Part shown: piece after piece, positions 1 through 64,000 of the stretch | Position numbering within the stretch: the stretch's first letter is position 1 | How the letters are laid out: every line of letters starts with the position of its first letter | NCBI GenBank assembly: GCA_951640195.1 | Contig: OX621176.1 | Coordinates: 62,001-126,000 of the forward strand | Source: Porpolomopsis calyptriformis | Taxonomy: Eukaryota > Basidiomycota > Agaricomycetes > Agaricales > Hygrophoraceae | DNA length: 64,000 bases | Reading direction: 5' to 3' | Notes under the pieces: model-generated | Databases searched by the model: none | What the model was told of the DNA's origin: nothing | The model's input: the letters and a program-made list of their open reading frames with translations, nothing else | Translations under genes and position numbers: made by a program

Positions 1-741
1 GGGTCCGATCGAAGTCCGCGGCAAATGGAAGAAGCCCCTGTGGCAAGGGAAAAGCGGACATATCTCAGTCCCACATCATCGACTGCCAGAGACGAATTTC
101 AGAATCACACATCATCGCCCCGTGCATCATATTATTCGGTATCCGACCTACCACCACCATCGCCACCACCTACTCCTGTCTATCGATACGCGAATGGCGA
201 GACAACATCGATACCCCCAAGTCGGAGGCCATCCACAGCGAGACGGATGTCACTAGCGTCCAGAAACCAACGAGTCAGCCCGCCATTGTCGTCGCCACCA
301 ACCGAACGGCGATCGCCGCCATTAGCAGGAGCGGTGAGACATGGGAGCGGTGGTACGAGTGGTCGGGGGTTGGAGGTGTCCGGTGCCCCAGGGGCGTACG
401 AGATGCGAGTGAGGAGTCCACATGGTCGTCGCGGGACTGAGAGGTCGACAACGAGTCAGGCGTCGTTTACGTCTGCGGCGGAAGACTACTGGTCTGCCGA
501 TGAAGGTGACTTTGATGAAAATGGCGGGAGGTTTGGAGTGCATGATCAGCTGCGAGGGTTGCAGCGTCCACCAGTTGCCCAGCTAAGGGAGCGATCACAT
601 TTGCAGTCAGAAGGTGGTGATGGCTTTGATGGTGATCAACCGGCGGTTATGTATGGGGGTCAGGGATACCTGGTGGAGGAACCTGTTAACGAGCTAGAAA
701 GACCCCCTAGCTCGACGTCATGGTATGGAGTGGCACTGTAA
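1..741 (+). CDS. C-terminal part of an unknown Ser/Pro-rich protein (5' end outside window)
   Basis: The reading frame is open from the first base and ends in TAA at 741, so the gene probably starts upstream of the window; an internal ATG lies at 25. The visible 246 residues are low-complexity: a proline run, many Ser/Arg stretches and an acidic patch with Trp and Tyr near the middle. No catalytic motif, signal peptide or membrane segment is visible. It may be the disordered tail of a signalling or cytoskeletal protein, but I do not recognise the family. Confidence 0.6.
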   Translation, partial: GSDRSPRQMEEAPVAREKRTYLSPTSSTARDEFQNHTSSPRASYYSVSDLPPPSPPPTPVYRYANGETTSIPPSRRPSTARRMSLASRNQRVSPPLSSPPTERRSPPLAGAVRHGSGGTSGRGLEVSGAPGAYEMRVRSPHGRRGTERSTTSQASFTSAAEDYWSADEGDFDENGGRFGVHDQLRGLQRPPVAQLRERSHLQSEGGDGFDGDQPAVMYGGQGYLVEEPVNELERPPSSTSWYGVAL

Positions 742-1419
742 TTCTTCTTTTGGTTTCAGGACTGTCTCAGTATTTTTCTTACATTTGCCTATAGAGGTGT
801 AACCTAGTAGCTATTTATCCTGGAGCATGTTCTCGCCTTGGTTGCGCTTTGTTATCCTTATTACCAACACGACCAGACAGTGCACTTAAGGTGAGACAGT
901 AGTAGTACGCAAACATGAAACTTTTTTTTTTTAAATTTCTATTTGTTTTTCTGCGGCGGACGTAAGGTGAGATCGACAGAAAAGAAAATGAATAGGGAAG
1001 GTGCCTCGACTGCCACGTGCAATCACAGGCTGAAACTGCTGACTTCGGAGGCAAAGTCTGTTGTGAGAGATTCCATTTTGAACCCCGGCTGTCGTTTAGG
1101 TAAGGCGAGAAGAGTACGGGGAAGGTGACCGACTCGTGGTTGCCAAGGCAACCGAGCGACACCTTTCATCTGTATATGGAAAATCAAACTCTCTCACGCT
1201 TAGGCAAAGCAAGTCCCAAACGTGATCGGGGTCACGAGCGCTCAATCCTGACGACGGCCAATACCGGGGACAGAGGGCTAAGCCGGACGAATTACTATCA
1301 TCAGTTGGTGAGTATGAAATCTTCGGACAGCAAAGAAACCGGGCTTCCTCGACATGTACCCGATTCTCGCGTATTTAACCGCAGTAGTTTAGCCTCTTGC
1401 TCATGTCTTACATTCAAAC
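742..1419. other. Intergenic region upstream of the Zn2Cys6 gene
   Basis: This 678-bp stretch has only short overlapping reading frames on both strands, with no recognisable product and no clear splice structure. It holds the 3' flank of the first gene, a T-run near 920 and the promoter region of the transcription factor. I see no RNA gene or repeat. Confidence 0.5.
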
Positions 1420-4400
1420 ATGCCCCCAGTGAACGGTACAGAAGATCACGACGCCGAAAAGGCATCTACTTGCATCCTCAAGGAGAGACGGTTCAAACTA
1501 AGCAGGTACGCCTCTGACTCCGTCTTTCTGCTCACTTCGCGTGCTCACTTCTTCTGCTAGAGCGTGTGATCGCTGTCGGTGCGCTTTCTCTCACACCCCC
1601 ATAAAGCTCACTAGCTCAACTTTTGTCCTTTAGTCGGAGAAGGATAAAATGCGACGAGGGGCATCCCTGTCAAGCCTGTCTTTCAGCAGGCTCACCTTGT
1701 ACATTTGAAGAGCCAGGTAAACGCTCTCATCCACACAAATCAAAGTAAGCATATGTCACTGCCCAGCAACTGATCGGGTAATGTTGATGTGATCCTCGTC
1801 TTTCGGAAACAGACGAACGGCCACTTTGGAGGATAGGATGCACCATTTGGAAACTCTGATCCAAGCGATCCCGCCTGCTGTCTTTGTCGCCGGTGGCCCG
1901 GGCATCTCTGGTGCATCGCCCTCATCCGATTCTACCTCAAGTCCTCTCGCTCCATTTGGATCACATACGTACCCATCAGGTGTCCCTCCTCCATCACTTC
2001 ATGTTTTCCCCCTTCTCAACCCATCTACTCACTTTCCGGAAGCAAAACCTGGTGACCCACAACCAAGCCCTAATTCGGCCTTCCGCTCCTTACTCGGCCC
2101 AAATGCCCCTGGCACCATTGCTCCCGATCAACTTTCAGGGGACTCTTCCCGTATGTCGTTGTCCGCCTACCTGTACTTTGACGACGAAGGATACACGAGG
2201 TGGCAAGGCGAGACATCAGGCCTCCCACTCCTGGATGTTCTCGTAGAACGGCATGCACCATCAAATAATAACCGTGAACAGAGTCCGCATACTGACCCTT
2301 CCTGGTCCAATGCCAACAAAAACGGGCCCCATGCAGATTGGTTCCCCAATCGGATTCCAAGGCGCGCCGATATCAATCCTGAGGCATTATGGCGTCTCAT
2401 TACTTCCTACATTGTGCCAGAGGTTATGGATAGGTACCCATTCTGGCATATTCCATTCGTGGATCTAACCTTGGACAAACAGTCTCGTGCAATGTTATTT
2501 GTCCACATCGTATTATATTCTCCCATTTTTACATGTTCCTACATTTCTTGCGGTGAGCTTATTTTTTTTCCTCCAATGTCCTCGATGTTGACAATTGAAA
2601 CGATTCCCGAAGGACTATGGCAATCCTCAGAAATGGGGTGAACCAGGGTTCGCTGCTTTCATTGTTGCTATCTGTTGTCTTGCCTCTCGACATTTGGATG
2701 ACCCCCGCGTGCGGGCTGATCCAAGCGACGGCGTTTCCGCTGGCACACAATGGTTTGACCTCCTCGCCCGACTTCGCACGCTTCCCATCGCCGATCGCCC
2801 CACCCTCTACACGATCCAAGCAGATCTTATAGCGGCTGTTTACGCTGTCGGCCTTGGAAAATTGTCCAAAGCAGCAGCTTTACTGTCCGAGGCTATTACA
2901 GTCTGCATCGACGCTGGCCTGCATCGTTCAGCTGATCCTTACGATCTGTTCGACCCCATCGAGGACGAGGTCAGGAAACGCACTTTTTGGTGTGTCTATA
3001 TGTGGGACAAGCAATTGGGTGCCCATTTCGGACGGCCACCGATGATCAGGCTGAGGGATTGTGACGTCGGCGAGCCAGCTCCAATCGACGACGAGTTCAT
3101 CACTCGCGAGGGATTGGGTGTGCCACCTCCTGGGACAGAAAGTAGGATGAGCGCCTTTATATGTGCGCTTCGGATTCTCGTCGTGATGGAGTCAGTTGTC
3201 GATATTCCCCCGAGCCGTAGTTTCAGAGATATGTCGCCATTCCAAATGCGAGCCACTTGCATTCTCTCCGGTTCCATGCGGCACAAGGACTTGCGGGAGG
3301 AAGAAGCCTTACTGGACGACATTCATAGATCAATACCGGCATATTGGGCGCCTACTCCAGAGACCCTGGCTAGTGACGATGCGATTCGGGTAACGCAAGC
3401 GGAAAGGCTGCTCTGCGCCGAGCAGTTTGTTCGATTGTTAATTCATCGGCGGAGATTTTCAGATATTGTGGCTGAGAGAAACGCGGGTGTTGGCGATGAG
3501 GAGCAGGGGGAGGTTGAAAGAGAGGCAATGGCTGCTGCACATCGGTGTGCGGTGCAGATCGTGGCTGCTCATTTACATGTCGCTACCAAAGGTTTGATGA
3601 CTTATTGTTAGTCACCAATCACCTCATTATCTCGATGAACGATTCTGACTCGTTCCTTCTCCAGATGGGGTGCATGTCATTCACCAGTTGACGCAGGCTG
3701 GGCGTACATTGGTGTCTATCCTCCTGAACTGCAAATCAGATGCTTTGCAGTATCTTATCCCGCCATCTCTTGATGCTCTTCGGTCATGCGTTGGGCTCTT
3801 ACGGCGTTTCAGTGATCGCTATGTGTGCGGTGTCAGATCTGGCGAGCTCTTGGAAGAGTTCTGCCGATGTAAGCTTACTCTTCTTTGCCCTCCAGTACAA
3901 ACAAAACTTACCTCACCTCCCTATACCAGTGAGCCAAATCCCCCTCGAACCATCTACCTCATCAAACTGTCTCGCGGACAAGACACGCCTTCCATGGATC
4001 CGCCCCGTCCCAAAAAAGACACGCACTAAATCCCGCTCAACGCATAGTGGCGAATCGGCTTCACAACACAGCAGTCCAGAAAGTTTCTCTCCCTCGGAGC
4101 TCTTCGTCGACATGAACCGTGACGCCAGCCCACCAAAAACCCTCCCAACGTACTCGCGGCCTTCTTCCGTCACTTCTGCCCATCCTAACGCCAGCCCTAT
4201 TCAAGGTCCACCTTTACTCCCCCGGCCGTATTCAAACCGACATAGCAGCGAGAGCGTTGGATCACCTGCAAGGTCGTCGTCGTACATGGACACATCCTCC
4301 ACTGGGATGAACATGGATATGGTACGTCAAGAACCACAGATGTACATGTCGCCGGACGACGTGATGGCGCTCTTCAACGACGGCGGAGTCGACGTCGCTT

Positions 4401-4516
4401 CACTATTTTCCCCTGAGTTTTCCCAGCAGCAGCAACAACAACAGCAGCAGCAGCAGCAGCAGCAGGATCTGCGCGGGAGAAATGGCGAAGGTGTTCAGTG
4501 GGTTTTTGTCTCATGA
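1420..4516 (+). CDS. Zn2Cys6 fungal transcription factor (xlnR-like, fungal_trans domain)
   Basis: The start at 1420 opens an exon running to 1505. Introns 1506-1560 and 1579-1633 split the zinc cluster, leaving an 18-nt exon. Once joined, the cluster reads C-x2-C-x6-C-x5-C-x2-C-x6-C with the basic core ACDRCRRRRIKCD, the DNA-binding fold of binuclear zinc factors. A further intron (about 1745-1812) precedes a linker and likely dimerisation helix (EDRMHHLETL). From about 2595 the family middle-homology region follows, with typical pieces such as KRTFWCVYMWDKQLG and FGRPPMI. The C terminus is Ser/Pro-rich with a CAG-encoded Gln run (4422-4462) that may act as an activation segment. Nuclear regulator; the target genes are unknown. 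The intron near 2510-2600 is the least certain junction. Similarity to xylanolytic activators is recalled, not computed. Confidence 0.88.
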
Positions 4517-5196
4517 ACACCGAAAAGGGATAAAAAACCAACGGATCACTATAAAACCTCTCTCTCCGCCTCGGTTCTGTTCGGCTCTCATTTGGACTTT
4601 ATGTTTTCCACCCCCACCCCCCGCCGCACACTCGCCATTAATTGTTTTTTTATTATCATTGGACGCTTCTTCTGCGGCTACTGCGTTGATACCGCGTCAA
4701 AATCACATGGGCTCGTCGGACATTCACCTTAGTATACTGTAGCTCAATGTCCCCAACAAGTACTTACTTCCTTTTACTAAACGCAATTTCCCCTTCGCTT
4801 TCCCCATTCCCCTTCTCACTACATCCCCATATATTTCGTTGTATCGCTGGTTAAGTTGTCTATACGCAACGCATTGCATACGTCTCTAGGGGTCCTTTGT
4901 TTTCTGTCTTCCTGCTTTCTTTCGTATTTGATCTACAAAGCGAAACCGCCGGTAAATAAAATAGAGCATTTCATCTGGATTGAATCAATAAACTTATCAA
5001 GTGGATCACCGATACCACCGAAGCGTAGCCTCCACGCGAGTGATTTCCCAATCAATATACTGATTGGGAATTCGGTCTTGTTACAGACTCAACTGAATTA
5101 CATATGTACGGTACCAGGCCTGGTAATGCATATACAGATTACACAATACATCCCCTACGAATAAAAAATCTCTATGGGGGAGGGGCCTTCAAACAC
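4517..5196. other. Convergent intergenic region
   Basis: The transcription factor and the F-box gene end toward each other here. The stretch is T/C-rich, with no coding potential I can support. It contains a perfect 10-bp stem with a 6-bp loop at 5045-5070. Confidence 0.5.
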
Positions 5197-7285
5197 TTAC
5201 TGAGAAAGTAATAATAAATGCCCCCCATAATACTCATCAAAAGCCGGATCATTGAATGTACCCCCAAGGGCAAACGGATCGGTTTCGAAGTCGCTGCCGA
5301 AACCATCATGGTCCTCATTACTTCTCACCCCATCAAAGTCACAGCCAAACTGGCACGACTCCCTGAACACCTTCACATCCGTCCCGAGTATAGACATGAC
5401 GTCTACACTGACACCACCACCACCACCACCACCACCACCACCACCACTCGACGAATTCTCGCCCTCGTCACAACCTCCACACCCACACACTCCGCACCAA
5501 CAACACACCCCTTCCCCATCCTCCACCCACACCTCCACCTCCTTGATCCCAGAAGCCCCGCTCTCCTTCCTCCTCTCCACCAGCCCACCCACGATGAAAT
5601 CAAGATCGGCATGCTCCCCCCGCGCACACAGCTCATTCAAAGACGGACATGGACACGACTCAGCCATCCCCGACTGCGGCAACAACCCGTGGGCGGCGTG
5701 CTCCGACGTATGCCCTAGTTCGAGTCGCTGTAACTCGGGCAGGGCGGCAAAGAAGGTTTTGAACGGGCCTGGGCAAGCTTTGACCCGGGTGAGCGTGAGG
5801 TCTTGGAGATGCGGGAAGGGTGCTGTCGGTGCTGGGGCGGGTGATGGGGTGCGCGAGAGCGTCAAAGCTGGGGTTGAGGAGAGTGATGATGTCGAAGGTG
5901 ATGGTGGCAGCGGCGGGGATGTGACCTCGTCGCGAGCTTCAGGTTCTCGAACTTGAGGACTGGCATCATCACGACGCGTACCATCCACCTCTGTCGTGCT
6001 CTTGGCAGCTGGTGAGGGAGAGGGATGATGCCGTGAGGACTCGTCGATCACGCCGGTAGCAAGATAGTTTAGCAAACATTCAGCATCTTCCTCGCGTGGA
6101 TCTGCGGGATGGTTTGCATCCTCCAAGGTGAATACCTTGACGTTGGGTGCATTCAGAAGATCGAGGGTGTTACAGCCGTCGAGCGCAGAAATGTACCCGA
6201 GTGTTAGATCTTCTAATTTAGGGAGGGGTATCGGGGTAGTACTCTGGTGTGTTTCCTGCGCGGTTCGCTCTGGACTCTCATCCTCTTCGAATAGAACCGG
6301 GCCTGAAGCCTTCACGACGAGGGTTTTGAGCTCAGGACATACTCTGAGAATTTTGCAAAATTCTGATTGACTGGGACGGACTTCATGCGCGTGATACGAA
6401 AGTTCGAGAGTGTGCAACCCTCTGGCTCCACCAGCCCCGTCGGAGGACGGAGTGGGGAGAATTTGCGACAGGGCGGACCAGTTGACGTGGACTCCGGTGA
6501 GATTGAGAGTGCGTAAACGAGGGAGGGGGCTGGTACCATCAGCCGACGACAGGAGGGTCTCACCGAAAGGCAGAAATTCTGGGTTCCTCATTTCGCGGGG
6601 ATGGAACTCGGAGGGATAGCACGCGAATTGGTTGCAACGCATGAGAGTGAGTGACTCAAGGAGGGGTGCACTGGACGCGAGGGACGAATTGAGCCGTGCG
6701 AGGGCGATGTACATCGGCGACCAGGTGTCTGTAAGGATAGCCAGCGAACGCCAGCGTTTGATGTGGGGAAGAAGAAGGTCGATGCAAGTGTTCATGTGAG
6801 AGGGCCGGAATGGATGGACATAGGGATTGATGTGTGAAGCGACGCTGGGGCAAGTTTTGGATATGGTAGATATGATGAAAATACAAGACGTACTCGTTTT
6901 CCGAGAAATCCCAGTCTGGATCACGAGCATCGATGAGAATATCAAGAGGGGACCTTCGTGACAAGGTAATATACTTCGCAAGGTGACCGGTCTGAGGCAT
7001 TTCCGAGGGGTCTTGGGGTGTGCTTTGTGTGATCGCACCGCTGAACACATCCCCGATGGTCACGCAAATGCTCGTCCAGAGAGTGGGGGTGGAAAGGGCC
7101 ACCTTGCGCCATCGTGAATTGACGGAGGAGAAAACGAGAGGTGTAGTGACACTGTCGGTATCGAACGAGAGTGTTTTCGTTTCTGTCGCGGACGATGTGT
7201 GTGTTCCGAGAAGAAAAATGTATGAGAGAAGTTCGACTGGGAGACGGTCGATTGGGGTGATGTTTTGGAGGAATTGATAAGGCAT
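5197..7285 (-). CDS. F-box protein with LRR-like region
   Basis: The first exon (7285-6894) begins MPYQFLQN and carries an F-box-like motif at residues about 11-28 (PIDRLPVELLSYIFLLGT), followed by the usual CxxWR-type stretch (FSSVNSRWRKVALSTPTLW). A 49-bp intron (6845-6893) joins it in frame to a long exon ending at 5197. The second exon has widely spaced Leu-rich strands (LESLTLMRC, LRTLNLTGVHV, LHTLELSYHAH, LEDLTLGYISA), typical of agaricomycete F-box/LRR proteins. A poly-Gly tract is encoded by an ACC repeat at about 5413-5450. F-box proteins bring substrates to SCF ubiquitin ligases; the substrate is unknown. The family is greatly expanded in agaricomycetes. Confidence 0.85.
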
Positions 7286-8284
7286 AGGAGAGAGTTGGAG
7301 GGGAGAGGGGATCCGGCAGAGATGGATTTATGTAGCAGGCCTGATTTCCTTTGTTGCGCTTGACAAAAAGGATGTGACGGCGAGATGGATCGGGTCGGTG
7401 AGCTTATTGTTTTACGGAAGACTATGAACGAGATCAGAGGTGACTAGATATATATACAGTCACCGTCAGTGGTCTGTGTGGTATAGGAGATATGTCCTCT
7501 CACCTCAGTCTGCGTCCAGCGAGTGCGAGTGAGGGTTGTGAGCATGGTCGTGGTGAATAACGACGGTGACGGTTGCCGGAAACGGTGAGGACCGTGGATC
7601 TGAGATCAGATACGATTTCCTTTTTTAGATTGGTTAGCTCCAGTTGTGAAGACAAAGAAACCCTCTGAGATCACATTTACAGATTCTAGCGTAATCACAA
7701 CTCGTGGGACTCGGTTCAATTCACTCACTCCTTTCAATATATCAACACGAGTCGCTTAAAGGACTGATCGTCGTGTAGCTTTCAACCTCGTGCTTGTCGT
7801 GAACGAAAGAGACTGATCACGTGTATACTTACTGCTAATCACCGGGTGGATGAACTGTACTTATGGAACAGCAAGGCACCTCTACGGCCACGTCTCCGAG
7901 TTGTTTAGACCCCAAAACATGCCCACTTCATCGATGCCAGAGCCGGAATTTGAGAGAAAGATCGTTCCTTTACCAGGGGTTAGGAAATCAAGAGGAGGAG
8001 TATACTGGTTTTGTCCAGTTTGGTCCCTCATAAAGGGGGCGGGGGTGGTACCAACAGGAATGGAGGGGACTGGGAAGCATGCAGAATGGAACAGATAGAA
8101 TTAGTGTACGCACCGCTGTAAATCGCTATCAATAACATTGTTGTTCTGCACCAAACGATTCAGATCGTACCCTACCGGTGAGAATCTGTGAGGGTCAACA
8201 AGAATACCTCCAGATCTGCTCCATGCTCATTTGGGCGATTCTTGCCGACTCTCTCCTGTACTATCGCTGACGGTCACTCACTGC
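7286..8284. other. Intergenic region with a transposon-end relic
   Basis: The divergent side of the F-box gene has a TATA-like run near 7450-7460. An open frame at 7850-8098 crosses a copy of the foldback-element end (8009-8032), so it is unlikely to be a gene. Nothing else is recognisable. Confidence 0.5.
8009..8032. repeat. Isolated copy of the foldback-element terminal repeat
   Basis: Twenty-four bases match the inner side and end of the inverted repeat found at 51614-51678, finishing in GGTCCCTCATA. The rest of the element is absent, so this is a relic end or a small deletion derivative. Confidence 0.7.
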
Positions 8285-8578
8285 TCAATCTGAATAGACT
8301 GATTTTTCACTGGGGATAGAGATCTGCCAGATGACCCTAAGCTTGTTGGGCCAGCAAAAGTCAAAACCACTCACCTGGGTTAGGTAGAGCGAGTGGGCAA
8401 GAAGGTGGTCGAATGCAAGTTTCGCTTCCTCCCCGACCACTTTTCTCAATCGGCCAGCAGTCTCCTCCTCAATCTTCATAGGGAAGGCATTCTCCCGGGA
8501 TGGCCAAGACGCAAGCAGTTGAGTTTGCGCATGATGGTGTTTGAGGTAAAGACAGTCGGGACAGTTACGCACCATCAA
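8285..8578 (-). pseudogene. Crinkler (CRN) N-terminal domain relic
   Basis: The reading frame resembles the ubiquitin-like CRN N-terminal domain of the gene at 60050-62362: ENAFPMKIEEET aligns with NTFPVKIDKEET, then L-R-K/E-V/I-I/V and an acidic/His stretch, then LAHSLYLTQ. A consensus intron begins GTGAGTGG as in the intact copy, and the next exon starts ISIPSEKSV, matching VSIPYSDIK. No downstream NTPase sequence follows, so this is a detached N-terminal fragment. The initiating Met region does not match the intact gene. Confidence 0.65.
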
Positions 8579-8599
8579 GCCACCTGTTTGGCACCTTGA

Positions 8600-8943
8600 G
8601 CCAGGAAGAAGTCTACATGCTTACCGTGTATCCTAGCAGAAGAAGTGACATCGGATCTGAAAGGTTCCAACCCAGCGGCGTCAAAAGGATTCCGAATGTC
8701 ACTTTCATCGAAATCTATGGGGTGCGCAACGATGTGATCCACCCGTCCGGAAAGGGGGATTCACCACTCACTGTCTTTGTTAAATCCGCGACAAGTTAGG
8801 TACCGCCAGGCTCGAGAAAGGATCCCAATACGCGCGTTACGTCCCTACCGATTCTATACGGTGATAAGCAGAAGCGCACTGCCAGCAGAATGAGTGCACA
8901 TAATTGAAGCAGAACCATAGACGAAGCTTGGAAATGAGTGGAC
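8600..8943. other. Intergenic, nothing recognised
   Basis: A 67-codon frame at 8596-8799 (+) has no recognisable motif. I see no RNA gene or repeat in this stretch. Confidence 0.4.
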
Positions 8944-9398
8944 CTAGCTCTGTCCTTTGAGCTCCAAGCAAACGCCCTTCATCTCCTTGGCGGATATACC
9001 CTGATTCCAGACACGAGTGTTGAATTGATCGATCATGGCTTGACTGATATCTACGCCAACGATTGACTTGGTAAATGAGGCCAATTCCCTTGAGATTAAG
9101 CCTTGTAACATAAAGGCGTCGAAACGTTTACGCATGGTAATAGAAGAGGGTCCGTGCCAGTACCACAGGCATAGTCCATGAGACTGGTCGAGTGCTCGTC
9201 AAATGGATATACCTTGAGCATGGCCTGTGCAAGTCTGCGGGCCATCTCCAGCGTCTCGGGCGTGTCGTAACTGTGAGCCTTAGATTCGTCGAAGTGATGT
9301 TGATTGGCTTCCGCAAAGTTCTGCGAATCCCCAGAATGCATGTGAGGCCCAGGATGCATGTGCCTGGGATGGGTGTGATCGTGTGTGCCAAAAGCCAC
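8944..9398 (-). pseudogene. SAM-dependent methyltransferase, N-terminal half only
   Basis: A His-rich leader is followed by HHFDESKAHSYDTPE and by motif I of class I methyltransferases (LMDYACGTG). An intron then joins LISRELASF and motif II (SIVGVDIS, the acidic end that binds the SAM ribose). The frame stops after VCLELKGQS, before the substrate half of the fold. No ATG precedes the leader in frame; the first in-frame codons are GTG/GCT and a stop lies upstream. Keeping the glycine motif intact needs a GC donor rather than GT (exon ends ACTG, intron starts GCACGG). Truncated at both ends, so most likely a decaying fragment. Confidence 0.6.
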
Positions 9399-10050
9399 GT
9401 GTCCACTGGTAGGATGAGGCCGACCTGTTCAAACTTCCCCTTTTCATTCCTTACCACAACGTTACATCCTTCCTCTAGCTTGAGATGTTCACAAGCCTTT
9501 TTATTTCTCTCGCCTTGAGCGCGTCAGTCGGTCAGCGCTAATTTATTGCTGATTTAGTATGGTGCTGATCTTCGCTGAATCCTCCCCATCTGTAGTCTGT
9601 GTTGCAGGTCAATACATTCAAGGGTTTTCTAACGCCACCAGTATGTTGCTGATCTCGTGAAAATTCCCTATTTTCACTCACCTTCATTCAGTTGGGGCCA
9701 CGCTTTCGGCCTCAGGTGCTGCCACCAGCATTTTACTTCTTCCCGGTCAATACATGTCAACTACGAGCCCACAGCTGCTTCACAGTCTTCTTACGTCACC
9801 CTCGGTTTCGCTCTCTCTCCTTCTCCTGGCTTCGCGAACTCTTCGGTTTCGTTTCCTCTGGACGTGGCGCACCAGCCCAGCTTCCTCGTTTTCGCCGAAA
9901 CCCTTTACTCTGGATCGGGTGATTTTTCTCCTCTCCCTTCGGCACCTACGAACATTTCAACTCCGCTATGAATTGGTTCTTTCGCCATTTCATCGAGTGT
10001 TTGGGTCGCAGTTAGCGCCGGCTCTGATCGTCGCCTAATCCTCTGGGATT
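9399..10050. other. Region with weak open frames, no supported gene
   Basis: Open frames at 9657-9971 and 9754-10038 (+) are Ser/Leu-rich and may be diverged 5' exons of the Cys-rich pseudogene that follows. They do not join it with clear splice sites. No other feature seen. Confidence 0.35.
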
Positions 10051-10051
10051 C

Positions 10052-10802
10052 TATCCCTTCCGGCAGCTCAGGCTCTCTTTCCCTTCTCGACATCGAGTCC
10101 TCTACTTGTTCTCCTCCCTGCGCAGGATCTGGCGTCTGTTCTCCGTCAGGTTCATCTAGCTGCAGCCCAGGATTCACGGGCACGTCCTGTGAGTCGTGTT
10201 CTTCTGGATTCTTTGGACCTATTTGTTAGCCCTGTCCTTCAGGGTGTCCCTCCTGCGACGATGGAATATCTGACTCAGGAAAATGCTTGACCGTAACTGT
10301 TGCCAATCCTCCCTCAAGCTGCAACTGTATCAACGGTATTTGTGGGCCTAATGGACAGTGAACATGTAATACCAACTTCACAACGGCTGATAATGGTACC
10401 GCTTGCGCCAAATGTGCCACCAGGTTCTTCTTCGCATCCTCGGGTAACTGTGAACGTACATTTCTTGCCTTGCTGGTGAGTTTAGCTTCGCCATCGATTA
10501 ATCTTCTACAGTATGCGCACCCGGCTGCACTGAATGCGCCGATGGTAGCGGAAATTGCCTCTCTTGCCGATCTGATTTCACACAAAATGCCAACAATCCT
10601 ACCGAGTGTGAGGCTGTCTTGTCCATCACCTCGACTGGCAAAGTTTGTCCAGACGGCAGCTTTAGCAATGGGACTTCCTGCTCTCCTTGCTCTCCGTTGT
10701 GCCAAACCTGCTCTGGTGGCACTTTGAATGATTGCATCATCTGTGGAGCTAGCAGATACTCGTTGAACGGGACTTGTGTTTCGATAGCTACAAGTTTGCC
10801 AT
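10052..10802 (+). pseudogene. Cysteine-rich (furin/growth-factor-receptor-like) protein, broken
   Basis: One frame reads a dense array of cysteine knots: STCSPPCAGSGVCSP, SPGFTGTSCESC, CPSGCPSCDDG, CNCINGICGPNGQ and C-x2-C repeats to the end (CPDGSFSNGTSCSPCSP, CQTCSGGTLNDCIICG). This is the layout of agaricomycete extracellular proteins with growth-factor-receptor cysteine-rich domains. Two in-frame stops (TAG near 10228, TGA near 10356) sit at positions where the pattern expects another residue, the second apparently at a cysteine. A short intron (about 10472-10511) is plausible. The expected downstream membrane segment is absent, so the copy is truncated as well as interrupted. Confidence 0.6.
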
Positions 10803-10877
10803 AAAAGTTGATGCTTGGGTCAAATTAGGTTTCTTCACAAAAGCTCAAATATCCCGTGAAAAATACTGTCATAGGAT

Positions 10878-11901
10878 TCACTCTGTTAGTTTTTGCCTTA
10901 TAATGTAACTATAAACTTCGACGCCTAGCCGCGTCGACCATCTTGGATCACTAGTATCCATCTCACCATTATATACACCCATTTCTTCCATAAAACTTTC
11001 GATCTCTTGCTCCTCGTAGTCCTCCGTGACGTCACCACGACATGCGCTAACAGCAAGGCACCGCCTGAAATGCAAACGGAGAAACTGGTCATTGGGTCGA
11101 TGAGGTCCATTGACAAGGGCGAGATGGCTTTTCAACGGTGCACCGCCTTTTAAATGTTCGGATTCCTCAAACATGATAATACGGTAATTGTCCTGCATGA
11201 TATGGATGTCAGCAACGGAAAAATATTGGGCGAAGATATGAACACATACGTCGACATCTACGCCAAGTTTGTTTTCCCAAAAGAGGGCGACAATGTCCTT
11301 ACGACCTGATACAACATTTGCAACCACCATCAATTCACTTAGATCGCATGCGTCAGGATGTTCATGATACTTGTTCTCTAACCATGGGTCCGATGACAGC
11401 TGATCGCCGGAGGGAAAAATCACGGCAAATGTTAGCATAGATTAGGTGTTATAGAATAATGCATCCTTGCCTCGTATCCTAAAAACGGGGGGAATATCCA
11501 CGTTGCTGTCAATGCATCAGGGTCTCCAGAAAAAATGCATTTCCCATCTCTACGGAGGGCTTGTTTTGTGATAGAGGGCGTCAAGGAAGCCTGCTCTGCA
11601 TGAGAAAGCAGGATGTATACACGACATATAAGTACCTTGACGGAAAGCGAGGGGCGATTTACTTCCACTACCGTCTCCTTATCGGAAAATGAATTGACTG
11701 GAGGGAAGAAATAATAAAGTCTCGAGTCTGATCCATCTCCTGCATTAAGGTCACCCAGCCTGTCACGGTACAAGAAGCGGAATTCCTACCTATGGTGTAT
11801 AATCCATAGTCTCCAGGAACAATAATCTCTTGAGATTCTCGGGACAAGGCAGGGCCGTTTTGGTGGACAGAGTACCTCAGCACATCAGTAGGTCGAACCA
11901 T
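10878..11901 (-). CDS. HNH nuclease-type protein, family 1
   Basis: Exons join as MVRPTDVLRYSV...GDYGLYTI, GDGSDSRLYYFFPPVN, EQASLTPSITKQALRRDGKCIFSGD...WIFPPFLGYE, LSSDPWLENKY...ENKLGVDVD and DNYRIIMFEESEHL...IIRQKLTE. The RRDGKCIFSGD segment followed by a hydrophobic HNH-like block is typical of the HNH proteins expanded in agaricomycetes, although the first His of the canonical motif is not obvious here. One intron seems to use a GC donor (GAG|GCAAGG, near 11465). An in-frame extension without ATG lies upstream (GWSVSDHSPIT...), so a 5' exon may exist; an ATG at 12114 (MSSFGALPRIDW) is a candidate but the splice phase did not fit. Biological role unknown. Confidence 0.65.
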
Positions 11902-12568
11902 GACAGGGAATAGAGCATATGACTCGGCTTCCTCCCAATCAGCATACTGTGTCTGAACTGCGGTAGTTACCCAACGGTATGCTGTAGAAACGGTAATTGG
12001 TGAGTGGTCACTAACAGACCAGCCTGATATCGGTTAGAGCACTACTCTTCGAGGATGGAACGCCAAACTAACCCATGGCCAATCTATCCGAGGCAGTGCA
12101 CCAAATGAAGACATTGCGGTGTTGTCTCGTGGATTTTGTAGACAAGACGTGAGCAGGATCGTACATGGCGTTGGCGTTGGCGTTGTGAGAATAGAAGAAT
12201 CATGAACATCCGTCACAAATGTCGTTATCAATAAGCCTTTGCTTTCATCCCTGCGTTGGCCTTGTGTTGCCGATTCCTCTGGTTCAAAGCACCGGTCCAC
12301 ATTACCAATGGCCTGAAGCAAGCTCTTATGTAAACGAATCTGAGAGGAACGTACATGTATGGTCCTCACTTGTGAGGGAATGCACAGATGAAAAGTTCGC
12401 CGAGAAACCCACACTGGGACTGATAGTAGGTAAACTTGGCTTCTAAATGGATCGATATGATTTTAGATCTCAAGCCCAATCGTAAGTTTCGCTCATTAAC
12501 ACTTCACTTCAATTTTGCGTGTGGCTCTAATACACATCCTATTAGGATGTGCCACGGAACGTGGAAAC
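11902..12568. other. Between divergent HNH genes
   Basis: The space probably contains 5' exons of the family-1 HNH gene (minus strand, 11902-12114) and promoter sequence for the plus-strand HNH gene. No other coding region can be supported. Confidence 0.4.
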
Positions 12569-13520
12569 ATGGCTTTGTTCCACTGCCCCCGCGATCCCAG
12601 GGGAATGTCTTTTCCGTTAGGCCCTATTCCACGTCCCAATCAACCTCCTTTAGAAAGAGGTTATACAGGTACAGTAGAAGAGGGGCATTATATGTTGTAC
12701 ACATATGGTAATACTGATTTTGTCCATCTACGAACACCCACAATAGTTCCTTTTTTTTTAGAACCGACGAGCAGGATGTTTGTTCCTACCTGGCCAACAC
12801 TTATTCCCACCAACTTTAAGCGACGAATCCGCTCTGCATCGCAGACCTGTACTCCTTCTCCAAATCGGAGACCCCTTCGTGTCAGTCTGTCATTTGTCTC
12901 GTTTGCAACCTCCACTTAGTGTATGTAGGAAACCCAAACTCGTATTGACGTGCGCATGAGAGACAGGCGCTGCTTAGTCACAGGCCAAGCAGCTGTTAGG
13001 CGTGCTCGTGGAGGCAATTTCACTGGGCTTGAGGTCGCCCATATATTTCCATTAATGGCTGTCAATAATGTGATTACAGATTTCTACCACCACCTACTCA
13101 TCTCACTTTCGGACATGCAGCCAGACTGGACAAGACTCCTGTCAGCATCTGCTCAAGACGTCGCTACTCGTCAGCTCGCTGATCGCCCTCACAATGCTAT
13201 CCTTCTCCGAGCAGACGTTCACAGTCTGTTTGATGACTACCAATGGAGCATATGGGTATGTCAGTTTTATTCTGTGTTTGGTTTTATAATGCTTTTAGCA
13301 GATTGAGCAAGGTAAACCCGGGAAAATTGTTCGGTTTGAGAAGTCAGGTGCTCCCGTTCTAGACCAGTGTGAAATAGTAAATCTTAGGGCACCGAGTCTG
13401 AACGCTACTGCCCCATGTAGTTTGGAATTGCTTCAAGCGCACTTCCGCGTGGCTCTGTTGACACACGTTAGAGGTGTTGGCAAGCGAGCTGTTGCTGGCT
13501 TTAATGCTACGTTGCTTTAG
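12569..13520 (+). CDS. HNH nuclease-type protein, family 2
   Basis: The ATG at 12569 starts MALFHCPRDPRGM. Exon 1 runs through PTNFKRRIRSASQTC, and an intron of about 50 bp leads to ETQTRIDVRMRDRRCLVTG. The nuclease core is VRMRDRRCLVTGQAAV...GLEVAHIFPL...RPHNAILLRADVHSLFDDYQW, which holds the HNH arrangement (RDRRC-TG, AHI-P, N-LL-DVH--FD). A second intron (from about 13256, GTATGTCAG, to about 13302) precedes GKIVRFEKSGAPVLD and the end GFNATLL at 13520. The final exon matches the C-terminal strand region usual for this family. The frame is intact. Function unknown; such genes are numerous and variable in agaricomycetes. Confidence 0.75.
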
Positions 13521-13536
13521 GGGCTATGATACACAA

Positions 13537-13571
13537 CTAGATAAGGGCCGATCTTCGACGGCGGTGCACGT
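13537..13571 (+). repeat. 35-bp repeat shared with 62556-62590 (inverted)
   Basis: The 35 bases from CTAGATAAGGGCC to GTGCACGT are identical to the reverse complement of 62556-62590, and weaker similarity continues for about 10 bases (TTTACAATG). The other copy lies upstream of the CRN gene. This one sits 17 bp after the HNH stop codon. Confidence 0.75.
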
Positions 13572-13736
13572 CGGTTTACAATGAATTAGTGAACCAGGAT
13601 CCAAGATATGATAAGGGTCAGTGAGATGATCGTTACGGAAGAAAAAAGGTAGTACCAACCGCACTCAGAGCCCATTCATATAATACTGGTCCATCAAGCT
13701 GTCCTAAGCCCATGGCGAAGGTGAGTGACGGTCCAT

Positions 13737-15283
13737 TCAGTTAAGAAATACAGCCCTCGCGGTAAAGACAATCTTGTCTGTTGTAAATGATGGGCCAAAC
13801 CGCCACTCATCTGGGTTGTCATTGTCGTGAGGGCTGATGGCGGAGACATCTGTTTGCAGGAGCTATCAGTGATTGGACTGATGTCGAAGAAAGCACTCAC
13901 TAAGGCCATCTTCAGAGTTGGAATCACTCCAAGGCGAGTCTGTTGATTGTGTTGAGGCATTATAATCAAGATTGGATGTTGAGGTGACCCTCAAGTTACC
14001 AGGTTGTCCACACCGAGATTGGGTTTGGAGAGTGAAACCTACTTCCGCAATTAGTCTAGGAGGCACACTGATTGAAATGGAGCTACTCACCCTTCGTATC
14101 ACCAAATGGGCCAGGAGCCACGGCCTGGTTTCCACCAGTAGCTGCTCGGGCCTTCTTTGGGCCCTTGCCAGATGATCTATCCCCTTTGCCACCTTCGGTC
14201 TTTCTCTTAGAAGGAGCCCCACCGCCCCTACTCGGACCATCACCACCCCTTCTACAATCGTTCCCGCTGCCACCACTCGGGCCACTACCGCCAGGACCAT
14301 CACCACTTCCAATGTGAGCCTCCGGATATGCGTCATGACTTTGCAAATTGAGAGTGTCGCGAATGATGGAAGCCAATCGAATATCTTCACAATCAGACAA
14401 GTCATATTGAAGTCGTTCGAAGAGAGTACTGAGGATAGCACCTGCTGGGACTGGCAGCCGCCAGAAACGCTTTTCTTCGAAACCTAGCACGTTGGGCGAG
14501 AGTGGAATATAGCCTGGGTTCATGCTATCGTCGTCGACAGACAGTGGATCAAAGATGCGAGCAGCACGCATGGCAGTGGCAGAGGTGTTGGAGGGGGCGG
14601 TGACAAATTTACTGCCTCGAATGATGGACAGGTTGGGTAAATACAGTGTAGGGATTTTCCCTTTGGCTAGTCGGGTCGGATCAAGGGTTACCATCGTGAA
14701 AAGTCCCAAGTATGGGAAAATGGGTTTGGGGTTGGGCAATTCTACCCTGAGCCTGCTACGGGCATCTGACAGAAGATCCAAGACCTCATTTTTTGTAGCT
14801 TCAGCATGGCATGAAAGTCTCAAAAAGCATGGCACACCTTGTGCAGTGGTTCTTGACGTGCTTTAGGAGTATTCGTGACGTAATTTTGAAGATATTGAAG
14901 GATCGGGATTGGGAGAGAAAGGACGATGAAATTCTGGGTAAAGTAGGCTTGACAGCTTGCACACTCTGTGATATTCCGTCCATCTGCTTGAGAAAGTGAG
15001 AGCTAGAATTACTTACGAACCATCCCATTCGTCGGGGAATTCCTTTTATAATCTTCTGGTAAAATTCCGAGCCTGACTGAATTGCGAACCTGAGGGGATA
15101 GTTAGAGCCATATCAAGTTGCTGGGAAGCTACAAACGTGGCGTTCCCCAGCTGAAGCTGCATCGATAATGTGAGCGCATTGACTGGTTGTGGTGTCGGTC
15201 AAGCAAATGATACAGCGATAACCGTATGTTTGGCGAATGGCGCTCACAGCAGTCCTGGAGAATGATGCTTGAGAGTCTCCCAT
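13737..15283 (-). CDS. HNH nuclease-type protein, family 3, copy 1
   Basis: The start at 15283 gives MGDSQASFSRTAVSAIRQTYGYRCIICLTD...QCAHIID, a zinc-type HNH entry (C-x2-C followed by AHI). After short introns come LGILPEDYKRNSPTNGMV and DGRNITECASCQAYFTQNF, giving the downstream Asn and second C-x2-C pair. The rest includes FPYLGLFTMVTLDPTRL, a Gly/Ser/Arg-rich basic linker (residues roughly 230-290, GSGDGPGGSG, APSKRKTEGGKGD) and a C-terminal tail ending FTARAVFLN. The basic linker may help nuclear import or DNA contact. All junctions have GT-AG introns and the frame stays open. The copy at 18592-20138 is nearly identical. Confidence 0.75.
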
Positions 15284-15470
15284 GGTGGAATGGTGGAAGT
15301 CGACACTAAGGAAAAACATTCTCGACGTAAGGATATTTTATACATCTACGCTAGGAAAGAGTCAAGCTATTTTCGAGTTTCCGAAGTGAATGTAGTCTAG
15401 TTCAAAAGTGTACAGTGGGCGAGGGACTCTCTAATCAAGTTACCTGTTTTAATCATCGTTCAGTTTGGCA

Positions 15471-16794
15471 TCAGGCCAGGCAAGAAAGAAAACGCACAGT
15501 TGTCCTCCATTGCTGAACTTTCACTCGGCTAGCCTCCTGCTCATGCAACTGTTCCTCCTCCTCTTGCTTCTGTCTCTCTGCGGCCATTGGTTTAGGAGTA
15601 GGTCCCTTGACAAACCTGGAGAGTAGAAGGACAGCATCCATCGCGTCAAGCATTTCGTCCGACATGTCACGGTGAGCTCTCTTTATGGTTCTTTTTCTAC
15701 CGAAGCTTTTACCGGGTTCATAGTCACCATCGCGGGGGTCGTCAGTTTCACTGATTTGATCGTCATCGTCGCGAGGCTCAGGGGGCGGACGGGGAATGGA
15801 TTCATAGTGGTCCACAAAACGGGCTTCCATTAGTTGGGAAATTTCCGGCCCGGCCTTCCAGCGCCTATAGACAGCAACACCATACATGAAATCGAGGATG
15901 ATGCTGGGTAGTGAAGTACCCGTGCGAGCATCCCAATCTTGAGCTGGATTAAGGCTAAGGTCTGGTTCCAACTGCTGCAACGTGAGGCGACTGGGGGGCA
16001 TTGCATCTTGCTCGACCCTGGGGATATCGCCAGGATCCAAAGCAAAGTTAGGGGTCTAGAAACCACCCGCTTCAGAAAATGTCCGAATTTCTATCTACTG
16101 CTCACATACCTTTAGGAAGGCGACCATCCCACAGCTAAATGCAGAATGCAGATTCTTGCTCAAAAGTATCCCGTTCTCGATGGAGTTGATACTAATCTCA
16201 AGATCTGGAACGGGATGGTACAAGTGGCCCCGATCTTGAATCACTACGGCGATGTACTGGAGGGGGGAGTTAGTCAGAGGATGACATGGGACAATCTTGA
16301 GCGATACCTCGTCACCCTTGCTTCTGGGGATGATATGCGCTGCGTCACAAAGCCTACTAACTATCCCAGTAAAAACACATTGCTCGCCATCGCGAGCCAT
16401 GACATCCTGACGAAAATCGCTGCGGCGCGCCGTTTGCTCAGAAGAGGTTATTTGGTCATTTAATGCCTGGTAGTCGATGAAATGGTAATCCCCTATCGCA
16501 ACACAAAAACCAACTGTCAGTGGTGAACGACAAGCTTGAGAAACATGACGCATCACCTTGAGGAGTATAGTAATATTCTTCGGCAATGGGATCGCCGGAT
16601 ATAGTCTCGTAGTCAACGGCAGGGCCACCTGGCGTTAGAGAAAGATCTCCCCGGGACCCACAAACAGCAAATGTGATATATCGAAGCCATTTGAGATGTT
16701 TTATGGAGAGCCTCTCAATGTCAGTGGTGGGGATGGAGAGCGCGTGAACATGACCTTGGCCTTGGCCCTGGATAGACAAATGAATGTTGACCAT
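15471..16794 (-). CDS. HNH nuclease-type protein, family 4, copy 1
   Basis: Exon 1 starts MVNIHLSIQGQGQGHVH and ends in DPIAEEYYYTPQG. The next exon holds the nuclease motif RQDVMARDGEQCVFTG...CDAAHIIPRSKGDE. Then come YIAVVIQDRGHLY and ENGILLSKNLHSAFSCG, so the order is RDG-CVFTG, DAAHIIP, NGI-L---LH--F, the complete HNH pattern. The last exon (to 15471) is acidic then basic and ends with a Glu/Gln-rich helix. Introns of about 50-60 bp separate each piece. The frame is intact. It is oriented the same way as the family-3 gene, about 190 bp upstream of that gene's start. Confidence 0.75.
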
Positions 16795-16829
16795 GTTTTG
16801 GTAGTTGTAGTTGGCACTGAATGAGGTTC

Positions 16830-17095
16830 GTCGTCGTCAAATCTGCAACTCCGACTCTTATCTTCGAGCTTGCGCCTCGGTGGAGAGAAATCATCAAAGG
16901 AAAAAAAGAAAACTGAGTTCGACCACCTTTCTGCCGACTCGCTCGAGCTTTCCTAGGTGAGCAGCCTTGACTTTGGCCAGTTCTACAGGCTTACAGTCGC
17001 CTGACAGATATCCATCCCTTATACCCTGACCTTCGTCAAGCTGAGAATCAATCTCATCGAGTCAGAGAGTGTATTCGCATCATTGGCGACTCCCA
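16830..17095 (+). pseudogene. CRN N-terminal relic, copy 1
   Basis: Fragments match the CRN N-terminal domain in the same order as the gene at 60050-62362: LREIIKGKK-like residues, a piece reading SADSLELS in a shifted frame, an intron-like stretch starting after CTTTCCT, then ISIPYTLTFVKLRINLIESES. The frame is broken more than once and no NTPase follows. The duplicated copy is at 21680-21900. Confidence 0.55.
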
Positions 17096-17744
17096 TTCCT
17101 CCTTCCACTCAGGCGATCCTCGACTAATAACACCACAACCAATCAAACTTCAGGCTGATATCGAACTTATATGTTACACTCAAGCCCAGTGAGAAAGAGA
17201 GCAGTGAAATTGTCCCAAGTTAGTAGCACCATCTCTGCACCAACACTACGGGCAACGTTGGTGATGGCATGCTAGGCGGTGATCGCTTGCTGACTGTGAT
17301 TTCTAGAATGCTGCTGTAGAATGGCGCGAACGCGCAATTCAGAGTACTATCGAAGACGATGGGGAGGGGAGGTCTGGTTGTGAAGATGAAGGTGACCGCT
17401 TACTTTCCCATCAGTTGTCATTGCAATGAATACTAACTTCTAAGGCGGTTTCAGAAACAGAAGAACAAGACTTTGGCGCAGCTCATGATGGATGCTGGTC
17501 AAGAAAATGCAGAAGTGTCAGGCAATGAGGATGAGGATGATGCCGTGTAGCTTTGGGAGGCATCACAGCCCCCCAGCCCGAGTCGAGTGCGATGGCATCC
17601 AATCAAGATAGAAAAAAAGTGTATCAAGCAGTTTTAAGAGGGATCAAGCACTCTCAATCACTCTGAGGTTTTTGCTGATGACAGGAGTGCCGATTTAATC
17701 AGGCCGGGTCAGTTACCCACTTTCCTTTTTTTTTTTTTCGTTCC
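17096..17744. other. No supported gene
   Basis: Up to 17392 this is the end of the duplicated block, with eroded coding-like pieces (EWRERAIQS-like residues). From 17393 to 17740 it is single-copy, with short frames (for example one ending in NEDEDDAV at about 17550) that I cannot assign. Confidence 0.4.
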
Positions 17745-18330
17745 CACATTTGACTTTGGTAGCTCAAGCAACGCACTGGTTTGATTGCCCACCTTCTGGG
17801 TCCCTCTCCTACCCCCTTCCCGTCTTCATAACAACCTTCTTGCCAGATCTACTCCCGAATTCAGACTCACACACACACTCTCCGCACATCACGGTCTACT
17901 GCCCAAGGCACGGACCCAACGACCTTTGTCGGCCCACATGGGCGGCAGCCCGACCGATCCCCCTCGATGTGCCCGAAGCATCAAGCCTCGTCCCAGGCAC
18001 CACCTCCACCCACTGGGAACGTATCTTCTTCCCATCCCATTCATCCCCTCACTCGTCTTCCAACGCAAAATACAGACCGTCCTTGTCCCAACCACACCGC
18101 CCGATCCTGCTCCGCAAGACCTGGTCTGGCCTCCTTTCCTCCTTCCATGAGCGCCACCCGCACGAGCGCGCGCACCCGATGATGATCCTGCGGTGCGGTT
18201 TCTTCTGACGCTGAAGGAGGGTGTCGCACTGCCGCCCGGCAGGGAGTGGGTGCCAGGTGCGGGCGGTGAGAGCGGTGACGACGAGGCGGGGCGGATACCC
18301 TGTGATGAGGACAAGGTCGAGTGGCTGGTG
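17745..18330 (+). pseudogene. Methyltransferase C-terminal relic (inverted copy of 22391-23624)
   Basis: One frame follows the C-terminal half of the intact methyltransferase: ATHWFDC for AAHWFDW, then pieces matching ECPKHGPNDL-like, VPGTTSTHWERIFF (VPGTTFTHWERVFF), SQPHRPILLRKTWSGLL and SFHERHPHERAHP. It then continues in another frame through LKEGVALPPG. The N-terminal SAM-binding half and the segment after WFDW are missing, and the pieces are in different frames. Confidence 0.65.
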
Positions 18331-18475
18331 GCTATGATACCACCAGTCAGAATTGCCTCATCAGAAAGATTATCGGTATCCCATTCAAAGATTTTATAAT
18401 GGAATACTTTAAAGAAAGGGAAAATAACGAATTAGCGAAAAGGAATGCCAGGATCCAGGATATGATAAGGGTCAG
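18300..18475. repeat. Left arm of inverted flank around duplication copy 2
   Basis: Sequence from the end of the methyltransferase relic to GAATGCCAGGATCCAGG matches the reverse complement of about 22258-22440 with substitutions and small gaps. The identical core AAAAGGAATGCCAGG continues through ATCCAGGATATGA on both sides. Confidence 0.7.
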
Positions 18476-18591
18476 TGAGATGATTGTTACGGAAGAAAAA
18501 AAGGTAGTACCAACCGCACTCAGAGCCTATTCATATAATACTGGTCCATCAAGCTGTCCTAAGCCTGTGGTGAAAGTGAGGGATGGTCCAT

Positions 18592-20138
18592 TCAGTTAAG
18601 AAATACAGCCCTCGCGGTAAAGACAATCTTGTCTGTTGTAAATGATGGGCCAAACCGCCACTCATCTGGGTTGTCATTGTCGTGAGGGCTGATGGCGGAG
18701 ACACCTGTTTGCAGGAGCTATCAGTGATTGGACTGATGTCGAAGAAAGCACTCACTAAGGCCATCTTCAGAGTTGGAATCATTGCAAGGCGAGTCTGTTG
18801 ATTGTGTTGAGGCATTATAATCAAGATCGGATGTTGAGGCGACCCTCAAGTTACCAGGTTGTCCACACCGAGACTGAGTTTGGAGAGTGAAACCTACTTC
18901 CGCAATTAGTCTAGGAGGCACATTGGTTGAAATGGAGCTACTCACCCTTCGTATCACCAAATGGGCCAGGAGCCACGGCCTGGTTTCCACCAGTAGCTGC
19001 TCGGGCCTTCTTTGGGCCCTTGCCAGATGATCTATCCCCTTTGCCACCTTCGGTCTTTCTCTTAGACGGAGCCCCACCGCCCCTACTCCAACCATCACCA
19101 CCCCTTCTACTATCGTTCCCGCTGCCACCACTCGGGCCACTACCGCCAGGACCATCACCACTTCCAATGTGAGCCTCCGGATATGCGTCATGACTTTGCA
19201 AATTGAGAGTGTCGCGAATGATAGAAGCCAATCGAATATCTTCACAATCAGACAAGTCATATTGAAGTCGTTCGAAGAGAGCACCGAGGATAGCACCTGC
19301 TGGGACTGGCAGCCGCCAGAAACGCTTTTCTTCGAAACCTGGCATGTTGGGCGAGAGTGGAATATAGCCTGGGTTCATGCTATCGTCGTTGACAGACAAT
19401 GGATCAAAGATGCGAGCAGCACGCATGGCAGTGGAAGAGGTACTGGAGGGGGCGGTGACAAATTTACTGCCTCGAATGATGGACAGGTGGGGTAAATACA
19501 GTGTAGGGATTTTCCCTTTGGCTAGTCGGGTCGGATCAAGGGTTACCATCGTGAAAAGTCCCAAGTATGGGAAAATGGGTTTGGGGTCGGGCAATTCTAC
19601 CCTGAGCCCGCTACGGGCATCTGACAGAAGATCCAAGACCTCATTTTTTGTAGCTTCAGCATGGCATGAAAGTCTCAAAAAGCATGGCACACCTTGTGCA
19701 GTGGTTCTTGACGTGCTTTAGGAGTATTCGTGACGTAATTTTGAAGATATTGAAGGATCGGGATTGGGAGAGAAAGGACGATGAAATTCTGGGTAAAGTA
19801 GGCTTGACAGCTTGCACACTCTGTGATATTCCGTCCATCTGCTTGAGAAAGTGAGAGCTAGAATTACTTACGAACCATCCCATTCGTCGGGGAATTCCTT
19901 TTATAATCTTCTGGTAAAATTCCGAGCCTGACTGAATTGCGAACCTGAGGGGATAGTTAGAGCCATATCAAGTTGCTGGGAAGCTACAAACGTGGCGTTC
20001 CCCAGCTGAAGCTGCATCGATAATGTGAGCGCATTGACTGGTTGTGGTGTCGGTCAAGCAAATGATACAGCGATAACCGTATGTTTGGCGAATGGCGCTC
20101 ACAGCAGTCCTGGAGAATGATGCTTGAGAGTCTCCCAT
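18592..20138 (-). CDS. HNH nuclease-type protein, family 3, copy 2
   Basis: This is the duplicate of 13737-15283, with the same start (MGDSQASFSRTAV), the same zinc-type HNH residues (CIICLTD, QCAHIID, CASCQAYF) and the same introns and stop. Differences are single substitutions, for example in the Gly-rich linker (GGDGWSRG for GGDGPSRG) and near PNMPGFEEK. The frame is intact, so both copies could be expressed. Confidence 0.75.
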
Positions 20139-20325
20139 GGTGGAATGGTGGAAGTCGACACTAAGGAAAAACATTCTCGACGTAAGGATATTTTATACAT
20201 CTACGCTAGGAAAGAGTCAAGCTATTTTCGAGTTTCCGAAGTGAATGTAGTCTAGTTCAAAAGTGTACAGTGGGCGAGGGACTCTCTAATCAAGTTACCT
20301 GTTTTAATCATCGTTCAGTTTGGCA

Positions 20326-21648
20326 TCAGGCCAGGCAAGAAAGAAAACGCACAGTTGTCCTCCATTGCTGAACTTTCACTCGGCTAGCCTCCTGCTCATG
20401 CAACTGTTCCTCCTCCTCTTGCTTCTGTCTCTCTGCGGCCATTGGTTTAGGAGTAGGTCCCTTGACAAACCTGGAGAGTAGAAGGACAGCATCCATCGCG
20501 TCAAGCATTTCGTCCGACATGTCACGGTGAGCCCTCTTTATGGTTCTTTTTCTACCGAAGCTTTTACCGGGTTCATAGTCACCATCGCGGGGGTCATCAG
20601 TTTCACTGATTTGATCGTCATCGTCGCGAGGCTCAGGGGGGGGACGGGGAATGGATTCATAGTGGTCCACAAAACGGGCTTCCATTAGTTGGGAAATTTC
20701 CGGCCCGGCCTTCCAGCGCCTATAGACAGCAACACCATACATGAAATCGAGGATGATGCTGGGTGGTGAAGTACCCGTGCGAGCATCCCGATCTCGAACT
20801 GGATCATAGCTAAGGTCCTGTTCCAAGTGTTGCAGCGTAAGGCGACTGGGGGGCATTGCATCTTGCTCGACCCTGGGGATATCGCCAGGATCCAAAGCAA
20901 AGTTAGGGGTCTAGAAATCACCCACTTCAGAAAATGTCCGAATTTCTATCTACTGCTCACATACGTTTAGGAAGGCGACCATCCCACAGCCAAATGCAGA
21001 ATGCAGATTCTTGCTCAAAAATATCCCGTTCTCGATGGAGTCGATACTAATCTCAAGATCTGGAACGGGATGGTACAAGTGGCCCCGATCTTGAATCACT
21101 ACGGCGATGTACTGGAGGGGGGGTTAGTCAGAGGACGACATGGGACAATCTTGAGTGATACCTCGTCACCATTGCTTCTGGGGATGATGTGTGCTGCGTC
21201 ACAAATCCTACTAACCTTCCTAGTGAAAACACAGTGCTCGCCATCGCGGGCCATGACATCCCGACGAAAATCGCTGCGGCGTGCCGTTTGCTCAGAAGAG
21301 GTTATTTGGTCATTTAATGCCTGGTGGTCGATGAAATGGTAATCCCCTATAGCAACACAAAAACCAACTGTCAGTGGTGAACGACAAGCTTGAGAAACAT
21401 GATGCATCACCTTGGGGAGTATAGTAATATGCTTCGGCAATGGGATCGCCAGATATAGTCTTGTAGTCGACGGCAGGGCCACCTGGCTTTACAGAAAGAT
21501 CTCCCCGGGCCCCACAAACAGCAAATGTGATATATCGAAGCCATTTGAGATGGTTTATGGAGAGTCTCTCAATGTCAGTGGTGGGGATGGAGAGCGCGTG
21601 AACATGACCTTGGCCTTGGATAGACAAATAAATGTTGACCATGTCCAT
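20326..21648 (-). CDS. HNH nuclease-type protein, family 4, copy 2
   Basis: Duplicate of 15471-16794. The start is ambiguous among ATGs at 21672, 21648 and 21642; MVNIYLS matches the start of copy 1. The N terminus has one GQ unit fewer. The core reads RRDVMARDGEHCVFT...CDAAHIIPRSNGDE, so the HNH residues are kept, although the TG after CVF has become TR. The final exon differs mainly at its beginning (HLEQDLSYDPVRDRD). Confidence 0.7.
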
Positions 21649-21679
21649 TGTCGTCTGTGGTGCGTGGTGCATGACCCTA

Positions 21680-21900
21680 ACTTCGAACTCAACTGCTTGC
21701 GCCTTGGTGGTGAAAAGACCATCAGCTATTTGAGAGAAATCATCAAAGGAAAAAAAGACAACTGACCTTTCTGCCGACTCTCTCGAGCTTTCCTGTCTTG
21801 ACTTTGGCCAGTTCTACAGGCTTACAGTCGACTGACAGGTATCCATCCCTTATGCCCTGATCTTCATCAAGCTGAGAATCAATCTCATCGAGTCAGAGAG
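21680..21900 (+). pseudogene. CRN N-terminal relic, copy 2
   Basis: This copy is slightly better preserved: FELNCLRLGGEKTIS then YLREIIKGKKD, a stop, the shifted SADSLELS piece, and after an intron-like gap VSIPYALIFIKLRI. The order equals that of the intact CRN gene (LKLNCLCIG, LREIIMEKKK, DADSLRLSL, VSIPYSDIK). Confidence 0.6.
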
Positions 21901-22257
21901 TGTGTTCGCATCATTGGCGACTCCACTCAGGCGATCCTAACGAACACGATTACGCGACGACTACCACAACCAATCAAACTTCGGGCTGATATCGAACTTA
22001 CATGTTACATCAAGCCCAATCAAGGTGGCCTTGCGAGCCGGTGAGAACGAGAGCAGCGAAATTGTCCCAATCAAAGCCAAGTTAGTAGCACCACCTCTAC
22101 GTCCTGAGCACTAACACTACGGACAACATTGGTGATGGGATGCTAGGCGGTGGTCGTTTGCCGACTGTGATTTCTAGTATGCTGCTGTAGAGTGGCGCGA
22201 ACGTGCAATTCAGAGTACAATTGAAGACGATGGGGAGGTCTGGTTGTGAAGATGAAG

Positions 22258-22440
22258 GTCATATCCTGGATCCTGGCATTCCTTTTCGCTAGTTCGTTGT
22301 TTCTCCTTTCTTTGAATTCTATTATATTGGATGGGATACTGATAGACTAATATAATATCGTTATCTTTCTGATGAGGGGAATTCTAATACTCACCCCCTC
22401 TTAACGAGTATCATAGCCACTGGCCACTCCACCTCGACTT
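22258..22440. repeat. Right arm of inverted flank around duplication copy 2
   Basis: Reverse-complement partner of 18300-18475. It begins TCATATCCTGGATCCTGGC at the edge of copy 2 and runs into the 3' end of the intact methyltransferase gene. Confidence 0.7.
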
Positions 22441-23624
22441 CATCCTCATCACGGGGAATCTGTCCCGCCTCATTGTCGTCGCCGTCGCCCGCACCCGCAC
22501 CCCGCTGGGCGGCGTGGTCTATGCGTGCGACGCCCTCCTTCAGCGTACGGAGAAACCGCACCGCAAGATCACCATTGGGGTGCGCGCGGTCGTGCGGGTG
22601 GCACTCATGGAAGGTGTGGAGCGAGCTCCAGGTGTAGAAGTAGGAAAGGAGGCCGGACCAGGTCAGGGTCTTGCTGAGCAGGATCGGGCGGTGTGGTTGG
22701 GGCAAGGACGGGTGGTGGTCACCTGTGTGCGTGTATTCGCATTGGTAGATGAGTGAGAGGATGGATGGAATGGATGTGCACACCGATGAAGAAGACACGT
22801 TCCCAGTGGGTGAAGGTGGTGCCTGGGACGATGCTCGATGCGTCGGGCACATCGAGGAGGTGGTTGTCAAGGATGGACCGGCCGGGCTGCTGCCAGTGTG
22901 GGCCAAGGGAGGTCGTTGGGTCCATGCCTTGGGCGTAGGCCTTGATGAGCGGAGAGAGGGCGGGGTAGTGTGAGAGTCTGAATTCGGAGTAGATCTGGGG
23001 GGTAGGGCATGAAGGTGTTATGAAGATGGAGAGGAGCAGACGGACCCAGAAGGCGGCGCTGCCTTGTTTTCTTAGTACCCGTGCGCACTCGGGCCACAAT
23101 TTCGACCAGTCAAACCAATGTGCTGCTTGAGCTATGTGGGTCAAATGGTCAAATAAGCTGAGAGACAGAGAGAAAAAAAAAAAACAGGAACGGGTGACTG
23201 ACCTGCCACGGTCAAATCGACACTCCCATCGGGAATAAAACTCAAATCCTCTGCAGTGGACTGGACAAACTCATACTCGGAAGGGTTATCACCTTCGCCA
23301 ACCAACTTGGAGTACCTTTCGTGCACGTATTGACGTGCGCTGGCGAGCATCCCGGCGCTAGGATCGACGCCGATCACCCGTTTGAACGTGGGCGTCAACT
23401 CCACCGTTGCCTGGCCTGGAAAAAATATAAGAGTTGTAAGAGATGATGGATTCATAGGATACACACGTACCTGTCCCACACCCCAAGTCGACTGCCGTGT
23501 CCCATCTAGCCCCTGGTGACCGTTCGTGGTACTGAAAGACGAAATCAAAAAGTTGGCGGGGGTATGTCGGTCGGAATGAGGCATAGCTGGAAGCATTGAA
23601 CGTGGCTTTTCTGAATGTAGCCAT
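22391..23624 (-). CDS. SAM-dependent methyltransferase, trans-aconitate 3-methyltransferase (Tmt1)-like
   Basis: ATG at 23624 gives MATFRKATFNASSYASFRPTYP, the conserved opening of Tmt1-like class I methyltransferases. Motif I is VDLGCGTG at the end of exon 1. Exon 2 has VIGVDPSAGML (SAM ribose contact) and EDLSFIPDGSVDLTV. Exon 3 has AAHWFDWSKLWPECARVLRKQGSAAFW. After another intron come GPHWQQPGRSILDNHLLDVP and THWERVFF, and the last exon has RPILLSKTLTWSGLLSYFYTW and ends LVKRG. The order matches yeast Tmt1, which methylates trans-aconitate; the substrate here is not proven. All introns are GT-AG and the frame is intact. A broken inverted copy lies at 17745-18330. Confidence 0.82.
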
Positions 23625-23798
23625 GTTACTGAAATCCGCTCTATTCGCCAACGTATGAAGAGCCTGTCTTGCGATTATGCACTTGTGCCATATGACAGTT
23701 TTTTTGTCGCAGCTTGTTGGGGTTAGGAAATCAGCCGAATCGTCTCCAAGTGACGAGACTAACTAGGTCTGTGTCAAATTCTTAACATACCGCAACGC

Positions 23799-25225
23799 AT
23801 GGGAGCCTTTTTTTCAAGTGAATTTGACCCTGTTACGGATATCCCAAGCTTGAAGGGCAAGGTTATCATCGTCACAGGTGGAAAGTGAGCAACTGAATTC
23901 ACCCGTTCTCTCCTACATTGTTTTCACCTGGTTAACATTAGCCACGGGATTGGTTACGGTACCATAAAGCATTTGGCTCGCCATGGCGCGAAAGTCTATA
24001 TGGCGGCCCGCAACGAATCAAAGGTGAATTAATTTCAAATTTGATCGATCGTCGCATTCAAAAACAATGTAGGCGACAGGAGCCATGGCGGGTCTTGAAG
24101 CCGATGGATTAGATCCTGATAACGGTCAAGTAATATGGCACCCGTTGGATCTAAGTGACTCTCGTATTGCCAAAAAATCGGCAGAGGAATTTCTGAAGAG
24201 AGAAGAGAGGCTTGATATTCTCAGTGTGTTCGTTCTTTCCCAACTTGACCACAGATCTAACATACAATGCTTTTTTAGTTAATAATGCTGCGCTGTCTGT
24301 AGCTCTGCCATCTTGTTTGAACCTATTCGCTGATGCTAGTGGTTTTTCGTCAGTCTGCATTCTCCTTATGAAACAAAGTTCGACTGTATGTGAATATTGC
24401 CAGCCTATTCAGCGTTAACTGAAATCTCAAGGTAGGTGTAATCGATATGCTCGCTGTGAAGTATGTCTCTTATGCATGATGGCTCACACGTCAACTCACT
24501 GATGCTCTCTCGCTGTCCAGCCACATTGGTCCTTTTGTATTCACTCAGCATCTTCTTCCTCTGCTCAAGAAAACTGCCGAAGAGCTAGGCTCCGATGTTC
24601 GGATCGTCAATGTCAGCGTTCTCACCTCTGTTTTATATACCTCTATTCACTCGCCTTCTGTTATTCATATATCCAAGGTTGCCTCACACGCACATTATTT
24701 TGTTGCTAAAGGTACTCGTTTCAAGAGTATAGAGGACTTCAATCGCGAAATGACCAATGCTTGGATGCCTTTTTTGTCACGATATTGTAAGCTTTGCACC
24801 ATTCTTGGGGTAGCTACTGACAGTGTATGTATCAATTCACTCTTATAGCCCTGTCCAAGTACGCAAATGTTCTCTGGACCAACGAACTACAGAGGCGTCT
24901 AAATGTAGATGGCGTTCCAATCATCGTTGTTGGCGTGCACCCAGGCGCCGTTAACACCTTCGAGGAGCGACTGACAGGAATCAAAGCCCTTGCCATAATT
25001 ATCGTGCGTCTGTTCTTCAAGACTTGGGATAAGGGTGCATACAATTCAGTCATCGCCGCCACGTCCCCTGTATTCCGCCAACATCCTGAAAAATATATGG
25101 CAGGTTATATCCAGGGTGAGTATGGGAAGTTGGGGGAGCCTTCAGAAGATGCGCGAGACCCAGAAATTGCGGCGGAGCTCTGGGCAGTGACTGAGTGCTT
25201 CCTGAAGAGTATAGGGGTTAATTAA
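23799..25225 (+). CDS. Short-chain dehydrogenase/reductase (SDR), retinol-dehydrogenase-like
   Basis: The ATG at 23799 starts MGAFFSSEFDPVTDIPSLKGKVIIVTGG. Across the first intron the nucleotide-binding motif reads TGGNHGIGYGT (TGxxxGIG). Later exons give the NNAA structural motif (VNNAAL), HIGPFVFTQHLLPLL, IVN joined to VASHAHYF with the catalytic Ser, and the active-site YxxxK rebuilt across an intron as RYSLSKYANVLWTNEL. The C-terminal exon has VGVHPGAVNT and ends IGVN. Length and order fit NAD(P)-dependent SDRs of the WW-oxidoreductase/retinol-dehydrogenase type. The substrate is unknown. At least eight exons. Confidence 0.85.
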
Positions 25226-25951
25226 TACCTGAATGGGAAACACTAATATCTACAGGATACCAGATTTCGTACAGTGGAGGATGTACTTTGTGCAAAAGTA
25301 TAAATGTCCTCGCGTAATTGCGAGCAGACAACTACAAAAACATCAGTATTTCCATGCGGCACAACATAACGGGAGTGCGTACAATGGGTTCAACATGCTC
25401 TTTCCCGCACACTTGGTCCTTCCAGTGCTTCACCTCATCCACTCAATACTCAGCTCAGGTACTCAAAGGCCTATCCCTTAACCTTTGCTCGTCGTTGTCC
25501 TCATCGAGAACTATCACCAACACTCTGTCCAACAGGAAGGACAGATAACCAACATATATGCAGCGCAATCGACAAAGCAAACAGTACCGTCGATAGCTTC
25601 CTCCACATCTGGTGAGACTGGTTTGGCGTTTGCCATGGAGGCCAACTTGGGGCGGCTTGTTTCGAAACCTTTGATATAATCCTTTGTAGCCATCGAGCGT
25701 GAAACAGGACACCAGCCTGAGACAAGCAGATTATGAGAGTAACCAAAGAAAATTGTTGACAATTCGCCATGATGGTGTCTGGACGCAGAAGGGTAGGTAT
25801 GCCGAGTTGACGAACCCAAGCACGCGTGCCACATTAGCGAATACCACCTTTCATTCACACGACGTCGAGATTGATGTCCTGTGAAAGGTGGTATTCACTA
25901 ATGTGGCCTGACAGGGAGGGTGCTAACGTCAAGGCACCAAGCACGCGTCAT
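25226..25951. other. Intergenic region before COG6
   Basis: Several minus-strand frames (25455-25858) overlap. One contains MATKDYIKGFETSRPKLAS and could be part of a small gene, but I find no convincing exon structure. A 25-bp inverted repeat lies at 25829-25906. Confidence 0.4.
25829..25906. repeat. 25-bp inverted repeat with 28-bp spacer
   Basis: Arms at 25829-25853 and 25882-25906 pair with one mismatch (CCACATTAG...ACCTTTCA against its reverse complement). It lies 46 bp before the COG6 start. It could be a cruciform-forming site, a bipartite regulatory element or a small transposon relic. Confidence 0.75.
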
Positions 25952-28601
25952 ATGATCTTCTCGATGAATATTAATCCTATATCTCTACGACTGTACAAGG
26001 TCCTGGGGACAAACTTTTCGGACGATGCTACGAAGGAGGCCCTACTCACTCTGTCAGAATTATACGCTACGGCTCCTGCTTCTGGGAAAGGCGAGGACAA
26101 ACATGAAGGTGAGGAATTGGAGACTACCCCTGGAGAGTCGGCGGCACGGGCTAGAAAGAACCTCCGGCGTGATATGGAAAATAAAATGACAGAAGGGAGT
26201 CGTCAGTTTTTGAAAGTCTTCGGAGAAGTGGATCAAGTGTGTCTGTTTTCTCAATGCTCTTTTGCGTGTCCTTTCTCGCATTGATGTGTGCGTTTTTTTT
26301 TCTTTTGTAGAAACTAGACGGGTTACGAGATCATGTTAGCGCCATGCGTCTTAGCTGCGAAGAAGCTGAAGCGCAGTTGCGATTGACCGACGAGGCAAGT
26401 AGGACGCTGTTGGAGCGGGCGGGCAAGTTGCAAGAAGAGAGGTGAGACCAATCCGGCGTCAAACGGATACCTGGTTCGTCTCTAATTCTGTATACATACA
26501 GGCAGGAAGTAGAGACGCGGAAGTCGATCGTGTCCTTGTTCTTGGCACGATTCACCCTAACCGACGACGAAATTGAAGCAATGACCTCGAGAGATGTCCC
26601 AGTCGGTAAGCGCTTCTTCGACGTGATGGACAAGACGGAGCGGATTCGCAAGGACTGCAGAATTCTCATGGCAGGAGAGGATGGTCCTACGAAATCCGGG
26701 TATATACGTTTCCGTCCTCCAGCGTCCACTCATTTGAGATGTTGACGATCACTTGTTCTGCAAAGGTTGGAAATCATGGCATCCACTTCTTCCTATCTCG
26801 AGCAGGGATATGAGAAGATATTCCGGTGGTGTTCATATGAATTTCGACAGGTCGGTCGGGATCCACAACTCGAAGTTAGCGTAACGATGCGAGAAGCCAT
26901 CCGCAGACTGCGCATGCGGCCTGAACTTCTGACGTTAGTTCTACATCTGTTGCTCTGCGCGCAGCTGCCCTGTACTTATGTTCAGCTTTTAGCGAATCTC
27001 TTACTTTCCTTTCGGAGACACGGCAAACAACCCTCCTTAGCGCATTTCTCACCGCATTGACCCAAGGTGGTCCATCCGGTCTTCCGCGTCCAATCGAACT
27101 TCATGCCCATGATCCCACGCGATATGTCGGTGATATGCTCGCCTGGGTACATCAAGCCATTGCGGTCGAGCGTGAGTTTCTAGAAAGCTTATTTGGCCTG
27201 AAACATGACGGGAGGATGGTCGGCAGCGTGCGGATTCTAGGGACGAGTGAAGAGGAGGAGTGGATTCGCGAGTTGATGGATTTGGCCATTGGGAAGTTGT
27301 GCATCCCTCTCAAGGTAAGTAAGCGTGCGAGTCAAGCACGGTGCCGTACTGATACTTTTGCTGTGATACCACAGGCGCGAGTCCAACAGACTGTTAAATC
27401 TCAAGAAAGCAGCATCACATCATACAAGATTGCGAATCTTTTACACTTTTACATGTTGACGATGCGGCGGACGATTGGGGAGGCCGCACTTTTATCCGCT
27501 GCCCTACAAGAGTGAGTGGATGATCTCATCACTGACAGAAAGTTTGACCATCCCAAACATCAGAATGACGGGTATCGCTCATAAAATGTTTAATGACACC
27601 GTCGAAGCGCAAGGTCGTGCGCTTCTCCAGATTCCACTTGTAAGTTTGGTAATTTCTTGTCTTTCTCTCCTCACCACAGTTCATTATACCAGGACCCTGA
27701 CGACTCTTCTGTAACTCCCCCACTTGCAATACTTGACCATGCTCAAATACTACGCGAAGTTATGGCAGTCTACCAGTCCTCGCTTCTGGACGAAGGAAAC
27801 AAGGATGAAAGCACCGCCGGGTTCCAGACTATCCTTGATGCAATAGTTGATCCAGCGGTAGAGATGTGCATTGTTGCTGGTGGAGAAAAGAAAAGAGTGA
27901 AGCAGAATTGGGATTTGGAGGTTTTCGTGCTCAACTGCTTGACGTACCTGCAGGTCAGTCATGATTTGTTCACATAGAACGTCCACGCCCACTGTTGCAT
28001 ATTTTATTCAGGGCGTGTTGGAACCGTTCACATTCACGGTCGTAAAACAACGAAACATCCAAGATATTGTTGACGAAAGAGTTAAGATGCTCACTGACGA
28101 ACATGTGGGTGCTTCTTATCAACTGATACTATTTAATTGACGAGTTCGCGTACAGTACGAAAACATATTGACGGATGCTGGGCTACGTGACGCAACCAGA
28201 ACGTGCGAATTACATCAATCTACGGTATGTTGATTATCCCCCCAATTGCCAACCATTCTGTCTGATGTCTCGCCGAACAGGAACCTCTCTCATCCATCAC
28301 TGCAACGTCGGGCAAGGAGCTCCAGGCCGCCCTCCACAAGTTCTCCGTCTGGCTCTCCGGCGTCGAAGTCGTCCAATCCCCTCGCCTTGCACGGCTGACC
28401 GTACAGCACCTGCACACGCAGATACACCGCTCTGCTCTCGAAAGGGTAGTAGCGGCATATCAATTGATCAGCGAAGAAGTCAGACGGCCTGAGAATAAGT
28501 ACGAAGCAGCCTCAACCTTGTTGGGGAGCGAAAGGCCGTTTGGGCAAGTTCATTTGCTATGGCAGATATTTGGGTTGCAGGATGGAAACCCCCTTGAGTA
28601 A
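25952..28601 (+). CDS. COG6: Conserved oligomeric Golgi complex subunit 6
   Basis: COG6 is part of lobe B of the COG tethering complex, which guides retrograde vesicles within the Golgi. The start at 25952 (MIFSMNINPISLRLYKVLGTNFSD) is followed by the coiled-coil N terminus (GSRQFLKVFGEVDQ, KLDGLRDHVSAMRLSCEEAEAQ). The typical SLFLARFTLTDDEIEAM, VGKRFFDVMDKTERIRKDC, YLEQGYEKIFRWCSYEFRQ and MREAIRRLRMRPELL come next. Later exons include DMLAWVHQAIAVEREFLE, DLEVFVLNCLTYLQ and GVLEPFTFTV. The end is FGQVHLLWQIFGLQDGNPLE with TAA at 28599-28601. At least ten short introns. An ATG 12 bp further on is an alternative start. It converges with SDH2. Confidence 0.93.
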
Positions 28602-28845
28602 TATACATCTGCTATTTTCGATGGTGAAGACCTTGGTTTCGACGATACATGATTACCACAATCGAAACTTGAAGGTACATGGAGAGTTGTTGCGTCACTT
28701 TCTTTCTGCTGAGTGAGTGTTCAGGAAGGGGTAGAGAAAATGAATCCTTGGAATAACTTTAAACATTACTTAGTGCCTGCGGTACATACAAGATTATACC
28801 GGCGTAAACCTTGGCCGACACGCCACTTGGTCATTTCTATATCTG

Positions 28846-30038
28846 CTAGTCAGCCGCAAGCTCCAGCTTGATCTTTGCAATGGCAGACGCGGGATTGAGG
28901 CCTTTTGGACACGTGCGCGAACCTATTGCGACGACGGTTGAGATGGTCAATGAGAATATGAATAGGGACGATGTGAAAATAGCCCACAGTTGAAGATGGT
29001 GTGGCACCGATACAAGCTAAATTCATTCTGCAACTTCTCCTTCCTTTCTGCACTGCGCCCGTCCTACCATTCGGGGCATTAGCACATACTGTTTACTTGG
29101 CTTTCTGGTTTAAAGGTACTCACTCTCGAATCGGACATCCACCTATATGCCTGCATCAATGTAGCCGGGCCAAGATACTCGTCCTGATTCCACCAATACG
29201 ATGGGCACGACGTAGAGCAGCATGCACACAGAATACACTCGTATAATCCGTCGAGTTTCTTGCGGTCTTCGGGTGATTGTAAAAACTCGCCCTTCTCGGG
29301 TGGGTGGTCATTCTGCAGGTAGGGCTGAATGGACTTGTATTGTTTGTAAAACAAGGTAAGGTCCGGGACAAGGTCTTTCACGATGTACACTAATGATAAC
29401 AGTCTATGGTCAGGCGAGGCGATGATTAGGGGAAGGGGTCCGAACATACTGTGAGGAAGAGGGTAAATTTTTGTGGACTTGTTCTGGTCGCGGTCAATCC
29501 GACAGAGACAGGCAAGCGTGTTCTGCCCGTCGATATTCATTGCACACGAGCCGCAGATCCCCTCTCTACAAGATCGACGGAAGGTCAGAGTGGAATCGAT
29601 CTCATTCTTTATTTTAATCAGAGCGTCGAGGATCTATGTGCACAACATGAAAACTCGATAACAGGAATCAACATAGGGGTGTAGCGTACCATAGGACCAG
29701 TTTGGTTCAAGTCGATGGTATATGATTGTAACGTAGGTTTCTTGGCTGGTTCGTCGGGGTTCTACGACCATGAAATTAGCACGTGTACGAAAACAGGGCG
29801 TCTGGAATTCGAAAATGGTGCTTCCTGCCGATGGTATCATATGCAGGTACAGGTTGTTTCCGAACAGTGATCATAAGGTGAAGAGTTGGACACTCACCCA
29901 GCGGTAAATCTTGAACTCCTTTTGGTGAAGAGGTTTCTCATTTGGTACGGCTTGCCATCTGGACGTTGAGGACGCAAAGGTACGAGTTGAAGTTGGCCAG
30001 AACGACCTCACCAGCGAGGACTTGATCATGGACTGCAT
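28846..30038 (-). CDS. SDH2: Succinate dehydrogenase iron-sulfur subunit, mitochondrial
   Basis: Subunit B of respiratory complex II; it passes electrons from FAD to ubiquinone in the inner mitochondrial membrane. Exon 1 (ATG at 30038) is a basic, Ser/Thr-rich presequence ([14 protein letters not shown]) followed by FKIYRW. The [2Fe-2S] site is CREGICGSC...LAC. The [4Fe-4S] site begins [17 protein letters not shown], and the last cluster cysteines are split by an intron ([17 protein letters not shown]). The protein ends KIKLELAAD with TAG at 28846-28848. All ligands are present. It is divergent from NDC1, with about 250 bp between start codons. Confidence 0.95.
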
Positions 30039-30291
30039 CGGGCTTGACAAGATTATGTAATAGACTTTGAAACGCCAGCAAAAAGCTCACCGTCGGCCTC
30101 AACCTTTGCTTGATTTCTTTTGATTATTTAGTTCGGATACATTGGGTGTTTTTTCATATCTTTACTTTCTAGTATTTCAGGTAGGTAGTAGGAGAATTCG
30201 ACAGGTGGTGATTCTACTGCCATGAATAATATGAACAAACAACTCGTGAACTCAGGCGTCTCTGAGCTGCTGTTTCCCTCTCAAACGCGTC

Positions 30292-32645
30292 ATGTCGGCA
30301 GCTGGAAGGCTAGCGAGCTCCCGATCTCGAACAGGGACGCCGACGCGTGCAATCACATCAACCCTTTTGACTCGTTCTTCTCCATCAATTCCCTCGGCCT
30401 CTGAGGCTTTCGACCCACATCTCAAACCTGTCTTACGCCACCGACTGCTGTACAATATCTTTGGGTATTCTCTCTTCTTTTCCTGGATCCAATCCGCGTT
30501 ATGGTTGGCGTGGAGCAGAGGTGGTCTCAGTACCATCGGTCTTGGTGGGGTCTTGATCACTCCCATTTTGCCTATAACGCTGGTGTTCGCGTGTCTCAAT
30601 TGGTTCATCGGCGCCTTTCCTATCATAATTCTACGCAAAGTGGGTCTCACTGGTGGGTATTTGTACTTATGTTGTATCCTTCAAATCAATCGTGCCTCTT
30701 TCTAGCAACTCGAACCCCTGCTCCTTCCCCCTCACAGATATGGCAGACAGCTATGTCAAAACCCAGCACTTTGCGTGCATTACTGACCTACACAATATCT
30801 TCCACGCTTCTTATGACGAGTCATATATGGATGGCGTCAGCTTTCGAATCGGCAAACCCTCGTCTTACCGTCTTTGTGAGATCCAAGTACGTCAACAGGT
30901 TGGGTTTATATTACGGCTCCATTGTTGATCGGTGTTTTATTCCCCAACCCAAGAAAGCACCCATATTATTTGAACGGTCGTTTTCTGTTCCTCCTCGTAT
31001 CGGAAATCACACTTTCTTGTGGACTCCTCCTACGCAATATCTTACTTGATCGTTTTGTTTTCCGCTGGGTGGCAGCACCTTCGTCTGTGCCATGCAAGTG
31101 GCCGTTCCGTATATCTGAGCTCGCCAAAGTATCGTCTACCATCGTCCTGTTCACATTTATCTGCACCTGTGCCTCTGCTCTGGTTTTTGCCATCACTCGG
31201 ACGATGCTCCCCTTGCTCTTTAAAATCCCTATACTCCCATTTATCCTTCGGCCGTTCGCCACCCATTTTTTACACGGACCATGGACAATTTCCCTCCCCA
31301 TACTGCATTTTTCCCTGGTGATTAGAAGCTTCTTCCTGTCATTGACGACCTTTTCTATGCTGGAATTTTCCGAGTTATTGTTTGAGTCGTTCGTTGTTCA
31401 GGTGGGTTACCATTTGGTTTCCGCTGGCCGCATTTATAATAAACAACCACAGCCAACACGTATAGCCTCAAAGACTGCCGATCCTTTCCTCACCTTGGTG
31501 TCGGGAATATCGTCACCCGACGCATGCTTCAAATATTTTGCCTACTCCGAACTGAGAAAATTGGCAAAAGACCAATCGTCTATTGGAATTGCTCGCAGAA
31601 CAGCAATGTTTGGTGACACAAAGTATACCCCAAATTTATGGAGTCATCTGTTAAGGGAAGGGTTACTTTTCCTGGGCCGCGACTATCAGTTATTCCTAAA
31701 TAAAGGAAAGCCATCGAGTCCAGTTGTAACAACCATAGCCCCGCCCGTAGTTCCTCCTCCGGTTCTATCTCCTGGAACGCCCACACAACTTCTTAAAACA
31801 TCGGTGTATAAGTCCACACGGCAGTCGCCTATTCACACGGTACTCGATTCCTTTGCGGCAGATGGATCGTTCTCGCAGGCTATAGAGGCCAAAGTTGGTG
31901 CCACCCATATCCCCCAACTATTTCGGTCAGTGGAGATTTTGCGGCCTGTCACCTCTGTACCAGGCACGAATGTTGTAGCGAAGCAGGCGGTAGGGCTGTT
32001 CACTCAGTGGATGGACCACGGGAAAAGCACGTTTGGTGGTTTGATGAAGCGTTGTACGCCTCCGTGGATTTTGTGGGTGTTAGACAGGTGGACTACCTGG
32101 TGGACACGGGAAAGGGTTAACAAAAAAGTAGAGGCGTGCTTACCAAACAGAGAGATTGATGTTCTAGTCATTGAAGGTACGTTTTGCCAATTATGCTCTT
32201 TTCGATTTTTCGTTGAGTTTGCAATCGTTATCAGTAATCTCCCGTCTGACGTGCACGTCTCTTATGGAAGATCGGTACGGTGTTGTGCAGCGAGACATTC
32301 CTCGGATTCTCGAGGCCTTTGTGTCGTTCTTGTCTGCGATGGAGACGTACCAGGCAGAAATCAACGCGATTTACAAGTCTCCACCATCAAACGAACTGCT
32401 TTCTGTGAAGGATGCGGAAGAAAAGGAACTCTTGCGATTTGAAGCGGAGAAAGCTGGCGAAGTCCTGGATCTTGTTGGGGCAGGTACGATCTTCCATTAT
32501 GGAACTATCACATTGACTGACCTCGATCCCAGTACTGAAAGAGGGTGTGATGCGTATTGGACGGACATTTGGGGACAAATTACTTGCATTCAAGTTTCCT
32601 CCACGGATAGCCAGAAACTTGCAGCCTTTCGTCGACCACTCATAA
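30292..32645 (+). CDS. NDC1: Nucleoporin NDC1 (nuclear pore and spindle-pole membrane protein)
   Basis: NDC1 anchors the nuclear pore complex, and in fungi the spindle pole body, in the nuclear envelope. The N-terminal part has about six hydrophobic segments, among them LLYNIFGYSLFFSWIQSALW, VLITPILPITLVFACLNWF, LLTYTISSTLLMTSHIW, FLFLLVSEITLSCGLLL and IVLFTFICTCASALVFAI, as expected for the six-pass NDC1 domain. Exon 3 joins as KHPYYLNGRF. The cytosolic C-terminal half contains the recognisable VVQRDIPRILEAFVSFLSAMETYQ stretch in pieces and ends NLQPFVDHS with TAA at 32643-32645. Four introns are inferred; the donor near 30640-30653 has two possible positions. Confidence 0.85.
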
Positions 32646-32755
32646 ATAATTTCGCACTTAATGTAGGCTCTGATGTAAAAAACATGATGTCGGTGGCTAC
32701 TCCCCGTTTAATCCCGTGACCAAAAGCCATCCCAACCTCTGGATCATCTCATCTT

Positions 32756-34846
32756 ATGAACTGCCGCAACCCTGCATCTCGAGAACGCGCCCAGAAAGAG
32801 AGCGACGCTATCCGAGACGAACTTGACAGACTCAGATCAACCAATCACACTCTTTACACGCAACTCTTCGACGCGAACCAGCGCGGTCACGAACTAGCCA
32901 ATGCTTTGGGCTTCAAGGATATATATCAAGCCCATAGTGTGGTTTGTGCCTCCGGATCTAAAAGAGACTTTACTTATCAATCCGCGATTGAACTCGCCGA
33001 GGGACGAGAAAATGATCTCAGTGATGAAAGAGACGCCAACCAAAAGTTGAGAGAGGTCCTGAAAGTAGCCGAGGAGGAGAGAGACAGTCTGAGGAGACAG
33101 TTGCGTTTGGCGAAACAAAACCAGGATGGGTACGAATCTCGTTCCGCAGTTCTTCCATTTTCTAATGAGTGACTTCAGAGCAATGTCGAAAGAAGAGAAT
33201 CCGACTATCGTCAACACTGCCACCGCTCCACCCTCAAAATCTGCTCAACTGCTTACACTGGAACTTTCAACCCTCCAATCGCGGTACGAGTCTCTATTGG
33301 AAGTCCACTTGCGTGGACTAGAGCGATATAAAACCGACTACGCAAAGTGGCGCGCCTTCAAGGAATGGTTATTTGATGAAGAGACGCAGAACAACAAGAA
33401 TCGGCGCAAAGATCGCAAGGATGCGGAAACACCCGGGGAGAAGCAAGAACGCAGGAGAAAAAATGCAAAAGTTATGAAGAAAAGGCGAATGCTTTTGCAG
33501 ATGGGGCCAGGCCTGTGCGGCCTCGAGACTGGGTTCATGGGTAGAGGTGGGTCACTTTTCACAACCTCCAACCATCATGCACGGTGACATCGTTGAATAA
33601 GCAGACGCAGAAAGTAATAAGGAAAATGTTGCTATTACAGCGCGAGATACCGTTCCTAAGTCAAGTACATCACCGCCGCCAAAGAAGAAACGGAGGCTGG
33701 AGTTGGGTGTCCAACCACTTTCCCCTTCTATATCATCTCGATCACCGTCGACGGCTGTGATACCTAAACCGAACACGCTTGCGCGCAACACCGCTCCCTG
33801 TCCACCAATAGTTCCGACACCTCTATCAGCACTGTACGCCTTCTCCTTCCTCTTATCGTAATGAATTCACGCCGTCACACAGACCATCAAAACCGGACAA
33901 TTCTGAACTAATCCCATTAAAAAGCCGATCCGTCCAAGCCGAAGTCAAGGAGACGACGGCGGGCTCATCTGACACCGAAGACGATTCGCAAGGTATTTCT
34001 CTGTCCATTATCTGTGATTTGGACTAGAACATTGTCTTTCTCCACTTCAGATTCAAATCTCTTGAAGGGAGAGAAAGCGCATGCCGATGGGAAACTCGGT
34101 GAGAAAGAGAACAAGAATAGCCCGGAACCTACGCAATCCACAGCTTTGCGAACGCCTGTGGCCACCGAGCCGACCACTAAGGTTTTAAATGACTATTCGG
34201 CTTACAAGGGCCATGGAAGGTACGCTCAGCAAGTTCCCAAGTGCGTCCTCTCTCGTGTGTTCTTTAGCCGGTGTTCAACGTAAACTACGTAGGAATAAAA
34301 ACACGATAAACGCCCTTTACACAATCGATCCCGCTCGCAACGGAGGATGTGACTTTGCGTACGAGGAAGTTGTGAGAGGGAAGGAAGATCGGCGGAAAAT
34401 GGATGCGGGAGACTGCGAGAGCTGCCGTGACGTGAGTGCTTCCGCCTTACCATTTCGCTGCAAGTGTTGTATTAATCGATCTGAAGTATTACGAAGCCAT
34501 CGGAACCCTTCCAGATAGATTACAGCCTCCACTTTGGCGCTCGCGCTCGCCGTCGCCTGTAGGACGCTGTCAACATCGCGGCCTCGCTGCCATTGATCCC
34601 AAGGACGTAGATACGGCGTCTGATGAGGGACGCCATCGGGCTATTGCCTCGCACAAGCAAGCAATCTCACGCCATAGACATAGATGGGAACGTGCGAGCA
34701 CGCCACCAGGGTATTGGAATATCGGATTCCCGAATACGCAAGAGGTGTCAGAGATCAACGAGAAAGCAAAAGAGATGCACAGAGTGAAAATGACGAAGGT
34801 AAAAGGGGAGGTCGTGAGAGGGGACGGGAAGTACAAGAAACGGTGA
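32756..34846 (+). CDS. SAE2: DNA end-resection factor SAE2/CtIP (Ctp1)
   Basis: Sae2/CtIP activates the MRN nuclease to start resection of DNA double-strand breaks in the nucleus. The N terminus is a coiled coil (AQKESDAIRDELDRLRS, ELAEGRENDLSDERDAN), then a basic region (KNRRKDRKDAE, KKKRRLEL, a likely nuclear signal) and a Ser/Pro-rich middle. The C-terminal domain is diagnostic: the zinc CxxC motif DCESCRD, then after an intron YYEAIGTLPDRLQPPLW, and the RHR motif SRHRHRW followed by TPPGYWNIGFP. About seven exons are inferred; intron 1 is 33130-33178. Short exons in the 33600-34200 region are less certain. Confidence 0.88.
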
Positions 34847-35553
34847 ATTGGGTGCTCTGGTGTCAAGCTTTCCATGTACCTAGTCGGCGGCATTGCATTG
34901 TCAATTATTTCGTCAGTTACAATAACACCTTACTCCAGTAAGACCGAACCCGATCGTTCCTTCAACTGGGGAGCATCAACCTTCCGATCTACTGTCGCAG
35001 TAAATAAATCTGGTAAGGATCCATTGAGACCCTTTGGAGGATAATTGCCCCCGTATTCAACCGCTTGTGAACTCCTCCGCGCGAGACGATATAGCCCATT
35101 TCATGTCTTGATTTTTCCGTGACAAAGAACACTGTCGCCCCCAGTGAACCACAAGAAACACAACCTGATGAGGACATTGATCCCATTGAGATTCTCCCAT
35201 CTGCAGGGTATTCCTTACCATCGCCATTAGGCTGCGAGAGCGGCAGTTAATGAGGTTGTCCACATCTGGGTCCTTGCGAATCAGATATTTGGGTACAATT
35301 ATCATAGGAGCCTTGGGGTGGGGAGGTCAAGAGGCGTGGGGGGCGATCACTGAGAGTGATGGTTGCTGTGTATGGGAGGACAAATAAGAAGCGGAGAGGG
35401 GTCCTTCACTCACTAGACTGATGTTGATCGTGCCATAGATGCCGTTGGCGACGAGAACTGGTGAGGAGTATAGCCGGTTGGATCTGAGGGAGATAGCATC
35501 CTCTCGACAGGAGCAAGTCACACTGAGAGTGACATCATAAGATCGTTTCCACC
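34847..35553. other. Intergenic region with possible small minus-strand gene
   Basis: The minus strand has an exon-like structure: SNRLYSSPVLVANGIYGTI, a GTGAGT...CAAG intron, then APMIIVPKYLIRKDPDVDN. The frame then becomes unclear and I cannot name a product. The right end holds the TAL1 promoter. Confidence 0.35.
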
Positions 35554-36937
35554 ATGACCACTTCTCTCGACCACCTCAAACAAACCGGGACCATCGTCGT
35601 CTCCGACTCTGGAGATTTCGCATGTATGTTTTCCTGAAACGTGCTGCTAAATCCGTCCTGACCGTACTGACCGTGCACATAGCCATCGACGCTTATAAAC
35701 CTCAGGCAAGCCCACACTGATTGCATTCACTAAGCATTTTTTCCGGACGTCCCAAATGTTTATTAGGATGCCACGACGAATCCGTCTTTGATTCTAGCCG
35801 CTTCTAACAAGCCAGGGTACGCCGGTTTGATCGACACCGCAGTCCAATTTGCCAAAGCGAAAGGCGGGACCATCGACGATCAGGCAAATGCAGCCCTGGA
35901 TCGACTAGTAAAATCTTTTGTTTTTTTTATATCCTCTTAGATTCTGAATCTGACATTTGTAACTAGCTAGTCGAATTCGGTAAGGAAATCTTGGCCATCA
36001 TTCCAGGCCGTGTGTCTACAGAAGTAGATGCCCGCCTCTCATTCGACAAACAAGCGACAAAAGCAAAAGTAAAACTACCCTCTCTCTCTTTCTCGCTTAC
36101 TCGAACGAACTTTTTTTGTTGCCAGGCTAAACAGCTCATTGCGTTGTACGAGTCTCTCGGGATCAAGAAAGACCGCATATTGGTTAAGATCGCTTCAACC
36201 TGGGAGGGCATCCAAGCCGCGCGCGAACTTGAAAAGGACGATGGGATTCATTGCAACCTCACCCTCCTCTTCGGCTTTGGCCAAGCCGTCGCTTGCGCAG
36301 AGGCAGGCGTCACCCTCATCTCGCCCTTCGTCGGCAGGGTAAGTCACGCTATCCATCCATCAGGCGCATCTGAATCCCACTTGATGCTTGGCTATACCCA
36401 GATCCTTGATTGGTACAAGAAGAACACGGGAAAAGATTATCAAGGCGATGACGATCCGGGTGTCAAATCCGTGAAGAAGATTTACAACTACTACAAGCAA
36501 CACGGTTACAAGACCATCGTCATGGGCGCTAGCTTCCGTAACGTCCGTCCACATGACATCCCTCCGCTGCACCTCTCCTCACTTTTTTATTCTACAGACG
36601 GGCGAAATTAAGGCACTCGCAGGCGTCGACTTCCTCACTATTTCTCCCTCACTCCTCGAAGAGCTCCGACAATCGACCGAACCCGTCCCGATCAAACTCG
36701 ATGCCGCGACCGGTGCGTATTTCTCCAACAACACTTAGCGACTCCCCTGACCTCTTCTTTAAAGCCGCCAAAGCCGATCCTATTCCAAAGGTGTCCTATA
36801 TCGATAACGAGCCCGAGTTTCGCTGGGCGCTCCTTCAAGAACAGATGGCGTTCGACAAGCTGCACGAGGGCATCAAAAAATTCGCAGAGGACGGCGAGAG
36901 TCTGAAGAACATTCTCAGGCAGAAACTCGCTCAGTAA
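35554..36937 (+). CDS. TAL1: Transaldolase
   Basis: Cytosolic enzyme of the non-oxidative pentose phosphate pathway that moves a dihydroxyacetone unit between sugar phosphates. The protein starts [22 protein letters not shown]; then across small exons come [13 protein letters not shown] (family signature 1) and [14 protein letters not shown]. The catalytic lysine lies in [11 protein letters not shown], which forms the Schiff base. [22 protein letters not shown] and [17 protein letters not shown] follow, completing the barrel. It ends ILRQKLAQ with TAA at 36935-36937. Seven or more introns, including one at about 36338-36400 and one after LDAAT. Length is typical for the family. Confidence 0.95.
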
Positions 36938-37145
36938 ACTACTTCTCCTGTCTCTTTCTTTCGTTCGCTGTGTAAACGTTGAATGTACTACTCGCTGTAT
37001 GACTCGAACTCGGCTCTGGTGGTTGATAATGCCATTCCATAGCGATGATATGTAAAACAAATACTGAACGAGGCGGAAAGCAAAGATGACTAGTGTGAGA
37101 TGTAAAGTAGTACCTGTGAACGTTCCAACGTAAAAGACCAGACCG

Positions 37146-39628
37146 TCATGTCCCTGGAACATACCGGCGTTCACCCGTCATAGTCGTCATCTGTCCATCG
37201 TCGTCGAGCTCCAGCCGGCCAATAACCTCTTCCGAGCCCTGCCCGGCGTCTACCGGACTAACACTCGTATTTCCCGATCCAGGCGAGTGCTGATCCGTCA
37301 ACAACAACAACAACTTCCCTCTCCCTCTTCTTCCACTTCCCGGTGGTGACGACGACGACGACGAGGACTTGCCGTTGCCACCGGTGACGACGGCTTCGAT
37401 CACGCCTACTTCATTGTTCCCAGTCCCAACGCCACCACCACCACGACGACTTCTCGCGTTACCTCGTCCACGGTGAGTACCACTTCCACCCCCACGCTCC
37501 CATCCAGTCTCTTCAGTCTGTCGTTCAGACATCCTCTCATCATCCTCATCCTCCCCTTCATGTCTCCGATCCCTTCTACCGAGACTGAACCCTTCGAGAC
37601 TGGCTAAAAATGCTGCATTCATTTGGCGTAACCGTTCATCCACATCCACCTCGCTCGTCAACATCGGACCTTGCTGTGTCGAACTCTCAAGGATGTTGCC
37701 ATGCGGATGGTGAGTGCTGCTGCCTTCTATTATCGTCTTACTCTTCTGGTCCTGGTCCTGATCTTGAGTCGAGTCTTCATCTCCGGTACGGAACCGTCCG
37801 CTCAGTGGTTTCCGCGAGTCAATATCCTGGACGAACATGGAAATATCGTCGTCGTCTGTATTTGTGCTCAAAAAAGACGCAGTCTGTTTGAAAGAGGACG
37901 ATTAAAGAGGTAACAAAAAGAAGGCGACGACGTACACCGGCACGATCACCGTCCTTTCTTTCTCCTCCTCCTCCACTGCCGGCACTTCCTTCACTTCCGG
38001 CACCGACCGAGGCAGCATAGCGATGGCCAAAACTACTGGAATAGCGCTTCCTGGCTTGACCCAATAGGGGTTTGGGTGACCCCTCATCTCGATCGCGATC
38101 ACGATCGCCGTCTGCTGATGTGAGTGAGCGTCTATCGCCCAAGCTGGAAGGCGTGAAGGGGGGTGATGGGCGGGTGCCGATGGGATAGGGAATGCGAGAG
38201 GATGTGGGCGAGGTCGGGGTTTGGAGGGGATGGGATGGGAGGGATGGGAGACCGAGGGAGGAGAGGGGTGAGGGTTGGCGGAGGGAAGTTGAGGGGGAGC
38301 GGTGGGATGCAGGGCTAGAGGAGAGGGTTGATGCCTTGAAGGGATGGACGGGATTAATGCTGGGTCGTCGGATAGGGAGGGGGGAAGGAGCGGATGGGAG
38401 ATCCTAAATAGATATGAGATAAATGTATGATGAGGAAAAGGAAACTTACGGAACCGGTTGTTAACCCGAGAGATTCCTTTCTGAGTCTAGCGGCCAAACC
38501 TGAAAGTGGTCGAGGGTCGTCCTTTGGCCAGGCTGGGGTACTAGCGGTGGGGCCGGAATTGGGTTCGGGACGAGTGTCGGAGGGAAAGCGGGGGATAGGA
38601 AGGGGGGCGTGGCGTGGGGAGAGACCGAGGGAGGCGACTCTGGGGGGGAGGACGAATCTGTCGGCGAGAGATGAGGTTGGAGATGAGGAGGAGGGAGGAG
38701 GGGAGATGTTGGGGAAGGAAGGGTCAGGAGAGTGAGAGAGGGAATCGTCGCGTTGCTGGTTCTTTGCGAGCGTCGGGGTGAAGTCAGGATTTGTGTCGAG
38801 AGAGAGGAAGCGGGAGGAGAGGAGAGATTCGAGCTCGTCGAACTGGAAATTGGGAGTGGTTAGATAAGTGACGGAAAGGGAGAGGGTGCCCATTGGGTGG
38901 GGGACTGGAGGAAAGCGGTGAGATTCGTTTGGGAGAGGGGGGGCGTTGTGGGCGGGGGCGGTGTCTGAGGCGTGGAAATCAGGCGCGGGGGCGATTAAGG
39001 TGTGTGTGTGGGCTTACTGAATGCTAGGACATTATCTGGATGATGGTTGAGGGCGGGAAGACGGAGTTGTATGGTTGGGAGGGCGGTTGGTTTGCGACCG
39101 GGGGCAGACCATCGTCGGAGTCGTTTGAAGACTTTCCAGGCGGGAAGGATGCGGAGAAGGGTGTAGAGGGAGCGAAAGAGGGGTATACCGTGTTTGTAGA
39201 TGGTGGAAGGGGGGACGTGTGAGTGGTGTTGGAGAGAGTTGAAGGAGAGCAGCCAAGATTCGAGGAGGATATGTCGCGGGGTTGGGTGTATTCTGAGAGG
39301 GGAAGCGTGTGGAGGGAGATGTACGAGGACTTGATTGTGAGCGAGGTCTGGGATGGACAAGAGGACGTGTAATTCGAAAGGTGGAAGAGGTGGAGAGAGT
39401 GAAAGTGAACGATAAATTTTGAGATGGTCTTTGAACAAATCAGAATCTGGTGTTTCGAGATTGAACTAGAAAAGATATTAGAAAAAATATTAAAAAAAAT
39501 AGAAGAAAAAATACCCATTTATCAATCTTTGTAAAAGTTGGATCTTCAGTCGTTCTTGCGTTGTTAACGACTAGAATAAGTTTGGTGTAAAGTTTGTAAA
39601 TAATCTGGTCTGCTTTGTTAGTGTCCAT
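37146..39628 (-). CDS. ATG13: Autophagy-related protein 13
   Basis: Atg13 is the regulatory subunit of the Atg1 kinase complex that starts autophagy and is a TOR target. The ATG at 39628 opens MDTNKADQIIYKLYTKLILV, then, across an intron, FNLETPDSDLFKDHLKIYR and the HORMA-domain pieces LLSIPDLAHNQVLV, LLESWLLSF and PLFRSLYTLLRILPAWKV. The next exon continues MGTLSLSVTYLTTPNF. The rest is a long Ser/Pro-rich disordered tail with SRIPYPIGTRPSPPFTPSS and KRYSSSFGHRYAAS, and it ends near GSEEVIGRLEL and TGERRYVPGT. Disordered phospho-rich tails are normal for Atg13. The last exon end is uncertain, since a donor-like GTATGT overlaps the final codons. Confidence 0.88.
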
Positions 39629-39653
39629 AAGGTTTATTTCACGTGACTCTTCA
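39629..39653. promoter_or_regulatory. 25-bp divergent start-codon spacer with E-box CACGTG
   Basis: The ATG of ATG13 (minus) and of the next gene (plus) are 25 bp apart. The spacer contains TTTCACGTGACTC, a palindromic E-box with the flanking bases favoured by bHLH factors. Transcripts of the two genes must start inside each other's 5' region or have almost no leader. Confidence 0.6.
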
Positions 39654-40547
39654 ATGGCTAAACGACTTCAACCCATTCGCTCTCGTTCACCTTCATCTAT
39701 TCCATCCTCTCCTACTTCAGTGTATGTTTTATAATATCTCTATTTATTTTACTAATCATCGTTTAGTCATTCCTCATCGTCTGCTATTTTCGAACGGGAC
39801 ATCGAGCCCATCGTCTGCCCCTCTCCAACTCATCCTAATCCTCATCGCATCCCTCGTTCGAAAGCAACAGAGCAACTCGAACAAAGCGTCCCTTCCGTTC
39901 TCGACAGCGCAGCAGCTATTCTCACAGCACCAAACGATGATGTCGCCGTCGTCGCTCCATGCCAAGACCCCGGTCGTCGAAGTGGCTTCACCAGTCCGAT
40001 CGGAAGTTTCAGAAGTCGGAGTCCCAGTCCTCTAGGTCTTCCCACACAAAGTCTCCTTTTCGGAATACCCAGCCCGACAACTCCTCCTCGTCCGGTCTTA
40101 ACTACCGTTCCCGGCTCTTTCACTCCACCCTCGATTATAACCCCTACTTCCGCTTACTACTCCACTACCTCTTCCGTCCCTTCTTCCCCGACCACAACCA
40201 CTCTCGAGCACCCCCCACACCCCCTTCCCGCCAGCACACCACCCGTACACCAACCCCTCCCGCCTTCTCCCACTCACAATCCCAAACGGCTCTCTTTCAT
40301 GTCCTACACCGATCTACTCGCCTCTACCCCTGCCTCTCTCGTCCCCCTTTCTTCTTACACCACCTCGGCCTCTTCTGCAGAACCCCCTCCACACATCCCG
40401 AGTGTCAGTGGTCTCACACAGGCCAGTCATGGTGTCCAGCTCCCCACCTCCCGCGATAGCGTTGCCATGGATGATTTCGGAGGCGAATGGGAACGAGAAG
40501 GTCTCGGTAAAGGATTGGAAGAACGCCTTGAGGAATCTCTGGCATAA
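39654..40547 (+). CDS. Conserved-looking Ser/Pro-rich protein of unknown function
   Basis: The ATG at 39654 opens MAKRLQPIRSRSPSSIPSSP. A small intron (GTATGTTTTATA to TCGTTTAG) leads to a long exon with Thr/Pro/Ser-rich sequence. Recognisable blocks are PKRLSFMSYTDLLASTP and a C-terminal FGGEWEREGLGKGLEERLEESLA, probably a helix. No enzyme motif or signal peptide. I do not know its function. It shares a 25-bp divergent spacer with ATG13, which may mean co-regulation. Confidence 0.7.
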
Positions 40548-40626
40548 ATAATATGTTCTAGTAATAAATAATTGATTTGTCATCATCCCTGTTCCACCGT
40601 AGTCACTCACTCCTCACTATTTAATC

Positions 40627-43124
40627 ATGTCCTCTCCATGGCCACGACAACCGGATCCTACTTTCGATTTACCTCCCAGTCCTCGTACCCCTACCGCCCA
40701 CGATGAGCTACAGTATATGTTGGATCCACCAGATCAAACCTTTAACCCCCAAGACATCCCCTCAATCCCACCACAACCACGTTCTTTATCCGCCAATTTC
40801 GTATCCTCTCCCCTCAACCCAACCGCTCCCCCAATTCACTCTCCCTTCGCTCGCTCCCGTCCAGGCTCAAGAGGCAGCATGTATCTCACCCGTCTCGCCT
40901 CAGAGGACTCTCAGGCCCTCACTTCCTCTCATTTCTCCACTTTCGGTACCACCAGCCAGCGCGGTTCCATGGTCCTCTATCGCCTCGCCAGTGACGAGAA
41001 CGGCGTCCTCACACCACCCAAATTCAATCGCGACTCCGTCATATCAAGCTCAGGCGACTCCATCATGTCCCTCACCTCCGACTCAAAGTATCCCTCCGGC
41101 GTCATCAGCCATCAGCGCGGAATCATCCCTTACGCTTACGATCCCGCAGAAGACCTCAACGAGCCCCTCGACGAAGAGGACCTCTTGCACGATCCCACCA
41201 ACAAGGAATCTCGCACAGGCTTCGCCTGTAGAGGTTTTCTCAACGTCGGCGTACTCGTCCTTCTCACCAGCGGTCTCCTCTGCCTCTTTGTCTTCTACCC
41301 CGTCCTCTCCTACTTTAGAGACAACGCACGCAATTTGGCTATCGATGGTAACATTCGCATCAATGGCACAGGCCAGGCACCCGCCCTGTAAGTTTTCATA
41401 CCTTCATTACTATCTTTACTGACCTTTCAAGCTTTCAATTGCCTGATTTGATAGACTCCGATACCCCAGACTCGGTCAAGTCCCGACGAGGTTTTGACGG
41501 TCAAGATTATATCTTGGTCTTCAGCGACGAATTCAACACCGACCTCCGCTCGTTCTATGCTGGGGACGACCCCTATTGGGAAGCTGTCGATTTGTGGTAT
41601 GGCGACACCGGTGATTTGGAATGGTACGATCCCAAACAGATCACCACTCACAACGGTAGTCTCGTCATCACCATGGACTTGGTCAACGATATCACACAAA
41701 ATCATGGTCTCCAGTATCGCAGCGGCATGCTCCAGAGCTGGAACAAGTTTTGCTTCTCCAGTGGCTATATTGAAGTCAGCTTGACGTTGCCTGGACCCAA
41801 TTCGAACACACAAGGATACGTGAGTTCTCCTTCTCTTCTCATTGGCTTGATATCAAACCAACCCACAGTGGCCTGGAATCTGGACTATGGGAAACCTCGG
41901 CCGACCAGGTTATACTGCCTCAACCGGAGGAACATGGCCATACTCGTACGACTCTTGCGACCTAGGCACGTTCCCCAATCAAACTTATCCAGACCATTCC
42001 GGTCCCCCCGCTGCCCTAAACTCCTCCGCCTCCAGAGCAAAGTACAACTATGAACTCTCGTGGCTGCCTGGCCAAAAGCTTTCGTACGTTTTTCTTGACC
42101 TTTCTCCTCATATCTCTCATCCTCCCCCAGGGCATGTACCTGTCCAGGCGAGGATCATCCAGGGCCTTCAAACAACAAGGGCCGTGGAGCTCCCGAAATC
42201 GATGTCCTGGAAGCCGAGGCCAACAAACAAACCGGTGTTGGCCAAGTCGTCTCCCAATCCGCTCAATTCGCACCTTATACGGGGAATTATATGTATGACC
42301 CCAACCAATTTACCATTTATAATTCCCAGACGACCATTCCGAATTCGTACGTCGGATCGGCCGTGTACGTTTAGCTCGTTCTTCCTTCTGTGTGTGTATG
42401 TATTGACAACTCGATGTAGGCAACAAGCAGTGTCCTCGTTGACCCAGACGCCGGATAACATGTTTCAAGGTTCAGGGCAACAATTCACCCAGTTTGGTGC
42501 GTTCAATGTCGTTGGATTGTCGATCTTATTCCTTATAAACGAAAGGTTTCGAGTACTGGGCAAACCCCTCCAATCGTCAGGAAAGCTTTATCACTTGGCA
42601 GGCGAATGGGGTCCCCACCTCCAAGCTCAGTGCTCTTGCCATGGGCCCCGACCCCTTACCAACCGGGACAGGCGTCTCACAACGGTTGATCTCGGAGGAG
42701 CCCATGTCCATCATTCTCAATCTAGGCATCTCACGTATATCATTTTTCTACTTTATTTCACAAACCTGACCCATTGTTTCCATACTAGCCAATTGGCAGC
42801 CCATCAATCCTGCGTCGATGCAGTTTCCTGCGATCATGCTCATCGACTACGTCCGTGTCTATCAGCGGTCCGGACAGGTCAATATCGGCTGCGATCCCGC
42901 TGATTATCCAACGGCGAACTATATCAACGCACATCTGTCAGATTATACTAGTGCGTTGATTGGGCCAGCCCTCTCGGATCGATTGTGCTAACCCACTATT
43001 CGTAGATCCCAATTTAACGGCTTGGGACTCTAGCTGGCCAAAGAACGGACTTGTACGTCTTTTTATTATTATTATTACGCTCTCCCCTAACCGTTCTCTC
43101 TCTATAGTATGCCGGAGGTTGTTA
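40627..43124 (+). CDS. GH16 beta-glucan synthesis-associated protein (KRE6/SKN1 family)
   Basis: Type II membrane protein needed for cell-wall beta-1,6-glucan. A long Ser/Pro-rich cytosolic part (residues 1 to about 200) precedes one membrane segment ([20 protein letters not shown]). The lumenal GH16 domain follows: [53 protein letters not shown] and [12 protein letters not shown]. The catalytic motif is EIDVLEAEA (E-x-D-x-x-E). Later exons give [20 protein letters not shown] and [16 protein letters not shown], and the protein ends YAGGC (TAG at 43122-43124). At least eight introns. Whether this is the KRE6 or SKN1 orthologue cannot be told here. Confidence 0.9.
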
Positions 43125-44781
43125 GTACCCACCCCGCTCCTGTTATTATCTGCCACAGATATGGGTTGCCCTTAAAACGTCCCAGTCCCGCATCTTAGAG
43201 CGGCTTCTAATTTTTCATAACTTTTCAACTTGCATCTCCACACCCCCCCCCGCACATCCCTCTCCCCCCAAACGGCATTCCCAAGAAGACTTCTTTCGTA
43301 CATGTATGGTATTATCCATGTATCTTCTTTCTTCTTCTTTCTTCCTTCTTTTCGGTTCTTAGACATGCTGTTGTTGTTGTTGCATTTTTTCAGGACTGAC
43401 TGACACTCTTCATCCCCATCCCTCACATAAATAACTTTTTTTTCTTTCCTTCCTCGCGTGTGCTGTTCGTTTGTCTTCTTGTGTTTGCCCAACTCTTCAC
43501 CTCTTCACTCTTCACCTCTTCACTCTTCACTCGTTCGCTACCACCGTTCACTCCTTTATTTTAACTGCCCCGCATCGAGTTGACGTGTGTTGAATTCAAT
43601 AAGTTGGACGGTCTTTTTTTGTGTTGTTTTTGATTTTTTGATTTTTTTTTTTTTGTTACATTCTTTCTTTCACTCTTTCCTTCCTTTTTTTTTCTATATT
43701 ATTCTTCTAAACCCTTGTTGGTTATAAGCATGCCACGAACGAACCCTAGTTGTAGTTAGTGGGTAATCGAATGACTTTTTTCCTGGATTGTGGTTAGACT
43801 TAAGCAGCAGTGCTGTCCACTTTTCTGCTTTAGCACACAGTCGATCTGAGTTTATTAAAATTCTGCATAAAACTCATTCTAAAATAGTGTTATGATGCGG
43901 TAGTCCAATGACTGGCTTACGCTGGTACCCTGATGATAGATCTTCACGTTGCCGTCAGCCCTTTGGAATGATGATATCGCGGTGTGTCTCTCGTCAGATT
44001 GGACATGAACATTTGGCGGGTTGGGAGTGCTTGCTGCTTGTAACAAGAGACACCCAGAATGTGTCGAATGGGATGATGACACTCAAATTGACTTCCCAAG
44101 AGGACGGTTTGAAACGTAGGCAGTGAATGGTTATGAAGCAAACATCAGGGGTGGTGGTGGTAGACATCATCAATGGGTTGACAGTCATTCTGTTGCTGAA
44201 AAACTGGAAGGCGACGCGACGCCATTCTCCTAAGCTGCTTGACGTTTGGTCCCCTCGCTTTGGGTAACTCTGCCAGCATGCAGGTCACCCCTTTCCGGCC
44301 CCACCTTCACTGAAGAACCTCGTGGAGGAACCTGTCTGTTCTCAGTGTAAGGATCTGTTCATCCATTGATCGGCCGTAAAAAGATTTCAAGGGCTAATCC
44401 AACAGGCTACAAACATGATATTCACATAATCGGAAAGCTCCAAGACCCCCATTACGCTACAGTAGAGGGGAATATAAAATGATCAGTAATAATGGGAATG
44501 ATTGATATGATTTAATCTTGTGCAATGCCTCTCATGCAGAGGGGTGCTGCTGCTGAATCCTGCATCCACTTCCCCAGATTTTGCAACTCTGATGAATCAC
44601 CCAGTGCTCGAGACTGGGCAATCAGCTCTCCAGCACCCAACCCCCACATATCCACCACCTCTGCACCGTGCCGCATCAGTAAAAAATATGAGGGGAATGA
44701 GCTGTCTTAGTAAAGTGAGGTTGAGCCTTCATAGGAAGGGCGGCTGCATCTTCCCAGTCAATGAGAAACCATGCACATGTA
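43125..44781. other. Gene-free region before the mobile cluster
   Basis: 43125-43760 is strongly pyrimidine-rich on the plus strand, with TTCTTC runs, poly-T tracts and a short CTCTTCAC tandem repeat (about 43493-43532). 43860-44780 has only short frames with no known motif. No gene is supported. Confidence 0.5.
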
Positions 44782-44852
44782 TGAGGGACCAAACTGGACA
44801 AAAATCAAAATTTGTCAATTTGACAAGTCTGAATTACCAAAAAAGGTAGTAT

Positions 44853-45096
44853 CCTGCAGGATCCTGCACTCTCCTGCACTCTCCTGCAGGATCTCACACT
44901 CTCCTGCAGGATCCTGCACTCTCCTGCACTCTCCTGCAGGATCTCACACTCTCCTGCAGGATCCTGCACCTTTCCTGCACTCTCCTGCACTCTCCTGCAT
45001 GTGTAGGATCCTGCACTCTCCTGCAGGTGTAGGATCCTGCACTCTCCTGCACCTTTCCCACACTCTCCTGTGGGATCCTGCACTCTCCTGCAGGTG
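44853..45096. repeat. CCTGCACTCT / CCTGCAGGATC minisatellite, left arm
   Basis: About 240 bp of near-tandem 8-10 bp units (CTCCTGCA, CTCCTGCAGG, ATCCTGCA) with many PstI- and BamHI-like palindromes. The inverted counterpart is at 51547-51613. Confidence 0.85.
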
Positions 45097-45101
45097 TGGG
45101 A

Positions 45102-45213
45102 TGTTGGGATATGTACAATCACGACACCATTGATACAAATGTACATGCGTATCGATTATGTAATCTTTAGTATTTTCCTTAATCTGACATTTTTCATCTG
45201 ACCAACTTCATCA
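45102..45213 (+). repeat. Copia 5' LTR (112 bp)
   Basis: TG...CA repeat matching 51430-51541. It is short even for Copia. Confidence 0.95.
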
Positions 45214-45225
45214 GGTTATGAGCCC
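45214..45225 (+). other. Copia primer-binding site, half initiator-tRNA-Met type
   Basis: GGTTATGAGCCC directly follows the LTR and is complementary to GGGCTCATAACC, the anticodon stem-loop of initiator tRNA-Met (anticodon CAT). The gag ATG at 45218 lies inside this site. Confidence 0.75.
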
Positions 45226-45591
45226 TGGTTCACCAATGTCTGATTCTATACTCACCTCCAATTCCCAATCCTTGGTCATTCCAAAACTTCGAGATGATGG
45301 CTCCAACTGGGCAGATTATGAGCTGAGGGCTATGCAAGCGATGGGCTCAAAAGGCCTCGTACCCCACTTGAATGGACGATCCAAATGGCTAGTGGATCTG
45401 GTTGAGCTTAATAGTGTCCCCCAGTACAATGGCAAAGATGCCACTGATGAACAAATCGAAACTAGAGAGAAGAAAATGCTTGACTTTGATCAGCGGGAGT
45501 ATCTTGCGCAACATCTACTCCTCTCAACAGTCTCACCTCGTTTGTCACAAAAGATCATGAAGCTTACCACTGCCAAGGACATGTGGGATAT

Positions 45592-45794
45592 TGTTAAGAA
45601 TTACACTAGGAACGTGCGCTTCTGATGACAGTTAAGACCACTTGACTAAAACGTCATAGTATTGGACTTACCCAATACTGTTGTTCCCAGTATATATACC
45701 AGATTACACGTGATTGGCTATGAATCTGCTCGACATTCATAAGAGATGGCCTCAGCACGCTCGATCTCATGTCTCGAATTTCAGATTCGTGACA
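45592..45794 (+). mobile_element. 203-bp solo LTR inside Copia gag
   Basis: The insert begins TGTTAAGAATTACAC and ends GATTCGTGACA, flanked by the duplicated target GATAT (45587-45591, 45795-45799). Counting the insert and one GATAT as 208 bp, their removal changes the frame by one and makes the two gag frames continuous, as expected for an insertion. It contains a TATATATA box near 45694. Best explained as a solo LTR of an unrelated element. Confidence 0.85.
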
Positions 45795-48700
45795 GATATG
45801 GTTAAAGCAGATGCGACCACGAAAAGTGTTCTTCACCAGGTCAATATGCTCAATGCGCTACAGAACATGAGATGCGCATCGTCTCTGGACCCGAAGATAC
45901 ATCTTGCTGAGCTGAAGGCTCATCTGGCTAAGATGACAGAGCGGGTGGAGTATCTGAGGGTGACTAGCTCACCTGTTTCTGACCCGATGCAGGTCAATAT
46001 AATGATTGCATCGATGCTGGAGGTTTACCATGCCACTGTGCAGACGGTCGAAACCACCATGAAGGTCACTGGAAAGTCTATCCAGCCTGATGACCTAGCA
46101 TCAATTTTCATCCAGGAAGCGGAACACCGCTTGATTGCCAGTGGGCAAGAAAGGGCTGCTGAGGCGGCGATGTTTGCCTTGCAAGGTTCCCGAGGATCTG
46201 GATCGAAATGCACAGAAAAGAAGTCCGCAATGACTAAAACTTGCTATAACTGCCAAAAGGTTGGTCACCTGAAGGCAATGTGTTATGCCCCAGGAGGCGG
46301 CATGGAGGGGCAAGGTCCCCATCAACTGAAGGCGAAAAAGAAACTTGAGGCGGCTAATGTAGCGAAAGTATCAGAAAACGATGACTTGTTTGCATTCACA
46401 TGCACCTTGGACTTTAAAGCCATCGTATCTAACCTCGGGTTGGATGGATTGGGTCGCGATATGATCCTCGATAGTGGCGCCAGTCATCACTTTTGCCCGG
46501 ATAGGGCAAGGTTTGAAAACTACATACCGATTGACCGTGAAATCAAAACTGCCGATGGAAGGACGTTTAAGGCAATCGGAACTGGAGATGTAAGGATTGA
46601 GCTACCTAACGGCAGTTCATCATCATCAGTGATGTTGAAGGACTGTGTGTATGCACCGGATTTAGCCTTCACACTTGTTTCTGTCAGCTGACTAGCTCAA
46701 GCTGCCAAGTCTGTGGTCTTCGGAAAAGACCATGCAATTGTTACTCACCCTCGTGGACATGTGATAGCGAAGATCCCACGATTCCAAGGGTTATATAGGA
46801 TTACACCCGGAACTGAAACCCGGTGTGATCACGTGAATGCCGTGACTACCAAGATGACACTGATGGAGGCCCACCGGAAGTTGGGCCATATTGCTGTGTC
46901 GACAGTAAAGCGTATGGTATCGAATGGAATGATATTGGGTATCGAGATTAACCCATTGTCCAAGGAAGAATTTTGTGAGCCATGCATAAAGGCAAAGGCG
47001 GTACGAAAACCATTTCCAAAAGAGTCACTTACCCGAGCAACACAATACAGTGAATGAGTCCATTGGGATCTCTGGGGACCTGCTTTGACATCTAGCCTAG
47101 GTGGGAAGCACTATGCTGCCTTCCGAAAAGATGACTACTCCTGTGAGACACAAGTCTACTTCCTCACAAAGAAAAGTGAAACTCTCAATGCCTACAAGAA
47201 GGACAAGGCAGCCATTAATACTCAACAGAATGGTGCCCGGATCAAATACCTCCGGTGTGATCGAGGGGGAGAATTCCTGAGTAATGACTTCGATCACCAC
47301 CTCACTACGAAAGGGACAAAACGTGAACTTACTGTCCATGACTCTCCTCAACAGGATGGAGTCTCCGAACGTGGTATGCGTACCCATGCTGAACACGCCT
47401 GTGCCCTCCTTTTTGCGTCGGGATTACCGCGATCCCTTTGGGCCGAAGCTATGCACCACTGTGTGTGTGGCTAGAGAACCGGACTGAAACCCGAGCACTG
47501 AATGGAAAGACCCCATATGAGATGGTATGTGACTGGAAACCATTTCTGGGTGGGATCCATGAGTTTGGAGCTGCCGCATATGTGAAAGACTTGCATGCTG
47601 GAAAGCTTGATGAATGTGCACGGAAAGCCTGCTTTGTTGGATACGATTCCGAGAGCAAAGGGTTCCGGATTTACTGGCCTGATAAGCGAACCATCAGTAT
47701 CAAACGGGATGTTGTGTTCAACCCGGAAGACCTACATCTGCTTCAGGGTGAAGGTATTATCATCCCCGAAGATACCCTGGATGAAGGGGAGAAGAATAAA
47801 GTCATCCAGCACTATCCCAATGAACCTAGACACCTACCCCCCAATTCCAAAGTTGTTCCGGAAACTCCGAAAATTCCAGAAACCTGGAGACTTAACCCGG
47901 AAATCCCGGAAATCCCAGAATTGGCGCCTACCTTTGGATGCAGAATGCGTACACGTTTACCCCTGGGATCTTACCGGGATATAGCAAGGGGTGTTTATGA
48001 ACCTGCTGCCCTAGCATATGCTGAGGCATTCATCTGTGATCTCGGTCTGGAGAGTGGTGATAAACCAGGGGGAGTAATCCCGCTCAACTTCAATTCCGAT
48101 GATGAAACCCTTGACCCGCTTTATGCGATAGCAGGATCCATGGGCTCGGAACCATGCTCAATGACTGAAGCACTCGAGGGGCCACATGGAAAGGCATGAG
48201 ATGCTGCTCTGAAATATGAGATAGGTCAACTCCAGAAACTCCGGACTTGGGAGATTGTCGACCTACCCCCCGGAAAACCCGTAATCCCATGTTCCGAAGT
48301 ATTGAAGGAGAAACGGAATGCGGATGACGTTGTGGATACACGTCGGGTTCGCATAGTTGCTGGTGGACACCGCCAAACGTATGGTGTGAATTACACAGAA
48401 ACGTTCTCATCAGCTGCGAAGATGCCATCTGTCCGAGTCATCCTCTCTTTAGCTGCTCAACTTGACTGGGAAATCCACCAGGTAGATATCAAGAGTGCTT
48501 ACCTCAATGCCCCACTGAAGGAGGAGGTCTATATGTGGCCTCCGAAAGGAGTTCTGAAACCCGGAGAGGAAGGGAAGGTCTGTCATCTGCTGAAAGCGAT
48601 GTATGGACTAAAACAGGCTGGGCATGAATGGTATGAAACACTTTCTGCAGTGTTCTACAAGCTCGGATACCAACGATCAAGCATGGACCACTCTGTATTC

Positions 48701-49952
48701 TTCAAATGCAATGCCCACGAATCTGTCATTGTTGCTGTAGCCACAGATGACATGGCCATTGCCGGGTCATCTATTCGAGCCGTAAATGGATTCAAACGAG
48801 GACTTCGAACCCACTTTGAGATTGCCGATATGGGAGATATCCACTGGTTCCTAGGATTCGAGATAAGAAGGGACAGAGCGACCAGGACTATCTCCATCAA
48901 CCAATGAGCCTATATAGAGGCAATGGCAACAAGGTTCGGACTATCGGATGCCAAACCCGTAAATCTCCTGGCTCTGCCTGGTCAGGTGCTATCTGGAGAT
49001 CAATCACCTGCTACACCACATCAGATAAGTGAGATGCAGGATGTACCTTATGCCGAGGCTATAGGTCATGTTCTCTGGCCAGTTATGATATCCCGGCCGG
49101 ATGCAATATTCCAAGTCAGGCAGCTTGCCCAATTTGTTAAAAACCCAGGAATGGCACACTGGGAGGCCTTAAAACACCTCATTATATACCTCAACTCAAC
49201 GAAGGACCTATGGCTGGTCTTGGGTGGGGGTGAACGGTCAGACCCGGTGATATACACTGATGCCGACTGGGGATCCCAGTCGGATAGTGTCACAACTGTA
49301 GTTGCAAGTCTTTTCGTCAATCACAAGGCAGGCCTTGGAGCTCAATAAGTCTAGTAGGATATAGAAGAAAGTTCTGACAGGGACGTCTTCGTAAAGAGTG
49401 ATGATTCCTTCTGAATTAAGTTTTACTTCTACAAAGAAGTTGTTCTGCGGGTTGAATCCGTTGCGTGCCTCTGCTGAGAGTTTAGGGAATATGGGCATGA
49501 ACGGTTGGCTCAGTAGTTATGGTTTTGTGTTTCTCTTTTCTTGTTCTGATGGAAAAGAAGTCTGATGATTCTGATTGCGTTCGTGCTACTACAAGTAATC
49601 TCACAGGAGGACAAAGTGATGATCCACTTCGCCCTCAGGGTTTATATAGTATTTCTAAAATAGGAGTCACTATGAGTTAGCTTCCGCAGTCACCCCATTT
49701 TCTATTGTTCACAGCCCCCAGTTTAAGGTTTGCTATTGTTCTTAGTCATACTGCGCAAGGCTGTGTGCTTCTGGTGACTCAATTCTATTAGGCATAGCCT
49801 TCCGCAGCATTAGGCTGTGTTGTCTCATAACTGGTTTCTATAGTTCTTCTAGTCATGAGATCGCCGTTGTTTCTATCTCTTGTCCAGCGTATCGGGTTTC
49901 TCTTCTTTGACTGAGGAACCTCCTTTTGGTCCTCCCTTTGTGTCTGGGCATA

Positions 49953-49960
49953 TAAAAGGT
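49953..49960 (+). promoter_or_regulatory. TATA box of the element-borne gene
   Basis: TATAAAAG, 46-53 bp before the ATG at 50006, with a short C/T-rich leader between. Confidence 0.6.
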
Positions 49961-50005
49961 GTGGGGTTGTATCCCTATGCTTCAGTTCAATCCTTGTCAA
50001 TCATC

Positions 50006-50833
50006 ATGACTCCTTCCCACCAAGGCCACTACATTCGATTCTTCAAGCAGTCTGGAGTGGTGCACCGCACTGCTCCTGTCTTTCTCGATTGCGATTCATT
50101 TCATTACTACCTCCAGCGCATCCCCTCCGACGCTGACCTCTGTTGGTCTTCCTTTTCCTGCTTTGCTTGCAGTGGCAAGCACAAAGTCAAGAAGTGTCCG
50201 TTCGTTCGCTGGCCAATCCAGCATGCTTGTGGCTTGATGGAGGATCCGCTTGGTGAGTATTTTGTTTTGTCTTTATTAGTCTGTGTTTTTTGATAATAGG
50301 CTTTCCCTTTCTTAGCTTGGGATGATGACGCCCCTCCCCCTACTTCCCAGCTCCCTTTGGAGGAGCAGGTTAATTGGGGGTCTGACAAGTGGGCTGATTC
50401 TCTCCCTCCTGTCAAGAAGGAGGCAGTCAACTGGGCTGCCAGTCCCCCCTTCCGTCCTTGGACCCCTGGTCCGATGAGTTCTATTTCTAGTGGTAAGCTC
50501 TCAATTCTCTCGCCCTCTTCATGATTTGTTGACTCTTTATTCTTAGTGGAAGATTTGTCATTGTTGACCAATGTCAGTGTCAAGATCGAGGAGGAAGAAG
50601 TTCCTCCTAGTTTGTTATGGAGTCCCACCAACGATTGGTTGGGTGAGGAAGCGAGAAAGATAGCAGTGAGTTTTGTTGAGGGGAAGGCTGCCGAGTTGCA
50701 GGCCTCCGGTGGTGACACTAATGGGGCAATCTACTGGGGTAATAAGTTGGCCGCTTTAGATGGTCAAGTAGTTTCTAGTTTCATAGAGTTCTTGAGAGAT
50801 AGTATGGTGCAGGAGATTGCCAAGATGGACTAG
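50006..50833 (+). CDS. Element-borne 236-aa protein with CCHC-like zinc motif (unknown function)
   Basis: Exons 50006-50252, 50316-50492 and 50547-50833 sum to 711 nt (237 codons). Both introns have GTGAGT/GTAAGC donors and TTAG acceptors. The protein opens MTPSHQGHYIRFFKQSG, contains CFACSGKHKVKKCPF (C-x2-C-x3-H-x4-C, close to a retroviral zinc knuckle), then a Trp/Pro-rich acidic middle (VNWGSDKWADSLPP, EDLSLLTN) and a helical C terminus (WLGEEARKIAVSFVEGKAAEL, SSFIEFLRDSMVQEIAKMD). No transposase, integrase or polymerase motif is visible. It has no stops and no CpG-type damage, unlike the host Copia. It could be a Gag-like or nucleic-acid-binding accessory protein, or a captured host gene. 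Confidence 0.7.
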
Positions 50834-50893
50834 TTTAGGTTTTTTATTAGTCGGACATGGACTCCTCCTTTTGTACAAGTAGTTTCTGCTGCC

Positions 50894-50899
50894 AATAAA
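50894..50899 (+). terminator. AATAAA polyadenylation signal of the element-borne gene
   Basis: AATAAA 61 bp after the TAG stop at 50831-50833 and before the end of the element. Confidence 0.5.
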
Positions 50900-51420
50900 G
50901 ACAGCCCCCCTTCCAAAGAGAACAGGCATAGAGATAAAAGGAAAAGAATGAAGAAAAGAGAGGAATTTTAAGAGAGAGAACGCCAATTTCATGACAGATA
51001 GACACTCAATATCTGGATATGTGATGCAGATGGGAGAAGGGACTGTCACATGGAGCTCGAAGAAGCAGCCTATCGTGGCCCTCTCAAGTACGGAATCCGA
51101 GTACATTGGGCAAACCCATGCCCTGAAGGAACTGTTATAGGTACAACAATTTTTGGGAGAACTCACCTCAAAATTCACGAACCCAACTACTCTCTACTCA
51201 GATAACCAAGGCGCGATTGCCCTCGTGAAGAACAACAAGTTCCATGCTCAATCCAAGCACATCGACATCCAATATCATTTCATCAGGGAATCGGTAACAA
51301 ACAAGGATGTCGAAATCATCTATGTACCTACCTCCGAAAACATCGCCGACATCTTCACGAAAGCCCTCCCGGCCCCGAAGTTTATGTACTTCCGCGACAA
51401 GCTAGGACTACGTTGTGATT

Positions 51421-51429
51421 GAGGGGGAG
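51421..51429 (+). other. Copia polypurine tract
   Basis: GAGGGGGAG immediately before the 3' LTR, the primer for plus-strand synthesis and typical of Copia elements. Confidence 0.85.
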
Positions 51430-51541
51430 TGTTGGGATATGTACAATCATGACACCATTGATACAAATGTACGCACATATTGATTATGTAATCTTTAGTA
51501 TTTTCCTTAATCTGACATTTTTCATCCGACCAACTTCATCA
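51430..51541 (+). repeat. Copia 3' LTR (112 bp)
   Basis: Partner of 45102-45213, followed by the TGGGA target duplication. Confidence 0.95.
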
Positions 51542-51546
51542 TGGGA

Positions 51547-51613
51547 TCCTGCAGGAGAGTGCAGGAGAGTGCAGAAAAGGTGCAGGATCCTGCAGGAAAG
51601 GTGAAGGATCCTG
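51547..51613. repeat. Minisatellite, right inverted arm of the foldback element
   Basis: GGAGAGTGCA and GGATCCTGCA units, the reverse complement of the left arm but much shorter. Confidence 0.8.
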
Positions 51614-51800
51614 CCTTTTTTGGTAATTCAGACTTGTTAAATTGACAAATTTTGATTTTTGTCCAGTTTGGTCCCTCATAGCATGTGGATTGTCGAGGTG
51701 TTGTCAGATGACACTGGGCCCAATGAATGTCTCTGTGAAAAAGTGGAAGGTGGTTGATGGAGAACCTGCTACAAGTCAAATAATTTATTCCTGAAATTCA

Positions 51801-52034
51801 CTACCTACGCACCTCGAGTGCTTCTAAGACACATATTAGCCCCTCTAACAGTTCTTGCTCAGTTCCCAGCAGCTTGGTAATCCGTTGTGGGACAAGGACA
51901 AGTGTCTCATCGAAGTGATGCTTGAGTGAATCAACATGCAGAACATCCCTTGTCTTAAGAAAATGATATATATTCTGTAGGTGCGTAACACGCTGAACCT
52001 TGTCCGAGTAAAATTTGGAGAATCTTGGGTCATG
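51801..52034 (-). pseudogene. Kinase-like fragment fused to the glycosidase relic
   Basis: The frame from about 52034 reads HDPRFSKFYSDKVQRVTHL, then QNIYHFLKTRDVLHVD, ending ELLEGLICVLEALEVRR. This resembles the segment just before the catalytic loop in agaricomycete kinase-like proteins often found with Crinkler-type genes (usually followed by HRDIRWPN, absent here). It is continuous with the glycosidase-like frame upstream (WISEIH), so two unrelated pieces are joined. Family assignment is from memory and moderate. Confidence 0.45.
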
Positions 52035-53000
52035 ATGGATTTCACTTATCCAGTTGGCAAGGTCGGATTTTTCTTGATTGAGTTTGTTGCTGTATTGAGA
52101 GCGCATCATGGTAGCAAGGATGCAGAGTATGCCTGAGGCAGCCCAACCATTCCCTGTGGTAGCATATCCATATATACGACCAAAGGATGAGAGAACATGA
52201 ACCAGTGGACCAGTGTCCTAGATTGGGTGATATCATGGTGCCCAACACGATGTGTTTCCAAATTCCCTTCGCATTGGGGGGTCCCTGAGGTAGCTTCTGT
52301 AAAGCTTGATTTGGTTGTATGCATCTAAAAGCTTGCCACTGTCTTGTGTCATAACGCCACCATATACACAAAATCGCTCCTGGAAAGAACGATTCCACTC
52401 ATCTTTCCTCAAAAAAGCAGAGAAAACTCACCACAATTGGACCTCAGACATGCGATGAGAGATCGCCCTATTGGGCATCCTGGGCACGGACTGGTAGAGG
52501 AAATTAAGCTGATCGGTAGCGGCGGCTGCATAGTTGAGGCCATTGATCATGCTTCGATAGGTCCAATTAGCGAGGAGGATGGCAAGTCCGATGGACACTG
52601 GATCTCCTGCACTCCCGTCTTGGATCAACAGTTGCAGGGCAGATATGTTACCGTTGGAGATTGTACAGTTGGCGACTGTGGACTGCGCGATGGCGAAGAA
52701 GGGTGAGAGGGGAGCAGTGAGGTTTGTGGGGACGGCTTGGGGAGGGGGTAGTGGTTGAGGCGAGAATATGGAGTAGGAGGGGATGTAGAGTTCGAGGATG
52801 GACTGTGATCGAGTGCCGAGTTCCCAGCTGGAAGAGGCGATGATTAGAGGTTAGATGGGCGACGAATGAAAGGAGACAAAAGATTGGTGGGCAGCATTTT
52901 GGAGACCGAGGGTGATGGCAGCGATTTGATTGGCAGTGAGATTAACGTTTAAAGGAGTAAATCACAGGTGTATAGGATAATCCTCTTTACAGATATCTTT
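52035..53000 (-). pseudogene. Six-hairpin glycosidase-like gene relic (GH105/GH88-like)
   Basis: Exon pieces read NVNLTANQIAAITLGLQNAA, then after an intron SWELGTRSQSILELYIPSYS and NWTYRSMINGLNYAAAATDQ. Next come NRAISHRMSEVQLW, SDFVYMV, KLLDAYNQIKLYRSYLRD, KGIWKHIVLG and GHWSTGNGWAASGILCILATM. The order and the GHWSTGNGWAA block are typical of fungal unsaturated-uronyl-hydrolase-like proteins. The frame breaks after FVYMV (a segment seems deleted) and again at a C-run near 52285. No signal-peptide exon is found, and the 5' side runs into the Gypsy element. Confidence 0.6.
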
Positions 53001-53066
53001 GCTGTTCTTTCATGTCGATGGCGGGTCGGCGGGTGCTTATCTCAACAGGGCCAGCTAATGCGCCCC

Positions 53067-53478
53067 TGTCATGGTCGGAATTTTCTTTTCTTTTCTTTAT
53101 CTAATCACATGTAAACCTATCTCTTATCTTGGGATTCCCCATACTTGTCAATGGGATTCCCCATTGCCTTTCTCTGGGATTCCCCAGGGACTCCCCACTA
53201 CTCTACCTATATGCGGACATACTTCATTTCCGTTATGTTTCAACCCCTTTATGATTCGTCATCAATCACGATGACTCATTCCTATCTCTACCTCATATTA
53301 TGTCATACTGACTCACACAGATAAGTAGTCAGTATATAAAGAGTACCTCTTGTACGTATCAGACCTTAAGTCTGATTCCTCATTAGCCTACTCATAACAA
53401 GGACTTGGAACCACACCCTATATCTCTTGGGACAGAACACCCGAAGTAAAACGCATTCCAAACAACCGGTTTATAACA
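53067..53478 (+). repeat. Gypsy 5' LTR (412 bp)
   Basis: Contains three GGGATTCCCCA-type palindromic motifs near its start and a TATA box at 53333. Partner: 59563-59974. Confidence 0.95.
53333..53340 (+). promoter_or_regulatory. Gypsy LTR TATA box
   Basis: TATATAAA, 35 bp upstream of AAGTCTGATTC, which is the predicted RNA 5' end (see the self-priming finding). Confidence 0.6.
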
Positions 53479-53479
53479 A

Positions 53480-53490
53480 GAATCAGACTT
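53480..53490 (+). other. Gypsy primer-binding site, predicted self-priming
   Basis: GAATCAGACTT, one base after the 5' LTR, is the exact reverse complement of AAGTCTGATTC (53368-53378) in the LTR. An 11-nt match to the element's own RNA start is the Tf1-type self-priming arrangement. No tRNA 3'-end match is recognised. Confidence 0.6.
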
Positions 53491-53918
53491 CCTTCTGGTT
53501 CTCTCCCACTTGCTTATCCAACGCCCTCATCACTGTGATCATTGACATCACCTCTTTGTCTCTTACCCACTTCCATCCTGGCTTCTACCGACAACTCAGA
53601 TGTTGAAGAACAATACGAAGACCCTCTCTCAAGATCAACCTTTTCAGCTACAATTCGAGATCAAGAACCATCCTTTTCTTCTGCTCTCGAAGAAACATTA
53701 GCTACTCCCACCCCTGCTCCTGCCCCTCTAGGGCTGCGAACTCGATCGAGAACAAGAGGACTCTTCTCTTCATCTTCAGCCCCAGCAACAAGACCAGTTC
53801 ATCAACGAACTGCTACCCCACCAGGACGATACGGTTCTCTCTACTCCCAACTTTCTTCTGCGACATCTACACCAACACCAACAGCTCCAACAACTCCCTA
53901 CCCACAACATCAGCCAAC

Positions 53919-55079
53919 ATGTCAGGAATGTCCACCAATGCCCCCACCAACCCCCCCACCATTGACATCACAACCTTGATGGCTACTGTTCGCCAACTCG
54001 AACAAACCATCACCCAGCAACAACAACTGATCACCCAGCTCCAACAACAACAACCTCAACCTCCTCGACCCCCTCAACCACCTCCCTTACCACCTCCCTT
54101 ACCTCAACAACCCGCTCCCCCCTCCATCAAGATTGCCAAACCCGATGAATATGATGGGTCTGCAGCCAAATGTCTCAATTTTATCCAGGCTTGTTGTCTA
54201 GTCCTTGACGACAGTCAATGGTCTGACAGGCAAAAGATCACTTACGTCTTGTCATTCATGAAGATCAGTGTCACCCAATCATGGGCTCAACAGCAGACTC
54301 AAGAATTCAAACGTGTGCAATGGGTTGGAGCCAACTACGAGGATTTTATGGAGGAGCTCGAGGAATGTTTTGGAGACATTGATGTGAGAGCGACAGCGCA
54401 GGTCAAGATTCAAAAGGTAACCCAAGGACTTTCTACTGTGGACAATTATAACATACGATTCGGAGCTCTCATGGATGAAACTGGTTTCAACAACGACGCG
54501 CTCAAAGTTTTCTACCGGAATGGCCTCAATCCCGGAATTCTCGAAAAAATCTATGCCCTTGATCCCATCCCCGCCACCCTCAACACTTGGAAGTGAAAAG
54601 CTTCCATCTTCGATCGACAATGTCTCGAACTCGCACTTGAGCATCGTGCTGCTCCCCGGAGTAACTACTATGCTCCCAGGGAGACTGTGGCTCGAACGAC
54701 GACCCGAACTCCCTCCTCTGCTCCTGTCAAACAGGAGACAACTTCCTCATCATCAATATCGCGCGTTCCGCGAGGCAACTGCTATTGCTGCGGAGAGCCA
54801 GGTCATTGGGTGAACAAGTGTCCAAATTCCCCTCTCGCCTCTTCTCCGTCAGCACGCCCATCGAGTAGTGCCCCTGCCAGACAACGACGAGGAAGACCAA
54901 CCACAGGGCGAGGTCGAGGACGAAACATTCAAGGTATCGAGACGGAACGAGTCGACGAAGTGGTTTCCCCAGCTACTACGGAGGAAACTATTCGTGTGGT
55001 GGACAACTGCGGGATTGATTGCTGGCTGAAGGAGAGAAAAGCTCAGCTCATCAAGGAACTGAAAGAACAGGGTTTTTAG
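53919..55079 (+). pseudogene. Gypsy Gag, one in-frame TGA
   Basis: Starts MSGMSTNAPTNPPTID with a Gln-rich coiled coil, a proline stretch and the Gag core (PDEYDGSAAKCLNFIQACC, WVGANYEDFMEELEECFGD, GLSTVDNYNIRFGALMDE). After a TGA at 54594 (probable Arg) the same frame continues to the zinc knuckle CYCCGEPGHWVNKC and an Arg/Gly-rich segment, ending at TAG 55077-55079. An overlapping frame upstream (53542-53979) has no ATG start and may be leader. Confidence 0.88.
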
Positions 55080-55081
55080 GG
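55071..55081 (+). promoter_or_regulatory. Gag-Pol minus-one frameshift site candidate
   Basis: GGTTTTTAGGG overlaps the gag stop codon. Slipping back one base on the T-run turns GGT-TTT-TAG into a frame reading GFLGSPNTL, which leads directly into protease. Confidence 0.5.
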
Positions 55082-58000
55082 AGTCCGAACACTTTGCCTA
55101 CCGTTACGGACGTATCTACTCAAGAATGTACCACCACTCCATGCAATCTATTTCGAATTCTTGGTACTCTTGAAGAAGGCAATCTCGGACTCATTTTGGA
55201 CGTTTGGATTGAAGCTACCGACACTGGTCGACGTGTTCCAGCCACTGCTCTGGTTGATAGTGGAGCCTCTGGAAATTTCATGGACGAATCCTTCGCAACT
55301 CGCCACAATTTTACTCTAACACGATTGGAAACCCCAATCCCCATACGGAATGCCGATGGATCTGAAAACTGAGGTGGACCCATTGAGAACAATATTGATA
55401 TTTGGTTAGAGGCTCCCAGAGGACACAATGAACGGATCCGATTGGAAGTGACCGATCTTGGATCCAAAACGGATATTATCCTCAGCTTCCTGTGGCTCAA
55501 AAAGCACAACCCCAACATCGATTGGAAAGAGGCAACACTGGCTCTGGATAGCAAAGATTTCCCTCTTCCACAATGGATAGTGAATGATGCGGAGTCACTG
55601 GGAATGGAATCAGTCATGCTGGCCATGAATCGACGCGTATCGAAGTCAGATGAATCCTGAGCCAGCACGGTGGAAGAAGATATGCGAAAGTTTGTACCAG
55701 AGGTATACTGGAAAGACTACTCTGGCGTCTTTGCCAAAGAATCCTTCGACCGCCTTCCACCGCATTCGGAGTTCGACTACGCCATAGAACTGGACGAAAC
55801 TTTCAGACCAGTCAAAGGTGCGAAATACGCGATGTCCCCTCTTGAGATGGATCATTTACACAAGTTCATTGATGAAAACCTATCCACTGGACGAATACGA
55901 ACTTCCAAGTCGAAACAAGTCTCTCCGTTCTTCTTTGGAAAGAAAGCCGAAGAAGTGAATGCTAAAGGTAAGAACGCTGGCTTACGCCCTATTGAAGACT
56001 ATCGCTACCTTAATGAACACACAGTCCCTGACCACTATCCCCTTCCTCTTCTTCACCAAATACTCCAAAGACCCAAGCTCTTAACAGCATCTCTATTCAC
56101 GGTCATGGATATCCGATGGGGATTCAACAATGTCAGGATCAGAGAAGGCGACGAATGGAAAGCTGCTTTCATTACTGAAGCAGGCACCTTCGAGCCCACC
56201 ATCATGTTCTTTGGTTTGCGGAACTCACCAGCCACCTTTCAACAGATGATCGACACAAGATTCAAAAAAGTCCTGGACTCTGGAAACGTCTTTATCTATA
56301 TCGATGACGTGCTTGTTTGTGGAGACGATTTACAGGAGTTACGACACTGGACCTTCAAAACTCTAGATATCATGAAGAAACACGGACTCTCATGTAAACC
56401 TGTCAAATGCCAGTTTGAGAAGGAAGAAGTCATTTATCTCAGAGTCGTCCTATCCAAAGGATGAATCACCACCAATCCGAAGAAGGTCGATGCTATTATG
56501 TCTTGGCCTATTCCAGAAACGGTGAAACAACTCCAATCCTTCTTGGGCAGTGCGAACTTTTGGCGAAGATATATCAAGGATTTCTCCAAAGTCGCTACCC
56601 CTCTCTACAAACTCTTACACAATGAAACTGTGTGGGAATGGACTCCTTGGAGACAAGAAGCCTTCGACAACATCAAATCCCTCTTGACGAACGCGCCCGT
56701 TCTTCATATTCCTGATCGCGATCTCCCTTATTGTCTAGAAACCGATGCCTCTATCATTGGGATCGCAGGAATACTCTCTCAGCTTCATGATGGACACTGG
56801 AAGCCTGTTAGCTATCATTCAAGATCTACTTCTCCTGCCGAAAAGAACTACCCAACCCACGATCTAGAACTCCTGGCAATCATTGACTCTTTCAAACAAT
56901 GGCGCCACCTCCTTGAAGGAGTGAGACACGACATTCTCATTAGGACAGACAGTTTGGCTTTACGATATTTCTCCAAAAATCTTCGCTTATCAAATCACCA
57001 GACTCGTTGGTCTGAATATCTGTCCAGATTTGGGTTCATAATTGAATACGTTCCAGGTAGGAAGAACAAGGCCAATGGCTTGTCCAGGCGCCCGGATTAC
57101 TTGCCCGACATCGAAGCCGACGTGGAGAACAAAGTTCTGATAGCGCGCGACCAATGGATTAATTCAATTGTCAAGTTGTCAAATTCAAACCTTCTCTCTA
57201 GATTACGCTTCAAAACCCCACTCCCACAGAAAATCCAAGATAAACTCGAGGATGCCTCACTCGCTTGGACCCAAGCTGATGGGCTTGTACGCGATGTTGA
57301 AGGTCGGATAGTGGTGCCGGAGGAAGTATCTCTGCGCACAGACATTATATGACTGTCCCACGCCTACCCCCACGCTGGCCACCCTGGCATTGAGAAGATG
57401 AAGGAACTCGTCCTTCATAACTTTATTTGGGATGGTGCCCCACAAGACATCACCAACTACATTCGATCCTGCCCCACTTGTCAACAAAACAAGAACTTCC
57501 CCTCGAAGCTGTCAGGACTACTCCAACCCATACCCCCCTCTATGGAACCATGGAAAGAAATCACCGTCGATCTCATCGTTGAACTCCCCAAGTCACAAGG
57601 CTACAATGCTGTAATGGTCGTTGTCGATCGCTTCACTAAACGTGCTCACTTCATTCTGACAACTTCCAATCTTTCATCAGAAGGTGCTGTGAAACTCTTT
57701 CGGAATCACGTCTGGAAACATCATGGATGGCCCCAAAAGGTTATATCTGATCACGGAGTGCAATTTGTGTCCAAATTCACAGAAGCTCTCAATAACTCCT
57801 TAGGAATCATCTCCGGTCTCTCCACTGCATATCATCCCCAAACGGATGGTCAAACGGAACGTACTAATCAAGAACTCGAAGTCTATTTATGTTTCTATAC
57901 CAACTTTATGCAGGACGACTGGTCAGAATGGCTCGCTTCTGCGGAATTCGCCTACAACAATCGGCAACACTCTGCCACTTCACAATCACCATTCTATATG

Positions 58001-58621
58001 GAATACGGATGTCATCCCCACCTTCCCACAGCTATTCTGGATCAAAGCAATGTGCCCGCAGCAAACACCTTTCACGAACGCCTTACACGCGCACAGCAAA
58101 ACGCCGAACGATCCTTATCAAAGACAACAGAGTCAATGAAGAAATACGCTGATTGAAAACGGAAACCTTCACCCTCCTACGAAGAAGGAGATCTAGTCTG
58201 GTTGGATACCAAGAATATCAAGATGACACGACCCTCGAAGAAACTCGACAATCGACAGACCGGACCATTCAAGGTCTTGAAGAAGATATCGGACCTTGCT
58301 TATCTGATCGACATTCCCGGAACATGGAGACTACACCCAGTCTTTCACGTTTCACTCCTGAGACCCAATGTCGGAAATGAATTGCTCCACCCTGATGTCA
58401 TCGACACATCACGGCCTCCTCCTGATCTGATCGAAAATGAAGAAGAATATGAGGTCGAATCCATATTACAACATTCCAGAGCTAAACGACGCCGAAAGTA
58501 TCTGGTCAAATGGAAAGGCTATCCGATCGAAGAAGCCACTTGGGAAGATTGATCAAACATTTTACGACACGCCAAGGAAATTGTGAAGACGTATGAAGAC
58601 TCAATTCAAATGGCGACCTGA
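55082..58621 (+). pseudogene. Gypsy Pol with C-terminal chromodomain, six in-frame TGA
   Basis: A single frame without indels: protease (ATALVDSGASGNF), RT (FTVMDIRWGFNNVRI, FIYIDDVLVCGDD), RNase H (LETDASIIGIAGILSQL), zinc finger (HAGHPGIEKM...SCPTCQQNK), integrase core (DLIVELPKSQGY, SDHGVQFVSKF, YHPQTDGQTERTNQELE), the GPFKVL and LHPVFHVSLLRP segment, then a chromodomain (EEYEVESILQHS, YLVKWKGYPIEEATWED). TGA occurs at 55370, 55658, 56462, 57350, 58154 and 58550, mostly in contexts where Arg is expected. Normal end TGA at 58619-58621. Confidence 0.92.
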
Positions 58622-58687
58622 TTCTATTCATTCGTTTGTCATCATCCCGTCTGCCAAGAATTGACCTCTATTTTTAGAACCACTCCT

Positions 58688-58693
58688 TATAAA
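58688..58693 (+). promoter_or_regulatory. TATAAA box upstream of the third Gypsy ORF
   Basis: TATAAA 88-93 bp before the ATG at 58781, followed by an AC-rich leader (CAACAATCAAGACCACTCA) like fungal 5' leaders. Confidence 0.45.
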
Positions 58694-58780
58694 CTACAAG
58701 ATGTCTCCACTTTCCTTCACAATTCAATAACTTTGTTGCAACAATCAAGACCACTCAACCAAAACCGCAACAACTTCATC

Positions 58781-59527
58781 ATGCCTGCTACATGATCCAC
58801 ACGATCCCCCTCCCCTCAAGTCGCCATCCGGCGTTCTGGACGAATCCCTTTGTCCGCCATCCGCTCCCCTACTCCCGGTCCCTCCACCTCTGCTTCCTCC
58901 CCCCGGCAATTACGTTGACAAGCCCGCGCTCGCGCAGAAGACTTCTTCAAGGAGTATCCTACTCAAACTCCCCCTCCCAAAGATCCTGCCATCACCATCT
59001 CCCATCTCACTGTCCACAGCAACAGCGTCAGCAACTGGAATCGCGAACTCCGTCAAGAACGCGAAGTTTTGCAAGCCGAGCTTAAAGCGTCAGAAAAGAG
59101 TGCCTTATTTTGGAAGAACCATTGGGATCAGAGTGAGTTGAAAGTTTGGGAACTCCAGCGCCAGAAGAGACGAACGTGGGTTGATTGCTACAACGTCACT
59201 ACCCGCGCCATCATCGCCAAGCTCGTAGAAGAGAGTTGTCGAAGCGAACGACTCACCAGGGAAGACTTCCTTCGGGCACAACGAGACCTCGCGACAACGG
59301 AGACATTGATCGAATACGGAGAATCAGTCAAATATCCCATCAACGTCGACCTAGGGTACCTGATCGACGACGACGACGTCGCGACAGTCCGAGCCCCCTC
59401 CCCCATCGAAATGACTTCGGAAGTCAAACTCATCGCTTCCCCCTCAGTGGCCATTGAGGCCCCCACCACCGAGGAAATCCCGACTCAGGCCTCAGAAGAC
59501 GAGACGACCGACACTGCCCAAGTTTGA
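58781..59527 (+). pseudogene. Third ORF of the Gypsy element (248 codons), two in-frame TGA
   Basis: The frame from ATG 58781 to TGA 59525-59527 encodes a Ser/Pro/Arg-rich start, then EDFFKEYPTQTPPPKDP, a predicted coiled coil (NRELRQEREVLQAELKASE, KVWELQRQKRRTWVD) and an acidic tail (YLIDDDDVATV, EDETTDTAQV). TGA codons at 58793 and 58916 sit in Arg-rich context and match the decay pattern of gag and pol. No signal peptide, membrane segment or envelope-like feature is seen. Position is that of env in other Gypsy elements, but the sequence does not support an envelope. Function unknown. Confidence 0.65.
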
Positions 59528-59562
59528 AATTCGGGACGAATTTCCTTTAAAGCTGAGGTGTA

Positions 59563-59974
59563 TGTCACGGTTGGAATTTTCTTTTCTTTTCTTTATCTAA
59601 TCACATGTAAACCTATCTCTTATCTTGGGATTCCCCATACTTGTCAATGGGATTCCCCATTGCCTTTCTCCGGGATTCCCCAGGGACTCCCCACTACTCT
59701 ACCTATATGCAGACATACTTTATTTCCGTTATGTTTCAACCCCTTTATGATTCGTCATCGATCACAATGACTCATTCCTATCTCTACCTCATGTTATGTC
59801 ATACTGACTCACACAGATAAGTAGTCAGTATATAAAGAGTACCTCTTGTACGTATCAGACCTTAAGTCTGATTCCTCGTTAGCCTACTCATAACAAGGAC
59901 TTGGAACCACACCCTATATCTCTTGGGACAGAACACCCGAAGTAAAACGCGTTCCGAACAACCGGTTTATAACA
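59563..59974 (+). repeat. Gypsy 3' LTR (412 bp)
   Basis: Partner of 53067-53478, followed by the GCCCC target duplication at 59975-59979. Confidence 0.95.
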
Positions 59975-60049
59975 GCCCCAGGTCAAGCAGTGACTCTTAC
60001 ATTCTAGGTTACTCGTCCAAATCCTAGTTCTCTATATGAAAGGTAACAG

Positions 60050-62362
60050 TTATGCCCTTGACATTGGAATGCGAGCTGTGTATAACCCAAGGTCATCAAC
60101 TATGGAGCCACTCGAAGCAGGACAAGAGAATGAGACAAGGTCATCTGGGATGACAAACACAAAATGCCAGTTTGCGCGGGAAGGTAGTCCACTACAATTT
60201 GCAAGAAAGTTAACAAGGCCATCCTTAATGCTGTGATCATGGCCTCTGGTGCATTGAAACACATTGAGATATCCTCCACATAGTATAAAAGAGTCGAGAG
60301 CGACTTGTTGGCCACTTCGGGGTACGTAGTAGACGTCTGGTCAAATCTTTAGCTTGGTGGTGGTATCGTAGATGAATGTGCTGCCAACATCAACATGGAG
60401 GGAGAAGACTTGCTGTGCCACTCCATAAATGGTGGCAGAGTGAGGCTGTTTGGTGCTGAATAAAGCATGCCAGTGGGAATTGATATGGTTCGACCGAACC
60501 ATTGGCGTAGCATCCAGATCAATATGCGTTCTGAAATGCCAATGGACGAAAGCTTCAAATATTGAACCAGTCATGCCAAGTTTCAAAAAGTTGGCCCACA
60601 TATTCAACAGCTGATCTTCAGTGAACTCCTCAAGCCTCTGTGCAACTTGTTGCTCAACTGCAGCTGAGATGAGACTAGTTGTAAAGCTCCGGTCACCCAA
60701 TGCAGATCCTCGCATGTGCCGAATCAGGCAGATTTTATGTGAAAAGGCATCAAGTGACAATCGGGCAGCGTTTGAAAAAATCTTTCTGAAGAGATCGGGA
60801 TCAGTTCTATCGATTAAGGTGTCACGTTCAGAGATGTGATCTGTAACTTCATCAGGAGTCATTTCAAGGCAGAAGCATGCAGTGGGGCCTAAGCGATCAT
60901 ATCTCTGTGCCACGTCATCTCTATTTGAATATAGGATATTGGCACTGTGGTAGAAGAGAGGGCTCAGCACGAGTGGGTCATGAGAGGAACATGCTCACGC
61001 ATACTCGATCTCTGCCCTTGTCCAAGGATTCATTATCACCTGATGGAATGTCCATGTCTGCATAATCCCTGACCAGCAAGCTGGATGAGGGGAGGTGAGA
61101 TAGATGGGGAAGACACCAGGTGGGAAATGGGCCAGGGTGCTTGGAATGCTGGAGGATGAGTAAGCAGAATCAATGATAGTCCATATGCGTGAGCTAAATT
61201 TGTTGAAGGCAAATGTAGCAGGGATGACAAAAACCCCTTCAGAACAGAAGAGATAGAGAATGGGTCCTTGAAACCACAGAGAAACAGACTTTTCCCCAAG
61301 ACGTCGACGCAGGACGTAGTAGGCCCAGAATAATTTTCCTATGCCCAAAGGAGTATCAAAAAACATGCTTCTCGTATCAATGATGGAGTACTGACCGATT
61401 CCAGGCTGGCCTGTGACAACAATTGCAGCTGGATGATATGACTTGCCCTCCTCGTACTTATCTTCAACCCATTTATAGATTCTGAGATATTCAGCATGAA
61501 TGAGAAGTGGCATCCATTTGGTGTCAATGATTAGGGGTGGGATCGCAGGAAGGAGATCACCATCATTCTCTCCCCCATTCTCCTCGTCATTAGGATTAGG
61601 GACTGAATCCTTAAGAGAAGTGTGCTCCTGAGGTAGAGGAACGCCCCAAAACTGCTCATAGAAATGCAAGATCAGATCCACCTGGGCGTTATCATGGCGA
61701 AGTGGATCAAACCCTGAAAACATTATTTAAGGCAATGAAGTAAAGAGTAACATAGAAGCTGTACCGAACTTCGCGTAACAAGGGCCATTATCCACAATCA
61801 AAGAATCTGGTAATAAATATCAATACTATAATGCATATAGGAATGAGAAGATATCCAAAGGAGAGATGGAAATGAGTCAGATGAGAATGGAAGACATGAG
61901 GTTGAGTGCTAACACAATGCCCACTCACCCTTTTTAGGTCGTTTACCCCTCTCTTCATCGGAACCAATGCCATCAAGGTCATGCTTGCAGGATTCAGGCA
62001 TGATAGGCACCCACACAAGAACATGGATGTGGAGATACTTGGGAGGTTCCTGAAAGAGCTGATTCAGCTTGAAAGGAGGAAGCATTGGCTGAGCCTTGAA
62101 TTGCGTTAGATCTTGTATTGGCACCTTGATATCGCTGTAAGGGATGGATACCTGTCAGGCGACCATAAGCCTGGAGCCAGCCAAAGTCAAGACCACTCAC
62201 TAGAGAAAGCCTGAGTGAGTCAGCATCAAGGTGGGCAAATGCATGTTTCTTTTTTTCCATGATGATTTCTCTCAAATCGCCAACAGTCTCCTCCTTATCA
62301 ATCTTAACAGGGAAGGTGTTCTCCAGGGGATCCCCAATACACAAGCAGTTGAGTTTGAGCAT
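60050..62362 (-). pseudogene. Crinkler (CRN)-type P-loop NTPase gene with one in-frame TGA
   Basis: Exon 1 (62362-62201) encodes the CRN ubiquitin-like domain: MLKLNCLCIGDPLENTFPVK, VGDLREIIMEKKK, LDADSLRLSL; exon 2 continues VSIPYSDIKVPIQD and YLHIHVLVWVP. Other introns: 61807-61928, 61714-61764, 61339-61395 and 60945-60998, all GT-AG. The P-loop is split by an intron and joins as VTGQPGIGKLFWAYYVLRRR; Walker A is GxxGxGK but has Leu where Ser/Thr is usual. RDDVAQRYDRLGPTACFCLE follows. A TGA at 60343-60341 interrupts before PDVYYVPRSGQQVALDSFIL and the family-typical LVSFSCPASS end (stop at 60050). CRN proteins are proposed effectors or conflict NTPase-nucleases; the role here is unknown. 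Confidence 0.75.
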
Positions 62363-62404
62363 GATGGTAAAGATAGAGTAGAGTTGAGAGTTACATAATA
62401 TCAT

Positions 62405-62798
62405 GCACAGTCACGCTCAGTAAAAATGAAAAGTCGCTTCATCTGCACCAATATTATTTACGCAAAATTTGTGACTTTTCTAGTCGACTTCTTTTCTTTT
62501 TTTAAATCTCTGGACAAGTGTCAAGCTCTGTGCAAACCGCTGAGCATTGTAAACAACGTGCACCGCCGTCGAAGATCGGCCCTTATCTAGATTTTTCTCA
62601 AATCTTGCAGGGAAGGCTGTAGGTTAGGGTTATATTATCTTATTGTTAGATGACGACAATTAACGGAATCTAAATGACAATAAGTCATACGGTGGCTTCA
62701 GCTAGGCGAATGGATGATCCGCTGAGTGTACGCCTTTTTGTTCTAAAAACCTATATGAACGCACCGTTCCCTCACGTTTGCTCGTACATCCCACCTGA
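62405..62798. other. Divergent promoter region, CRN gene and next gene
   Basis: AT-rich, with no gene. Contains the 35-bp repeat at 62556-62590. Confidence 0.45.
62556..62590 (-). repeat. 35-bp repeat shared with 13537-13571 (inverted)
   Basis: Exact reverse-complement match to 13537-13571, about 195 bp upstream of the CRN start codon. Confidence 0.75.
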
Positions 62799-63849
62799 AT
62801 GTCGACAACCAAAGTCGCGTTCCCGCCACCTCCGCCCACCTCCAATACTCTGACAGTAAAACAACGCCACCAACTGCTCCGCTCCACGAAGAAACTTGGT
62901 CAGCTGCTTGGGTCTACGCCTCACGTACTTGACGAGTCATATCAACTAGGTCAGGTTCTCTCGAATCCGCCGCTTTGCCACATTCACTCACCGCTCAACA
63001 GGTCCACTCCAGGTCCAACTACCCTTTCGTCCTTCGAAACACCTCCGCCATCAATCACTGTCTTCCCGCGGTCGTTCCTCGATGGATACCGTCTCCTCTA
63101 CTTCCTCCACCTCTCAAGAATCGTCCACCTCGTCATCGCGCTCCGCTGCCACATATTCGGACCCTCTGAACGCCACAGAGACATGGCATCTCCATTACCC
63201 CATCCATAGCCCTCCACTCCTGAGACTGGCACGAAACCTTCCTGTCTTCCCTCCACCTTCTAACATGGGTTCAGTCAAACGTGCCCTGGAAACCGTCCCC
63301 GCGTCGCCCCTCTCGCCCCTCTCGCCACCTCCTTCCTATGCGGTCACCGAAGACATTAGCTACACACTGAGTATTTCTCGCCGTCAATCCACCCACTCCT
63401 TGCACGCAGAAGAACCCTCGTTCACCGTTCCCTCAGACTCGAGCGTTCGGCGGCAGAAGATGGATAGGCTGAAGCGGAAGCTGGGTGGTAACGTTCCCGT
63501 CGGTCTCGTCTACCCTCCGGAAGAAACGTATACTCCCCCCCCGCCTCCCCCCCCGGATCAAACCCATCAGATCGGCCAAAAGCGGTTGACGGTGCACTAC
63601 GGCCCGCCTCCGTCCGAGCCCAAATCAGAGACGAGAGAGAAGAAATTAAATTCGATCACGGAGGGTGCGGACGAACGCGGGGCGAAAGAATTTAGCTATC
63701 CGCCCGCTCAGAGGTCAACCGAGCCACCCTCCGTGTTGGATGAGGTTGACGTCGACATCGATGCGATGTTCATGGGTCTTGTTAGGAAACTCACAGGGAG
63801 GAAACGACCTTTGGTTGATGAGAAGAACGAATATTCGTGCCATGTTTGA
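62799..63849 (+). CDS. Conserved-looking protein with short basic helix motifs, unknown function
   Basis: Exon 1 (62799-62949) encodes MSTTKVAFPPPPPTSNTLTV, then KQRHQLLRSTKKLGQLLGST, a basic helix motif. Intron 62950-63001 joins in frame to the second exon, giving 332 aa. The middle is Ser/Pro-rich (SPLSPLSPPPSY), followed by a second basic motif (RRQKMDRLKRKLGGNVPVGL), a proline run and an acidic end (VDVDIDAMFMGLVRKLTGRK). No catalytic residues or signals are seen. The paired KKLG/KRKLG motifs suggest a fungal-specific regulatory or scaffold protein, but no function can be named. Confidence 0.75.
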
Positions 63850-64000
63850 TACCCTTTGGTCCATATTTGACGTTGTTTACGTGTCGCGTTGTCACGTGGT
63901 GTGGTTGATTAGCGATAAACAAGCTGTGTATGACTTAACGTCGGCCTCTCGCGTTCTTGTCCTTCAACACCTTCCTCGGTCATTCTAAATGCCTCGCAAA

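Follow-up and report, generated by a model that had tools for sequence, protein, structure and literature searches.

A 1.7-kb insertion in a Copia element of Porpolomopsis calyptriformis is very probably the solo LTR of a Ty3/gypsy chromovirus with a complete spliced gene opposite gag-pol

How a complete gene with two introns can be carried within a mobile unit that has the ends of a long terminal repeat (LTR) is the question raised by a locus of the basidiomycete Porpolomopsis calyptriformis. The window, the whole stretch of 64,000 nucleotides that was analysed, contains a 1,709-bp unit bounded, as read from the window sequence, by TGTCA...TGACA termini. The original prediction had described these LTR-like ends together with a GATAG target duplication, and both are present (Table 1). 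Equally, the predicted restoration of a Copia RNase H frame upon removal of the unit was confirmed by the joined flanks, which read YTDADWGSQSDRHSISGYVM, and by empty sites in paralogous Copia copies. The joined 300-base flanks are spanned by 22 of 34 genome matches at 93-97% identity (21 over query positions 1-300 and one over 1-298), and the window's own match breaks in two (query 1-150 and 146-300) because of the 5-bp duplication. With its intact frame and perfect duplication, a recent insertion of the unit is plausible. A second Copia copy (G000:C7:459413-459578 and C7:466282-466420) is broken by about 6.7 kb at most 11 bp from the same RNase H position, with flanks that overlap by 5 bp (query 135-139), which suggests a separate insertion event at almost the same place. 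The window furthermore contains a Fungal_trans domain (PF04082), the N-terminal domain of a Crinkler effector at 61997-62410 (PF20147, 2.2e-14), and a second gypsy element at 53067-59974 with pol domains, whose 412-bp LTRs are 97% identical. Two stretches of about 3.8 kb, 13594-17393 and 18448-22259, form a direct repeat with 93% identity, and one open frame therein has no Pfam match.

A search of the genome with the unit as query recovered at least 40 full-length copies and one partial copy (the best 40 of 293 candidates were scored). Equally, a pattern of the LTR end with at most two mismatches has 252 genome matches (117 + 135) and the reversed-pattern control none, a multiplicity far beyond chance. 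In six places two copies enclose an internal region and the outer 5-bp duplications match. Four of these pairs (L009, L047, L048 and L049) consist of two like-oriented LTRs that are 5,341-5,356 bp apart; in the pair on C2 (L029 and L031) the LTRs are separated by 12,248 bp and the outer 5-mers match, and in the pair on C14 (L050 and L051), flanked by TTCCC and TTCCC, about 3.9 kb interrupts the 3' LTR. The window copy matches the LTRs of all six paired elements from end to end with 89-93% identity. The 1,709-bp unit is thus read as what it very probably is, the solo LTR of a Ty3/gypsy chromovirus with a complete gene opposite gag-pol. Of the options considered in the original prediction, an LTR-like element in its own right without movement functions is not supported, as gag-pol is flanked by the same sequence in six places; the option of an unusually long solo LTR that contains a gene turned out to be right. 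The genome-wide search proposed at that stage thereby found paired direct copies around gag-pol as well as many single copies flanked by 5-bp duplications.

The single copies were analysed in an alignment of 79 complete LTRs, comprising only copies that match the query from 1-10 to 1700-1709, which were taken from the top of two ranked lists as a non-random sample of the 252, with about 19 further loci and the partial copies in L034, L046, L050, L051, L070, L084 and L085 outside the alignment. An internal region adjoins 12 of these LTRs. The other 67 are unpaired, and 55 of them have perfect 5-bp duplications (50 different sequences), four are off by one base and eight are mismatched; a duplication match of 6 bp occurs in none of the 79. 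Such numbers of clean copies without internal region can also be seen as favouring a stand-alone non-autonomous LTR-like element of the TRIM or LARD kind that carries the gene and is moved in trans. The six places in which the unit flanks gag-pol within outer 5-bp duplications, and the PBS-like and PPT-like stretches, which in the paired elements lie outside the unit, argue against such an element. Equally, the internal junctions occur only 16 times on the PBS side and 16 times on the PPT side in the genome (at most three mismatches each). The reverse transcriptase (RT) of the same chromovirus family has 15 genome matches with at least 88% identity. Set against the 252 LTR ends, the junction counts, as expected from solo-LTR formation, lead to an estimate of about 16 elements that keep the internal side and some 220 solo LTRs. 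None of the fetched loci showed two units enclosing a short non-coding core with PBS and PPT. With LTR pairs found, the stand-alone element was rejected as highly improbable.

Not all copies in the sample are independent. The loci L037 (C9:443444-445551) and L038 (C1:3656789-3658896) are 99% identical over the whole fetched length, flanks included, in inverted order, and the same holds for L071 (C1:3714745-3717154) and L072 (C9:385424-387832), which indicates that a segment was duplicated between C1 and C9. At L070 (C7:543428-545837), an LTR copy lies inside another LTR of the same family, the sequence on either side of it matching the LTR in opposite-strand orientation.

The solo LTR in the window presumably would have originated from recombination between the two LTRs of a chromovirus. 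Separate frames of the internal region of L009 match gag, protease, RT, RNase H, the integrase zinc domain, rve, SH3_Tf2-1 and chromo in Pfam; these frames are interrupted, and their order protease-RT-RNase H-integrase is that of Ty3/gypsy, with a terminal chromodomain of the integrase (PF00385, 1e-15). Relatives of this integrase on short metagenome contigs are as much as 64% identical, and those from named organisms are 45% (Ceratobasidium) and 44% (Calocera) identical. In L009, L047, L048 and L049, the first 40 internal bases are identical save one difference in L048, and a purine-rich tract precedes the 3' LTR. About 25-30 nt past the TATA box of gag-pol, the LTR contains a stretch with 11-nt pairing to the PBS in L009, L048 and L049 and with one mismatch in L047; in the alignment this site reads CACTTCGTCCT in 38 copies, CACTTCATCCT in 26 and CACTTTGTCCT in 13, with two other variants. 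The 11-nt match between PBS and LTR suggests self-priming as in Tf1, and, if R starts at this site, the gene would lie wholly in U3.

The 236-aa gene is on the strand opposite gag-pol in L009, and alignment of the five remaining pairs to L009 gives opposite strands for gene and gag-pol there as well. The TATA box, the two consensus introns, the 236-aa open reading frame and the AATAAA before the end had all been predicted, and all were found at the positions given (Table 1). The reading frame, 50006-50833 in the window, corresponds to LTR positions 719-1546 and encodes 236 aa in the window and 236-237 aa in intact copies. Three further gypsy elements in this genome have LTRs of 326, 412 and 430 bp, so that the LTR discussed here is about 1.3 kb longer, a surplus that exceeds the 0.95 kb from the TATA box of the gene to its AATAAA; its length of 1.7 kb would be explained by the complete gene carried opposite gag-pol.

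Table 1. Features of the putative solo LTR, its antisense gene and the Copia target, in positions of the window.
Feature	Position	Strand	Basis
Solo LTR of chromovirus (very probable)	49288..50996	- in gag-pol sense (U3 at 50996, U5 end at 49288)	matches LTRs flanking gag-pol; 252 ends in genome
Target-site duplication GATAG, left copy	49283..49287	.	empty site in paralogous Copia copies
Target-site duplication GATAG, right copy	50997..51001	.	empty site in paralogous Copia copies
Decayed Copia element, recipient of insertion	45102..51541	+	112-bp direct-repeat pieces 45102-45213 and 51430-51541; RVT_2 at 48200-48904
TATA box of gag-pol promoter	49641..49649	-	identical in 78/79 copies
Presumed 5' end of genomic RNA with self-priming sequence, CACTTTGTCCT in window copy	49608..49623	-	pairing with PBS
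R and U5 (putative)	49288..49620	-	boundary inferred from TATA and self-priming site
U3 with whole antisense gene (putative)	49621..50996	-	boundary inferred from TATA and self-priming site
TATA box of antisense gene	49950..49959	+	exact in 74/79 copies; ~300 bp from divergent gag-pol TATA
Exon 1, start codon and Cys/His motif	50006..50252	+	no indel versus window copy in 79 copies
Intron 1, 63 bp	50253..50315	+	GT-AG in 79/79; 1-2 bp indels occur
Exon 2, acidic/Pro/Trp-rich linker	50316..50492	+	sequence
Intron 2, 54 bp	50493..50546	+	GT-AG in 78/79; many 1-bp indels
Exon 3 to stop codon	50547..50833	+	conserved; helical in low-confidence model
AATAAA of antisense gene	50894..50899	+	exact 62/79, AACAAA 15/79, other 2/79

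The persistence of introns in a sequence that multiplies through RNA had been considered explicable by an unspliced or an antisense copied RNA, and the orientation of the gene has borne out the antisense option. As the gene is antisense to gag-pol, the genomic RNA holds only the complement of the introns, where splice sites are absent, and the introns can survive replication. Intron loss is seen in none of the 79 LTR copies. Equally, intronless copies were not found genome-wide by either spliced junction, with patterns able to detect 78 (junction 1) and 68 (junction 2) of the 79 aligned copies, and the end of exon 1 has 236 genome matches with three for the control. On this sequence evidence, the intron paradox is removed by the antisense placement.

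The reading frame bears the signs of a protein-coding gene. Among the exon indels of the 79 copies, counted per copy against the window copy so that inherited ones repeat in the count, 67 of 70 events are multiples of three (66 of length 3 and one of length 15), the exceptions being 2, 16 and 16; intron 2 alone has 111 one-base events, and the indels of introns and flanks are mostly 1-4 bp. The frame is intact in 41 copies and not intact in 38. For the full set of 3,081 pairs, sorted into seven distance bins, uncorrected pN/pS amounts to 0.15-0.28 in frame versus 0.69-1.88 in the two shifted frames. Antisense readings of 600 sampled pairs gave 0.25 (offset 1), 1.12 and 1.72, of which the low value is read as a shadow of the real frame because the 203-aa frame on the minus strand is open in just 13 of 79 copies; coding on that strand was rejected for the same reason.

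Between elements, omega corrected for trinucleotide context is 0.52, 0.47, 0.34, 0.40 and 0.39 in five distance bins (0.47, 0.40, 0.31, 0.37 and 0.35 without CpG transitions), estimated from 55 pairs in the first bin and 150 sampled pairs in each other bin, with one member of each pair, and no ancestral states, as the background for the expectation. Between the paired LTRs of one element, by comparison, five pairs show 44 differences that are nonsynonymous and 29 that are synonymous, against an expectation of 47.4 for the former, an omega of 0.82 (z -0.92) that is indistinguishable from neutral, and stop-codon differences occur in four of the five. Variants present in at least eight copies fall on codon positions 1, 2 and 3 in 35, 23 and 91 columns, and singleton variants in 35, 26 and 33 (Fisher p = 1.2e-4 for the codon-position bias of common variants versus singletons). 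With pairs and columns that are not independent, a pair member as background and segmental duplicates among the copies, all from one family in one genome, these selection figures are to be read as estimates and not as exact tests. The difference between 0.34-0.52 among elements and 0.82 within pairs means that the frame was kept during multiplication and largely released after insertion; selection appears to have preserved the gene while the element spread, and not on the inserted copies.

Two further readings are touched by these numbers. The actual product might be an antisense RNA that, through its complementarity to the genomic RNA's 3' end, acts as a regulator or triggers silencing, with the frame incidental; from its orientation the gene transcript would indeed be complementary to the genomic RNA, and PMC7264820 discusses non-coding functions of antisense transcripts in other retrotransposons. 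The third-position bias, the indels in threes and the omega of 0.34-0.52 point instead to a protein, which makes the RNA as sole product very unlikely, and both roles may coexist. Equally, the gene might serve the host as a domesticated multicopy family, for which the 41 intact copies of the 79 and the persistence of an estimated 220 solo copies could speak. A host gene is scarcely to be reconciled with near-neutral decay after insertion, including the stop codons, and with singletons of little codon-position bias (35, 26, 33), and this candidate was rejected, a shade more improbable still than the RNA. The preferred reading is that of a protein-coding gene of the element itself.

What the protein does can be approached from its sequence to a limited extent. 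Exon 1 has a Cys/His motif with the spacing C-X2-C-X3-H-X4-C, which differs from the C-X2-C-X4-H-X4-C of the canonical CCHC zinc knuckle, and in 20 chosen copies seven of its Cys/His residues are invariant (H20, C29, C52, C55, H59, C64 and C75). The CCHC-like motif noticed originally is thus present, but neither its spacing is canonical nor has it a Pfam match. Searches of about 5.8 billion proteins returned 209 candidates for the whole 236-aa protein, none at E<=1, and two for the exon-1 alignment, none at E<=10; the protein has no Pfam match at E<=10, and the best E of 0.22 among PDB sequences is not meaningful. Since the protein database depends on gene prediction, the introns may conceal relatives. 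The structures modelled for exons 1 and 3 are poor (mean pLDDT 44 and 53), with exon 3 possibly helical at low confidence. A replacement for a missing nucleocapsid knuckle was rejected as a role, as L009 has the knuckle CFFCRQAGHMARAC downstream of gag. A retroposed cellular gene was equally rejected, there being no homologue, with the introns kept and the orientation antisense; of the 'cellular-style gene' initially described, the layout with TATA box, introns and AATAAA stands, and the cellular origin does not, as no homologue was found and the sequence evolves in the manner of an element gene. For antisense accessory proteins encoded by other retroelements, an action on the element's own promoter or RNA has been suggested, and a nucleic-acid-binding accessory protein with such an action would tentatively be the likeliest role here too, held at somewhat less than even confidence.

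Taken together, the following course of events can be envisaged. Divergent TATA boxes about 300 bp apart would serve gag-pol and the gene, respectively. With the gene in U3, the genomic RNA would carry it once, at the 3' end and as the complement, from which the introns would not be spliceable. Reverse transcription would then place U3 in both LTRs, so that each insertion would receive two complete genes, and upon loss of the internal region one complete gene would still be left. As counterpoints, 38 of 79 frames are not intact, the AATAAA is altered in 17 of 79 copies and 12 of the 67 unpaired LTRs are without perfect duplication.

The many intact relics have consequences for the mode of action. 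If the protein acted freely in trans, intact relics should supply the moving copy and selection should be weak, and an omega near 0.35 runs against this expectation. Either action in cis, or importance at a time when copies are few, or silence of most relics might account for the value. Among the differences of the paired LTRs (L009, L047, L048, L049 and L029/L031), 155 of 161 are transitions and 101 of 160 are CpG transitions, an excess that suggests cytosine methylation of the family and methylation-driven decay and would fit silent relics. A product that acts chiefly in cis, or soon after the element has reached a new genome, for example by countering silencing, and not as a general regulator of LTR transcription, is a possibility with some weight, if an unlikely one. 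Purifying selection despite many intact copies, unexpected for a freely diffusing factor, speaks for it, as does the CpG-transition count with which methylation is consistent; on the other hand, methylation is deduced from the mutation pattern and the function is a sequence-based proposal. Somewhat more doubtful is the prospect that the gene in U3 outlives the element and that relics by the hundreds form a dispersed battery which makes the protein and supports the few gag-pol elements.

Solo LTRs are usually taken as promoter relics without protein-coding content. With an intact gene and its own TATA box in 41 of the 79 sampled LTRs, a multicopy gene family would be lost from view under LTR masking, and its members would be counted as host genes by gene callers that do not mask. 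Equally, the problem of introns in an element-borne gene would be solved by the choice of strand alone. Furthermore, the arrangement provides a test within one genome, where, for the same gene, the near-neutral rate can be read from paired LTRs and the selected rate from separate elements.

Among known systems, the chromovirus resembles Tf1/sushi elements in its chromodomain integrase with SH3_Tf2-1 match, and perhaps also in its PBS, which in three of four elements is complementary over 11 nt to the LTR just past the TATA box. Tf1 is not known to have an LTR gene, whereas the LTR here measures 1.7 kb and contains one. Self-priming has been described for Tf1 and Tj1 (PMC4600332). The Boty-like Ty3/gypsy element of Botrytis is likewise fungal and has an additional gene, brtn, opposite gag-pol (Zhao et al. 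2011, as cited in PMC7264820 and PMC8365987), which PMC7264820 classes with the genes between pol and the 3' LTR. The gene described here has TATA box, two introns and AATAAA inside the LTR and occurs twice per element and also in complete solo LTRs. Additional ORFs that run antisense between pol and the 3' LTR are furthermore listed for Grande, RIRE2, Retand, PvRetro13 and Boty, and the antisense aORFs of maize Grande (gene23, which has its own promoter), rice RIRE2 and Silene Retand are characterized as having no clear similarity to other proteins and a function that is unknown (PMC7264820). These aORFs have in common with the present gene the antisense orientation and the lack of clear relatives; as described there, they are internal and consequently absent from a solo LTR, unlike the gene here. 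With respect to the aORF definition, the gene is antisense to gag-pol and conserved, and its position is other than between pol and the 3' LTR. The literature searched, outside of which most subscription papers lie, yielded no fungal retrotransposon for which a spliced gene within the LTR is described. Among retroviruses, HBZ of HTLV-1 is a spliced antisense gene driven from the LTR with a coding sequence largely outside the LTR, and sag of MMTV is a protein gene inside the LTR in sense orientation. The gene here differs from both in being antisense, spliced and wholly within the LTR. An antisense promoter in the 3' LTR of HTLV is equally mentioned in PMC7264820. Antisense accessory genes themselves are thus known, and what would be new here is a spliced antisense gene inside the putative U3, doubled per insertion and kept by solo LTRs.
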